Below the pieces are notes generated by a model. That model was not told the DNA's origin. It saw only the letters and a list, made by a program, of their open reading frames with translations, and did not search any database. Of a stretch of DNA of 64,000 nucleotides, positions 1 through 64,000 are shown piece after piece. The position numbers and the translations under genes are program-made. This stretch comes from Ceratodon purpureus (lineage: Eukaryota; Streptophyta; Bryopsida; Pseudoditrichales; Ditrichaceae): NCBI GenBank assembly GCA_014871385.1, contig CM026426.1, positions 64,027,877 through 64,091,876 on the forward strand. The letters run 5' to 3'. The first letter of the stretch is position 1; each line of letters begins with the position of its first letter.

Positions 1-1975
1 TGGTATAAGTGCCGTCATCCACGGCGTTAAGTCCTCCTCTCTGCACCTTGATGTTAGGACCCAACCTACTAGGATCCCTTGGTGCCACTCATCAAACACC
101 ATTAAGGTGTACAGAGGGAACTGCATTAATATCACAACAGTCCAGAATCTTAGTTGTCATTAATGTCTCGGATATAAGGAATCTTGCAATGGTCCGTGAT
201 TGAGACGGAAAATAGTTCTAATAACGCAAGAAAAGTACTGATGTGGGAGAATGAGGTGCTCACCTTCTTATCGTTTGTCCCAAAGGTAGCATCTATCGAG
301 ACACCCCCTCCATTCCTATGCTTTGCCATCATTAGTCTCTGCCAAGGTGTTTGGATACCGATGGTGAAGGGCATATCTTCACCATTTAATTGCCCATGCA
401 CCTGGACTTAACTAGCTAAGTTGGTTTTGTTGTAGTTAAACGTTTTGTCAAGATTATTCTGAACCCACATTCGTACGCTTTGTGCGTCGTTTGGATTTAG
501 CATGTATGTCTCACTCGCAAGCTTCTGGGATATGTTTTGTATGTCTTTCCTTGTTATGAGGAGATCTCTCCTCACATCCTTCCCATCGGCCTGCCACTTC
601 CGGAGGAATTTCAAGTGCTTCCCTCCCGCATAATTTGATGAGCGTTGTATCCCTCCCGCAAGCATCCGTCAACAAAATCCTTTATGACAGGGGAGAGGTG
701 GGCTGAATAAGCACTGCGATCGCCAATTTCCAGTCCCCCATGAACAAGAAATCCGTTTTCATCTACGTGCTTTCCCTATAAAATACAAACTTCCGATACA
801 TGCGGCGCATGCAGCAGAACCTTGACTGTGAACCTCGCAGTGCAGCCCCGCTTTATCGAGAGACCCCACTTCTTCTTGGAGTCCCTCTCTTTCTTTCGAG
901 TGCATTCTTCCTTCTTACCCGTGACACTATTGGATGCTTGGAAGCCGCTTGTTCCAGTCTCAAAAGCGATGTCACTCTCCAATTGCATGGAGCCGGAAGC
1001 ATGCAAGACTGTATCTCCTTGCGGTACCTGCGGCGTCTGACTCCCGCAGTCCGTGACATCAGTGTGCGTGGCATCTGATGCCGGATGGATTGCAAATAAT
1101 GCAGAAGCTAAAAATCCCTCTATAGTATGAATACTTCTTGCCTTAGGGAAACCTGTTATTGATGTCTGCAAGGAATCAAAGGCAGCAGACGACTGCGATC
1201 CCTATTCCTCCCTCCATGACACTGACCGCGTAACTACATCTTGGTCCGTGACACCCAGAACCTCGGCAGTTGTCAGGGCCCCTTCTTTGAGACTCTCCTG
1301 ACTGTGCCGTGTATGGAGAAGTTCACTCCAAGGGGCACAAAGCTCTATTAGCACTGAACCAATCCCCTCCATGGATGAGGACCCAGGCTTCGGGCTTCTT
1401 CCGGTGCCACGTCTCTTTGTGACATCCTTTGATGTACCCCTCTTCGAAAATTTGGGGACCTTTACCGCGGCATTCAAATCGAGGAGTTTCTTCTTTCTAG
1501 GTACACGAGTACCTTTTTTCTTAAGTGTTACGTTCTCGTTCTCGTGCATGCCTAAATCAGTCCCCTGAGTACCTTGAACACTGTCAACAGCACTCTCGGA
1601 CCCACTGTCTGGGATGGGCGCCGGTTTGGCAGATCTCCTCTTCCGCAAATGCGTTGGATGCTTGCTCTTCGTTTGAGCGGAGCATACCGTGTCGGCCACG
1701 TCTGTGGCGGGCTTCTTCCGGGGGGCTCTTCGACGCTTCATCGGACTAGGTTCTCCCTCAGGAATAGAGTTCAAATCTAGCGGAGATGTTGGCTTCTGCT
1801 TGAATTTTCTAGGAGGCTCCCTTTGTTTTTTTCCGGTGGGGAGACTTGGTGGACCTCGGATGAGCGTCCCTTGTTGGCAAAGACTAGACGCTGAATTTCT
1901 TTCTAGGCTTCGGCAGGAGGTCGGTTGTTATGTCTTTAACAATTCCTAAAAAATCCTCGGGCCCATATTCACAAT
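1..1975 (-). CDS. MULE-like transposase, N-terminal half, cut by window edge
   Basis: Probable Mutator-like transposase read right to left. It opens with a basic, disordered Lys/Arg-rich region (about 1975-1200), then a zinc-binding-like segment with an SIKRGCTARFTVK motif near 815-860, as in FAR1/MULE N-terminal domains. Next is a helical stretch around 408-640 and the catalytic-core signature GIQTPWQ...SIDATFGTN near 290-380. A GT-AG intron at 121-263 (143 nt, phase 0) joins DATFGTNDKK to FPLYTLMVFDEWHQG (120-1), which continues the core. The Asp of DATFGTN is the expected first catalytic acid; the others lie beyond the window. A few stops or frame changes occur between 400 and 800, so the copy is probably dead. 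The first Met is not certain because the frame is open upstream of 1774. Family assignment is by remembered motif, fairly confident. Confidence 0.72.
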
Positions 1976-3805
1976 GCCACCTGCAACGTCAGAGATAGGG
2001 GTGAAAACACACTACAGTTGTACAAAATCGCACTCACGGCAGCATTTCAGTGCAGGGTGTAAGTTTGGAGCCAAATTAACCCCATTCTTGGTAACCTTTT
2101 GTAAAAAGTAATATTTAGGCATAGTCTTACATCTCGTCTATTTTTTAAATTGCTTTGCTATCTTTGGCTTGCATCCCTTAATTCATCATAATGAGTACGA
2201 ATTTGAAATGAAAGTACTGTCACATTTTCAGGGTAAGTGTTTTGTACTCTTTATGTGAAGGTATAGCTTAGATTCTTATAGTTTAGAGAGCCAAAGTCCA
2301 TGTTCTAGTACTTGACTAACATCCCCAACTATTTCCATATGCCACGAGAGACTATACAACACAAAACCCTAGAAAATGGGGATTTTGGATTGGTGGGCCA
2401 AAACACAACGTAAAAGTTATTTTTTGATATTTTTTTTTTTGAAAATTAGTATGAATACGTTTTGGTTTAGATGGGCCTAACATTGACAAATGACGAAAAT
2501 GGTTTATTGGGGCTAATTGAGAGCATCGGAGATTTCAGCCCTCACTTGAGCTTCAGCCCATCAAAAAAGATTAGGGTTAGCTTGCTTACTGGTTATGTAC
2601 ATAGCGTACTGGTTGTACACAATGGATCAATCATCGTCTTTAAACGTGGCAATAAAAACAAAAATGACCTAACACTCCCAAGTTATATGGGTCCTTTTGC
2701 AGCGACATTCTCTCCTCTACATTCAAATTTGCAAAGGCGACAGTTGAAGACTTTGTCGTTTCTCTATACTACCATGAGGGAATTTCACAGCGCCGCCTCT
2801 AAGTCCTTCTTTCTGATTCCTGTTGTTTTCTTCGTTGAGGAGAACATGCCTTTCAAGAATTGGCTTCTCAACACATCCCTCAAACTAGGTGAGTACTGTG
2901 TTATCCTTCGTTTCCTTGTGCATGCATAGGAATTGCTTTGTGGGTTTTTGAAATATGTGGCAAAAATTCAGCTAGGAAGGTGCAATGAGCGGTACTCTTG
3001 TCGAAGAAATAGGTTTTTGTAGCGTTCTTCAAGATGTGTGGGTTCCCTTCTCTGTTACTTTGGGCTGCTGCTTGCCTGCTCACTTGCTCTTGCGATTACT
3101 GTGGGCGTCTTCTATTGTTGACCGTTTCGTTTTCGTGAGAATAGTTGTACGGAAGGTTCTACATAGATTTGAGTAAATACACTCTTCGGAGTGTTTTTAG
3201 ACATAGTGACTCCTCAGAAAATTAGAGGTTCGATTACAATCCACTCGTCCGTGTCAGAAGTTTGTCGATTTTAACGTCCTTATCATTTTGTAACTCCGCT
3301 AGTACTTAGTGTACAAGTTAGAGTACAATATGTACTTCTTTTCGTACAACTCTATACTGCGATGTTATTCCTAAGTTCATACATCCTTTCCACCGGTCGG
3401 TGCTGTGTATTATAATACCCCGTGTTCTTAGAATGGTTCATACAATACTCCTAGAGCAGTCTACGTTGTTGTCCGTGTTGTTAGTATAGTTGTTCCAGGG
3501 TTGCGCAATAAATTGAGAAAATGCACTCTTCGGAGTGTTTTCAGCCATGGTGAGTTCTCGGTATTCCTAACACTCGATTACATTTGACTCGTTGTTGATA
3601 GAAACTTATCGTCTGGTTTCATGGTTATGATTTTGTACTTCTGGTAGTACATAGTGTACAGATTGAAGTACCTCATTCACTGCTTCTAGCACAACTCTCC
3701 TGCTTCTAGCACATCTTTCCTCTACGTTATAAGTATTTTCTGCTCCTACAATGTATCACCTCCTAATTTCCAAAACATTTTCTATCTTGCAGTTCCTAGG
3801 TTTAC
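1976..3805. other. Spacer with one doubtful 152-codon frame
   Basis: Mostly non-coding. A plus-strand frame at 2471-2929 codes for 152 residues with no motif I recognise and no intron or promoter support; I treat it as doubtful. The right half (3171-3800) holds a diverged direct repeat, described separately, and a pyrimidine-rich stretch ending TTGCAG at about 3792, a plausible splice acceptor for the gene starting at 3806. Confidence 0.4.
3171..3680. repeat. Two diverged direct repeats, each opening with a UUCG hairpin
   Basis: Segments starting at about 3171 and 3514 align loosely over 160-170 bases. Each opens with a perfect hairpin closed by a TTCG loop: ACACTC-TTCG-GAGTGT at 3179-3194 and CACTC-TTCG-GAGTG at 3524-3537. 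C(UUCG)G is a very stable RNA tetraloop. Each continues into GTAC-rich text. Confidence 0.6.
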
Positions 3806-5361
3806 ATGGATTACGATGGCAAAGATTGGATGGTTCGAAGTAGGGTCTTCTCCATGGAAGACAAGCCGGCAAGTGACGACTACGAAGATGGTGATGATGT
3901 TGATCTCCCTGCTAGTCCTCGGGCTGAAGGCAACGTCGACGGGAAGGTGAAGAAGACCCCTTTGGACAAGCAGCTTGATAAGTTGGCATCTCTTAAGACA
4001 CATCCTCCACCCCGTGCTGTCACTGCAGAGGAGTTCGAGAGCAAGTACAGCTTGCCCAGCAGAGGTAAAAACCCGCACAAGCTCCAACCTCCACATGACC
4101 TGTATGACAAAGATGTGAGTGACGTTTTTGGGCCAGCAAAGGGGAGAAAGGGGAGATTTGGGTATCATTATGGAGAATGCAAGGATGTCAAAGTCTTAGC
4201 CCACATAGCAGAAATTTTCCCGATTGTGTACGTGCGAGACCTCTCCAAATCCAAGGTGATAGCAAAGCAATTTGCGAGAGGTATAATCATGGAGAAGCAC
4301 AAGAAGAAGCCTGTGAGCTGGTCGGAGATTGCAGGGACCTCGAACAAGAACCAGCGGAGCATATGGCTCAAAAATGTGAAATTGTGTCTCACGGGCCTAG
4401 CCGAGCTCACTGGTGCTGATGAGGTGGAGTTGTGCAAGATGGAAGGGATAGATGATCTCTTCCATGACCCTACTGTTGGATCATCACCGGGACTTCTAAG
4501 GAGTTCTAAGTTGAAAGAAGAAGTGGAGGAGGAGATATCAAATGGACTAGAGAGGGAGAAAGACATCAACGACATGATTGAGATGTTGAAGTTGGTGGGA
4601 CTGCAGCTTCATGCTGTGAATGAAGACTAAGTTGGTGCAGGGAAAGAGAGAGTAGAGTTGGCTTCTAAAGTTGCTCAAGAAGAGGGGGTGTTGCGTAAGA
4701 CTCAGGCCAAGGTTGCAAAACTGCAAAAGGTATGTGATAAGCCCAAGGATGTGGATGGTGTGGAGGCCTCCTCTAAGAAGGAAGAGGCTTACCATGAAAT
4801 GGTAAGAGATGCCATAGTTGATTTTGAAGCTGCAACATCGGAGTTGAAGGAGTGCAACCTCATGTATGAGAAGCTTCAAATCAGGCAAACTTGTTTAAGG
4901 AGGCAATTTGATACCTTGTCGTTCAACTGTCGCACATGAAGAGAGGAGAAGTTGGAGTATCAATGAGGCCGAGACCTTTGTGCTCCATGTTTGACCCTAA
5001 AATAGTGTCACTATCTGATCCTATTGCTTTGATGCCTTGTGCTCTCTGCTTAAACCATTTTCCTCTCAACGATATCATAGTATGCACATGCAAGCACCTT
5101 TACCACCCCTGGTGCGCAGGGGTTTGGTTCAGAGTAGCTAGCATATGTGCCGATCCAAGTTGCGGATCAACAGTGCATCCAAATTGGATTTGTAGTTTGG
5201 GATTCGGCCAGCTACATTTACCTCTTCAGAAGCTTGTTCAATCTTTGGATTTAGAAAAGTGGCGAGAGATGATCTTAGCGACGTTGACATCTACTGCCCT
5301 CGAGTCACATCCTAATATCGGTGAGCTTGTTACTTGGATTTCTGTAGGATTGAATATCTAA
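3806..5361 (+). CDS. Acidic/coiled-coil protein with C-terminal RING-like finger (copy A)
   Basis: Starts at the ATG just after a TTGCAG acceptor. The first 270 codons hold an acidic N-terminus and a conserved block (ARGIIMEKHKKKPVSW, NQRSIWLKNVKL) matching copy B at 9548-11150. An in-frame TAA at 4628-4630 is followed in the same frame by a long coiled coil (4658-4939). A frame change near 4936 then leads to a cysteine/histidine module: CALC, then CTCKHLYHPWC, then two later cysteines (about 5035-5170). That spacing resembles a RING or RING-variant zinc finger, so E3-type or protein-binding activity is possible but unproven. The breaks could be introns, but I see no good GT-AG pair, so this is probably a decayed copy. 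Its neighbours are TE genes, which suggests transposon cargo. Confidence 0.6.
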
Positions 5362-5473
5362 GGTACACTATCTAGTACGCAATGTACCAATTGGTACATT
5401 GTATCCAGTGTTAAGTACTTTTGCGGTAGAACAAGTACGAAATAATCACCGGTGTTATTCCTAAGTCATTACA

Positions 5474-6367
5474 TTGAATCTAGGCTTGTCGACATTAGGG
5501 TACAGACATTGGGTCATCTGCTTCCAGTACCGGTACTATATCCTCCATCTATTGATTTATAACCTAACACACCTCATTCTCCTTTGTGCACATCCGGACA
5601 AGGTGTATCAAGAGCAATTTGAACAATCCACCGCGTGCACATGGACTCAAAGTTTTGGTGGTACAGAGGCTATAACTTTGACTGAAAGCATGGGGATACA
5701 GAGTTTGGGCAATAACAGTGCAACTGGGAGCGAACAACGTCGACCGAAGTCTCCAAAACATCTACTAGGGGAAATCTCGCAACCTAGTCTTCTATGCATA
5801 GATGAGGTCAACTCCCCAGAGAAAACGGAGCCTCCACTGTGCACACAACCGTTGGCAAATGGCGATGGTGATGAAGGCGATTGTACGGCCATGATAACAA
5901 AGCCGCAGCTTGTAGCCAATGACACAGACAGTTGCGTCACGGAGGTTATTGGAGGGGGCTCTTTGGGGGCCGCTTGCAAGACAAGAGTAGAGACAGAGTT
6001 AGAGGAGCGTATTAAGAAATTGAGAGAAGAAGCTGCAGAATTTGAGAGGCTCCAGAAATTATGACAGGAGGCTGCGGAACTCGAGCGTCTTAAGGAGTTG
6101 AAAGAGGAAGCCGCCAAGCTAGAGCTTCAGAAAGAGTTGAGGAATGATGGGCAAACTTCTGAGTTAGACGATAATAGATCAAAGAGACAGGGCGTGACTC
6201 GAGTGGTAATCAAGGTGCCTCAGCCACCTCCACTCTCTCCCCTTGATAAAGAGATGGAAACTAAGGCATCGAAGCGCAAGACAAGAAGTGAGATCGCTGC
6301 AGAGGAAGCAGCAAAGGAAGCAGTTGAATCAGGAAAGAAACGTAGGAGAGGTTCCAGAAACAAATAG
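5474..6367 (+). CDS. Basic coiled-coil protein with one internal TGA
   Basis: One frame runs from about 5474 to 6367 and is interrupted only by TGA at 6062-6064. The stop falls inside a clear heptad pattern (EEAAEFERLQKL, then QEAAELERLKEL), so the interruption is recent or read as an Arg CGA changed by deamination. The C-terminus is Lys/Arg-rich (KRKTRSEIAAEEAAKEA, then KKRRRGSRNK), a likely nuclear localisation signal. The first 30 codons are hydrophobic and probably intronic or untranslated; the real start is likely downstream of 5590. It lies 112 bases after copy A on the same strand and may be its partner or a further exon. No enzyme motif is visible. Confidence 0.5.
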
Positions 6368-9300
6368 CCTCAGGGAACTTACTCAGTTTGGTGGGAGTGT
6401 GTTCGTTCTTGGAGATTATTGTTTTTTCCACGGTTGGGTCAATTTTGAGTATTGGCGCCACCTATTATTGTGTGGCTGAAATTTAATTTAATCAACTTTC
6501 CACCATTATCAACCAATTCTTGTGCCACAATGTTTGATAAGATGGTGGTATCGCCCTTGAAACATTTCCCAACGTCGACTTCCACCTCTCATCATAACTC
6601 CAAATTTGGATCTGTTTTCCATGGGCTCAAAGTCTACTTCGACTTTCAAGGAAGTACCACTCGTGATACAAAAAGTACCTTATTTTGTCCACAATGAACA
6701 ATGCAAGGTACATATTGTACAAATTAGTATAGAAACCTGTACAATTTCATATCTAATATTGGAGTTAATTCGTAACTCGGTTTGTTATGCATATATGGTG
6801 ATGACGTAATGCGTCACCGCGAAGCTCCACAGTGTGCCACGTCGCCTAAATATATATTTGGAAACTTTTGGTGAGTCAATATCTAGAAAGGTCGCACTTG
6901 CCACCACTATCAAATGGTGTATCCAGGCAAGGCACATGATGTGTTGTCTCTAAACAGCACATAGTGTACCTATTTCAAGACAAGGGCGTTATCTTTTGGA
7001 AGTATCCAATGGGGCTCACAGTTGGCAACTTGGCGATAAACTGAGGCCCACCAACCAGGGCTTCCATAGGAGGACGCTTAGAGCCGCGTAAGGATTTCCT
7101 CTTCATGATAAATAAAACGTTTTCAGAAAGAAATTTTAGAAATTATGAGCTAAATAAAGTTGACTATGTATTGTTCTTCAAGACTAATTTGAGGTCTTTC
7201 CAATCTTCATAAATATAACATGTTATATCTATGGTTTTTTACATTGTATGACAAAAATGATAATTCTTAAAATCAACATTATCAAAATCCGTGAAAATAT
7301 TCCAACTATATTGTAGAAGTTATAATGGTTGTTATAAGAATATTAGTTGTCATGGCGTTCGGTATCTAACAATGTTTATTCTAGATCTAACAATGTTTTA
7401 TTCTAGAATTTAGTGTACAATATAATTTAAAAGTAAAAAATATCCATTTTACATTAAGTTCAGATTAAACTCCAATAGGGTGAAAATAACTTTGGGAGAG
7501 TTTTTTTTTCTTTGTAAATTATCAAAGCATAGTTTGTAGTAAAAATGAAGAAATCATGTAAATTCACGTGTTAAACTCTAGCATGTATTGATCTTATAAT
7601 ATTCTGAATGTGATATATATTATGTCTAAATAAATTCAATTATAATGGAGGATTCAATTTCAAGAGTACTTGTGATAAATAATGTTACATATTATTAATG
7701 ATGATAAGATGCTACTACTACCAATTTATAATTGTTATCTTTATTTTAATGTATTACTTCAATTATTTTTGCTATAACAACTAGTTCTAAATTCTAATTA
7801 ATTTAATCTCCCACAACAATAAAATACATCAACTATTCTAATATTGATTTACTTTTATTTTTATGGAAGTTAAATATCAACTATACTATGCAATGAAATA
7901 ACTACATATTAAATTATCATTTATTTTCACTTTAGATATGAAGCTAGTCTAATTGATTAAAAGTAACGTTCAATATGTCTCAATAGTATTTGAATTATAT
8001 GAATATGCTTGTTTCTTAAATTACTATGCATACTTCAAAATCAACTCATTAATCAATTAATAATTGAGACAAAAATATAAAAATTAAATCCAATAGTTTT
8101 GAATATTGAATATATTTGAATGCACTAACATCAAGAATAACACATACAGAAGGATCAAATATGGATCTATATATTTATAACTATATTATGCGATAAACTA
8201 ACTTCATATTAAATTCATCATTTATTCTTCACTATATATGAAGATTGATTGATTGATAAAGTAATGTTGTAAATATGTAAATATTATTTGAATTATTATA
8301 AATATATTTCTTTCTATACATACTTTAAATTTAATTCATAAATTGATTAATAATTGGGACAAAAATAAAATAAAAAAATTTCCATAGCATTGGAAAAGGA
8401 CTGTACTTGAATGCACAAATATAAATAAGAAGAAGTACGGAAGGGAAAAAATATTTCACTAGATATTTACAACTATTACTTTATTAAATAGCCTATTACA
8501 TTTTTTTAATAACTTGTACTATGATTCACTAATAATCTTCGGGTTTCTAAATTATTATAGAGTATCTTCTTATCAATCTCCTTGGTCAAAATATATATTA
8601 TTCACGAATTATCTTAGCTAAATGTCTCCATTATACACTGCGGATCTCAATTTCAGTACAATATATTTCCATTATCTAAAAATATTGTAATAACTATATT
8701 TCACTATGTTTCAATATACTACATTATAATTAAATATATTGGCAATGACTAATTTGAATTAGGTGCTTCTTTCTCTAGACAGAAGTACTTGGGGGACTGC
8801 GGCAATGAGCTCTTTCCAGCGGAGCAACTCTTGGTAGAGATGGAGGTGCTGATAGGGAGGCGATTGTCGGGGAGTGAGTAGGTGAGGAGTCGGTTCTTTG
8901 TTAGGTTTAGTTACCTGCCGTCGCAAGCAAGGGAGGCGAGTTCAGCTACTGCATTCTGTTGAGCCGAATTAAGGCACGTCATTTGTGTGTCCTCTTGCAT
9001 TGGTTTTGATATTTAAAATTTTGCAATGCGCAGATTGCTAACATGGAGGTCCCAGGGTTTCATAGAGTTTTCGTGGGCTGCGTTTGATTAAATTTCCAGA
9101 GTTAGGGTTGTAGCATTTGTAGAGTTAGTAAGACATTTAACTTCATATTTAGATCGTACAATTGGTTTTCTCTTCTTTGGATTTGCATACTTTGGCATTG
9201 CAGCTGTCAATTTGCGCAGCACAATCTTGTTGCATAGTTTACATCTACATAATATTGTTTTGTGGCTGTGGTAGGTGGCATTATCTATCTATAGCGGTAC

Positions 9301-9547
9301 TTCGATTTGTACAATGCGTACAAGTTTGTACTACAGGTACTCCCCTTATCTTTTCCTTCAAAGGTTAGGTTTTAGCATATTACTATCATGCATTATTGTT
9401 TCTATCGTAATTCAGACTCCGTAATTCTAGACCGAGAACGCACTCTTCTTATGTTTTAGGTTTAGAAGGGGAAATGGAGTGTGCGGTGTGTACTCATTAG
9501 GATAAAATGTACTAATATTGATAGAAATGTATTGTGGGTCAGGGAAT
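6368..9547. other. AT-rich spacer, no gene seen
   Basis: From about 7080 to 8760 the DNA is extremely AT-rich and holds no supported frame. It contains the diverged tandem repeat listed at 7860-8480. The parts at 6370-7080 and 8790-9540 are more balanced. A short open stretch at 8786-8870 (YLGDCGNELFPAEQLL) could be an exon, but nothing supports it. The segment ends with GGGTCAGG just before the ATG at 9548, a possible splice acceptor. Confidence 0.5.
7860..8480. repeat. Diverged AT-rich tandem duplication, period about 300 bp
   Basis: Text beginning AACTATACTATGC near 7876 recurs as AACTATATTATGCG near 8180. The order of the following words is conserved: CATTTATT, GAAG/GATTGATT, TTTGAATTAT, TTAATAATTG-GACAAAAAT. 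The copies have drifted by many substitutions and small gaps. Confidence 0.6.
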
Positions 9548-11150
9548 ATGGCAAGAACCAGGGGCAAGGGCGCCAATTCCGGATCAAGGGGGCGTGAGAC
9601 AAAGACGTTCGCACTTACCTATCTAGCATTGGCGGCCCAAAACCACAGGGGCAGTGGGGACGGTCCAGAAGATGAGAGCAGGGAAGGAGACACTAGGGAA
9701 GAGAACTGTGACGGAGGGGAGGAGGAAGAGGAGGATAGGGACAGCAAAGAGGAGGATGGGGAGGAGGAGGAGGAGGACGAGAAGGACGAGGAGGACAAAG
9801 AGGAGGAGAAAGAGGAGGAGGAGGAGGAGCAGGGGGGGGGAAGAAGATGCGCATGTAGAGGAAGACGACGAAGATGATGACGAAGAAGAAACTGATTCAG
9901 AAGATAGTGACGGTTTGAGGGACTATGAGGAGCTACCGAAGCTATCCGACCCACCGCCGTTGCTAAATCAGGCATTCTTCACGGAGAAGTACGGATTTGA
10001 GGACAAAGGAGCTGATCCCATGAAGCTTACAAGATGGAAGGGAGAACCATTCGATGATGAGAAGTGTGTGACCCTTTTTGGCGAGCCAGTTCGTAAGGAA
10101 GGGCGAAATGGGTACTACTAGAAATCCATAAAAAAGAAATGAATAAGGAAGAGGGTTCAGGAGCTCATGGCGGCTCTCTATCAACGGGAAGCTGTGCCTC
10201 ACTTGCTCCTCCACAAGATGGCTAGGGGGATTGTCTTGGAGGAGGAGAACGAGAAGGTGAATTGGGCCGCCTACGGTGCAGCAACAAATCTAACTCAGCG
10301 TAAGACACATGCTCGTAACGTCGTCAAGCTTGTAAAGGCAAAGGAAGGAACTGCAGCTCAACGAGGCGCATGGCGAAAGATTCCAGTGGATCCTCGAGAC
10401 CTTCACTCAGAGGTATGCAAAGGGAGGGGTAGCTCAGTGGGCGGAAAGATTACAGATGGAGATGACAGCGGCTCCCGGCTAGAGTACGTGGAGAAATTAT
10501 TGGCGGTGGAGAACATGGAGCTTGAGGCAAGGATTGAGGGTGAACGGGTGGCTACTCGGACCAAAGAGAAACAGGTTAAAAAAATTGAGCACAATGCGGG
10601 GGTGGTTCGTATCTTGAAGAAGAGGTTGAAGACGTACGAGAAGGATTTAGCGGGAGCTAGTTCTAAGGGAACAATGGATTTGTCGGCGCTTTCAGCCTTG
10701 GAGGAGAAAGTGAAAGCATATTCTGAGTTAGTACAAAGCAAGCAAAACACTGCGAAGAGTATACAGAAGACTGTTTCTGAACTGGAGAAGAGTCTCTCAA
10801 TTCAGAGCAAATCAGTGGCACTGAAGCAGATGCAAGTCGAGGCTCTTCAAGCGAAGCATGCACGCCTTGGACGTGGAAGTGCAGGCTTGCATATGAGACC
10901 ACTGCCCTTGGTGTACTCAGTAGGGGAAGGAGGCAATAGTGGAGGACCCATTGACATAGGCGGTTGCTTTCTTTGTGGATTTGATTTTCCCCATTCACAA
11001 ATCATTGTCTCTAGTTGTAGGCACGTCTACCACCCATGGTGTGCATTGGTAGTATTTACCCGTGGCTTAGAATGTTATGCTCTAGAATGCAAACAGGTTC
11101 AGCCCATCGAATGGATCATGAGTTTCGGATGGAGAGGTGTGTATGGTTGA
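9548..11150 (+). CDS. Glu-rich/coiled-coil protein with C-terminal RING-like finger (copy B)
   Basis: ATG at 9548 follows a possible acceptor (TCAG). The first third is strongly acidic (long Glu/Asp runs, 9700-9910). The frame changes in a run of ten G at about 9833-9842, so one base may be missing or extra, in the genome or in the assembly. Two stops lie at 10119-10142. From 10167 a 328-codon frame is unbroken. It has the conserved block HKMARGIVLEEENEKVNWA and NLTQRK, a long coiled coil (about 10470-10860), then CFLCGFDFPHSQIIV and CRHVYHPWCALVVF with later cysteines. The finger is clearly homologous to copy A (shared pattern C-x2-C, IIV, C-x-H-x-YHPWCA, W-I-x-S-x-G). A binding or E3-like role is inferred from the RING resemblance only. 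Confidence 0.62.
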
Positions 11151-11984
11151 GGACGTCCTGGCGGCGGAGGTGATGAGTGAATCAAGATGCGCACGGAGTG
11201 CGCATCTACTACTGCTGCAGACTTAGCAGCTAGAAGTGAAGCCGCTAGAGCATATCTTAAGGCCATGCAATTCATAGAAGGTAATGTTGTACACAATATA
11301 CCTTTTTGTACATCTATGATCTCTATCATTTTCTGTGTACAAGGCTTCTAAGGACGTGTCACTAGGATTGGTTGTATTGTAAAGTTTGTAGTGTCGGAGG
11401 TATTGTTTGTATATTCCTATTCTTTATTTTTATGATTTGTACCAAGTGAGTTGATATTGCAAACTCTGTAATGCGGTGTGGTCAGAGCTAGTACCTTGGC
11501 GTTTTTGTATACGTACATGATGTTATATGTTTGTACATAGAATTACATAGTTCATTGTATAGTTGGTACTGTTGTATAGTTTGTATGTTCAATGCACTTG
11601 TTTCGTGAAGTTGCGATATGTCCATGTTTCCGATTGGACTGTTTGTAGTTCGAATTGTACTGAGCTTGTGTCCGTCCATTCACTTGTACTCACTGCACCT
11701 CTTGATCATATCTAAGAAGTGTTTTACCTTTGTTTGTACTATTCATTAGTGTTACTAGAGTACTGTGCTCTATTTCGTACAGCTGATTTGTACTATGTGT
11801 ACAAAGTTGTACACTATTTATAGCCAAGTCTAGATTATTTGTACATTGTTTGTACATTTGAGACTCCAGTCCAAACCATAATGTACTATGTGTTACTTGA
11901 CATTGCATAGAGCATGGCACCAAATGTGGAGGAAGCGACGATGAGGAGCTCATCGGCACTGACATGCGAGGAAGGGAATGACCA
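11151..11984. other. GTAC-dense spacer
   Basis: No supported gene. TGTAC, GTACA and TAGTAC words recur every few tens of bases (for example around 11290, 11510-11590 and 11740-11860). Similar words fill the other spacers between 3 and 24 kb. Confidence 0.5.
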
Positions 11985-14789
11985 ATGACTGTTGGATTTA
12001 TGGAAGACCAAGTTCTTAGCACAGTCGAAGAGGTAGGGGTACAAGTTGAAGTTCACAAAGCAATTGAGAACATTATTGCAGGCGGAGGAGAAGATGAGAG
12101 AGCTGCGTTGGGGCCCGGGGGACAAGATATTTCGGAGGGTGATACACTTCTGATATCCACTGCGGGTGAGGGGGTCGGGGCCGGAACAATAACAGATGTA
12201 ATTGGAAACACCATTGCGAGCGTAGGAGAAGATGAGGGAGGTGTCTTCGGGCCTCGGGGACATGAATTCACGGAGGATGATACTTTAGTGATACCCACTA
12301 CGGGTGAGAGGGGTGAGGACGGAAGAATTACAGATGTAATTGAGAACACCATTGCAGTCGGTGGAGAAGATGATGGAGGTGTGTTGGGGTCTGAGGGACA
12401 AGAGTTTACGTAGGGTGATACACAAGTGATATCCACTACGGATGTGGGGGGTAGGGAGGGAACAATTACAGGACAGGAGCAAGAGGCAAGGGCAGTTGAA
12501 ATCGTCATGGAGGAGCATGGAGCAACCATGGGAACATTACAACAGCCAATTACATCATCAGGGTATGTACATGCAACTTTGCCAAATATTATTCCCATTT
12601 CATATCATCTCATGTGAAATGTAAAGCTGAATAGTGTACTCAGTGAGTACTTAGTGTACTAATTCTGTTCTCAGTGTACTAGTTTTGTTACTAATGTCTC
12701 GAGTTATAGGGGCGGCAATCCTAGCAGCGAAGAACGTAGAGGAATGCCTGATGCCGGAGAACCTGAAGTATCTGATACTCAGGCCGAAGTTCGTTGTAAA
12801 AATAAGGCAGGTTCAAGAGGAAGAAAGCGGAACGTCGGGGAATCCCCACTGCGAATTCAGCTGAAAAGGGGTGTAAGTTTGGAGAAGGAAGGAAGGACAG
12901 TTACAGTTAAAAAAGAAAGTGAACAGTTAGACAGCAAAAAGATCAAGAACAAGATGTAGACCAGGCCGAGGGCTCAGTTATAGCTAAAACAAAGAAGCGA
13001 AAGGGTAGGGAGCAGAAAGACCAAGACGAAGATGCAGACCAGACCAAGGGCACAGGCTCGAGGAAGAAGCGCAGGGTTCTCAAAAATCAGACTGAGCAGG
13101 CGAACCTTGGTGATCAGCAGAAGGGCGATTTTCTTGAAGACGACGCGGACATTCAAGAGGAGCCGGTTGGAGTAGGCAAGAAACAGGGAAAGCGCGACAA
13201 CAAGAAGAAGAAGCATTCAAAGCCGAAAGTGAGCAAAGGAGGACCGATCCTCAATCGATCGTTGATGCTTGCAGCCCCTTAAATGTTGCAGCAGTTTCCT
13301 AGTTGGTCGAGGAGGTCGCTGCAACCGGACCAGTTTTAATTTTTTGATTTACAGTTGTAGCTTATCCAATACTAGATTCTACATTAGGAGCTTACATAGT
13401 TATGAGGTTGCGTTTCTGTCCATAGGAACATATGTGGTATGATGCACGCGACTTGTCGAATGGATTAAAACGCGTTCCAATCTCGGTGTGGGTGCCAGGT
13501 AAGGAACTTCATGCTTTAGAGGAATTCACGTACATTCCTCACTCCAGAGCATCCACACTTGCATCTACCCACTTGAGTAAGATGAAATTGGTTTTCATGG
13601 AGTCTTGCACTGGTTGCAAAAATGGCTGTCTTGGGAGAGGATGCACTTGTAGGCTACAAAACCTTGTCCACTCAGCGTATACAACACGAGGTCGGCTATG
13701 TAGTTCTCTCCTGTACCAACCCGTAAGTATTGTCTAATTCAAATGGATAAGTATATTTTACGACCAACATTGCAAGGAATCAAGGTTTCTTACTTTCTGT
13801 TGGTTTGACATTTATCTTCTTTGTACGCAATTGTCCTTTGTGAACTGCTCTGTGTACTAATTTGTTATTTCTGTGTCGTTCTTTAGTAGGAACTTGTACT
13901 ATGTGTACTGATTGGTACCTTGGTCCACTATTTTGTGGTCTTGGACAGGGTTTGATGGAGGAGACTGTATTTTGTGGATTAACGTGTTCACCCGAGGAAG
14001 GTTCTTTATGCCCTTGTCATATCAACAGGGTTTTTCTTCAAGAATGCAATGACGGCTACAGCTGCAAGTGGTCGTGTGGCAATAGAGTAGTCCAGTGGGG
14101 GTTATCCATTCCCCTTCAAGTGTTTTGGACTGGTTCAAAGAGGTGGGGACTGCGAGCAACTAGCCCCATTCAGAAAGGGAGTTTTGTGTTTGAATATGCA
14201 GTTGAGATTGTTACAAATGCGGAGCTCATGCAACGGAGGGCTACTGCAAAGCTAGGGAAATCTGAGCAAGCATTTACACTAGCACTAGATGCTGATTGGA
14301 AATCTGAGCAAGTAGTAAACGATAATGTCGCGTTGTGCATAGGCAACACAAATCTCTCTAATGTCTCCCGATTTGTAAACCACAGGTATGAGTATTTTCT
14401 GTGCACTGGATCCCTTGTAAATTTGTCTAATTGTGGGTATAGCACTACTGAGGATTCATGCATGTAGTTGGTTTCTTTCTCCATTTCTCACTACATGTGG
14501 TTGTTTGTTGATCAGATGTGAGGACGCCAACCTTATTGACGTGCCAGTGAGAGTCAGCAGCAACCATGGTGGAGTGTACCATGTTGCCTACTTTGCACGA
14601 TTTAATATTCCAGCATTTGAAGAACTAACCTGAAACTATGGTTGTAGTTTTCAAAAACCAGAAGTGAATGCTGTTGATGCCGTTTTTCCTTTCCATTGTA
14701 AGTGTGGTAGCACTCACTGCCGTGACATTGTAACCGAAGAACCTCCTATTCTTCTTGTAGTCGATCTTCTTGCTAACTCTATGGAATGA
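11985..14789 (+). CDS. SUV39/SUVR-type SET-domain histone methyltransferase, probably inactive
   Basis: Multi-exon gene. Exon 1 (11985-12560) codes for three acidic repeats of about 47 residues; an in-frame TAG lies at 12411. A GT-AG intron at about 12562-12709 leads to a basic linker (about 12710-13280) with one frame change near 12940. From 13432 comes a cysteine-rich pre-SET region (CTGCKNGCLGRGCTC) and an intron at about 13721-13947. Then ECNDGYSCKWSCGNRVVQWG, the SET core (KRWGLRATSPIQKGSFVFEY), NHRCEDANL rebuilt exactly across an intron at about 14386-14513, EELT-stop-NYG, and a post-SET CKCGSTHC. These are the motifs of H3K9 methyltransferases. The conserved aromatic before NYG is TGA (14630-14632), consistent with TGG to TGA. 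The usual Gly before Glu in the FVFEY.VE motif is also changed. Its neighbours are TE accessory genes, so it is probably transposon cargo. Confidence 0.75.
12083..12470 (+). repeat. Coding minisatellite, about 141 bp x 3
   Basis: Three in-frame copies of a unit of about 47 residues: GEDE..., GPRGHEFTEDDTL, ISTTGE, ITDVIENTIA. The third is partly degenerate. This gives the SET gene an acidic repetitive N-terminus. Confidence 0.75.
12551..12742 (+). repeat. 192-bp duplicated segment, copy 1
   Basis: Exon end, intron and next-exon start of the SET gene (TACATCATCAGGGTATG ... GAACGTAGAGG). It recurs with the same length and few differences at 17013-17204, 4462 bases downstream. Confidence 0.9.
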
Positions 14790-15445
14790 TACTACAGAGG
14801 TCTCATTCGTCGCATGTAGTCCCAGGTCACACAGTCTGTTCTTCCTAAGCGTGGACCACTGTCCGTTTCTTTTAAATCCACATTAACCAAACATTTATGG
14901 CCTTCAGAAAGACTGGCAGCTCCTGCTATTTCTGTACAAATCTTGTACTACATGTAGAGAAATTGTACATTTTATTACTATATTATAAATTTTGTATCAT
15001 TTATATCCACTGCTACCTTCTATTAGACTTAAATGAAAATTGCAAGTCTCTTTGTTCACAATGCCTAATGTTATTTTCTTCTTCATCTACTTAGCACATT
15101 GGATAGGAATTTTATAAGTGCCTTAAATGAGATGAGAGTCCAAGCATCAGATATGAAGAGTCCATACCATTAGTCTTTGAAATTCAAATATAAAATATAA
15201 ACTACAAAGCAAAGCTCTCTCACAGTGTTTGCATTGCGATATCTCAATTTTTGAACCCGGTTCACATAGGGAAATATATGGATGCAGAATTCAAGCAGTA
15301 CAATCAAATTAAATATAATATTGCCATCAAATAGAAATTGTTGTTAAAAATTTTCCATTAATTTGATCTTTAAAGTACAATGCAGACATGAAAGCTTGCT
15401 CAAAGAGAATCTGCTACAATAGTGATGGAAATTTTAAATTGTGGT
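14790..15445. other. Spacer between convergent genes
   Basis: No supported gene. AT-rich, with several GTAC words near 14935-14970. It separates the plus-strand SET gene from the minus-strand F-box-like gene and probably holds both 3' ends. Confidence 0.5.
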
Positions 15446-15952
15446 CTATCGATGTTTTGGTGAGACCCAAACGTACGGTGTTGGAACCACCTTTTCTCCT
15501 GGCTGCAACCAGAGAGTGTGATACCTAGTATCACCAAGCAAGGTCGTCAAATGATTAAGTTCACAACAACTTAATTTGCCTAGTGACGCCATCTCCAATC
15601 TTTCATTGCCGATTGGTTCTACAAGGGCCCAAGAATTCTTAAAGATGTTCCAGTTCACGTTAAATTGATATGACTGATATTCATCTTTTGGAATCCAGTG
15701 GCACTCTGTATATGAATCATAGTCCCACTTTGCCAACCTCAAGCAAGCGTATTTAGGACTATTATCGATCTCTCTTTTCCAAAGTGAAGAAACTGCTCGA
15801 GCATTCTCAATGTCTTGAAATGTAATTGTAGCTGGTGGAGTATAAAATGGAGAACAAGCCACTTGATCCCACGGGCCGTTTCCATTTGACATACGATTGA
15901 GTAGATTTTGTAAAATGGTCTCACAAGCAACAACCTCCAACAAATTGGACAT
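15446..15952 (-). CDS. F-box-like protein, intact (copy 1)
   Basis: A 168-codon open frame. I chose the ATG at 15952 because the second copy (44612-45124) aligns from its own ATG there. Shared text includes EVVACETILQ, LL, PWD, T(I/V)TF(Q/E)D(I/V)ENARAVS and LWKREID-SP, then CLRLAKWDY, HWIPKDEY and L-Q-L-C-EL. VACETILQNLL followed later by NARAVSSLWKREI resembles F-box helices (LPxEILxxIL ... ARxVCKxWR) with an insertion, so a SKP1-binding adaptor is possible. The match is loose and the C-terminus has no repeat I recognise. It converges on the SET gene. No breaks are visible, unlike its neighbours, so it may still be under selection. Confidence 0.6.
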   Translation of the reverse strand: MSNLLEVVACETILQNLLNRMSNGNGPWDQVACSPFYTPPATITFQDIENARAVSSLWKREIDNSPKYACLRLAKWDYDSYTECHWIPKDEYQSYQFNVNWNIFKNSWALVEPIGNERLEMASLGKLSCCELNHLTTLLGDTRYHTLWLQPGEKVVPTPYVWVSPKHR

Positions 15953-16199
15953 CCTCTTCAAATTTCTTTAAGTTATATTAAAGATTATTTTTTTTTCCTT
16001 AAACCATGGTGGCAAAGTCATTTATTTGTAATTCTGAAATGCTTTCAAATATTTTTTGTACTAAAAAAATACTTATAATATAGATATTGAAATCCGAGTA
16101 AACAGTTTTCTCAAGCTTCAAAGGTATATACCAATATAATATAAATAAGTGTTTTTAAATTTTTATTAAAACAAAGTCAAAAAGTACAGTGAAGCAACC

Positions 16200-16502
16200 T
16201 GCTCTTCAATTTGAGTCTCGTGAAATATAAAGAGCCAATTCGTTTTAGTTACGAACTACAACAGTCAGATTCCACAAAACAGCGCACGCAACACACTTCC
16301 TCAAGTGCCTCTTACTGTAGCCAATGCCTCTCTCTCTCTCTCGCACAAACTGCTCTTCAATTGGAGTATTTTGAAAGATAAAGAGCTTGAGCTAGTTCGT
16401 TTTAGTTACAAATCACAACACTCAGATTCCACAAAACAGCGCATGCAGCACAGTTTCCCAAATGCCGCATACTGGATTCAATGCCTCTCTCTCTCGCACA
16501 AG
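16200..16502. repeat. Tandem duplication, about 150 bp x 2
   Basis: Unit 1 (16200-16350) and unit 2 (16351-16502) both run TGCTCTTCAATT(T/G)GAGT ... TTCGTTTTAGTTAC ... CAGATTCCACAAAACAGCGCA ... CAATGCCTCTCTCTC ... CGCACAA. Confidence 0.85.
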
Positions 16503-17012
16503 TCCATCGCACTTCACTCCTGTTATTTCAATTTTCGCACTTCACTCAAACTATCTCAGATTTCTGCGAGACTCAAATTTTGATGTCTGGTATTTCGGTT
16601 TTGAAGTCAAGCAAGTTCGATTGAACAGAGTCTTGTCTCTTCCCTAGCAGTGCGACGATCCATTAATGTACAAATGGTGTACTACATGTACTCAAAGTGT
16701 ACAGTGTATACAAATATTGTACATTATGTACATTATTCTCACACAATGTGAACTTCAAACAGTTGTCCTTTGTTGTTGTAACTACCCCATAATTATTGGG
16801 ATTAGTCGCCTGATCTTGTATTTAAGGCGTGTATGATCAGGGTTAAGAGTCAAGGGTTTGAAATAACACTAGAGTCCATCATGTTTCAACAGTACATGGG
16901 AACTGATGGGCTCGTTCCATTGGGCTTCAAAAGAAGTGTTCGGAGCAATGGAGGTGTTCCTCAAACCCATTGACACCCCCACCACCTTTTCGACCCTTAA
17001 ACAACAGCGTAT

Positions 17013-17204
17013 TACATCATCAGGGTATGGTTATGTAACTTTGCCAAATATTATTCGCGTTTCATATCATCTCATGTGAAATGTAAAGCGGAATAGTGTA
17101 CTCAGTGAGTACTTAGTGAATTAATTCTGTTCTCAGTGTACTAGTTTTGTTACTAATGTCTCGAGTTACAGGGGCGGCAATTCTAGCGGCAAAGAACGTA
17201 GAGG
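17013..17204 (+). repeat. 192-bp duplicated segment, copy 2
   Basis: Second copy of the SET-gene exon/intron/exon segment at 12551-12742. It retains the splice-site words but lies outside any visible gene, so it is a leftover of a larger duplication or of template switching. Confidence 0.9.
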
Positions 17205-17331
17205 TATACTGCATACTTCAACAATGACCAGGTATACAGAAAATGCAATTTTTTAATTTTTAAATACATAAAATTGTACAAGAAATGTTCTAAAATTCTC
17301 TCTACACGCTGCTTACCAAAACCACAAGAAG

Positions 17332-17604
17332 CTAACAATCCATTCCATTCTCTAGATTGTCCATCTCTTCCTCGCACATCCCTTCATAGAAGTCATTCCA
17401 CATAGCTTGGATCTCGACTTCTGTCCATTTAAGACTACTTCTACACTTGCACTTCTTCCTCCTATGCTCCTTCCTCTTAACTTTCGCACAATTTAAACAA
17501 CAATAGAAAACATAAAATAAAAGCATAAGAATGCATCCTATGACTAGAAAACCCTCGCACGAACCTTCTTCTTCGAAGTCTGCTGAACCCAAAGTATGGT
17601 CCAT
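17332..17604 (-). CDS. Small single-pass membrane protein, unknown
   Basis: A 90-codon frame from the ATG at 17604, which lies just after a TTTTGCAG splice acceptor on this strand. A strongly hydrophobic segment (FLVIGCILMLLFYVFYC) is followed by a basic stretch (KVKRKEHRRKKCKCR) and an acidic tail. That fits a membrane anchor with a positively charged cytosolic side. No family recognised. It may be an exon of a longer minus-strand gene reaching toward 19.1 kb. Confidence 0.35.
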   Translation of the reverse strand: MDHTLGSADFEEEGSCEGFLVIGCILMLLFYVFYCCLNCAKVKRKEHRRKKCKCRSSLKWTEVEIQAMWNDFYEGMCEEEMDNLENGMDC

Positions 17605-17829
17605 CGAGTCACTGCAAAATATAGTCACTGTAAGTTGGTATTCTATACTGTTATTAGTATTGACTGTACAAATTTTTTACTTGAAGGTACATTGTGTACA
17701 ACTGAGTACATAATCTCTGTACAAAGATTTGTACGACCTGGTCGCCACAATCTTCTGTTCAATTATTTATACATTAGTACAGTACTATTTATGTAGCTCA
17801 AGTACAAATGTACACTAGTACTACATCCA

Positions 17830-17892
17830 CTCTCAGTGTAGTACAAACAACACTAAGTGTAGTACAAACAGCACTAAGTGTAGTACAAACAT
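17830..17892. repeat. 21-bp tandem repeat x 3
   Basis: CACTAAGTGTAGTACAAACA-type units at 17830-17850, 17851-17871 and 17872-17892. Each contains GTAC, inside a spacer (17640-18360) rich in the same word. Confidence 0.9.
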
Positions 17893-18739
17893 CCCTAGTT
17901 CCTAAACTCCTATCACACTTCATACAGTTTGTACTGAAGATACCAAAGAGTGTTACTACAAACAATGTTCTTGCTTACTTCTTTTTCCACTCACTGCATA
18001 CAAACCCATTTCTCTTAGTACATATAGTACAAACAGTACAATAAGTACAACTACTCTGTAATAGCGACTACAAAAATTCATGTTGTAGAAGGGGATCTAG
18101 CAACTTACAAAATGGTTGTACAAGTAGTACTTCTTGAAAAGATCGAAGTATGAACTCTACTCCTGCCACTGTACACAGAGTAAGCACCACCAAAAATTTT
18201 GAATACACTTGTACAAATCCAAGTACAGACATCGCTCTGAAAAGTATCGTCACTACAACAAACTAGTATTGCAAGGGAATATTGTACCAACAATATACTA
18301 GAAAGTAGCAAACACTTACAATCCAAAGTCGTCCATTACAATCTGTACTACAGAGTACACTCTCAGACTATGCAGAATTGGAGTTCAATAAATTCCAATA
18401 CAACTTATACAAGGGATAGAAGAAGCTCTTACAGTGGCATGTGTAGCTGACCCCAGTTCCCTAAGTGCGCCTCTTCCACAAAACGGACCAGAGCAAACTC
18501 TCAGCGCTTCCAGTATGCTCTCATATTGTCCTTGCAAAGAACCCACTTGAAAAAATTGGATAGAAACATCGCATTTGCGAACAACCCGTTAGTACCCAAA
18601 CGTAGACACCAGTGTACATTATATACAAAACAGTACATAGTTGAGAAGTTGAAGGCTTCTTCTATTCTTGCGAGATATTGCGAGAAATTTTGGAAGCAAA
18701 TCTGAAAGTGAACTAGTAAACAACGGAGAATACCAACCT

Positions 18740-19072
18740 TCATGTCCTCTGATGATTTGCCGACTCACAACTGGTGGTAGGATAATGATGGAGGAATTCT
18801 ACCTCTACCACACCCGCTCGCCCAAACAATGTCGCACTGCTTCTAACAACCCGACTTGGAGAGCTCTCTACAGTGTTGCAAAGTCCTAGATAGAATGCAA
18901 TGTTTCCTTGCTTTGACTCTGGAGTTTTTGAGACATAACCGTCTGTTGTGGTAAGCGAGAAATTAAACTCGGTGACTACATTGGCATGAGAAGTATGTTG
19001 ACTATACAACGGAAAGTATGAGGTGATAAGCTTCTGAACATGTTTAGAGTTAGGGAATTTCCGCTTGGTCAT
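18740..19072 (-). CDS. Unknown small minus-strand frame
   Basis: Open for 110 codons from ATG 19072 (MTKRKFPNSKHVQKLI). The first 60 codons look protein-like (NVVTEFNFSLTTTDGYVSK); the rest is Ser/Arg-rich and may be past a splice site. No family recognised. It lies between the membrane-protein frame and the DDE transposase on the same strand, so it may belong to the same element. Confidence 0.3.
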   Translation of the reverse strand: MTKRKFPNSKHVQKLITSYFPLYSQHTSHANVVTEFNFSLTTTDGYVSKTPESKQGNIAFYLGLCNTVESSPSRVVRSSATLFGRAGVVEVEFLHHYPTTSCESANHQRT

Positions 19073-19429
19073 GGCCACAAAGAATTCCAAGCAGGCACTA
19101 CGAGATAGACTTCAAGTTAAGAACGGGAGACAACAAGAAACAGGAAGCAACTTGCAATCAAAAGCGAAGAAAATTGGCCGCAACTCTCACCTCTCAACAT
19201 CCACACCACTCAGACACAGACTCTCAACATCCAACAAAGGAATTGCATGAACATGCACAACCAGACGAGCGGACTCCCCAAGCTGCGACCTCACAACACG
19301 GCAACTTCTCATGCTGTGACCTCACTGCGTACCCGCACCACTCCCATCCTCCCCCACCCTCACCCGCCACCCGCCCAAACCCATCACAATATACTGAATT
19401 CATAGATATTAGCTCTGAAATGTAAGGAG

Positions 19430-20926
19430 GGGCTAGACGGTGACGGTGACGGAGTGTATTACAAGGACGGACAAATAGGGGCCATGCATGTCTTTGCATA
19501 AAGATGACAGTTAAGCACGTATATTATCTGATTATATATGATACATTGTAAATGTATTAGTCCAAATATTATCATTTTTCATGTTTCAAATCTTTTAAAT
19601 ACAAGTATTAAGAAAGATCAATATTTTAATAAGATATAATTGATAATGTATAACTTAGAAACATAGGTAATAGAATTAAGGGAATATAGTATTGAAGTAA
19701 TCGTTCTTCAATTAATTTATTTTGGATGCTTGTTAGGATAATGTGCATTTTTTAATTATATGTTGAACACTTAAATATTGGAGACGTAGTTCATATTGAT
19801 TGATATAAAAATATAGTAATGCATATTTATTTATAATATGTATAAAACTTAAGTATAAAATATTTGTAGTAGCCATTTTTGTTGAATATATGCATATGCA
19901 TAAACAACAAACTAATTAGTATAAATAATTAATTACATTATTCGTGCAATGGGAGAACACAAGACCTTTTAAAGAACATGGAAATTAAAAATATTACTTC
20001 CACTTTCCAATAAATCAAGTATACGATCCTATGATTCCTTGAATGAATTATACCATTACAACATGTTAAGAAGACAACAAAAGGGTAATATACAACTTAA
20101 TAATAATGTTCTAGTCATTTTTGAATTCATATTAGTTATAGATCTTATAACTTTGATGTTGACACCCAAAAATCAAAACCATAAACTCTAGAAACCCTAA
20201 GAAATCCGCACATATCCTAAAGATTTCCACCGTACCCTAATTATTTTCACCTGATCCTACATATTTCGTCCACCTGTCATTCTAGAAGACTCCAATTTGT
20301 CTCCATTGAGAATCACTTTGTCTACTGAGAACATATGGCTAAAAATATGCAATGTTACAAATTATTGTTGCCCACGAGGCCTGTATTTGGCACATATAGA
20401 AACTAAACGATGAATATATTAGTCAGTGGTCGAGTTACAAGGCATCTGTCAGATGTGGCAGTCCACTGAGAACACTCTAAGTTGAGCGTGAATATGATCC
20501 CTCCATTTGGAATCCTATGTCATCAACCTGAATGCCGTTGCTACGCCTTCTGAGATGATTCGCAAAGTACCGTTTGAGACCATTATGTATGGGCAAGCTC
20601 ATTTGAATACAATTTCAGTACTTATAGTACTATTCTGTACAAAGTAGTATTGGTTTGTACTTTATTGATGTGACCGATGGACCTTGCTTGAGAAGACCCT
20701 TTCTTCAATGAACCGACCAATGTTTGCTTTCTTTAGAACTGCATTGTGGACTCAACGAGTGTAATAATTCACAGGTACCAATTGCATAAGAAGATGTGCA
20801 TAGGCTCTGAATGCTTTATGTTTATTATCAAATTTTCCTCCACTACTTCAAAGGAAGTGCACACAGGCATGACAAAATTGGGAATAAAACCAATAGGATA
20901 CCATGTACTTATTTTACAAGTAGTCC
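19430..20926. other. AT-rich spacer, no gene seen
   Basis: 19500-20170 is very AT-rich without a supported frame. 20200-20900 is more balanced and contains a short open stretch near 20525-20620 that I could not assign. Confidence 0.45.
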
Positions 20927-23900
20927 CTACTCTTTGTGTTGCCTAAACCTCTCTAATCCAGCTCGAATGGTGGCAAGACTGTCCTCAGTCATGTTGTAGG
21001 TGACCTCCCCCCCTTTGCGTCTACCTGGCTTTGGAACCATAGCAAATTTGCCATGCACCACAAGATGTGCATCAATATGTGCTGGTTGGGAGTTGCTGAG
21101 GAATACGTAGCCATTGTTCCACTTCCGATAGTAACTCCCACGTATGACGAGGTCACCAATTTCAAACTCCAGGCCCCATGGGCATTTGAACCCAACATCC
21201 ACCTCATATTTTGCCCTACTGCACTGGAGAACATAAAATTCTACTCCTTCATTGTTGCCCTCCATCGCTGGGACAACAAATTTATCACCTGGCCAAATCA
21301 GGTCGCCAAATCCTTCGCCTTCTACGACCTCCTCCCAGTCCTTGTCAGCGGATACATTGTGGTCCATCATTTGCACTCGCACTCCCTCAAGATCGTGAGG
21401 TTTTAGTTTCACAAGTTCCCAGTCTTCAACATGGGACGTATTCACGCAATTTGTAGAGTCCTCCTCTAGATAGTATGCACAAAAGCATGACAATCTCCGA
21501 ACAAAAAGTTGCGTTGGGTCAGCAACAGCAAATGAGCACACTGAATGTAATGCCTGGGAACCTTTCACAGTCTCACATTCATAGCTACGTTGCCTCATAC
21601 AGTCCTTGAGAATTTTTTGCAGAATTACCGGGTGACCTCCTTGATGCCCGTCTTTTCAAAGTTGTTATCCACTGGATCGGCCATTCTATCGTTCAGGAAG
21701 CACACTGCATCATGTGCATTCTACATCCTCCTCCAGGTGTTCTGTAGTTGGGACTGCCAAAGAACACGCTTCACCACAGCACCTACACCGTCCCACTCCC
21801 CTTTCCCATGTCCCGTTCCAAAAAAGTTCCAGTTCATACTGCAACCGTTCGTGAGTCTAGGGTATCTAGCCACAAAATACAATGCTCGGGCACCCTTGAA
21901 CTGGCCCGCACAACCGTCGGACCACACTACATGGTGCTTTGAGGAAATGCCTAGAAGGAGGTGCATAATCAGTAATCTTTATAAGCCTGCAATATATGAA
22001 ATTGGCGTACGTAATGATGGTTTGAAGTTAACCTTAAAGTACTGTGTGTACAAAATAATACAGACACTGAACTATCTACTGCCCAGTATACAATGTGTAA
22101 TGGAGCTGTAATGGTACTATTAGACAAGATAAGCAGCACGTTGTTCAAACATGATATGTACGTAGTTTAAATAAGCTATGCACTAACTATACAGATCAAA
22201 TTGATAATAGAATTAAAATTACCCAACACACCTTGAGACTCTAGCCATCGCCAATGCTGCATCATGCAGTGCTGGACAAAGAAGGAATCGTGTTGTTCAT
22301 CGTCTGTTTTTGTAGACATGGGAGTCCTTACAAGTTCTCCATCTGGTTTAATCCAGTAAGTGATGTGCACAAGGATACTGATTTGCGTTGAGCACCTTTA
22401 CATGCTCTGGATGTGGTTCTGAATCTCAAAGGTATAGTTCTCCGCAAAATCAATATGTGATAGAATTACATCTTTGCCCATACATTGCATCGACCGCCTG
22501 CAATGGTCGTCCTGCCACCTTGCAATGAAGTTATGCCTCACAAACTGGGGCAGTTTAGACTTGAAGTAACTAAGAAAAATTTCAGGAAAGGTCTCCTTGT
22601 AAACCTCTATGATCCTCTTCCGCGGCCTCCCATCCCTTGTCAAGCCAATGATTTCTTTTTCGAAACACTTCCAGGTCACAGTGGTCGATGTTGAAGACTC
22701 CAAAGGGCAAATCGGCAGCTTTGAAATACCACACTCTGCGCACGTACCCATGACGCACGACAGTGCATGCCACTCTGCATTCTCCGGCTTTGGTCACACA
22801 ATCTGCCACCAAAGCGATGTTGTTCTAGCGTAAGTCTTAAGTTGGGCGCTGCAATTAGATTCTTCCGGTCGGAGGAGGCATACATCACACTTGCATTGGC
22901 ACTTGTCTAGGATGTGGATTCCCCTCCTGACATCCCAAATCCTATTGAACCCTTCCATGAGCATGTCAATCTCCACGTGGTATCTACAGCAACAGACGTT
23001 CCTCTCGCTGCAAGCTCTAACAAAATATGGCTTCAGCCTCTCAAAGGCAACCAGCTTGATGGGAGTGTCTGGATGCGCCTCGACAAATCTCTTATAAAAA
23101 GAGCTCTGCAAGCATGAACAGAGCTTATGAGAAGAGATAGAAGCAACTAGATCCTATGGATTTTGTGTACGGACTTATACAAACACAGTACTCAGATATA
23201 CCAAAGAGTACCAAAGAGTATCTAGTAGTACAAACAATACGGATTTAACTACATTTGGTCATCCCGATTTGAAATTCGGGAGCAGAATGTATGCATGTGA
23301 CTTATACACTACAACAATCCTATATTCAAGGACAATAAGCAAGAATTTATACGTGAGTTTTCAAGCAGATAGTGGGTGCAATGTTGTTCTCTTACATTGC
23401 GACTTATCCACTTCTGAAAAATACCCTTTCTGTTGGGGCTCACGCGAGTCTCCTCTGTCCACCATTTCAATACAAGCTCCTTCACCGCGTTAGGCACACC
23501 GGGTCTCTTCTTACGTTTTGCAAGAGCAAAAGGTGTCCTAGCCAGACGCACAGTACGTCGGCAGCTTATAGCAACCCTCAAATTCCTAGGATGAACCTTC
23601 AAAACCCTGGACAAAGCCTTGGCATTTGTCACCGTTGAAGATACGGCCGCATCAAGAAGAACAGCCTTCCTAGTGAGCATATCTGCCGAATGAGACCCCT
23701 TCCAATGTTCAACTCATGCTGGTAATTCTTTAGAAATTCAAACTGAACCTTCGCATCTTCCACACAAGGATAGTACTCAGGAAGAAACGGAGAAACACAT
23801 TCGTCCTGCAGAAAAAGCTCCATGATCTTCAAACGAGACTGGGCATCTAGACAACCTTGCATCTGACTTATGAAAAAATTCACGGTCTCAGACACCACAC

Positions 23901-24129
23901 GCAGTAGTTCTCGAGAAGATAGCTCGTTGCCCTCCCCAGGTTCCTCCTCCGCAGTGGCAAGCAACCTAGCCTCTCTTTCTCTCTCCCTCTGCAACTCTCT
24001 ATGTTTACGTTGTCTCTCTGCCTCCCCCTCTCTTAGACCTTCCCTCATCGCATCATAATCCTCAGCCTTTGCAGAGGGCCCCTTCCTCTTCACTCCTGCA
24101 CGTCGCTGTGCACCTCTTGCATTCTCCAT
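20927..24129 (-). CDS. DDE transposase of an unnamed large family
   Basis: Minus-strand multi-part gene starting at ATG 24129. The N-terminus is a basic, heptad-rich helix. A segment with KELVLKWW and SPNRKGIFQKW (about 23400-23480) looks like a DNA-binding region. A zinc-type cluster follows (CCCRYHVEIDM, CQCKCDVC; 22870-23000). The core has three acidic signatures in order: LSHIDFAENYTF (about 22440), VWSDGCAGQFKG (about 21910) and HGKGEWDGVGAVVKR (about 21800). These are the likely catalytic D, D and E, with one intron (roughly 21970-22240) between the first two. The C-terminal part (21598-20927) is a 223-codon frame with GDKFVVPAMEG and DLVIRGSYYRKW. I recall similar proteins, often uncharacterised, in charophytes and cnidarians, but cannot name the superfamily. 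A few breaks are present (a frame change near 23700, TAA near 22400, another change near 21620). Confidence 0.7.
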
Positions 24130-24607
24130 TGCCTAAGAGAAGAACAATCTAAGCCCAGCAAATTCAGAAACCCTACATGCACAAACAATATGCAACAACA
24201 ACAATTAAAATTCAATAGCATTGATGGGTCAGCGTGGACACCATCGCCGAGGCGCGGGAATAAACAGGAGCAGGCTGCAAGCTGCCTTCTCCCCTCCGGG
24301 ACACCATCAACCTCGGCAGAAGCGACAAACAGGACTCTGCACGACAGAAAAGCGCCCCGCGATGCCGCCAAAATACACGGAGTATCGTTCCTTGGACATT
24401 TTGTACTAAGTGTACACGATGTACATGATGGTACTCAGAGGCCCAAGAGCGACCCTAGCGTATACTTACCTTTAGTATGTCACAATTATCTCACCAGCAT
24501 GATAAATACATGTACTAAGGGGAGGAAATCTGTACAGGTGCATACCTAGAGAAATGCAGAGCTGTGCGTGGCCCTCCTCTCTCTTGAGCCTCTGCCTTCG
24601 GCTTCTC

Positions 24608-24934
24608 TTAGGTTTCTCGGAACACACATTCAGCTCCGTCTTTTCCCAACTGCATACCAGCCACGAAATCTGATACTTGCGATGTCGGGATATAACATTG
24701 TTGTACCACGAGGTTCTTACCGTATTTTCCCCACCGCGCCCTGCGCTGAAGCACCCACAGGAGATTTCTTGAAGTGAAGGTTCCTGGAGGCGGGTCCTGC
24801 ACAGACCGCTCGATGGAGACAAGCATGGACCGGCCGAAGTCATTCAGTCTCAACGTACTGGACTCCTGAATGTTGGCATCGGCATCTTGAGGAGACCGGG
24901 TACTTGATGCGGGAGCCGGCTCATCCATCGCCAT
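24608..24934 (-). CDS. Small unknown protein upstream of the DDE transposase
   Basis: A 108-codon frame from ATG 24934 (MAMDEPAPASSTRSP), with FGRSMLVSIERSV and a basic WVLQRRARWGKYGKN stretch. It lies 479 bases upstream of the transposase start on the same strand, so it could be a 5' exon or an accessory protein. No family recognised. Confidence 0.35.
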   Translation of the reverse strand: MAMDEPAPASSTRSPQDADANIQESSTLRLNDFGRSMLVSIERSVQDPPPGTFTSRNLLWVLQRRARWGKYGKNLVVQQCYIPTSQVSDFVAGMQLGKDGAECVFRET

Positions 24935-25611
24935 CGCTGCCTGTGGAGCCAGAGAGGAGTCTTATGCAGTCGACGATGGCAACAAAGTGCGCAAGTGGGT
25001 GATGTCACGATTGTTGCGCGTCGGGTCTAAACGTGCGCCCTAAATCCAGAACCCTAAACATGCCAAGGACAACACAAGAAGCATGGTTATTGGAGAGCTA
25101 GACAAGTATCTAGAAACCCAATACTTCAATCATTAATACGTAACACTGTAAACTTGTAGCGGGAAAACCACTACGCACAAAACGAAGGCAATGGGTCATC
25201 AACACATGCAGATCTTCTTCTGTACTCGCTTCTAAACCACACCCCGTTGCCATGATGCTGTGTGAGTACCTCCCCAGAGTCGTAGGCCGCATGAACTCTA
25301 AATCAGTACATGACAATGATAAGGTCTCAAGTGAGCCTCTAGTCCCGACGGAGTTGTATCCCGACCTACCTGTTCTCTCCCTACTTCGATGCAGCCGTTG
25401 ACGTAGACGCCACCTCTCGGGGACCGTCGCAGTTACACAAGGCGTGCAAGGAGATTGCGACATCAAAGTGGCGAGGTTTCAATGCGCTGTCGGTTCTCCG
25501 AACACCACACCCAAAACATGAAAAACTCAAACCGAAGCCCTAATCCTGTGTCATACACCCTAAACCCCAATGCGAAGGCAGTGTCACCGGGGTGGTGCAT
25601 GGGGGGCTTCA

Positions 25612-25662
25612 GTGGCCATGGCCATGGCCATGGCATGCGGGCCATAATGGCCATGGCATGCC
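25612..25662. repeat. GGCCATGGCC-type short repeat
   Basis: CCATGG units repeat at about 6 bp, then GGCCATAATGGCCATGGCATGC. It is locally self-complementary. Confidence 0.7.
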
Positions 25663-26979
25663 CAATGTCTCGGGAGGAGGGGAACGCATGCCCTCGAGAC
25701 ACACGCCAGTGTTCCAACGGGCGGGCTTTAAAACGCGAGGTAAATTACCCCGCGTACTGGCGGCGGGGTAAAACTGGGGCGGAGAGCACCGGTTGAGGGC
25801 CTGGTCCAGCGGGCGGACCGGCCACGTAGGCTTTCACTACGGGGGAAATAGCCATCTCCGAATACCTAAGAGAAGCGCTGCTTTTCTAACAAGAGAACTT
25901 TGTGCGCAGTAGACACTATCTAAATCTCCCACTCCCGCGAATTTAGGTCGATGGCTCACCAGACAGTGGACACAGCTACTACTATTACTAGAGAGTCTAA
26001 TTCTGGCCACATCATGAGATCCAAGGATTATGCTCGGTTATCATTATGTAACGGGACCCTAAGATTGGGTTCAGGCAACGTTTAGACGAAACAACTGCGG
26101 GTGATCCAAACGTGAGTTGGGCACACGTTATGCGCGGGTACACAAACGTATCGGTATTTCACTTATTCAAACGTTAATCTTCACGGCAATTACACGGTTG
26201 GACTTTGCAGCATCACGGATCCCTTGCCTCCGTCGCACGAGGCTGGATAAAGGTACGTTTATTTCCATGGTATTTCCATCGTCCATAACGTATGAGTTGA
26301 TGGATTGCTGGAAACGAAGGCAACCTTAGAATGGCATGATTATTTCATCTCATAGACTCCGACGGACCGCATTTGATACATTCACTGACGTTGTGTGCAC
26401 TGTATGCAGGACATGGCTGCCCTTCTCCGACTCCCCATAGGTAGCGCGGAGCGTGTGCGTATTTGAGACATGAGGTTGCTGGCGAGAGAAGTCGATCGAG
26501 CCGAGAACGGAAACAGACACCTTCACAAATGTCAGTGCAACATTTTTGTTGCGTCACCGTCCTCGAAGCACTCCATGGCAAGTTGCCGCAGCACATTCTC
26601 AAATTCGGAAGGCATCTTTATTTCAGGGGTCCAACGCTGGTAAGACTCTAATTTCCAATATGTTTAATTCCATAAAAATATCACCAGTGTGTAATTGAGT
26701 TTTGCTCGGACCGTAAATGATGACCCAATCGCAATAGTAGAATAACGGACCGACCTTTGTGATTTTGATGCCCTCTACAGGAGTAGGGAATGTGTTCATA
26801 GATTGTAATAGTGTTTTTTTTTCACTAATTCTGTCAAAAATTAGAGGGCTTCGACATGCATGGCGATGTGCATCCCGAGAACGGCGAATTCGATGATTTA
26901 GAGGGAGAGGCAATACCCATTCAGGGAGAGACTTCGCAGGCACAGCGCATTTCTCAAGGAAAGCTCGCACACCATCCTC

Positions 26980-28560
26980 TTCGCCGGTTCACGATTGAGT
27001 AGCCTCGCGGCCACGATGATACTCGTGCGGGCTTGGAGGACGCACAAGTATACTGGTCAGTTTATCACGGAGCTATTTTCCATTCTGAAGAACGCTATCT
27101 TACTCGAGATCAACACGCTGCCTCCGACCAAATACGCTGCCTCAAAGTTGTTACAAAAGCTAGGAGTGAAGCATGAAAACATCCATGTGTGTCCAAACAA
27201 CTCCATGTTGTTCCATGGGGAGCATAGTCAGGTTGAAAGCTGCACCAAGGACATGTGCAGGGCCCCTCGGTACAAACAAAATGGTGCCTCCGGAGTGCTT
27301 TGCAAGGTGCTGAAACTCTTCCCAATTATACCTCGGCTTCAACAAATTTATAGCACCCCCAAACAAGTTGCGCTGTAGACTTGGCACGCTGCAAACAGAA
27401 GTTCGGACGGGAAGGTACGACACGTTGTGGAAAGTAAGAAGTGGCGATTTGCTAACACCATAGACTCAGATTTCATCGCTGAAGACCGCAACATCCGATT
27501 GGAAATGGCAACAGATGGACTGAACCCTTTTTGAGTCAAAAGATCCACATGGTCCAGATGGCCCGTGATTCTTATCAATTATAATGTTCCTCCGCCGATG
27601 AGCATGAAGAAACATTGCATGGTGTTGAGTATAATCATCCCCCGACCTCAGTTAGTACCTGGCTTACACTTTGATGTATTCTTGCAGCCTTTGCTGGAAG
27701 AGCTTCAAACTTTGTCGGTTTCTTCTAGGGTCCCTACAGTAGATGCCACAAGCTACAGAGGACAACGAAACTAAAATTTATGTGGTATATTACTTTGGAC
27801 CCTACACAATTTTCCAGCATACGATGTTGTATCTGGAGCCGTCACCAAAGGGTACGTAGGATGCCCTTGTTGTGGTGAAGTCACCATGTCTAGACGCTCA
27901 GCATTGCTGAAGAAAAACATTTACAGCTGTCACCAGTACAAAAAGTGGCTCTTCCAAGGTCACCTCCTTTGGCTGAATGTCCATATGTTCGGAGGAGTTG
28001 GGGATCATTCATCCGAACTGCCTCAGCTCACTAGAGAAGATACAATTCCACACGGTAGGATGCACGGGACATCTTTGTACGATGGAGGTGTCCCTCGCCA
28101 CAGTGACCCACCACGCACGTATCGTGTCAACTCAGTGTCGACACTTTACCAACTCCCATTCTGGAAGGTATGGTCCTCCTACTCTGGTTTCTACTAGTGT
28201 TTTTTTCAATGCCTGGTCTGAACCCCTTCATGAAGAAATCTGCACGATATGCGCATTTCCTTGAACTGTGTATTTTATTCTCCCTGCATTTCTAAAACAT
28301 AACATTGATTAATTAACGCGACAAGTATCACTTCCCATCGCAGGGCTTACCAATCCGGCATCGGATCGATGTCATGCACACAAAACGCAATGTATCCGCA
28401 AACATAGTGAAGCATATATTTGGCGAGAATGACTCACCTGAAGTGCGCACCGACATGGAGCAAGCTGGAGTGATGCCGCATTTGTGGTTGCAACAAAGCC
28501 CTCTAACAGAAGGATACACTTAAACGCGAGCGCCTTATGTTTTGACTGAGTCCAAGAGGA
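26980..28560 (+). pseudogene. TNP2-like CACTA transposase core, broken
   Basis: Recognisable blocks in order: INTLPPTKYAASKLLQKLGV and IHVCPNNSMLFH (27110-27220); LKLFPIIPRLQQIY (27310-27350); the core block around RHVVESKKWR, RNIRLEMATDGLNPF and WPVILINYNVPPPMSMKK (27420-27620); DVFLQPLLEEL (27680-27710); FPAYDVVSGAVTKGYVGCPCC (27810-27875); and HRIDVMHTKRNVSANI (28358-28405). These match the plant Transposase_21/TNP2 family closely. Stops and frame changes separate the blocks. Confidence 0.82.
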
Positions 28561-29243
28561 GACATTTTTTGAGAGTTGTGGCAACGACTTCTACTCCAAC
28601 GGGGTTTGCTTCTTCGCTTCAGAAATTCGCAAGAAAAGATAAACTTGCGGGACTGAAGTCTCACGACCACCACGTTCTAATTCAGCAAGTCATGCCTACA
28701 ACGATCACAGGGAGCCTAGCGAGAGGACCTAGAGAAGCGATAATGCGAATGGGCACTGTCTTCCAGCAACTGTGCGTGAAGGTAGTGGATCCATCAGAAA
28801 TCGCAAGCCTCATGGACTATACAGCAGAAACATTGTGTATGTTTGAACAACACTTCCCACCTTTGTTCTTCGACATAATGACACACTTGGTGATTCATTT
28901 AATCGAAGAATTGGACCAATGTGTTCCAGTCCATGCACGGTGGTGCTACCCAATTGAAAGGTACATGGGAGTAATCGCTAGTTACATGAGAAATATGGCC
29001 CGCCTAGAGGCCATCATGGCCTCCGATTATAGAGATGACGAAGCCCTGGGCTTTGCTACCAAATACTTTGCAGATTTTCCGCACTCAAGACGTAGGGTCT
29101 GGGACTCCAAAGAAGAACGCTGCGACTCAGGCGAGCTTGTTATAGGACCCGTGAAGAACGTGACCCTGTCTCGAGAAGACATCGAAGGCATTCACGAATA
29201 TGTGGTTCGTCATTTGGAGTACACTACAGAGTTTTTAAGGTAA
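28542..29243 (+). CDS. DUF4218 module of CACTA transposase
   Basis: An unbroken 233-codon frame with the family's signatures: LKSHDHHVLIQQVMPTTI, ETLCMFEQHFPPLFFDIMTHL, VHARWCYPIERYMGVIASY, RNMARLEAIMASDY. This is the C-terminal conserved module of plant CACTA transposases. It follows the TNP2 core directly and ends at a GTAAGT (29240), a likely splice donor towards the DUF4216 module. Confidence 0.88.
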   Translation: MTESKRRHFLRVVATTSTPTGFASSLQKFARKDKLAGLKSHDHHVLIQQVMPTTITGSLARGPREAIMRMGTVFQQLCVKVVDPSEIASLMDYTAETLCMFEQHFPPLFFDIMTHLVIHLIEELDQCVPVHARWCYPIERYMGVIASYMRNMARLEAIMASDYRDDEALGFATKYFADFPHSRRRVWDSKEERCDSGELVIGPVKNVTLSREDIEGIHEYVVRHLEYTTEFLR

Positions 29244-29517
29244 GTCTTCCTTTTGTTAAGAATTGGATGCCTACTTGTTGACTACCTGAGCTACAAGTTA
29301 AATTAATTTTGTAAACTCACCACCGTGGCCAGTGGGTATTTGGTGCAGGTGGAGGATATAGCCTCCAGGAGGCAAGCGCATCCGATTTGACATCAACGAC
29401 GTAATACAGGTAGTAGCGTGGTCTTCGTGACTGAACTTGCCTTGCTTCCTGCATTTTCTCTCTGGCTAACGGCAAGTCCGTTCACTACGTGAAGAAGATT
29501 TCCCATTAGAGGAGAAA

Positions 29518-30111
29518 TTGACGCAGCTTTCGGTTCCTCCATCGTCCATGGCCAAATCATATGGATGCATGTGGGCATACGATGCTTTTTTCCGTTGCAA
29601 CATCAAAGACAATGCAGCCTCACACGCCACTTACGATTTTGGTGTTTGCACAGTAGTGAGCAAACGAAATCATGATAGTATAGAAGTGGTCGACTTGAAG
29701 AATATATTCACAGTTTTGTCTTCTGGATGGAACATGATTATCATGAAGGTTGTGTGGCTTAAACACGAAGATGAAGGAAGGAGTTCGTTGAAATACGATA
29801 ACATGAGATTTTGGACGTGTAAATTCAGTGCTAGAGAAGACAGGCGCCCCATAAATCCCTTCCTTTATCCGGTGAATGCACATCAGGTATTTTTTTTGGA
29901 AGACGTTATATCACCAGGTTGGAAGATTATTTTGAGGCATGAACTTTTTGGGCGAGTACGGAATGGGGCTTGGGATGAGAAACTCTTAAGGCAAGAGCCA
30001 GGCCGGCGGGTGCAGCTTGAGCAGGCATGGCTTTACGAGCATGCATGGAGGAGGTGTAGCTTTAAGAAGACCGAGGCTTGTTCGAGGGGGGGGGGGAGGT
30101 TTGAGCGCTAA
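29518..30111 (+). CDS. DUF4216 module of CACTA transposase
   Basis: A 197-codon frame containing IFTVLSSGWNMIIMKVVWLKH, MRFWTCKFSARED, NPFLYPVNAHQVFFLEDV and GWKIILRHELFGRV. These correspond to the DUF4216 pattern (YG-LTEI-EL, VLFKCDW, DPFVLA-QA-QVFYVED, GW-VVL). The last 50 codons look like read-through. A run of nine G at 30087 ends the plausible part. Confidence 0.75.
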   Translation: MTQLSVPPSSMAKSYGCMWAYDAFFRCNIKDNAASHATYDFGVCTVVSKRNHDSIEVVDLKNIFTVLSSGWNMIIMKVVWLKHEDEGRSSLKYDNMRFWTCKFSAREDRRPINPFLYPVNAHQVFFLEDVISPGWKIILRHELFGRVRNGAWDEKLLRQEPGRRVQLEQAWLYEHAWRRCSFKKTEACSRGGGRFER

Positions 30112-32910
30112 AGAGGGGCGCGCTATCCTTGCTCACGAAGAGGGCAAGTGCAATGATCAATGGGAGGGAACAAAGAGACCCACCATTAATCAAAACGACG
30201 ATTTTGGGTCTTGCATCGGTACTACCTCAAGGGCAATCATCAACAAGGTGTTATTTATTCTCAAGTAGGGTTAAAAATGTCCTTCTTCAGATCTAGATAA
30301 TTAAACCGCCATGACTTGTCATTTCTCATAATTTATATCTATCTTCAAATCCAACCTATTGTACTAAGAGGAGATCATATGAATATTGTAACAAGGCGTT
30401 TGTGTACCAAGTAACTACCAACGTAATATGTTAAATAGAGAGTAAGAGGTCAGGAAGAAGACCAAAATAAAAAGCAAGATGTGCATGGTAGGGTGTGTCA
30501 TGTGACATGTTCTAGCGTGCGCCAAGGCTTTCTAACCTATCTTTATAATTTTGAGCTCGAGCAACCTCTCTGAAAAGTGATGTGATCTAATTTTACAGAA
30601 TGTCTTCTAGCTCATTCTCCAATGGAAACTTCCCATGAGCTTTAGTAGTGCACCTTTTTATTGGAGGAATGTTACAAATACTTATAGTCCTAGTGTAAGG
30701 TTGTTGTTGAGGTATGGTGCAATTATCAAGAAATGTGTCTACTTAGATGATCATAGGATCTAACCGAAACTTAGGCCGTGAAAATTTTGCCCAACGCTGA
30801 TGCCTTGCTTTATATTCCATTTAATTTTTTTTAATAATACTAGGATACTTTTGTGACATTTCGGTTCTAAGATGCGACGAGAAGAGACAAGGTTGATTGT
30901 GGTTTAAGTTCTAAAGCGTCGTAATTGCTAGCAAGAGTCCAAAAGGAGGTGGACCGATTTGACTAAAAACAAAAGTGCGCTTCCAAGAGCTGGAGGAGTG
31001 TTGAATAAGATGTTTGATGGTCACTAGAGTTTAGAAGTAGCTAGGAAAGAGGGGACATATTGCAGTGGTGAGCCTGATTGTCCGTTGAACACAAACATTC
31101 ATGTAGATCCGAGATTATGGATAAGACCGGTATCTCCCTAACCATAGGACAAAAGCTTGTTTCAAATGCCTTGGTTACATATTGGCCCACACCGTAGTGT
31201 GATTGGACATATTGTTGTCCGGACCAAATATCGTTGTAGGTTACGATTCTGCCCGTGCCAGTCATTTACGGGCCGCAATCTGTCTAGATAGAGAGACAGA
31301 GATCATGGTATAGACCAACCTATCGGATGTTAGAATAGACAATCAGTGAGTGTCTATCTACTTTGAGTCAGGCGGTAGTGGAAAATCCGCCCTTTCAAAA
31401 ATCTTGGGATAGTGGGATCGAGCCACTAGAGTAAAAAGTCTAGACATAGGAAGAAGAGTCTTGAAGTTAGCATACGGAACCTGGTTGCTAGAAGGTCCCG
31501 GATCCATTAAATTACTAGACAGTTAGGAACTAGAGTAAGAAAAGATATTCTTAAGGAGAGGAACTAGGAAAAGAGATATCCGGAAGGCAATGAGTTGTTC
31601 CAAAAAAGTGGCTTATTGATTAAAGTTGGGAGAGAATAATAGGTTTTTCTGGAAACAAAAGGAGAGTGGTTCACTTTGGGAGATTTTTTTTGAAAAATTG
31701 AGTGTTTTTTAGAAGAAAACTAACACCACACCATACTACAAATGTGCCATCCTCTACTTGAAAGAGAGTACAACAAATTTGAATGTTCTTTGGTTTTTGC
31801 AATTGTCCTGCCTCGGAGATGATGTAGACAAGAGAAGGAGAGCCAATTCTCAAAAGCTGCATAAGAATTATTGTGTGAGCCGAGACCACACTGTACTTCG
31901 CCTTTCATCCCTGCCCTTGCTCTAAGAACGGAGCACTTACAAAGTTAGGTTTCAAGAATGAAAGAGCGAGGCATTTAAGAAGGTGAAAGGACTCTAGCCT
32001 CAAAGAAGCATACATAGAAAATTATTAGCAGAATATAGGAGTGTAGAGATCAGTGATCTTGCAATTAATTGATAAGTTGAAACAAGTGTACCTAATTCCC
32101 ACGTCGTTAGCAAGAAAAGGAAATTTGTTTTTTATATCACTCTAGAATCTGATACATCCACCACCTTGCTTCTCAAGGTCATCTAGCACCCCCACATTCA
32201 GATCAACGACACGTTGGATGAGTACGTTTTGTATAACGAGCTGCAATCCCTTGGGGGCTCTTACAATCGGCACTGACCTGCCTTTCTTTGATTTTGGTAC
32301 CTTGCCACCTGCCTTTCCTTACGCAACTACTTGATTCAGATGGTCAAGGTGAAGTACCCATACGTATAGGTTGCTTGGTAGGCAAATCTATGGATGTATT
32401 CAAAACACGGCAGTGAGGGTATTCGTACACATACATATATGAGGCATAAGTAAAACAGTGCTAAGGGAGGGTGCTAAGAGAGCACAGAGAAGTTCACAAA
32501 CTTGTTCTTGACGTCGCTTTTACCAATGTTGTGATTGTCAATACGCAATTCTTATGGATGGCTTCATTTTGCAGCTTGACTCGGTCTAGGTTATAGGGCT
32601 AGAATTTGCTCTTGGGGTGATGTCGACAAAGTCATCGTCCAATGTTGCTTAACCCCACCGATGGCGAGCCATACAACAATACTATTTGGAGCCCCGTCAA
32701 CAGCTTGCTTGGCCACTCCTCCATCTACAGCCGGTCCTCCCCCCCTGTCCTCATTCCTTTTAGGGCATCTTAAGCCCATGGTCCCCACTTTGAGCTTCAT
32801 CAAAATTGTAGGGCATTGAAATCCATCTCTTCCATGATCCCATCTCACTGCCTCTCCCCTCGCCTTCATAGTTTTCAAGTTTTATGAGATCAATCCTTTG
32901 GTAGTAGTTT
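30112..32910. other. Spacer, no gene recognised
   Basis: Short frames on both strands but none with recognisable motifs, heptads or splice support. It may hold the right end of the CACTA element and the left end of the Harbinger element. Confidence 0.4.
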
Positions 32911-33720
32911 TGCAATGGAAGCTTGGAGAGCTAAATTAGCAAATGCACGTGCAACGTCCTTGAGGATAATAAAGATGATCACATAAGCATTGCAATGGCT
33001 TTGGGTTAGCATTGTTCATGAGGAGTTCCCACCGCCAATGAGTGTTTTTGAGGATTCTTATGTGGGACAACTTATGAACTTTGAGAGGTGTAGAGTGATC
33101 ATGGATGATCGAATACACCTCGATTATTTTTGTGATGAGCTGATGTGAGGTCCTTCATTTTTACAACGGCGTTTCCGCATGAGAAGATCATTGTTTCTCA
33201 CCATCTTAGAGAGGATTTGTATCCGTGATTCTTATTTTGTTCTCAAGAGAGATGAGTGCTATTTAGCAGGGTTGTCTTCTCGCCAGCAGATGACAACCGC
33301 ACTACGGATGTTCTCCTTGAGAGTTTGTGTAGATGCTATGAACAACTACCGTCGGACAAGTGAGACAACTACTATGGAGTGCATGAAACGTTTTTGTTGA
33401 GCTATCCGCCATGACTGTGAAGAGCACCACCTTCTACAATCCACTAGAGTTGATTTCGAGCAACAATTGGCAATCAATGCGGCTTGGAGTTTTCGTAGTA
33501 TCTTTGGATTATGAACGAGATGTACCGGGCCTCGAATATCTCTTTGCGGGGTGTATCCATGATAATAGGCCATTGGTAGGTGCTTGTCGTTTGAAGCGCT
33601 TATGAATGATATAATAAAGATAGAAAATGAGGACTTGCATAATAGTTTAAGAGGTGATTTAATTGAACATTTGTGGGCTTTGAAATGCACCAACACACAT
33701 GCCGAGTGACTTCTTATCAA
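32911..33720 (+). pseudogene. PIF/Harbinger transposase, broken and internally deleted
   Basis: Plus-strand blocks FRMRRSLFLTILERICIRDSYF (about 33172-33240), LSSRQQMTTALRMFSLRVCVDAMNNYRRTSETTTMECMKRFC (33270-33400) and INAAWSFRSIFG match the N-terminal half of plant/charophyte PIF/Harbinger nucleases. The expected catalytic D/D/E core is missing: the text jumps after about 33510 to a C-terminal-like piece (EDLHNSLRGDLIEHLWALKC, about 33630-33690). It is therefore internally deleted and not active. Confidence 0.75.
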
Positions 33721-34268
33721 TATCTATGCCTATGAAGGCTCAATCCTACATTAACACTAGTGTGTGTATCCAAATCAATTGTCTCTAAAATATCAATTAA
33801 TTGTGACATGTCTTGAGGTTGAGGATTGTAATGAGTAGCCCAAGTAGTAGGTTGGTGACTACCAACATGCACTACATCATCCCACTCAACCCCTCTTCTC
33901 ACACAATTTTGAGCATGATTTCCAAAACCCCCACCCTCCCACACTCTCCCTCCTACTGAATTATTTCCCTCCCTCCTCTCACTGTCCCAGTTTCCCTCCC
34001 TTTCTGCTCTAAAAATAGACTCTCGCCATCCCTTGCTTCTGCACTACCCCATGACCTTAAAGCCCACCTCCCTATTACCCACTATCCATACCCGACCCTC
34101 ACCCCTTCCCTTGTGCTTCCTCCGTGTCTCCGCCAAGTTTCCAACCCATTGCACCCTGCTCTCGCCCTTGTAGTCCCCGCTTCTACCTCCTCGCCTCCTA
34201 TGGCTATGACCCTTTTCCCGAGTGTCGGGCTCTGTGTCCTGCCGCTCTCCTTCGCCATTGAAACCCTG

Positions 34269-34290
34269 CCCCCCCCCCCCCCCCCCCCCC
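34269..34290. repeat. 22-base C run
   Basis: An uninterrupted C tract between the two convergent Harbinger genes. It inflates frames on both strands (Pro or Gly runs), which I do not annotate. Confidence 0.95.
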
Positions 34291-34322
34291 AAGTTGTCGT
34301 GCAACTCCTCTCGCCGCCCACC

Positions 34323-35355
34323 TTAGCCGTGTCTGCGCCAATCTCCGAGCTTGATGTTGACATCTTCCTCGACAGCAGGTGATCGAACCTGCAGTGTATC
34401 CTCTACGCTATGCAATTGCAAGCCAATAGGCTCCTGGTCTTCTTCCTTGTCATGATCAGACTCTGGTTGTAGCTCTCCAATTGCTTCGCCCACTTGAACC
34501 ACTCCTGCACCTGATCTTTTTTTCACCCTCTCAACTTCTCTGAGGAGCTCATGCTCTGCTTCTTCTTTTTGTGCCACTCTTTGTTTGAGTTTCTTGAGTT
34601 CTTGAACTCTCCTAAGTTGCACGTACTCTTTGGCCACTGTATTCACCAACGTTGAATCATCAGTCGTCATGAAGAAGAGGTTTTGGTCAGCAAGTCCAAC
34701 GGCCTTCAGCATTCGCGCCTCTGCCATCTTGTCTATGGCTACGACTTGTGCATACAACCCTCCCTCTCTTAACTTTGCACAAAATTGCTCATCCTTCGCA
34801 ACTTTTGTCCCGCCTAGTCTATCCTTGAACTGACGTGTGCCTCCCACCACCTCCGATTTGGTGGTCACGTCAGCTTCTATAGTCACTTCAGGTCTATGTT
34901 CCGGCGTCCCTTGCTCGCTACTCTCTCCCCCTGCACAAGTTGATGTGTGGCTTCTCCTACAACCACCAAAGTGCTCATTTTGAGTTGTCCCTCACGAGAA
35001 GCCAACAATGCTCATAAATAAAATCACAACCTTTTGCAATATTCTGTTGATACAAGTCGTGGGCTCTCTTCAAGTTGTCTGCAACGCTTAAACTGCTCCT
35101 TGGAACCTGCAGCACCTGCGAGATCACCCCAATTCACTTGCTCATGTTGTGCTTCACACTACTCCACTTCGTCTCTAAAGATCTTTCAGGCCACAAACCC
35201 GCAGGTCTATTGTCATCATAGTGCTTTGAGATGCGCTCCCAAAATACTCCAGCTCTTTGTTGATTTCCAACTAAGCAATCTTGCGACACATGCAACCTCA
35301 AGCGACACAATTGCTCCTCCTCACGCATATAGACCTTCCCTTCCCTTCTCCACGC
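34323..35355 (-). CDS. Harbinger partner protein with Myb/SANT (NAM-associated-like) domain
   Basis: On the minus strand, EEEQLCRLRLHVSQD, VGNQQRAGVFWERISKHY, RSLETKWSSVKHN and, after one stop, KRAHDLYQQN and EHCWLLVRD (35330-34960) match the trihelix/SANT module of Harbinger ORF2. In plants this is related to the NAM-associated domain. After two further stops a 187-codon frame (34886-34323) holds the usual C-terminal region: RQFKDRLGGTKVAKDEQ, a leucine-rich coiled coil and an acidic tail. It is known to act with the transposase in DNA binding and nuclear import. The two genes point at each other, the usual two-gene layout. Confidence 0.72.
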
Positions 35356-35461
35356 AGTGGACCACCCTCCTGTGCAACTCTAGGAGCTGACCTCCTCCTA
35401 GTTCCTCCAACCATGACGACGTCAACACAAGAAGTCAAAAAAATAGAATTTAACACCTACT

Positions 35462-36350
35462 AGAAAGCAGGCGCCCTGTGAGGAGAAGAGTGTCACGGCA
35501 GCTTGCCGTATTGGGCAGTCTCAGGGCCGTGACCAGCCTCCCTAAGTCTGTTGAACGGCTCAAGGGGGGAGTAAGGAACCTTGGTTGACCGTTTCAACCA
35601 ACTGAGGCCATGCTCTTACAGCGCGCACACGTTTGGGAAATTTCACTGATGAATCGGAGCCTTGCGCTCTAACAATCATCTCCTCCGCAGTTGCAAGATA
35701 TTGGTGGTTTGTTCAAATTGGCGTCCACGAGAGCATGCTCGATGTCTTCGTTTACTCCAAACGGGATAAATTGTTTACTAGGGAGGTTTGAACATCTGCT
35801 TCATCATATCCTCCCGCCGGAATTGCGGTCCCGACATTTTTTTTGGAGTTTGAGTTGCTGAACAGTCCGTCGTTGGAGTTGATGTCACTTAGAACTCTTC
35901 TTTAACGGCTGCAAGGAACCGATCAAATGCCTTTGCTGTGGGATTCTCTTCCACAAGGGTGTTGTTGGATACAACAGAAGAAGGCAAGAGCGAAACATGC
36001 GGCCACGTTTATAAATAAGCAAAGTCTCCCGAAATTTCCGGGTTTACTAAGATTGTAGCCTGTGTCGACAAGACATTTGAAGCAAGGTTCTTCTTTGCTG
36101 ACTGTGAGGGTAGTTTTGCCAATGACACAATTCTTACGATGCACTTCCCGAATCTCTAAGAAAAGACTCAGTGCCATATTAAGGCTTGTATGCAGAGTTG
36201 AGACGGCTTTTGTGATTTTGTCAACATTGGTATCAAGCTGCTTTAGCCGAAGAGCTGCTTGATTCTGCATTTTGGCAAAACATACGATACATTGAGATCG
36301 ACAGCTACCGTCTTATAGTTGAGAAGGGGAAGGATTTGCTATATTCCGAT
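35462..36350. other. Spacer, no gene recognised
   Basis: Some short minus-strand frames (around 35923-36270) have a hydrophobic or heptad look but no match I can name. Confidence 0.35.
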
Positions 36351-36353
36351 GTC

Positions 36354-37106
36354 TTGCTTCAGCATGAGAATGAGTGTGCAATGCGGAGGCTCACCCCATG
36401 GGGTGGGCCGATGAAGCATGGGTGTGTTGCGTTTTTTTTTAATTGAGAGTGCCATAGTCCTACTATTGTGACAGACTGTAGGCCGGGAGCATGAGAATGA
36501 GTTTGCAATGCGGAGGCTCACCCCATGGGGTGGGCTATAAAGCATTGGTGTGATGCATTCTTTTTCAAAAGAGAGTGCCCCGGTCCTACTGTCATCACAG
36601 ACAATAGTCCACGAGCATGAGAATGAGTTTGCAATGCGGAGGCTCACCCCATGCGGTGGCCGATGATGCATGGGTGTGATGCCTTCTTTTTTCCAAATGA
36701 GAGTGCTCCAGTCCTACAGCCTTGAGAGTGAGTAGGCCGGGAGGATGAGAATGAGTGTGCAATGCGGAGGCTCACCCCATGGGGAGGGCCTATGAAGCAT
36801 GGGTGTGATGGGTTTTATTTCCAAAAGAGAGTGCCCCGGTCCTACTGTCCTCAGAGACAAAAGGCCGGGAGCATAAGAATGAGTTTGCAATGCGGAGGCT
36901 CAGCCCATCGGGTGGGCGGATGTAGCGTGGGTGTGATGCGTTTTTTTTTCAAAAGAGAGTGCCACGGTCCTAGTGTTGTCACAGATAGTAGGCCGGGAGC
37001 ATGAGAATGAGTTTGCAATGCGGAGGCTCATCCCATGGGGTGGGCCGATGAAGCATGGGTGTAATGCCTTTTTTTTTACAATTGGGAGTGCGCCAGTCCT
37101 ACTGTT
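36354..37106. repeat. Minisatellite, about 127 bp x 6
   Basis: Unit starts (GCATGAGAATGAGT) fall at 36362, 36489, 36615, 36743, 36871 and 36999, spacing 126-128. Each unit has CAATGCGGAGGCTCA, a CCCATGGGG palindrome, an A/T run and GTCCTACTGT. The array continues after the hAT insertion at 39304-39335. Repeated short frames inside it are artefacts. Confidence 0.95.
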
Positions 37107-37346
37107 CAGGGTTATCATAATAGAGGGACGGGGCATAGAATTGTCGTCTTGTTATGTGACAAACGTGACGGACGTTTTTTTTCGTGACTATCGGACGTCT
37201 GATTGGACGCCTGATCGGACGAGCTCCTCCGCGCTAGTAAAATTATTGTCCTCACAGTTTACTCATGTTTCTAGGGTGGCGTCCGTCGTCGCGTCTACTT
37301 GCGCCCGCAGGCACGCGCGCGAGCACTCGGGTGCGCGCAAAAAAAA

Positions 37347-37742
<396 letters not shown>

Positions 37743-39680
37743 ATTTTTTTTTTTAATTTTTTTTTTTTTAATTTTTTTTTTTTTTAATTTTTTTTTTTTT
37801 TTTGGTGCGCGTGCCTACATGCTCGCGACAGTTCGCACGCGCCCGAGAGGCTGCGTGAGACTTTCTCAAAGAAATTGTTCATTTCATTTTGGTGATAGTT
37901 CATCGTTTGGGCATGTGCATGTAGGCATGCACATTAATAAATATTAAGCAATTAAATGAAATGAAATTGAATTTCCAAAATTCATGAAGATATGTTTTGA
38001 ATCTTGATTTTTGTACTATTAAAGTTATTCTTGTTAAATATAGTTTTATATTTTGTTCATGATTGCAATCATTAATTAAATATGTAAATAAATTATATTC
38101 ATGTTATTGTTGAATTTATTTACCATGTTTCATTCAATTGGCACATATAATAAGTTTACATAACAAATATAGGAAAAAAAAATACATCATAAAATGGGAA
38201 TGATAAAATAAATACATGATAGACTAAGAATGGAAGAAAAAAAAAACAAGAAGATAGAATGGAATAGTAATGTACTTAAAAAGAACAAGATGATAGCATA
38301 GATGACAATTGGAAAAATATATAAAAATAAAAGATGGAATGGGCGACTAATGGAAGGCTAATAAAATAAATAAATACATCATCCACTCGAAATAAAAGAA
38401 GAGGAAAACGAGAAGGTAGAATGGAAGAAGAATAGAAAAATCAACAAATAAAGGGATAGAATGGGAGAAATGTGGAAAAAAGTCATGGATAAAAAGCCAT
38501 CAAGTGTGATGAATGACATAGTCAACAATGAATTGACATTTAAATAAATTTTGATTTAATCAATGCAAAGATAGTGGAAATGTACACATATTGCTCTAGT
38601 TTAAACAAAGTTAAACCAACTCCAAAATCTTCTATTAATCTAACTATCTATGCCTTTTGCTACTATTTTTATGCCAATATCATATTACAAAAATGTTCTC
38701 ATCACTCATCGATCTCCATCTCATCACATACTGAGCAATTGAGCTCCTTGGTCTAGCAACAATTATTTGTGCATAAAATTGCAATGAACAACTTTTTAAT
38801 TGAAGTCCGGTACGAGCTCTCCGGCAAGTGCGGACGTGTGTGAGTACTTGGCGCGCGAGCACACGGGCAAGTGCAAAGGAGGAAGTAGCACCAAAATGAA
38901 ATCAACAACAAGTTGGTGGAAGTCCGGCGCGCGCTATCGAGCAAGTGCGGACGGGCGCAAGCCTATGGACGCGAGTATACGGGCGAGTGCGGGAAAAAAA
39001 AAAAGAAAAAAAAAAATTTAAAATAAAAAATTTAATTTTTTTTTTAAAATAAATTAATTTCCCATTCGCCCGTTTGCTCGCGCCCAAATGGACGCGTGCG
39101 ATAGTGAGCGCTAGGTAAACATTGATCATTGATATGGGGAGATATCAGAAACATTGATCATTGATATGGGGAAGTGAGTGTTAGGTTTTACCCTTACCAT
39201 GAGTCAACCGGTCAACGCCCTTATTGGAGGATCATTTGGGTGTGTCTTGTCACCATGACGGACTAACAAACTAACGGACGGTCGGTCTATTATGACAACC
39301 ATGCTACTGTCGTGACAGACAATAGGCCAGGAGGCTTACATTACGATCATTGGGATGCGATTTATTTTTAAGTTAATTCTAATAAGTGAACATCAAGTCT
39401 TGATGATAGCCGTTTTTTCTATTAATCAAAACTTTATTTATGAATTAGGATTCCTTTGAGGATAAGATGGGGAGCCGTTATCAAGTACCAACTCCAGCAG
39501 ACACCGAGGTACATTATTAGTTTCTCAACAACCATGGACTTTACTGATTTACATAGTTGACTTCTGCCTTTCAATTTACTGCTCACGAATCTTTTAAAAG
39601 TTGAATATAACCCTCTCTTTATTTCTTCTACTCTAGGTATATCTAAATGCTCCCGAGTTGTCCGCCACCTCCCCATATCA

Positions 39681-40127
39681 ATGATCAATGTTTCTGATAT
39701 CTCGGATTCATTTGATCAGCACTATTGTACCTATATTGTAGCACACCATGTAGATGTGGGTAGTGGACCTTTCGAGGTCCATTCTCCACAGTACATGCCT
39801 ACCTCTCCACAGTGCATGCCTACCTTTCCACAGTACATTCCTACCTCTCCACAGTACATGCCTACATTCTCAGTGTATGAGCCTACCTCCCCAGGCTACA
39901 TGGCCACATCTCCTCCACAGGGCTCACTGCCGATGTCTCCACCCTCTCCTTCCTCGCCTATTAGAGTGAGGAGGCCAGCCCATGTGGTCTTTGCCTTTCC
40001 GCAATATTGCAGTGCCCTGTCCAACAAACTAGGCGATTTTGGAGGAGGCACCGCCACTGGAATTGTAGACAAACTAAGGAGTACTATAGTTGTGCATCAC
40101 GTAGATAGTTCTTCCAAGCGCAAATGA
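39681..40127 (+). CDS. Protein with RNA polymerase II CTD-like heptads
   Basis: A 148-codon frame from ATG 39681. Residues about 35-80 are six tandem heptads of the form (S/F)PQYMPT: SPQYMPT, SPQCMPT, FPQYIPT, SPQYMPT, FSVYEPT, SPGYMAT. The array closely resembles the CTD consensus YSPTSPS. It is followed by a Ser/Pro tail and VRRPAHVVFAFPQY. At DNA level it is a 21-bp tandem repeat (39781-39918). An upstream short exon is possible (39467-39508, MGSRYQVPTPADTE, ending at a GT), but the frame across the candidate acceptor does not fit, so the start is uncertain. It lies 129 bases before the ParB/methyltransferase-like gene on the same strand and may be its N-terminus. Confidence 0.55.
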   Translation: MINVSDISDSFDQHYCTYIVAHHVDVGSGPFEVHSPQYMPTSPQCMPTFPQYIPTSPQYMPTFSVYEPTSPGYMATSPPQGSLPMSPPSPSSPIRVRRPAHVVFAFPQYCSALSNKLGDFGGGTATGIVDKLRSTIVVHHVDSSSKRK

Positions 40128-40255
40128 AATTGAGTTGTTACAAAAGAGCTAACAGTATAAAGTTATATTGTTATTTTCTTTTATATACTTGTCTTCCTTG
40201 CATGACTTTAGTTGATTGCGATTCTAGTGTTAATTTGCACACCTTTTGCCGGGTT

Positions 40256-43200
40256 ATGCAAACACAAGATGTGTTGGCAAAACCTTCTTGTCCGATAGAC
40301 TTGAAGAGTGCTATAGAAGGCGAATTGCAGCATTGAAAACAACACAAGGTGGACTCTATAGCCGTCATCAACAACCTCAGGATCAAACCGGAAAAGAAGT
40401 CCCGATTGTTGGTGCCCCTGTGCAGAATGATCTCAATGGCCAAGGTTAGACCAGTGGGCGAAATGGGGGTACAGCATTCAGAGCGGGAGTTCGTAAAGGA
40501 ATATAGAGATGGGGACCGCGTCATATACATCTCTATGTACAACAACGAAGAGCTGACAAGGGATGTTACGGACGAGGTCATGGCCGGTTGGAGCCCACTA
40601 TGGAGGGACGCAAATGAGACTTTTGAAGATGACCTTCGGGGAGACGAGGACTGGATGCAATTCTCGAGCAAGATGTTTTTTGTCTGGGAAGGTAACCATC
40701 ACCTCTCAGCATGGCTTCGACATATAAACAAGCACCATGCGGACGACCCATCATGGCACATCTCTTTGCATTTCATAATACTAGACCCCCGCGGCCATGT
40801 GGGCAATTTTCTTCACGCAATGCATGACATCAATTGGTATGTACTTGTGTTTTAGTTCTTGTTTTTTTCTTTGTAAGTCTTTTTTCTATTATGTATTATT
40901 CTTCCTACTTTTTTTTTTATATTCAGGTCGACTGAGAATGACCACGTGAAGAGTAATCTCCCGGCAAACTTGTTTCAAATTCACTCATTCGAAATGATGA
41001 AGCTGGACAAATTTAAAGACCTTCTCAGTCTTGAAGAATTTGATGCATGTTTGAAGAACACGCCACCTAATCCGTCATGGTTTCTCTTGACAACTAAAGT
41101 TTTCATCGCATTTCTCTACCGAGTAAGTTTATCTCCTTTCTCTCTTTTCTTATAATAATTCGTTCATTTTTTGAATTTTCTTAAGTTTGATTTTCTTTCT
41201 ACAGCGAGAAATCACAATGGCCTCCGATGAAGCAGCTAGGGCCTACCTTGACAAGACGGCGGAGGATGAACAGACTACAACTGCGGTTTGGGATGTCATG
41301 AATGAGGCATCAGATAGAATGGTCGAGTCCATTAAGAAGAAGGACTTTACCAAGTACTTGGCAATTGAAAATCCCAAGAATGGTGACGACTTCCTCAGTG
41401 AGGTGAGACCCTCATTTAGGTTGAGTTCAGTATTTGGTATCATTACAACATTTTCCTATTCATATTTTCTAGGACTTCTCTACGCCTGGCAGATCAATCG
41501 GTATTTCAGTGACTTCCCTAAACTTGAGATGTCCCTCGATAAGCTCCAGAAGATTGTTCTAGCGGCCGTCGAGGCCAAATACAAGGCTCGTTAGTTGAAG
41601 TGGTGGAACTCATCTCTGAGTTCCCGACTGTCTTACAGATTTCTACCGCCTGATTTCAAGGATACCGAATTCGACCCTTAGTTGAACAGGGCTTCATTCT
41701 TGGCTGGGATATAGTTTGGAAATATTCTTTTCCAATTACATGATGCTTTCTTATCTTACTGAATTCTTTCTTATTGCTACTGAATCCTCCGTCTGTATAA
41801 TAGTTGGAGGAAGCCCTCATCAACGAAGTCGAGGACATATTTAAGGCGGAGAACCTCGTTATCAATTGGAAGGCATTTCCTGATGTCCAACAGTCGGGCG
41901 ATTATGTGAAGAGGTCACGTATTCTATTATCGGATAAGGCCTTCCCTACGTTCATTGGAAAGAAGGCTGAGAAGGCCTTTGACAAGAAGTCCAATTTTGC
42001 TAAATTCCCTAGAACCACTCAGTTTGTCAAACGAGTTACTTACCGGTACGTTACCTAACTTAATCGCATTCGCATTTTATAATTGGCTCTCTATTTCTTT
42101 CTGATACTAACCTTCTAAATGTCTTTCCTTAGGTACTTCAAGCAAGAGCTTGTTTTGAAGGGGGCCATCAACGTTCAGCAGCTCCCCAAGTAATTTACTG
42201 CTTGGACAAAGAAGCTTGGACAAGTGTATCTATTCTCCTCAGCAGTTGAAAAGGTACAAAGCTCCTCACTTGGAAGGTGGATGCTGATATCTTGATTGTT
42301 CTTGTGGTTTCACTATTGACTCAGAGGCGGACGTCAAGACTTTACACGATGGGGGTGAGGTGGTGATCGAAGACTCGGTGGATGGTGCAGAAGATCACAA
42401 AGGACAGCAAGATCAATCATCTGCACCTCCACCAAAGAGAGGGAGAGGGCGGCGTCTGAAATCTCTGCGTTCTCAGTCAGAGGCATCACAGCAAACTGGT
42501 GCGGAGTCTTCTGCGCCAGGGCAGAAGGCACTAGAGCCTTCTCCAGGTAATGTCGTTTTGAAGCCTTCTCCAGCTTCTACGACAGCTCCTTCCTTGATCA
42601 GTGCTTCCGAGATCACAAGGGGACTCATTGAGCACAGGAAGGCCAAACAGTTTCGGCAAACTACTTCTTCCGATGGAACTCTGCATTCCACACATGTTTA
42701 TGTCATGAACTCATCTGTGGATTCAGTACTGCTTTGAAACAAAGAACTCTGTGACAACGGTGGCGATCTGGAATGGATCAAGGCTCTAGACATCGTTCAA
42801 AAGTTATGATCCGTTGCTTAGACCTTTCCCTTGGATACGTACACTACTGTGAATCTTATAGTGTCTAACTCTGCTTTCTTGTTTCCTCAAGTTTGGAGCA
42901 GGCCGCCAAAACCAAATTCCGCCACAATGCAAAGAACAGAAGCATATGGGAGTCGACTTGATCATTGCCGACATCCCTAAGAATCTTCCTGTCCCTTCGG
43001 TATCCGATCCCCCCTCCGTCATTCCACCCTGAAACTCTTGTGATAAGAAGTATGTGCAGAACATCTTCGAGTTTGCAAGACATTACTTGCAGTATGATGG
43101 TGCTCTTTGCATAATCCACAACAACGACCAAGACCTGGCTGCGCATATTTTTGAAGAGGCTAAGGCTAATGTCTTTGTGAAGCACACCGACTTGTGGGGC

Positions 43201-44246
43201 TTCAATGTACTAGGCTTGGCTCATCCTACGATCCCCGACTCCTTCGTATGTACATCATAATCATTCCTTGTCTTTGCTTTCTGCTAAACTTTCTTATTAT
43301 TTACACTCACATATTTTGGTGTACTGCAGTCTCTTTGGTTCTGGGTGCGCTTCTTCATTTGTGGTGGCCAACCCCCATCCAAGTTCACTTTTCAAACGAA
43401 GAAATCCGATCTCATAAATGGCGACCTCAATATAACTGAGAGTGATGCCATTCTCAACTTCAGCGATGTGGAATCGCAGCACATAAATGGGGATGTTCCG
43501 TAGAGATGGCCAAGGAAGAAAGCCCATGAGATGATGCATAGCATAATTGGAGAGCTGTCCAAGCCCGACGACATAATCTTCGACTAGAAAGCAGGAACAC
43601 GTAATCATTCATTAAGTGTTTCTGCATTTCCATTCCTCTCATTTTTTCTCCAAGGTCTCACTTCTTTGTAATGCATTGGGTTTCAGGTGCCTCCATCAAG
43701 GCTTGCCAGAATATTTGTCGTCATATTATAGCTTTTGAGGATTGACGAAGCCATATTCAACGCCCTTCTCAAACCATATATGGCTGCGGTATCCTCAATG
43801 GGCCCTTCTAAACATCCTAGACCGGCAGCAGTAGAAGAAGCACCTTCGAAGAAAGCAAGACAAGATAAGTACTGTAAGTCTTACTTTTCATTTTCTACCT
43901 TATGGATTTTTTTTCTTTGCTTCTTTATTGATTGCATCTTCACCCACTCATTCTTACCACTATCGATTTTCTATTGCAGAGTAGTTGCGGCAACAACGCC
44001 ACGTAGGCCAAGAACAGTGTCCATTCCATCGTGGCGTCTTCATTCCAGTCCAATTCAGCCTTACATACTTCCGGAGTATGCAAAGGACTTAGCACAAGCC
44101 TTTCAATCTGGTGCCGTTAAATATGTTCCTTGTCGATCAACTAGTTTTGGTCCTAGGGCTCTTGCATTAATCGATACGTAGGCTGTAGAAGGAGATTCAG
44201 AGACATCGAGCTCTGAGAGTGGAAGTAGCGATTGTAGCATGTCGTG
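40256..44246 (+). CDS. ParB-like domain plus N6/N4 amino-methyltransferase-like gene, interrupted
   Basis: Multi-exon gene with GT-AG introns at about 40836-40926 and 41120-41204 and more downstream. The first part (40340-40990) has IAVINNLRIKPEKKSR and a GNHHLSAWLRHI motif followed by LHAMHDINW, resembling ParB/Srx-type domains (GNHR-LAA). A middle region of helices and a Pro/Ser/Lys linker follows (41200-42730). The C-terminal part fits a beta-class amino-methyltransferase: VDLIIADIPKNL as the catalytic DPPY-like motif (42953-42990), IFEFARHYLQYDGALCIIHN, then HSIIGELSKPDDIIFD, AG across an intron, GASIKAC, RHIIAFE and DEAIFNALLKPY as the SAM-binding motif I region (43530-43780). Order IV then I is typical of that class. 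DIPK instead of DPPY, and about seven stops or frame changes, argue that this copy is inactive. Assignment is by motif order and remains tentative. Confidence 0.55.
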
Positions 44247-44611
44247 AGTTTGAAGGAGGCTTTGGTCTATCGTTGTTTTCATCTGATTTGATTTCATTTC
44301 ATTGGAGTTGATTACATACTCCTTCATCTATTCTATTGCAAACCACTTAAAGTATTTATGACTCTTATTTCCATTATATATTCGTGTATGTAAAGGACTA
44401 CAACTGCAAGACCTTTTGGCTCTCAATTCTCATGTGTTTAAAGGAAAAACCACTTCAGTTCTGAAGTTGTTTCTTTTCTATCATTTTAACCACAACACTA
44501 GAAAACACTAATGTGAACAATGAATTGTTACAACTGATATGCTCCAAATATATAGAATACTCTCATTACTTTCTTCATCAATCAACAACATCTCACATTT
44601 CTATAGCCATG

Positions 44612-45124
44612 TTATCTATTTTTGGGAGAGATCCAGACACCATCTCTCGTAGAAATTTTCTCTCCTTCCAGCACATCTAAGACTTGATTCCCATTGGCCC
44701 TTAGCAATGACCTCAACTGATCTAACTCAAGGCAACTTAGTTGTCCAAGGGACGTTGTCTCTAATCTGTCGTTGTTAATTGGATTTGCAAGTGACCAAGA
44801 ACTCCTAAAAACATTCGAGTTGATGTTGAATTGATTTGCTTCATATTCGTCCTTAGGAATCCAATGCCGACCCCTGTGGGAAACATAATCCCATTTTGCT
44901 AGCCGTAGGCATGTATATTCAGGACTGCTGTCAATCTCACGCTTCCAAAGCTTTGACACAGCACGAGCGTTCTCGACGTCTTCAAACGTGATTACAGTCT
45001 GAGGAGTCCAAGCCTCCGTTGTACTACTACCTATATGATCCCAGGGATCCAGCCCATCCGCCATCTACTTAAGCAAATCCTGTAAAATCGTTTCACAAGC
45101 AACGACCTCAAATGAATCGCCCAT
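44612..45124 (-). CDS. F-box-like protein (copy 2), one early stop
   Basis: Paralogue of the gene at 15446-15952, similar along its whole length (ENARAVSKLWKREIDSSPEY, CLRLAKWDY, HWIPKDEYEANQFNIN, LGQLSCLELDQL). The start ATG at 45124 (MGDSFEVVACETIL) aligns with copy 1. An in-frame TAG at 45067-45065 falls where copy 1 reads on, so translation may restart at ATG 45064. Possible SKP1-binding adaptor by loose F-box resemblance. It converges on the methyltransferase-like gene, as copy 1 converges on the SET gene. Confidence 0.58.
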
Positions 45125-45534
45125 ACCTTCAAACAACTGCCTAGCAAGTACAAGGTTAAGTTCTACAGAAATCATTGAGCTAATACAACGTCAGTGACGT
45201 CTGCTAAGGTTTATACAGATCTTTGGTTGACACTTAAGCTAGCAGTGCTCATATCTAAAGACCGAGAAATCTTCGACGAAGACAAGCACTCTGACATAGA
45301 ATACATCTTAGTTTTAGGAGCTCCATTATTGTACACGAACTTTGAAATATTTCACAAAGTTTTCAGACCTTTAATTTTTGCTTTTTTGAATTTTGTTTTT
45401 TCTACAATTATCTATATTATCTATTCAATATTTACTGTTGTGATCTAATAACATGATGCTGGAATACTCATATCTACATCCAGTAAGGGACCAAATCTAA
45501 AGGATTGTATGCATGACGTCATCATGACATCAGC
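45125..45534. other. Short spacer left of the giant hAT
   Basis: No supported gene. Before the hAT inserted, this was continuous with 62040 onward, so it may be a shared promoter region between the F-box-like gene (minus) and the gene at 62195 (plus). Confidence 0.45.
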
Positions 45535-45542
45535 CCTAATTT
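45535..45542. repeat. Target-site duplication, left copy
   Basis: CCTAATTT immediately before the left terminus. Identical to 62032-62039. Confidence 0.97.
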
Positions 45543-45649
45543 CAGGGTTGTCACAGTCGTCCGGGACGCTCGGGACGTGGGGACGTCCGCGGACGTCTGC
45601 CAGCGCCAGAGGACGTCCTGTGACTTAGAAAAAAAAAATCACCCGCATA

Positions 45650-45671
45650 GGTTTCACCCCGAGGTGAAACC
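45650..45671. promoter_or_regulatory. Perfect hairpin near the left end of the hAT
   Basis: GGTTTCACC, loop CCGA, GGTGAAACC. Outside it CCCGC (45642) pairs loosely with GCGGG (45682). It could be a transposase-binding or RNA structure; no known motif. Confidence 0.6.
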
Positions 45672-45756
45672 ACACCTTCTACGCGGGGGAGGGGTTGCGG
45701 GGGAGGGTGCGGCCGTCGCCGCGGAGCGGGGGGGGCCGTCGGCCGCGTCGGGAAGG

Positions 45757-45870
45757 GGCCGTCCCCGGCGACGGCCCCTTGCCGTCGCCGCGGAGGGGGT
45801 GGCCGTCCTCGGCGACGGCCCCTTGCCGTCGCCGCGGTGGAGGGGCCGTCCCCGGCGACGGCCCCTTCGA
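45757..45870. repeat. GC block 1: 44-bp tandem repeat with GGCCGTC words
   Basis: Units start GGCCGTCC(C/T)CGGCGACGG at 45757, 45801 and 45844 (spacing 44 and 43). It lies 5' of the transposase and is almost pure G+C. Confidence 0.9.
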
Positions 45871-45976
45871 CGGCCCTGACAATCCATGATCGGACGGCCC
45901 CTCGCTTGACTTACGGCCTCGACGGCCGTCCTCCCTTGATTTTTAGGGCTTACCCCGTGGCATTTCATGGGATGAG

Positions 45977-45984
45977 TATAAAAG
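45977..45984 (+). promoter_or_regulatory. TATA box of the hAT transposase
   Basis: TATAAAAG, 254 bases before the first in-frame ATG (46231) and just after GC block 1. No perfect inverted repeat surrounds it, unlike the other three units. Confidence 0.6.
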
Positions 45985-46230
45985 ACCCCTCCTGAAAGTT
46001 GGCATTACACTTCTGAATTGTACTCCATGTGCTACTAGTTGCACTAATATACGTGTGTATCTGTTGCATGGTGAACGGCGGCGTTCAGAAGTGTGTTGAA
46101 TTGGAGTTTCTTCGGAGGCTCTAGTTCTCTTGAGGACGTGGTACCCCGATTTTTTGAAGTTTTTCCGGGCGATCTATCAAGTGCACCAATCGCGTCTAAA
46201 AGTTACTCCCCATGGTATACCGAAGTCGAT

Positions 46231-48606
46231 ATGATCGATGCGGAGAAGAAGAAGACCAAGATGGTTCAATGTATGCTATGCAAGAACACTTTCGCAAAGA
46301 GGATTGAGCGGATGCTCAGTCATTTGGGCTATGACAAAGTTCTAGGGGTACGGACTAGTGGAGTAGGTCGTTGCACTAATTTGTCACCCGCTATACTGTC
46401 CTTGTTCAAGAATTGCGGTGGCAAATTCCCCAACGACTCCTGAATATTCATGTCAGAGCAGAGTACTTCCACCGTGACTCGTGGCAATATATCCCCGAGA
46501 GTGAACACTCCCATGGATGTGGACTCATGTTCTGGATCCCGGGTTCCAACTCCGAAGAATGAACCCATTTTATTTGGTGAGGGTGTACCTTTCATTTCCA
46601 CTCTTCCGGGGGAAGGTAGTGGACCGTTTCCTCCTTTGAAGGCAAAGAGGCAATCTACCCTTCAAGAGGGCTTCGAAGAGACTCAGAGGCGGGAATGCGA
46701 CAAAGCATGGGCCACATGTTTTTACGAGAACAGTATCTCGTTTAACGTGGCTCGGAGTGCCTCTTTCAAGGACGCGGTGTTGAAGACGTCCAACATGAAG
46801 AGATCATACACACCTCCATCTTTCCACCATCTCCGAACAAATTTTGTAGCCCAAGCAAGGACTGATTTGGAGACTTCCTTGAATGATAGGATTTTTTCAA
46901 GTGTTAGGAAGTACGGGGGAACGTTGGCCCTGGATGGGTGGACTTCTGTAAGCAGTCGCCCTCTAATAAACGCAATGCTGGTATCTCCTGCTGGTGAGTT
47001 ATTCTTGGGAGCCGTTGACACGAGTGGGAAAGAGAAGGATGCCGTTTTCGTAGCGACCGTCATTGAGAAGTTTATCCAACAAGTTGGAGAACAGAACATC
47101 ATTCAAGTATGCTACGATAATGCTCCGGTGATGCTTAATGCCGGAAAGTTGGTCCAAGCACTCTATCCATCCATATTTGTCCAAGGATGTGCTGCCCATG
47201 CGATGGACCTTTTGTTGGAGGATTGGAGTAAGATGAAGTGGGTGAAGGAGCTCCTAGATCGGGCTAAGAACTTGGTTAAGTTCATAAAGATAAGGCAAAT
47301 GCCACTCTCGGTATTTCGAAAGCACGAGGCAAAACTTAGCTTGCTGATGCCTGGTCAGACTAGGTTTGCATCGCACTACATTATGATTTTGCGTCTACTG
47401 AAGGTTTGAGGAGCATTGGAGCAGAGCGTTGTGGATCATGACTGGAGAAACTACGAAACGAAGAAGACCTTATCTGCCCGTGACAAAGCGAAGATCTCAC
47501 GCGATGTTAAGAGGGTTGTCTTGGATGACGTTTTCTGGGAGCAATGTGCAAACTTCAAGTGGATGACGAGTCCCATTGCATATGCCCTACGAGAGTTTGA
47601 TGCGAAGGAATGGGCATTGGGTAAAGCCTACGTCGTTCTCCGCAACCTTGAGAAGCATGTCCTCTCTTTACGCCATGAGCCCTTCAAACTAGACTCTGAC
47701 AATGCTGATTTCTGCGAGGACTCATTTTATGAGCGTAAAGCCATGATTAAATCACCCTTACAGTGTGTTGCTGCGCTTTTAAACCCTTATCTTATTGACG
47801 ATGAGGACCTCCACAATGATACTGATGCGATGGCATCGGCGAAGGAGGTCTTGTTGTCGATGGCTCCTCCGACACTGAAGGAAGTGGTCATAGAAGAGTT
47901 CTTTGCATTTCGTGAAGCTTATCCTCCGTTTCGTGACGTACGTGACTCCTCTAAGTCACAACTGCCGCCTTTTGGTTGGTGGGATATATACGGATCCGCT
48001 GGTAAATTCATTTCCCCAATTGCAAAAAGGATTTTAGCTCAGCCCCTGTCTTCTTCTTCATGCGAGCGGAATTGGAGTAGCTACTCCTTTGTCCACAATA
48101 GGAAGCGAAACCGTTTACTTCCGGAGAGGGCAAATGACCTCGTGTTTGTGTATACAAATTCCAAGATAATTTCCCAGTCCAAGTTGAGTGGCTTAGGGAG
48201 GTTCTACGGGGAGTTGGAGGGGAAGGAGGATCCGAAGGCCGTGGAAACCGAGGACGTTGACTACTCTAGTGAGTCTGATGTTGATCTACCCTTCGACGAT
48301 CTATCAATTGACCCCCCTATTGAGGCCACAGTCGACGACCTCGAGGTGTCTCCGAAAGGAAAATCCCGTTGTTCTCCTGCGCCGATGGAGCGTGCTTTCG
48401 AGTATGATGATGTCGATGAAGAAGGTACCAACGAGGAGGATACGATTCCTCTTGCCTCTTTTCTGAATGGAGACGGTTTATTAAACAGTGATAAGATTCT
48501 CCGGGGAGGATCCTCTCATACTACCGTGGATTTGGTCGTACCAAAGAAAGAGGGAGACCCCACCATTGATACTTCTAAGGTTGTTCTCCAAACTTCAACC
48601 GCCTGA
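46231..48606 (+). CDS. hAT transposase (BED-like finger, DUF659, hAT dimerisation), two in-frame TGA
   Basis: One frame runs from about 46093 to 48606, interrupted only by TGA at 46441-46443 and 47407-47409. I chose ATG 46231 as the first in-frame ATG. Residues about 10-55 form a degenerate BED-type finger (VQCMLCKNTF ... MLSHLGY). The DUF659/RNase-H-like core follows: LALDGWTSVSSRPLINAM gives the first Asp, QVCYDNAPVM the second, and CAAHAMDLLLEDW the conserved Cys/His helix. The region after the second TGA (GALEQSVV) holds the candidate Glu. The C-terminus has the hAT dimerisation motif (ILAQPLSSSSCERNWSSYSFVH, LLPERANDLVFVYTN, about 48030-48170) and an acidic tail. Both TGAs fit CGA (Arg) changed at a CpG. 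Expected to cut and join the element at its CAGGGTTGT ends in the nucleus. Confidence 0.88.
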
Positions 48607-48614
48607 AGGACGAT

Positions 48615-49172
48615 ATGGTTCCACCAACTACAAAGGAGGATGTGCCCGTACCCGTATCGGGTGCATCTCGGACATTGTTTGGAACTGCAAAGACTAGGGT
48701 CCAAGTTGGTGGGTTCGAATCGTCCACGAGGTTGGTTGAGTTGTCTAAAAAAATGAAGGCAGATGCTAAGGCTGCTGAAGTAGCGGAGAAATGTAGGAAG
48801 AGATTGGTCCGAACCCGAGAAGCGGACCCGGGCCTCCTTTCTACTGATGACGGACTTTCAATTGGGCATCTCTTTGGGCCGAAGTTGGCTTTGGGAAAAC
48901 CGGACATATTTCCTGAGAAACCCCCTGCTAGGGCCACGTCCAAGCGAAAGGCTGTAGACAAGACTCAGAAGGTGTTGGCTTTCAATCCTGGGAAGCCAAA
49001 AACTCCTTTGGATGACCCGAATGGCCCAAAGAAATTCCTGAACCCATTCGAGTCAAAGAAGAAGACTAAGGCGAGGGTGAAGAAGGTACGCGAGAGCGAT
49101 GGCGATGACGAATACGATTCTTCCGGTCCTATTGGGGCCAAAGTGAAGGACGACAGCGATTATGTGGCGTGA
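48615..49172 (+). CDS. Basic 185-residue frame after the transposase
   Basis: Opens nine bases after the transposase stop in another frame (MVPPTTKEDVPVPVSG). It is Lys-rich with nuclear-signal-like runs (TSKRKAVDKTQK, FESKKKTKARVKKVRES) and an acidic end (DGDDEYDSSG). No domain recognised. It may be the transposase C-terminal tail reached by splicing or after an indel, or a separate small DNA-binding protein. Confidence 0.5.
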   Translation: MVPPTTKEDVPVPVSGASRTLFGTAKTRVQVGGFESSTRLVELSKKMKADAKAAEVAEKCRKRLVRTREADPGLLSTDDGLSIGHLFGPKLALGKPDIFPEKPPARATSKRKAVDKTQKVLAFNPGKPKTPLDDPNGPKKFLNPFESKKKTKARVKKVRESDGDDEYDSSGPIGAKVKDDSDYVA

Positions 49173-49716
49173 TTGTGCACGATAGTTAGAAGGCAGCATT
49201 TCCGGTGCAGCACCCTAGAATGCCACTCTTTTATGAATGTCCATTTCTAGAAAACCATTATCATATCATATACATTTAACTAAGCGGTGGTGCTTGCCTC
49301 CTCAATATTGTCCTCCACGTTGTGTACTTATGTTTACTTTGATTGTACTTCTCGCAATTTATTTCTCGTAATGAATGTACAAAATCTACATATGAAGTTC
49401 AATGCATCTAAGTACTAACAATTCTTTCAACACAAATGCAACTCCGAGAAAACATAAATGAAATTGTATTAAAACCAGAGGTAATTTTTGCAAGTACATA
49501 TAGAAGTAGTGTAAAGTCCATACACCCGGCTCCGCAACCAATATATATATATATATATATACTGCTCTAAATACGACTATCACCCAGTGCATTGTCACAT
49601 TAACCGTAGTAATGCGGGTACCATGTCCAACGAAAATACTGTACTCAACGTCCATTGTTTGCATTTGACCTCCGAGTTTGGCGTCGCTGGCTTGGATGTG
49701 TAATCGTACCCCCCGA
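49173..49716. other. Intergenic segment between convergent genes
   Basis: No gene. It holds the 3' ends of the transposase unit (plus) and the RING gene (minus), and a TA microsatellite at about 49540-49560. Confidence 0.5.
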
Positions 49717-52193
49717 TCAATATTCTTCTTCCACGCGATCCAAAGAACGACGATTATCTTCCCCCCATTCGGGGTCATCTTCATAAGGGTTGTCTCGATT
49801 GCGCTTCTTGGAATTCTTCTTGTTCCACAACTCCTTTGCCTTCTCAATCTTGGCTACTGTTTCTTGCACAATCTTCTCAATCCTATTGCGTGACCAACGA
49901 GAGGAATTATCCTCCGCACGAAGTGTCCTTCTCCAGTCGCAAACTATTTTCTGAAGAGCATCGTCAGACTTCTTAATGATCACCCAGTAGTCTAGGTCCA
50001 AATATTTGAAGGATTCCTCTGTAAAAGTGCGACGATGCTGAATGGCTTCTTCTAGTTTGGCCAATACAAGTGCCCTCCCAACCGGGGTTCTGTCATACAT
50101 CTTGTACTCATCAAGTTGGCCATAGTCCCGTTCTACTTCTCTTCTCTTACCGTCGGCATCTACCACAACTTCCGGTTTTGGAAACCGGAAGAAGCGATTG
50201 CCATGTATACTCCAATGTCCACTGAAGTTCCTACAAAAAAATTCTCGGTCCTTGGCATCCGGAATTTCACGTGCCCTCATCTCCACCTCATAGTCGTGTG
50301 TCATCCATGAAAGATCGTCCATTCCGGCATCGTTAGCCGTAGATAGTTGGTGAGTCATTGTCTCCGGGTTCCAAGCCAGTGATTTGCCCCAATCATAATA
50401 ATTCACCTCTTTCTTAGGTAGTTGGTCTAGTGGTAAATTCCACCGATCAAACTCATGCCCAGGCGGCATCACGTGTTGTAGTCCCAGCATCTTGTAAAAC
50501 CGTGAACTAATTGGGGAGCGGCACATAACACACTGTTTGTTGTTTAAAGCAGCCTTCGCGATGCAGGTTATGTGGAACTTGTGATTACAATTTCCCATCT
50601 CAAAGGCCCCTTCCGGCCCAAAATATTGTTGACAGATGGGACACGTCTCCTTCGAATATTCCTCCGACAGTTTGCGGGTATGGATAACCACACGTTTCGA
50701 TTCATCCAAATGAGATGATAGTACATCGTACGGCATCCACCCCTCCTCGACCTCTAGCGCCCAGTCAATGACCCCTTCTTTATTTTTGGAACTATGTAAT
50801 GTGCGCTCCATCATTTCTCCTACATAGCGCCATATCGTGATTTTTGTAGCATCCTCGCCGCCCTTGGCTGCTGCCTTGTTATACTTCTGTAAAGATGATT
50901 GGATAGCTTCTTCGACATCCATGGAAGTAATTGCACATTTCTTCATATCCTGTTGTGCTCTAGAGACTATTGTCTCCTTATCTCGTAGTTTGTGGACCCA
51001 ACCAAGCCATGATAATGCCCTTATGGAAGATGGTGTATCATCTACCATCTGTATGGTGGTCTTCAGCCTTTCCAGTTCCGTACGGGCCTCGTCTCTTTCC
51101 CTTCTAGCCACCTCCAAATCCCGTAAAAGAATGTCTAATTCCTTTGAATCATCCATTGGCCCTTTTCCTCTATCCTCATGTCTTGGTGATGCTTGGCTAG
51201 AGCCAATGTCCAATGGAACTGGACCAGATGTCATTTTAGACTTCTGAGACGCCATCCCTTGTGTGGCCCCATCTCCACTTTTATTTGAGAATTTAGAAAG
51301 GCCAAGGTCATCGGAATCCTCACCATCGCTCAGTACTTCAATGATACGATCCTTTCCTTCCACCTTCACCACTTCCTCCTTCACCGTAGGCTTCACTTCT
51401 TTTGTTTTGTTTTTCTCCTTATCTACCGGGTGGTAGATTTTGCACTCTTCCAATTGTGCATAAAAATTCATCTTCACATTGTCCAACCTTCTTGTCAAAC
51501 TCTTGATTTGTTGCGTTGCCTCCATTAAATCCTTACTCAGGGCCACGTTCTCTTCGCCTAATTTCACACGGTCTTCCAGAAGAGGCTTAATGGAAGATGC
51601 CAAAGTGTCAAAGCCAAGGGCACCCTGTACCATGCCGGGAGTGATACTTCCAAATGCATAAGCCATATTTATGAGATCTGGTGCCATAGCGCCTAATACG
51701 GAAGCCCCTTCTTTCAGGGTGTGTGCAATCTTCAACACATTATGAATTTGTTGCACTTCCTCCGTGGTTTTTCCTGCAGCGTCTCCCTCCGTGGTATTCT
51801 CTAAGCCCCCACGCTGTTCATCAGAGGACACCTCCGTCAATTTGATGCTAAAATCTAGTAACTCCTTCAATGATTCGTTGTTTGGCATCGACTTCACCAG
51901 CTCCATAATCTCCGAAATGGAATGAACTGCATCCTTTGTGCTATCCTCTTCGGTACGCACTTGTACTATTGCCAAGGAACTTGGACCATCATCCACTGAA
52001 CGAGGGTTGGAGCATCCGGCTTCCGCAACCGTAAGATGTGTTGAACACTCATTGTCCACCTCCACTTCCACCTCATCTACGGCTGCCTTGCCCTTTGTAT
52101 CGTTGAAAGATTTCACCGTGATTCCCAGGTCTGCTCTAGGAATAGTAGGGACATTAGTTTCTGTGGCAACGGGGAACATCGTAGCGATCACAT
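49717..52193 (-). CDS. Large RING-H2 protein, transposon cargo
   Basis: An unbroken frame with ATG at 52193 or 52179. It can be read open further upstream to about 52250, where it overlaps the next gene. Order: an acidic N-terminus; helices with LKELLDFSIKLTEV and IMELVKSM; coiled coils (about residues 210-260 and 350-420); a RING-H2 finger at about 516-556 (CPIC, then CNHKFHITC, then CVMC); then a conserved C-terminal half (WNLPLDQLPKKEVNYYDWGKS, FFCRNFSGHWSIHGNRFF, LDLDYWVIIKKSDDALQKI) and a basic tail. All eight zinc ligands of a RING-H2 are present, so it is a good candidate ubiquitin ligase. Target unknown. The C-terminal half matches nothing I recognise. Intactness over 824 codons suggests selection or youth. 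Confidence 0.82.
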
Positions 52194-52814
52194 TGGCAAT
52201 GGCAACGGGCTTCTTTTCCTCTGGACGATGCGGAGTTTCATTCTGTACTTTTTTACTTCATTCTTCGGAAAGCTCTTTAGATGTGGCCACTGCCGCTTTC
52301 GGAACTCCGCTACAACCCTCTTTGCTTGCAAAGGATCGATCAGATATAAATCCGGAATGTCTCTTACCATCCATCCAATTGGCAACGGCCTGTCTTTCGT
52401 AGTGGGGTACGTACACCAACTAATCTTCCGCTTCAATATTAGCTCCGCATATACCATACTGCAAATGGTATAATTGAAATGGCCTTTGCTGGGCTTACGT
52501 TGCCCAAACATAGTAGTCCAGACCTCATATGCCCGATGCAAGAAATGGTCATCCATGCATGACCAGGGCTTGCAAGTAAAAGTCCGTGTGTTCATCTCGT
52601 GTTCTTCTCGGGGCCACAACTTGTCAATGTGATACATCTTCACATACTTCTTGCACTCCTTGAAAGTCCAGAAAATCTCCCCTACAGATTCCCAGCCTTC
52701 TTCTGCTACAATGTTTTTGTTGTCTAGGATCTCCCAAGAAAAGTTGTGGCACGTTCCCTTCGGCCTGTTTCTCTTCCCGGTTCCTCCAATCTCATCATGT
52801 TCCGGATCCGCCAT
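52188..52814 (-). CDS. N-terminal module overlapping the RING gene in the -1 frame
   Basis: 208 codons from ATG 52814 (MADPEHDEIGG). The core block FKECKKYVKMYHIDKLWPREE ... MVYAELILKRKISW is shared with the gene at 57090 (CKEYVKMKHLMKLIP ... MVWAEIVLHKRVDW). The last 20 codons turn basic and unlike the rest. Reading one base back at an A-AAA-AAG sequence (52254-52248) leads exactly into the upstream extension of the RING frame (VQNETPHRPEEKKPVAIANV). So this is probably the N-terminus of one protein of about 1,030 residues, joined by a -1 frameshift, or split by an A-run indel. Confidence 0.72.
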   Translation of the reverse strand: MADPEHDEIGGTGKRNRPKGTCHNFSWEILDNKNIVAEEGWESVGEIFWTFKECKKYVKMYHIDKLWPREEHEMNTRTFTCKPWSCMDDHFLHRAYEVWTTMFGQRKPSKGHFNYTICSMVYAELILKRKISWCTYPTTKDRPLPIGWMVRDIPDLYLIDPLQAKRVVAEFRKRQWPHLKSFPKNEVKKYRMKLRIVQRKRSPLPLPM

Positions 52815-52918
52815 AGTAACCTCGTTTTAAACAAAAACGTAATGGTTTTGTTTTAAAGAAAACAAGGAGTTGATAAATGACGGTTTACAAAATAATGAAT
52901 ACAGAAAATTCAAAAACT

Positions 52919-52942
52919 CCCCCCCCCCCCCCCCCCCCCCCC
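52919..52942. repeat. 24-base C run upstream of the RING gene
   Basis: Poly-G on the coding strand, 105 bases before ATG 52814, inside the probable 5' leader. The kinase gene has a similar tract. Confidence 0.95.
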
Positions 52943-53039
52943 ACAATAAAAAGGGACCCCCATCTCCTCACCCCCACGTACCAACAAGCTCCCAAGTGAA
53001 TTGGGAAACTGTAGCAATAGGAGAGGGACTATTGAGGAG

Positions 53040-53600
53040 AGTGAAGTGAGGAAGTGGGGGACGGCCGTCGCCATATATGGCGACGGCCCCCAACCCTACG
53101 GCCGTCCCCCCAAGCCTACGGCCGTCGCCCCCCGATCCTACGGCCGCGGCCAATGGCCGTTGTCCCGAACCTGACGACGGCCGTTGGGGGCCGTCGGGTC
53201 GGGGGCCACGGTGACGGCCGCGGAGGCCCGTGCCTCCGCGGCCGTCCGATCGGGCCGTCTCCTCGGCGACGGCCGTCCGATGAAGGCCGTCGCCGGGGGG
53301 ACGGCCTTAGAGACGGCCCCCGAGGGGGCGGCTTGCGGCCCTCCGATCGCGGTCGTCTCCGCGGCCGTCGCCGTCCGATGGCGGCCGACCGCGCAGGGAC
53401 GGCCTTGGAGACGGCCTTGGAGACGGCCCCGACGGCGACGGCCCGCGGCCGTCCGATCGGGGCCGTCTCCAAGGCAACGGCCGTTCAACCACGGCCGTGG
53501 TCGAAGGGCCGTCCCCGCGGACGGCCCCTCGCGGAGACGGCCCACGGCCGTGGAGACGAGGCCGTCGCGGCCGCGGGAAATTTTCCTCCCCCCCCCTTTT
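53040..53600. repeat. GC block 2: GGCCGTC/GACGGCC island
   Basis: About 540 bases almost wholly of GGCCGTC and GACGGCC words in both orientations (for example two ACGGCCTTGGAG units near 53400). It ends in a C run and T run (53588-53604). It lies 5' of the RING gene. Long frames on all six strands here are composition artefacts. Confidence 0.9.
53063..53088 (-). promoter_or_regulatory. 26-bp perfect palindrome centred on TATA (RING gene promoter)
   Basis: Arms GGCCGTCGCC and GGCGACGGCC around ATATAT, perfect over 26 bp. Position is about 250 bases before ATG 52814. The symmetric TATA could serve either strand. Confidence 0.7.
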
Positions 53601-54292
53601 TTTAAATACAAATGATAAAAACATATAATGCTACATCTTCCGACCACATATTAAACTAAACCTGTTAATTTCTTTCACTAATTAAAATGAGAACAGCAGT
53701 TAATGTAAACATGAATTAAAATACTTCATGGTATGCAAAGCATCTAAATTCTTCAACGAGGTATTATTCCGTACGCTCCACCGAAGTTAATGTATGTGTC
53801 ATTTATTCGAATCATTATTTCTATTGTTTCTATCGTACGCATTTCATGCTGTCTACCATCGCACTCCAGAAGTTCCTTGCAGAAATCGAACTCATCTAAA
53901 CTTGTTTCAGAAATTGTAATCTTAATAGTTCTCCGTCTTCTTATTCTCCGCTTTGAATTTTTGTTTTTTTAAATACATAAGTACTTCTATTATACTTTCA
54001 TTAAACGGCTTCATATTCTCAATTTAATTCGAGTTACCATCTCTTTATGTACTTTTAACGTTCCTCCCTCTATACAATTTCCACTTTCGAATATGGTTTT
54101 CATTTACTTCTTCTTTATTTTCCTCTATGTTTATTCCCCCCTAGTTTATGCCCTTTTTTTAACGTCTAATTTGTCTAATCTACAACTCCAACCCTCGAAG
54201 CTCCATAAATGTCATTTCGTGAATTTCTTCCTTTCATATTGTTTCGAACGTCGTAGTTTGATTTATTTCCTCCATGACCCATGTTAAAGTAT

Positions 54293-54360
54293 ATTTTACT
54301 AATTCGACCACTATTCCACCATTTTACTAATTCGACCACTATTCCACCATTTTACTAATT
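54293..54360. repeat. 28-bp tandem repeat, 2.4 copies
   Basis: ATTTTACTAATTCGACCACT-type unit at 54293-54320 and 54321-54348, partial copy to 54360. A second small duplication, ACCCTACTGCTTTAGTTTT, follows at about 54365 and 54402. Confidence 0.93.
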
Positions 54361-55129
54361 CTACCCTACTGCTTTAGTTTTGAATTATATTCTACTAGAT
54401 GTACCCTACTGCTTTAGTTTTTATTGAGTACTGTACCCCTCTTTCATATATACGTTTTGAACTCTCTATGTATCACTACATCATGGCCGACTTCTATTTC
54501 TTCTAATAATTATAATTTCGATACTTTCCCTCTCAAACTATTTTTTTTTCGTCTATTATTTTGATGGTTCACTCATTTGTTTACTTATGAATATACTTCT
54601 ACTTCACAGCTTTCCCCAAGTGTATTGATACGTTATTTCTTAATATTACACCCGTCGTCGTTATAGTTCTAATATTCATATCCGTCCTCAAACCTCTTGT
54701 TCTTTGTGTTGTTCATTAATTTAATTAATTACTATTCCGAAACAATACCACCCTACCAAACATCGTTCATCAGTATTTTTAGTATTCCAATAATATGTAT
54801 ATATATTTCTAAAATTATGTCCCGTCAATATACGTTTTCGTGTAATAATTTTATTTCCGTACTTGTAGCTCCAAGTATTTCACGTCGTGACTTTTTAATT
54901 TTTCCTTGGTACTGTATAGTCTATGTGTCTCTATGAATTATCGTGTTTGTTAAATTCTCTCATTGTGTCATTAGTAAGTGATTACTTTTGTACGTATATA
55001 CTATACATTGTACAAGTTAGAATCCAATTCCATATTTATATTTACGTTAAAGTGTATATGAATAAACATATATTCCTATAGTATATAATGTAAATGTGTT
55101 ACCTAATTTATTTATTTTATTTCATATAA

Positions 55130-55600
55130 GTTACAACTCAATTCTGGGCGTGGGAAACTAGAATTGTTTATAAAAACAATGATTTCAATTTTAGTCGTTC
55201 ACAAATTGGCATTATTCAGTGACGATTGAATGTTTTCTGTTTTTGTTTTGTTTTTTACTATTATCCCTTCCTCATCTCATAATGTGAGCTAGTGATTTTT
55301 TTTTTTTTTAATGTTAACACAGTACTACGGTATGGAAGTGTGTAAAATAAAAGACATTAAAGTGCAAGGAGAGTTTTTATATTTCATATAACTCTAAACC
55401 AGGCATGAGAAATTAGAATTGGACCATCTGTTATGAAAACAATGATTTGAGTTTTATTCCTCCCATGAATTGCATAATCCCAAGAGAATTGAATGTTTGT
55501 TTTGGTTTTTTTTAATTTATTATTATCTCCAGTTTCTCTCATAATCTAAACTAATATTTATGTTTTTATTTTTGATTCTATCATAATACTAAAGAACGAG
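55130..55600. repeat. Diverged direct repeat, period about 245 bp
   Basis: Shared order in both copies: AACTC, GGAAACTAGAATTG / GAGAAATTAGAATTG, AAAACAATGATTT, ATTGAATGTTT, TTTTGTTTT, TCTCATAAT, a T-rich run, then GTGTGTAAAATAAAAGA / GTATGTAAAATTAAAGA. Confidence 0.65.
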
Positions 55601-56356
55601 AGTATGTAAAATTAAAGAAATAAAACTGGGGTAAATCATTCCATTAAAAATTAGAGTCAAAGAATCTATATAAATATTTTCATTGTATACCACTATTCGA
55701 GAAGAAATTGGATCTATATTTCTAAGAGATTTATGAAACCGTAAACCGGTGAAATATAAATGCAAATCTCTTAACCATTTAAACGTAAGTTGCACCGCAT
55801 GAAAAACCAAGTGTGTACATGAATTTATGCGTTGAATTACTTTTAATGCATTTTCTCCGCGATGTTCATCTTATCGTCTCCTTGTTGACATTTACTCTTT
55901 TGATTCGTTAGTATAAAATGTTAATTCATTACCGTATGCTGAAACATGAGTAACTTCGTTCATTTAAATGACACTTGGAAAAAACTGTTTTAGTATACCC
56001 ACAATGTTTACAGTTCTTTCCATTCAATAGGATATATATTCTTCTTCATAAACGTGTTCACATTATTTGTAGATCCTAAGGGGTTATCCACCCTAAAAGA
56101 ACCAAAATATCACATAGTTCATTAACTCCCAATTTCAAACGTCGACCCCACCTCCCCGATCACAGGATCTTCAGGACATTCCCCACAATATCCGGGATAT
56201 GTCTGATATTTCCATTTGTAGAAGATATGCTGTCCAAACAATCCCAAGTGGGATTGTTTTGGACAAGAAGGAGGGGGGAGAGTAGGGGGGAGATTAGGGG
56301 AGGAGAGGAGGGAGGAGAGGAGAGAAAACACAAGGGGAGTGGAGTTCCTTTGACCC

Positions 56357-56705
56357 TCCCCCCCCCCCGGCCGTCCCCGGGGACGGCCACGGCCAACCCC
56401 GCGTGGACGGCCGCGGCCGACACCGCGGTCGCAGCCCCCCGACCCCGGGATCGGTCCCCGCGGGGCCGACCACGCCGCTGCAGCCTCCGACCGCGGGGTG
56501 CAGCACGGCCGTCCCCGCGGTTGGCCGCGGCCGACCCCGGGACGGCCGTCCACGTGGTCGGCCGTCCCGACCGCGGGACGGCGGTCCATCGACGCACCCT
56601 TTGGGGAGCGGTCGCGGCCGCGATCCTGGACGGCCGCGACGGACCTGTTAGGGCCGTTGGATTCTCCATTCCCCGAGATCCAACGGCCGTAGGGGGGCCG
56701 TCGTT
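56357..56705. repeat. GC block 3: GGCCG/GACGGCC island
   Basis: Same word usage as the other GC blocks, beginning with an 11-base C run (56358-56368). It lies 5' of the gene at 57090. Confidence 0.9.
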
Positions 56706-56731
56706 TGACCTGACTGGCTGTCTAGTGGTTC

Positions 56732-56754
56732 GGGCCAGCATAAAAGGCTGGCCC
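56732..56754 (+). promoter_or_regulatory. TATA box in the loop of a perfect hairpin
   Basis: GGGCCAGC, loop ATAAAAG, GCTGGCCC: an 8-bp perfect stem. It is about 340 bases before ATG 57090. Confidence 0.7.
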
Positions 56755-57089
56755 TGCTTCCTTTTTCTTCACTTGGGTGCTCGTGCTACATGTGCTGGAT
56801 TTACTTGAGCTCAGTTGCGTTCCTCCAAGCTTTTTCTACTTCCCCACGGGTTATCGTGGGATTGTGTTTAGGGTTGTCAGCACCGTATGTTGGTTATTAT
56901 GAAACCAACAATATAGTGCTTCATACGTACGGTTTTTTGGCAGGAGTTCTGGGTTTTGTTTTAGTCCTTATGCACTAGATATATACGAGATTAAATCAAC
57001 TTTTATACGGTGGGGAGAAGTTACTCGCATTGTTACAAGGTTGGTTCGATACACGGTATTCACAGCTACTCGCTTACCGGACTTTCGCC

Positions 57090-58590
57090 ATGCCTCGTAA
57101 CGACCGGGGAGGACCCTCCACTCGTAAAAGGAAACACCCTTTGGATCCATACGCTACGAATGACCCTGATTGTGTAGCAGAGATTGGATGGAAGGGGGAA
57201 CCATCACCATGGCGGATGGTAACTTGCAAGGAATATGTCAAGATGAAGCACCTCATGAAGTTGATCCCAGTACATCTACGTACCGAGGCTGCGGAGAAAC
57301 AGGCAACACGGGGAGAGATCAGGATCGACAATTGTGAAAGTAGTCATTTCAAAATTCGATACAACGAGGTTTTTCGAGCAGCACGAATCCAGAACTCCCG
57401 ACCTCATATCATGTTGTATTCGAATATGGCAATGGTGTGGGCGGAGATAGTCTTACACAAGAGGGTTGATTGGACCACAGTCTCGGGCCTGAGGACAGAT
57501 AGAATGAACAGAGACAGCATGGATCTTGTAACAGACTGGAGTGGACATAGCGATTGTCCCCCATTACATATTTCAAACCGTCGGAGTCCACCGGCACAAG
57601 ATGCAGGAATACAAACTCTAGCCATCGAATATAATGATGAGGAACAGGAGAGACGTCGTTTAAGCTATGATGATGAAGACAACTATCGAGGGCGTCGCTC
57701 AAACGAAAATCCCAGGAATCGCAGAGGGCATCGTGGCAGAGAGTCATCGCGTACCAACCATGAGGAGGATGGACAAAGCTCTGCCCACGGGGGACACCGT
57801 TCGCTAGATCGTCAGGACATGGGACCCCATGAACGAGGCTATGGCCACAGGGAACCGGAAGGAGCTGATTTACCCTTTGACTTTGCGGATGGTGCGTATG
57901 GACCCTATGGGGGACGACCGTGGCCAGATTATGCAATGGGATCAAGATACTTTAGTAACTATGACGACGGCTGGTCGGAAATACCTAGTCCTCCAAGGAG
58001 TGCTAGTCCGCGCCATCGAACACCTCCGAGAGAGGTACCTCACGGTTATTCCCCAGATTGCGAAGAAGATACGCAGAGACTGGGACGTGATGATTACTAA
58101 ACTCCCCCTCCATACCGTGGATATGGTGGTCATGGTACCCCATCTGCCCTATTTGCAGAAGATGATTACAGATCATCTTCGCGGACTCCGCCTGGAATAT
58201 TTCCTCCACCTCTAGGTTATCACACCGATGGTACTGATCACAATAGCGGGGACAACCCCAACGTACTTTGTCCCGATGACAGAGTACCACCTCCTCCTTT
58301 TGGATACCCTCCCGGTCGAGTTGTAAGAGATAGCTATTTTGAGGAAGAACTGGAGTTGGAGCGAACAAGGCAAAATTACGTACTACAGATGGAGAATCAT
58401 GCTTTCACCTTAGACGGGATAATCGAAGATTGATGGAGGAGAGAGAGAGACTTCTGAGAGCCTCCACAAATTCTGCAAGGCACGGGCCACAAGAAACGTA
58501 CGATCGGGGAGGTCCAAGCGAACTCCCCAATGATGGGAACTATTATCATCCATATGACTACAATGGATTAGGGTGGAGGGGAGACTATTA
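57090..58590 (+). CDS. Paralogue of the RING gene's N-terminal module with a disordered Arg/Gly/Asp/Pro tail
   Basis: ATG 57090 (MPRNDRGGPSTRKRKHP). The first 150 residues share the CKxYVKM-H--KL-P ... M-WAE--L-K--W pattern with 52188-52814. From residue about 180 the protein is disordered and of mixed charge (RRGHRGRESSRTNHEEDGQ, GAYGPYGG, PPRSASPRHRTPPRE), like nuclear RNA-binding or phase-separating tails. The frame stops at TAA 58098-58100 but stays protein-like in frame to about 58420 (TPPPYRGYGGHG, FGYPPGRVVRDSYFEEELELERTRQNY). It then continues after one frame change to YDYNGLGWRGDYY and a stop at 58590. So there are probably one nonsense change and one indel, or an intron. No RING is present. 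Function unknown. Confidence 0.65.
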
Positions 58591-58594
58591 GAAT

Positions 58595-59533
58595 GGGGTG
58601 CATGGTAGTACTTCCTACAGCATCGGAGCGTACCGAGTCTTTAACGTGGACCTCGCATATTACAAATTTACAACGGAAAGTAAAAGATGCAAGCATAGTA
58701 TGTACGTAGTTCGCAGTTTTGTAGATGGAGGTTTAAAATGTACGGACTCAAGAATATTGGCACGTGCCACATTTTGCAAGTAGAATAGATATAATTAGTG
58801 TTTTAGAGTGTAGTTGTGTTGTCTTTTATATTGTAGTTGTCTTCACATTTGAAAGGAATTTACCTTTTTAATATTCTTCTAGCATTATTCTAAGTGCACA
58901 TTACTATCAATATCACTATTTTTAAAATGACAACTTCCTATTGACATGGGTTTCGACTTACGAGCACTAGAATATTATGAATCTCAGGACAAGTATGCAA
59001 AATAATTTTCAAATATTGTTTTTGCTAAATTAATAAGAATATCGTGAATGATATTTTTTGAGGGATGCATATTTATATCTAAGGTATTTGTTTGTACCGG
59101 GGATTATGAGCAATCATGTTTTGCGGCCCTTACGCTTTCGTCTTCACGAAAAGAACTTCAGTATACGTTTGCCAATATTTCTAAGAGTAAAACGTACAAA
59201 GCATAACGGTTACAATTCACATATCGCATCATTTTCATAATTAGAATTGAGAGTATCGACTTTTAGCTGGATGTGTGGAGCCAATCCGTTTTCCTCATAA
59301 TACAAGGGGGAGAAATAGACCATTCTCAGTACAAAGACCATATTTGAACCAAATGCAAGTAAACTTTATAAACAAAATATTGACCCATGTACAAAAATTG
59401 AGATTCCAACATCTCATAATAATATAGAGTCTAAATATGACTATTCACCACTGAGAGCTATGCCCGCCGTTCGGTAACAAAAAAAACATTATGCTTTTAT
59501 AGAAATACGGAAAGGTAGATATGTATCTCCATA
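58595..59533. other. Spacer between convergent genes in the hAT
   Basis: AT-rich, no supported gene. It carries the 3' regions of the gene at 57090 and of the kinase-like gene. Confidence 0.5.
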
Positions 59534-61009
59534 TCAGTAACCCACGCGGTAGTGCTCGATGGGAGTGGGCCAGTTGTGTGTATCTCTGAAACGGTTAATA
59601 AGATGTCCGAGTCCACCAATCGTTCCTCTGTTGTTTTGGCAAACTCTCTCAAGGTAACCTTTGAAAACCATTGCGAGTTCTCCGATATTCTGGAAATGGC
59701 ATGTTTGTACTGGCTCCGCTTCGTGGTATGCCGTGCACATGTTGCCCTTGTTGATCTTCGCTGCAATATTCGCAGCTGCGAAATCCTCCGATGCAACCGT
59801 CAAATATGGAAATATTTGAATATCTTGGTTTTCCTTGTGTACGTATACCACGCGAGGATCCACCCAGTATCGCCTCCTCATAGTCTCCTCCTTCTGATGG
59901 ACACTCTCAAAAACCCAAGGCGACCTTCTGTTCTCTAGTGTCTTCGTCATCAAGCCCCAATCACAAACCCCGATGTAGATCTTGGACTCATCTTCCGGAA
60001 AGTGAAGTAGGATGTTGTCCGGTGACAAGTCATTGTGGAGGTAATCGTATTTGTGCACAGCATCTATGATGTTACACAATGCCCAAGCAAGCTCTGTACG
60101 CTTACTTCGGAAAAGTTGGAGACGCTTCCCTAGAATCGGACTGTCCTCTGCATTCTCTCTGAAGATGTAGTCGATGGGGAGGTCGCCCGGGGCCTCGTTG
60201 TCTCTCTGTAGCATGGCTCGCAGGGTCCCACCGTTCCACCAGAACATGAATCCCACATGTTCCAACTGATGAATGGCCATGAAGCGGATGACACCAGGAT
60301 GGGGAATCCTTATCGCAAGAGATTCATTGTTGTGGTCCACACGTGCCAAATCCGGCCTCATAGACCAATTGAGCGGCCGTTTCTCAGCAAACTCCCAGTA
60401 CGGTGGGATTTCCGGGTTTCCTTCGATACGAACCCTACGTATGGTAGCATAACCACCTCTCTGGACTTCCTTGTCCAAGTAATAGAAAATTGCAAAGTCT
60501 GCCAAGATAGTCAAATGCCGTTTACGTAAGTCAGCCGCCGTCTCCATCCCAATCGGAGAATTCCACCACGTAATAGACGCCCGTCGATGCTTTCTTGAGC
60601 TTAGGGGCGCCATTAGTCTCGTGAAGCAATCTGCCTTTGCAATAGTATCCTTGAAGGCCTGGACTCCCCCCCTTTGCGCCTTTGCATACTTAGTAATAAC
60701 CTCTTTAGCATTCCATAACGCATCGTGTGCACGTTGTGACACAAAATGATCGTAACCGGGCTTCTGTGTATCCGAATGCCAGCACGGATCCATCAAACGA
60801 TCCCTAATCTTTGTCTCCATCTCTGACTTGAATTTCCTGGGCCCATCTTCCCCATACCGAACGTAACGACTATTCAATGAAACAAGGGTATTCTCCTGGT
60901 AAAATTCCACGATGAATGCCACAATATAATCCCTGCAACATAAGCTCGGCATGTCATCGAATTTGTTCGCCCATTCCCCCACATTCTTCTGCTTCTTGTT
61001 CTTCGGCAT
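59534..61009 (-). CDS. Protein-kinase-like protein, transposon cargo, intact
   Basis: 491 unbroken codons from ATG 61009 (MPKNKKQKNVGEWANK). Residues 1-180 are an unassigned N-terminal region. A kinase fold then follows: a loose Gly-rich loop (GGYATIRRVRI, about 183-193), a possible FAEKR lysine, HPGVIRFMAIHQLEH (about 240-255), and helices before the catalytic loop YLHNDLSPDNILL (about 322-334, HRD read as HND with the catalytic Asp and the distal Asn kept). The metal-binding segment is IYIGVCDWGLMTK (about 342-354, DFG read as DWG). The order and spacing fit a divergent eukaryotic-type Ser/Thr kinase. The altered loop may lower activity, but Asp, Asn and the second Asp are present. It is the rightmost gene of the hAT, with its own promoter and GC block. 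Confidence 0.8.
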   Translation of the reverse strand: MPKNKKQKNVGEWANKFDDMPSLCCRDYIVAFIVEFYQENTLVSLNSRYVRYGEDGPRKFKSEMETKIRDRLMDPCWHSDTQKPGYDHFVSQRAHDALWNAKEVITKYAKAQRGGVQAFKDTIAKADCFTRLMAPLSSRKHRRASITWWNSPIGMETAADLRKRHLTILADFAIFYYLDKEVQRGGYATIRRVRIEGNPEIPPYWEFAEKRPLNWSMRPDLARVDHNNESLAIRIPHPGVIRFMAIHQLEHVGFMFWWNGGTLRAMLQRDNEAPGDLPIDYIFRENAEDSPILGKRLQLFRSKRTELAWALCNIIDAVHKYDYLHNDLSPDNILLHFPEDESKIYIGVCDWGLMTKTLENRRSPWVFESVHQKEETMRRRYWVDPRVVYVHKENQDIQIFPYLTVASEDFAAANIAAKINKGNMCTAYHEAEPVQTCHFQNIGELAMVFKGYLERVCQNNRGTIGGLGHLINRFRDTHNWPTPIEHYRVGY

Positions 61010-61144
61010 CGTGGTAAGCCTTCAAGGCTTCAAGAAATCGTAACCGCAACTCCAAAGAAACCCTCAATTCCCACTATGATTAATAAGAGCAATACAAATC
61101 CAAAGGGTTTTGAAAAAAACCGTTTAAAAATTCGAAAAGTCCAA

Positions 61145-61169
61145 CCCCCCCCCCCCCCCCCCCCCCCCC
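61145..61169. repeat. 25-base C run upstream of the kinase gene
   Basis: Poly-G on the coding strand, 136 bases before ATG 61009. Same placement as the tract before the RING gene. Confidence 0.95.
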
Positions 61170-61284
61170 AAATGAAGGACCCCTTTCCTCCCGGTGAGAA
61201 CGACCAACGGAGAAGGATCGAATCCCCCACCAGTAGCAATCAGCCTCACTCGAAAAGGGAGAAAAAAGGTAAAAAATGAAGAGG

Positions 61285-61311
61285 CGGCTTCCCCTTATAT
61301 AGGGGAAGCCG
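61285..61311 (-). promoter_or_regulatory. TATA box in a perfect inverted repeat (kinase gene promoter)
   Basis: CGGCTTCCCCT and AGGGGAAGCCG pair perfectly (11 bp) around TATAT. On the minus strand it reads TATATAAGG, a good TATA box, 276 bases before ATG 61009. Confidence 0.72.
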
Positions 61312-61990
61312 ACCTCGCGGCCGTCCCCGCGGCCGTCCGATCTACGCCCCCGCGGCCGTCCGATCGGGCGCGACTCCGCTCGAAGGCGCCGGCCGTCCGA
61401 CCGAAGCGGCCGTCTCCGCGGTCGGCCGCGTCTCCACGCGGTCGGCCACGCGGACAGCCGTCTCTCCCCGCGGTCGCCCACGCGGACGGCCGCGGGATCG
61501 GACGGCCCTCCGCGGCCGCCATGGTCGGCCTGGGAGGCCGTCCGACCCAGTGGCCGTCCCCGGAGACGGCCGCCCGATCGGACGGCCCACCCAGGCCGAC
61601 CATGGCTGCCGCGGGCCGTTTGATCCCGCGGCCGTCGCCGTTGCCGACCGCAGGGACGGCCGCGGGATCCGATGGCCCAGGAGGGCCGCCCACATCCGAC
61701 GGCCCGCGATGTGCCTGCATGGCCGCATCTTGTCCGTCGGATCGACGTGCGGCTTTCCCCAACAACCCCGCGGCCGTCTCCGCGGCCGTCTCCGCGGCCG
61801 TCTCCGCGGCCGTCTCCGTGGCCGTCCCCGCGAACGGACGGCCGAGATGGGGCGTGGTGGCGGGATCGGCCGATCGGACGGCTGGGGAATGTTTTTACCC
61901 CTCCAGGGTCGCAAAATTATTACCGCGACGTCATTCTCGAGCGTCGGGGACGCCACGTCCGGGACGGGGGACATCCGGGTCGGACGTCTT
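61312..61990. repeat. GC block 4: GGCCGTC island next to the right end
   Basis: About 680 bases of GGCCGTC/GACGGCC words in both orientations, then GACGTC-rich subterminal text. Includes a 12-bp tandem GCGGCCGTCTCC, four exact copies plus one variant, at 61770-61829. Confidence 0.92.
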
Positions 61991-62031
61991 GACGTCCGGA
62001 GCCGGGTCGGACGTCTTTTTGAACAACCCTG

Positions 62032-62039
62032 CCTAATTT
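62032..62039. repeat. Target-site duplication, right copy
   Basis: CCTAATTT directly after the right terminus of the giant hAT. Identical to 45535-45542. Confidence 0.97.
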
Positions 62040-62194
62040 GTACCTTAGAAAACAAATGTAAGAAATTTTTACCAGTGATAACCTTGAATTCCACGGAATT
62101 ATACTCCTTTACTAAAAAAAGTAACAAAATCATGCCTTTTTTTCGTATTTTTCCACGGTTGTAGGGTTTATTTTACTTTTGAAAATTTCGGTAA

Positions 62195-64000
62195 ATGTCG
62201 AATCTGTGCTTTCCATTCTCTGCTCTCTGCTCTCCGCTCTCATACGAACTTTTCCCTCCACTGATGGAGAGAAATGTGCTGCAGAGGGACGAGACCACTG
62301 CTATGGCAAGCCCAACAAATGTCGAGAAATCAGTGGATCATAGGGACACGGTCGGAGTGCAGCGAAATGTTGCACGTGAGCTCAACTCTCTAAAGTCTTT
62401 AATGTATCACATCCATGACTAGCGTGATGGCATGCAGAAGCAGATGGCAAATGTCTCCAATGACATGACTAACGTGAAGAGGAAATTAGACCTCCTCTTA
62501 AAGCTTCATTTGAACGGTATAGGAAAGGGTGTCCCAAGAGCGAGCATAGGAGAGCTGCCAGATAGGTCGGCAAATTTGGGAGGGAATTTCAAGCATGTCG
62601 CATCTCCCGCTACCACCAACAACTCCGGAGAACGCCGGGACGCCCAGAAAACATGCTCTGCATCTGGGGTTTCCGAAGAAGGTCGCGGCTCTGAAAACGA
62701 CATGAGAAGAAGAGGTATGGATTCCTTCACAACAAGTCTTTCAAAGCAAATGCTGCTACCATATTTCGCTAACACCTTTCTCTATGTACCTACACTCTCT
62801 TTTTGTTGGGTCGTTGAGAACCTCATGGGAAATCTGCGAATAGTTAACGGTTATCCATACTAAGCAGACATGACCCTAGTAGGGGGTTCATCTTCTCCGC
62901 CATTCTCGGATTCCGTTAACTTCACCAGCAAGGGCACCTCTGACGACGTAGGACAACCCATTCAGGTGAACGTTCCATCGCAAAGGAACAATGGCCCCGC
63001 ATGTTTGCCATTGAACTCCCAGACCGAAGGAGTAATGGGCATAGCTACGCCAACAGTTGCGCAAGCCGCATTCGGAGCATTCGCGGATCTCCTATTTATA
63101 AAACCGAAATCGGATTCCACGCCAACAGGTGCAATCCTCTAACCACTACTTTGTCATCGTGAACCTTTCCCATCTGATCTACTTGTTATGAACCACCCTC
63201 CCTTGGTGTTCCTCTATTTACTTGATGGAGACTTCCGACTTTTGCTTTGCTCTACAGCCAAAGACAGCGTGCATTTCCTTCCCGACAAAGGGAAGAAACG
63301 TGGCGCCGGGACAAAAAAGGCAGTACCCTCAGATTCCAGCAAAGGCACACTAGTAACCCTCCTACAGTCTACCGGGAATGATAGCACGCAGGCGCCGAAA
63401 AAATGACGCGTAACGAAAAAACCTTCGAAGTATATTGACCATGTGCCCCTGAGCGATCTGAAGCCCCGATCAGACAAGGTGATATATTACACTAAAACCC
63501 GACCCAGTAGAGATGTACTTGTATGCAAGGAGTCAATGGCATGTCCGGTCATATTGCAATCTCTCAAGCACTGAACGTGGGTAACTATTTTCCACATGGA
63601 CCACTGTCACCTCGAAACTACGTTTGGATCGTGCATCCGGACCACCCAAATGAAGCAGTCGCCCTTGGACGCATCGGTCTTCACTGGCGATCCCAGAAAA
63701 AGAAACTCATCTCCAAGGGAGAAGGCATTGAATGGGAGCTTGGGATGCAGCACATCTACCCGTAGTATGCTTCCACGAAGGTCTTGTACCTAGATCAATA
63801 GCGGGATGGGATCAAAAAATTGTCCGATCCCATCTACGGGGCGTTTGCCAAAGATTCCACCATCGTCTAGCGCTCTACCCACCTCCGTTACGTTGAAGTA
63901 AGTAAAGTGAAGTAGGTGTAATTTTCGTTTTCTCCTTTCGAACAGTTACTACTACAATGCAATGCAGGGGCTTCACTGCCTTATGCATAGAGAGAGGACG
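62195..64000 (+). CDS. Unknown multi-exon gene, cut by window edge
   Basis: ATG 62195 or 62264. The first exon has a heptad-rich segment (VARELNSLKSLMYHIHD, then MQKQMANVSNDMTNVKRKLDLLLKL) with one TAG between them. A donor at 62715 and acceptor at 62867 lead to a Ser/Pro-rich exon (62868-63126). A second intron (about 63129-63256) leads to KDSVHFLPDKGKKRGAGTKK and, past an in-frame TGA at 63404, YIDHVPLSDLKPRSDKVIYYTKTRP. After a frame change or intron near 63520 comes NYFPHGPLSPRNYVWIVHPDHP and GMQHIYP, with several TAG codons where CAG is likely. No family recognised. Before the hAT inserted it lay head-to-head with the F-box-like gene at 45124, about 570 bases apart, so both may belong to one element. 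Confidence 0.5.

Follow-up and report, generated by a model that had tools for sequence, protein, structure and literature searches.

A four-gene hAT element of 16.5 kb and its relatives in the genome of the moss Ceratodon purpureus

Can a plant hAT transposon exist as a multi-gene unit, and do the genes that accompany its transposase serve the element? This question is raised by a locus of Ceratodon purpureus lying within the 64,000-nucleotide stretch of DNA analysed here (the window), where a hAT transposase gene and three further genes are located between one pair of terminal repeats. The classical members of the hAT superfamily are short, single-gene elements. Our results indicate that the extra genes are an integral part of this unit rather than an accident of a single copy. 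With somewhat better than even confidence, we consider the window element to be an aged and partly decayed member of a young hAT family, probably autonomous, of about 16.5 kb and four genes, whose accessory genes serve the element. Such a young family, with extra genes often open and co-moved, would show that hATs can turn multi-gene in plants, and its many near-identical natural copies constitute material for testing the roles of the extra genes.

Boundaries and gene content of the window element

A string search of the window placed the element at 45543-62031 (16,489 bp), with a perfect duplication of CCTAATTT on both sides. The left target-site duplication (45535-45542) is followed by the left terminal inverted repeat CAGGGTTGT (45543-45551, plus strand), and the right terminal inverted repeat ACAACCCTG (62023-62031, minus strand) is followed by the right duplication (62032-62039). 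On the plus strand of the whole window, CAGGGTTGT occurs twice (33267 and 45543), ACAACCCTG once (62023) and CCTAATTT four times. An earlier note had drawn a giant hAT at 45535-62039; the element is there, but that interval counts in both copies of CCTAATTT. The inverted ends, the perfect flanking duplication, and the hAT transposase, kinase, RING-H2 and paralogous genes that it described were all confirmed. The same note had anticipated an empty site with a single CCTAATTT, and both flanks are joined in this manner on C9, in a related repeat (L028 8806-8998) that is not the allelic site (BLAST pieces of 100 bases or more).

The transposase gene (46068-49172, plus strand), delimited from Pfam, frames and copies, encodes a BED-like finger, DUF659 and a hAT dimerisation domain. 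Both DUF659 (PF04937, E=2.2e-35) and Dimer_Tnp_hAT (PF05699, E=4.9e-10) scored above the cut-off, and the BED zinc finger (PF02892, E=0.003) reached 18 bits against a cut-off of 20.6; no other transposase domain was found in the Pfam scan of nine element proteins. The window copy is interrupted by in-frame stops at 46441-46443 and 47407-47409 and by a frame change near 48.6 kb. The sole copy read with the frame open, at C4:18.20 Mb, displays one frame of 1051 codons, where the strings LDGWTS, YDNAP and CERNWSS at 305, 365 and 682 are what we take to be the putative catalytic D, D and E motifs of a hAT transposase.

Convergent to the transposase gene is the RING-H2 gene (49645-52814, minus strand; Pfam E=1.8e-7), whose low end was estimated from the C4 copy; in the window its frame is broken near 52.2 kb, with an early end at 49717. 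An NCBIfam search of the RING protein returned one rad18 match (E=0.44), and a search of viral contigs returned two pattern matches, neither confirmed. Beyond an AT-rich spacer recognised by composition (53600-56250), the second convergent pair starts with gene 3 (57090-58591, plus strand; in-frame stop at 58098-58100), which was defined by sequence comparison and frames and had no counterpart in Pfam at E values up to 1. The N-termini of gene 3 and of the RING protein are paralogous (E=2e-9). A domain common to the cargo genes and to the RING-like genes found between 3.8 and 11.1 kb in the window was considered and rejected (hhalign probability 1.4%, P=0.038). The fourth gene (59534-61009, minus strand), open in the window copy, encodes a divergent protein kinase, recognised by Pfam (E=4.8e-5) and by the motifs HNDLSPDN and DWG; NCBIfam kinase-like matches among the element proteins fell far under the cut-offs (best E=0.0013), and viral contigs yielded no kinase pattern match. 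A DNA-binding fold for the paralogous N-terminal domain is a guess, since the structure models are too poor (mean pLDDT of 35.8 for this domain and 34.9 for the kinase).

The window copy is whole but old: only the kinase frame is open, those of the transposase, the RING gene and gene 3 being broken. The description of the element as complete and recently inserted therefore suits the youngest members of the family, which are near-identical, but not this copy, with three of its four genes broken.

Copies, gene order and target sites of the family

Own-genome searches with the left 201 bases gave 40 scored matches at 96-100% identity among 396 first-look candidates, and those with the right 200 bases gave 40 at 96-100% among 386, self included in both cases. 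At least one of the four genes was located at 114 loci or more; the complete set of four, with order and strand conserved, at no fewer than 13; and the three cargo genes together at 27 or more, being all three stop-free at 15 of the 27 listed. For these counts, same-strand matches were joined into clusters when their projected starts agreed within 4 kb. Any two of the four genes recur together in a constant order and on a constant strand (14-23 pairs, with 40 matches listed per gene), and the controls on these matches gave neither opposite-strand nor reversed-order pairs; the element is a product of neither chance nor misassembly. Among the other family members are near-identical copies located on many chromosomes; the C4:18.20 Mb copy carries each of the four genes as one uninterrupted frame.

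Perfect 8-bp duplications flank the giant copies in the window and at C6:18.6 Mb, C2:22.43 Mb and C4:8.53 Mb, that is, four of the five giant copies read at both ends; the duplications at the two ends of the C4:18.20 Mb copy do not match. For the giant copy at C1:9.17 Mb, the left end was not found within the 371 bases examined. Two of the giant copies with perfect duplications outside the window measure 16,619 and 16,721 bp, as derived from coordinates with the ends alone read. Accordingly, the copies of equal gene order and different duplications that the earlier note had proposed to look for do exist, as at least 13 four-gene loci and three other giant copies. Among small elements, all 15 with both ends located by exact match are flanked by a perfect 8-bp duplication, and L017, L018, L019, L020 and L024 showed no end pair matched exactly within the stretch (scan of BLAST pieces of 250 bases or more). 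Giant and small elements together contributed 19 different duplications, of which one fits the Ac consensus (nTnnnnAn) and none the Buster consensus (nnnTAnnn); this misfit concerns the subgroup, not the membership in the hAT superfamily.

Regarding chromosomal distribution, C6 (110.5 Mb) holds 64 of the 114 loci listed with at least one gene. Its share was 42 of 86 loci (P=0.0004) among the matches listed with the window copy as query and 11 of 40 (P=0.73) among those listed with the young C4 copy; as the effect vanishes with the latter, a general enrichment on C6 was dropped. The family may also bear on the gene counts of very large sex chromosomes, given the loci listed on C6, since a complete copy contributes four gene-like frames.

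Selection, motif blocks and the role of the accessory genes

For differences common to two or more copies, omega was 0.47 for the transposase (P=0.0004), 0.36 for the kinase (P=0.0074), 0.54 for gene 3 (P=0.062) and 0.74 for the RING gene (P=0.085), the last two not significant alone; the three cargo genes combined gave P=0.0025. Singleton values were 0.83, 0.59, 0.90 and 1.07, respectively. The shared class includes sites where every other copy departs from the C4 reference; when these were set apart, in an analysis of fewer copies, omega was 0.67 (55 sites) and 0.95 (24 sites) for the RING gene, and 1.11 (5 sites) and 0.35 (16 sites) for gene 3. These counts used BLAST pieces of 300 bases or more, with L001-L008, L032 and L040 set aside as belonging to the end searches or to the window, and L039 because it duplicates the locus of L020. 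Such substitution patterns suggest purifying selection on the transposase and kinase, and more weakly on the RING gene and gene 3. Among the scored matches listed, the kinase gene is full-length and stop-free in 54 of 86, the 1060-codon RING frame is stop-free in 35 of 43 and the 537-codon frame of gene 3 in 41 of 81, fractions that are flattered because the protein matches most similar to the query head the lists; in the copies read besides C4, unbroken frames were found for the transposase in 0 of 3, the RING gene in 2 of 8, gene 3 in 1 of 10 and the kinase in 2 of 3.

A second shared trait is the motif GGCCGTC/GACGGCC, whose specificity to the element was assessed within the window. It occurs there 68 times, 67 of them in four blocks, one adjoining each gene start, as located by motif count: B1 (45680-45940; GC 0.78, 12 motifs) at the transposase gene; B2 (53030-53560; GC 0.75, 25-26 motifs) at the RING gene; B3 (56280-56720; GC 0.74, 9 motifs) upstream of gene 3; and B4 (61300-61900; GC 0.76, 20 motifs) at the kinase gene, in the right subterminal region. 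The two orientations are mixed (6/6, 13/13, 5/4 and 13/7 in B1 to B4). In a search over 34 sequences, 19 of them from giant copies (complete or in part) and 15 from small elements, blocks were found wherever both anchors were located: B1 in 5 copies (10-17 motifs each), B2 in 8 (18-29), B3 in 8 (9-23) and B4 in 4 (20-32), window included. CpG decay was considered as a sign of hypomethylated blocks and discarded, the C>T rates of B2-B4 (0.0256-0.0327) and of gene bodies (0.0269) being not clearly different in an alignment that is noisy in repeats (BLAST pieces of 400 bases or more).

Both traits bear on the best surviving alternative, namely that an ordinary hAT took three host genes as unhelpful Pack-type cargo, which recent spread keeps often open. 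Host genomes commonly contain kinase and RING gene families, the selection on the RING gene is weak, and many copies are too young for decay, all of which this alternative accommodates; however, the shared differences suggest constraint, above all in the kinase and in the three cargo genes combined, each gene start, that of the transposase among them, has an adjoining motif block, the RING gene and gene 3 are paralogous, and the C4 copy keeps all four frames open. We regard passive capture as unlikely. Because of the signs of cargo selection and the shared motif blocks, a role serving the element is likelier than passenger status, although these signs do not tell apart the aid to transposition, the dosage control and the escape from silencing that the earlier note had proposed.

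As to that role, we infer that the accessory proteins may keep the hAT expressed or mobile, perhaps through anti-silencing, a step that we adopt as a working hypothesis. The transposase would cut and paste the whole four-gene unit together with small derivatives, and the three accessory genes would serve the element. Each gene would be driven or marked by its GGCCGTC/GACGGCC block, to which the paralogous N-terminal domains would bring the RING protein and the gene 3 product; the kinase and the RING protein, probably an E3 ubiquitin ligase, might then modify the transposase itself or the silencing factors or chromatin of the host, a protein modification that would keep the element expressed. 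In its most specific form, this proposal describes a hAT with its own protein-modification toolkit, in which two paralogous targeting proteins (one a RING E3) and a kinase would recognise the blocks and locally undo host silencing. It would represent an anti-silencing system outside the transposon superfamily of VANC, with different proteins, in a moss. We advance these two statements jointly and tentatively, at a confidence well short of even. VANDAL transposons are Mutator-like elements.

Less probable still, and in our view rather improbable, is that the kinase and the RING protein modify or degrade the transposase, limiting or timing transposition, instead of targeting host silencing. A kinase and a probable E3 ligase beside a transposase form a plausible control pair in an element so large and numerous, but the motif blocks at internal gene starts and the paralogy of the RING gene and gene 3 would be left unexplained. 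Finally, that the cargo block is a second element nested inside a small hAT, which small elements of 4.3-5.4 kb with the same ends and the resemblance of the giant to two convergent gene pairs around a spacer might suggest, is highly improbable and disfavoured: no further CAGGGTTGT or ACAACCCTG occurs inside 45543-62031, the spacing of transposase and cargo genes is similar across many loci, and 14 of 15 small-element interiors shared no stretch of at least 100 matching bases with the giant interior away from the end regions, the other one, the 4.5-kb derivative L013, holding most of its interior in common with the middle of the giant (53217-56545). The nested insertion with its own ends, which the earlier note had named as a contrary outcome, was therefore not encountered.

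Comparison with known transposon systems

Maize Ac/Ds and classical hATs share with the moss element the hAT transposase domains, 8-bp duplications and end-sharing non-autonomous derivatives; however, they carry a single gene in a few kb, in contrast to 16.5 kb and three extra genes. No multi-gene plant hAT was found in literature searched by title and abstract opening, where subscription journals are thinly covered, and hAT has no whole-word occurrence in the accessible part of a review of giant transposons. Fungal Starships, in the accounts available, are likewise giant cargo-bearing DNA elements, but are classed by a tyrosine recombinase, whereas the moss element has a recurring gene set, and Pfam matched no tyrosine-recombinase captain domain in its nine scanned proteins.

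The nearest known systems are ToxhAT of fungal wheat pathogens and VANDAL/VANC of Arabidopsis. According to the available portion of its description (PMC6737239), ToxhAT resembles the moss element in bearing a hAT-like transposase and several other genes within terminal inverted repeats; these are 74 bp long and 14.3 kb apart, enclosing eight ORFs, among them that of a second, nested transposase bounded by repeats of its own, and target duplications were not identifiable. By contrast, the moss element has 9-bp terminal repeats, perfect 8-bp duplications, a plant host and one recurring four-gene set, of which at least one gene is present at 114 loci or more; a nested transposon of the ToxhAT type was not seen, there being no inner copies of the terminal repeats and no second transposase domain in the nine proteins. 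VANDAL21/Hiun with VANC, in the accessible text of PMC5735166 and PMC10398659, is similar to the moss element in combining accessory genes with a short motif dense in non-coding regions, and in both the length of the motif block varies between copies (PMC5735166). The VANC target motifs run in one orientation (PMC5735166), whereas those of the moss element are different and run in both; the latter is also a hAT with RING- and kinase-domain accessory proteins, unlike VANDAL/VANC.

Architecture of the giant element

The window, which contains no N, carries a hAT transposon of 16,489 bp at 45543-62031, flanked by a perfect 8-bp duplication, CCTAATTT. The inverted ends and flanking duplication described in the earlier note are present exactly as claimed; its interval takes in both copies of the duplication. 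A solitary CAGGGTTGT, the left terminal inverted repeat, stands outside the element at 33267.

From left to right, the element comprises a transposase (+), a RING-H2 gene (-), an AT-rich spacer, gene 3 (+) and a kinase (-), the four genes forming two convergent pairs. The hAT transposase reported between these ends was recovered through DUF659 and hAT dimerisation domains, both above the Pfam cut-off, with a BED finger scoring just under it. The kinase-like gene was likewise recognized, as a divergent member (E 4.8e-5 for its best Pfam match and 0.0077 for its best match among solved structures) carrying HNDLSPDN and DWG motifs. No Pfam family matched gene 3 at E=1 or below, but the N-terminus of the RING protein aligns with residues 35-167 of its frame (32% identity, E=2e-9), in agreement with the paralogous accessory genes previously described.

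Among the 68 GGCCGTC/GACGGCC motifs of the window, 67 lie inside the element, all within four GC-rich blocks (B1-B4), one adjoining the start of each gene, with 9-25 motifs per block versus 0.2-0.4 in composition-shuffled blocks. B2 and B3 are located >5 kb from either end of the element, and therefore terminal transposase binding alone does not account for them. In a survey of 34 sequences, both anchors were located for B1-B4 in 5, 8, 8 and 4 of them (window included), and the blocks were present in every such case, varying in length and holding 9-32 motifs.

Elsewhere in the window, a RING-like gene at 10143-11147, with a relative at 4912-5361, has at least 131 matches genome-wide (1835 loose first-look candidates); its eight other full-length 94% matches lie within 14 kb of an end of the chromosome-scale contigs C3, C4, C9, C12 and C13, or on C18, C73 and C108, and the gene looks subtelomeric. 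Close to the RING-like genes is a SET-domain frame (13844-14464, E=2.4e-8). The window further contains a paralogous pair of frames without a match in the Pfam search (15446-15967 and 44612-45064; 55% identity, E=1e-56), a CACTA-type remnant with Transposase_21 (tnp2) and DUF4218 matches (27775-29240), and a minisatellite of 5.8 copies of a 128-bp unit (36361-37105).

Copies and small relatives in the source genome

The source genome spans 362.5 Mb in 151 contigs, the window corresponding to 64.03-64.09 Mb of the 110.5-Mb contig C6. DNA searches scored the best 40 matches per query, from 396 (left end), 386 (right end), 246 (transposase), 220 (kinase), 220 (RING) and 215 (gene 3) first-look candidates, which are loose totals and not copy counts. 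Merging the four gene lists gave at least 86 loci among the matches listed, with one gene at 36, two at 32, three at 12 and four at 6; these are lower bounds, and loci with few genes may hold others outside the matches listed. Protein searches (86 kinase, 43 RING and 81 gene 3 matches), merged with the transposase DNA list, gave at least 114 loci with at least one element gene; among the matches listed, at least 27 loci hold the three cargo genes together, 15 of the 27 being stop-free in all three. The earlier note had proposed looking for copies with the same gene order, and these were found: among the matches listed, all four genes occur at at least 13 loci, each of the six gene pairs recurs at least 14-23 times in the same order and strand, and opposite-strand or reversed pairs number zero.

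Both ends were read in five giant copies, four of which have perfect duplications: the window copy and those at C6:18.6 Mb (15,201 bp, ATATTAAT, carrying a deletion where the RING gene begins), C2:22.43 Mb (16,619 bp, CCAAACTG) and C4:8.53 Mb (16,721 bp, TTTGTTTC), the last two lengths being calculated by hand; the anticipated different duplications are thus seen at three other copies. The fifth, at C4:18.20 Mb (16,761 bp; our reference, or C4 copy), has four open frames, non-matching flanks and, some 32 kb away, a twin whose cargo proteins are 100% identical (rounded); duplication, and not transposition, may therefore have moved it. In a sixth copy, at C1:9.17 Mb, the stretch examined did not reveal a left end. 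An empty site with a single duplication, also foreseen, occurs in L028, a stretch from elsewhere in the genome, where both window flanks (94% and 86% identity) meet at one CCTAATTT in a related repeat; this empty site is related to that of the window copy but is not allelic to it.

Of 20 stretches examined, 15 contain a complete small element, 4.3-5.4 kb long, that has the same ends as the giant and is flanked by a perfect 8-bp duplication. Interior sequence is common to 14 of these and, outside the giant's end regions, matches the giant nowhere over 100 bases or more; in the stretch L013, the middle of the giant (53.2-56.5 kb) is set between its ends. Inspected by eye only, the ORFs of L012 and L026 included none resembling the transposase or cargo. 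Matching ORFs recur in these two on both strands at both interior sides, suggesting a large palindrome, and 12 other small elements have related interiors. The small elements look like non-autonomous relatives moved by the same transposase as the giant.

Age, coding condition and selection

The window copy is an older one, since three of its genes are broken: the transposase by a frame change and two in-frame stops, the RING gene by a frame change and an early end, and gene 3 by one in-frame stop. Its kinase frame is open. With a young-copy kinase query, 12 of the best 40 matches, the query among them, have identities that round to 100%, and these sit on seven contigs (C2, C3, C4, C6, C8, C11 and C13): the giant family has moved very recently. 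The description 'recently inserted' suits the youngest, near-identical members of the family, but not the window copy. Among the copies read, an open transposase frame was found only at C4:18.20 Mb, and it is on this copy that the term 'autonomous' depends. Besides that reference, unbroken full-length frames were read in 0/3 transposase, 2/8 RING, 1/10 gene 3 and 2/3 kinase copies. Full-length stop-free matches made up 54/86 (kinase), 35/43 (RING) and 41/81 (gene 3) of those listed, in lists that favour intact copies because they are ordered by similarity to the query sequence, an intact young copy in the case of RING and gene 3.

Each difference from the C4 copy was classified and compared with what would be expected given identical base changes and CpG context, using the few further full-length copies (3 transposase, 3 kinase, 8 RING and 10 gene 3) and taking sites as independent. 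Singletons were near neutral in transposase (omega 0.83), gene 3 (0.90) and RING (1.07), and less so in the kinase (0.59, P=0.028). Amino-acid changes were depleted among differences common to two or more copies: omega was 0.47 for transposase (67 sites, P=0.0004), 0.36 for kinase (25, P=0.0074), 0.54 for gene 3 (33, P=0.062) and 0.74 for RING (79, P=0.085), with P=0.0025 for the three cargo genes combined; this class takes in sites where all other copies differ from C4, possibly changes in C4 itself. In a run on fewer copies with all-copy sites kept apart, these gave 0.43 (32 sites), 0.95 (24), 0.35 (16) and 0.42 (17) for transposase, RING, gene 3 and kinase, and the other shared sites 0.50 (35), 0.67 (55), 1.11 (5) and 0.30 (7), respectively. 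Near-neutral singletons with constrained shared differences are expected if genes are kept while the elements are mobile and decay after insertion, a pattern that is fairly clear for transposase and kinase and is suggestive for RING and gene 3.

The V chromosome of Ceratodon purpureus is reportedly 110.5 Mb long. Two reviews put the genome of this moss at about 360 Mb, including U and V sex chromosomes of >100 Mb (about 30% of the genome) and >3,400 genes apiece. Judged by size and karyotype, C6 is likely a sex chromosome. Of the gene 3 matches listed, 30/35 of those with no more than 97% identity to the C4 copy are on C6, versus 15/46 of those with at least 98% (Fisher P=1.6e-6), and RING follows the same trend (12/17 of the less similar versus 8/26 of the more similar, P=0.014), similarity to one copy being only a proxy for age. 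Older giant copies are concentrated on C6, where they seem to persist, and young ones are not; such persistence is what one would predict for a sex chromosome that recombines poorly.

Comparison with known systems

The closest giant hAT found is ToxhAT, but that element contains a nested transposase and shows no target duplications that could be identified. The closest way of working is that of VANDAL/VANC, in which an accessory protein binds a short motif that recurs through non-coding sequence of the element itself; by comparison, the motifs of the giant element are in mixed orientation, its proteins are different, and binding and demethylation are here only putative. Given these likenesses and differences, we consider the giant element a variant of the hAT kind not previously known, for which we hypothesize an anti-silencing function.
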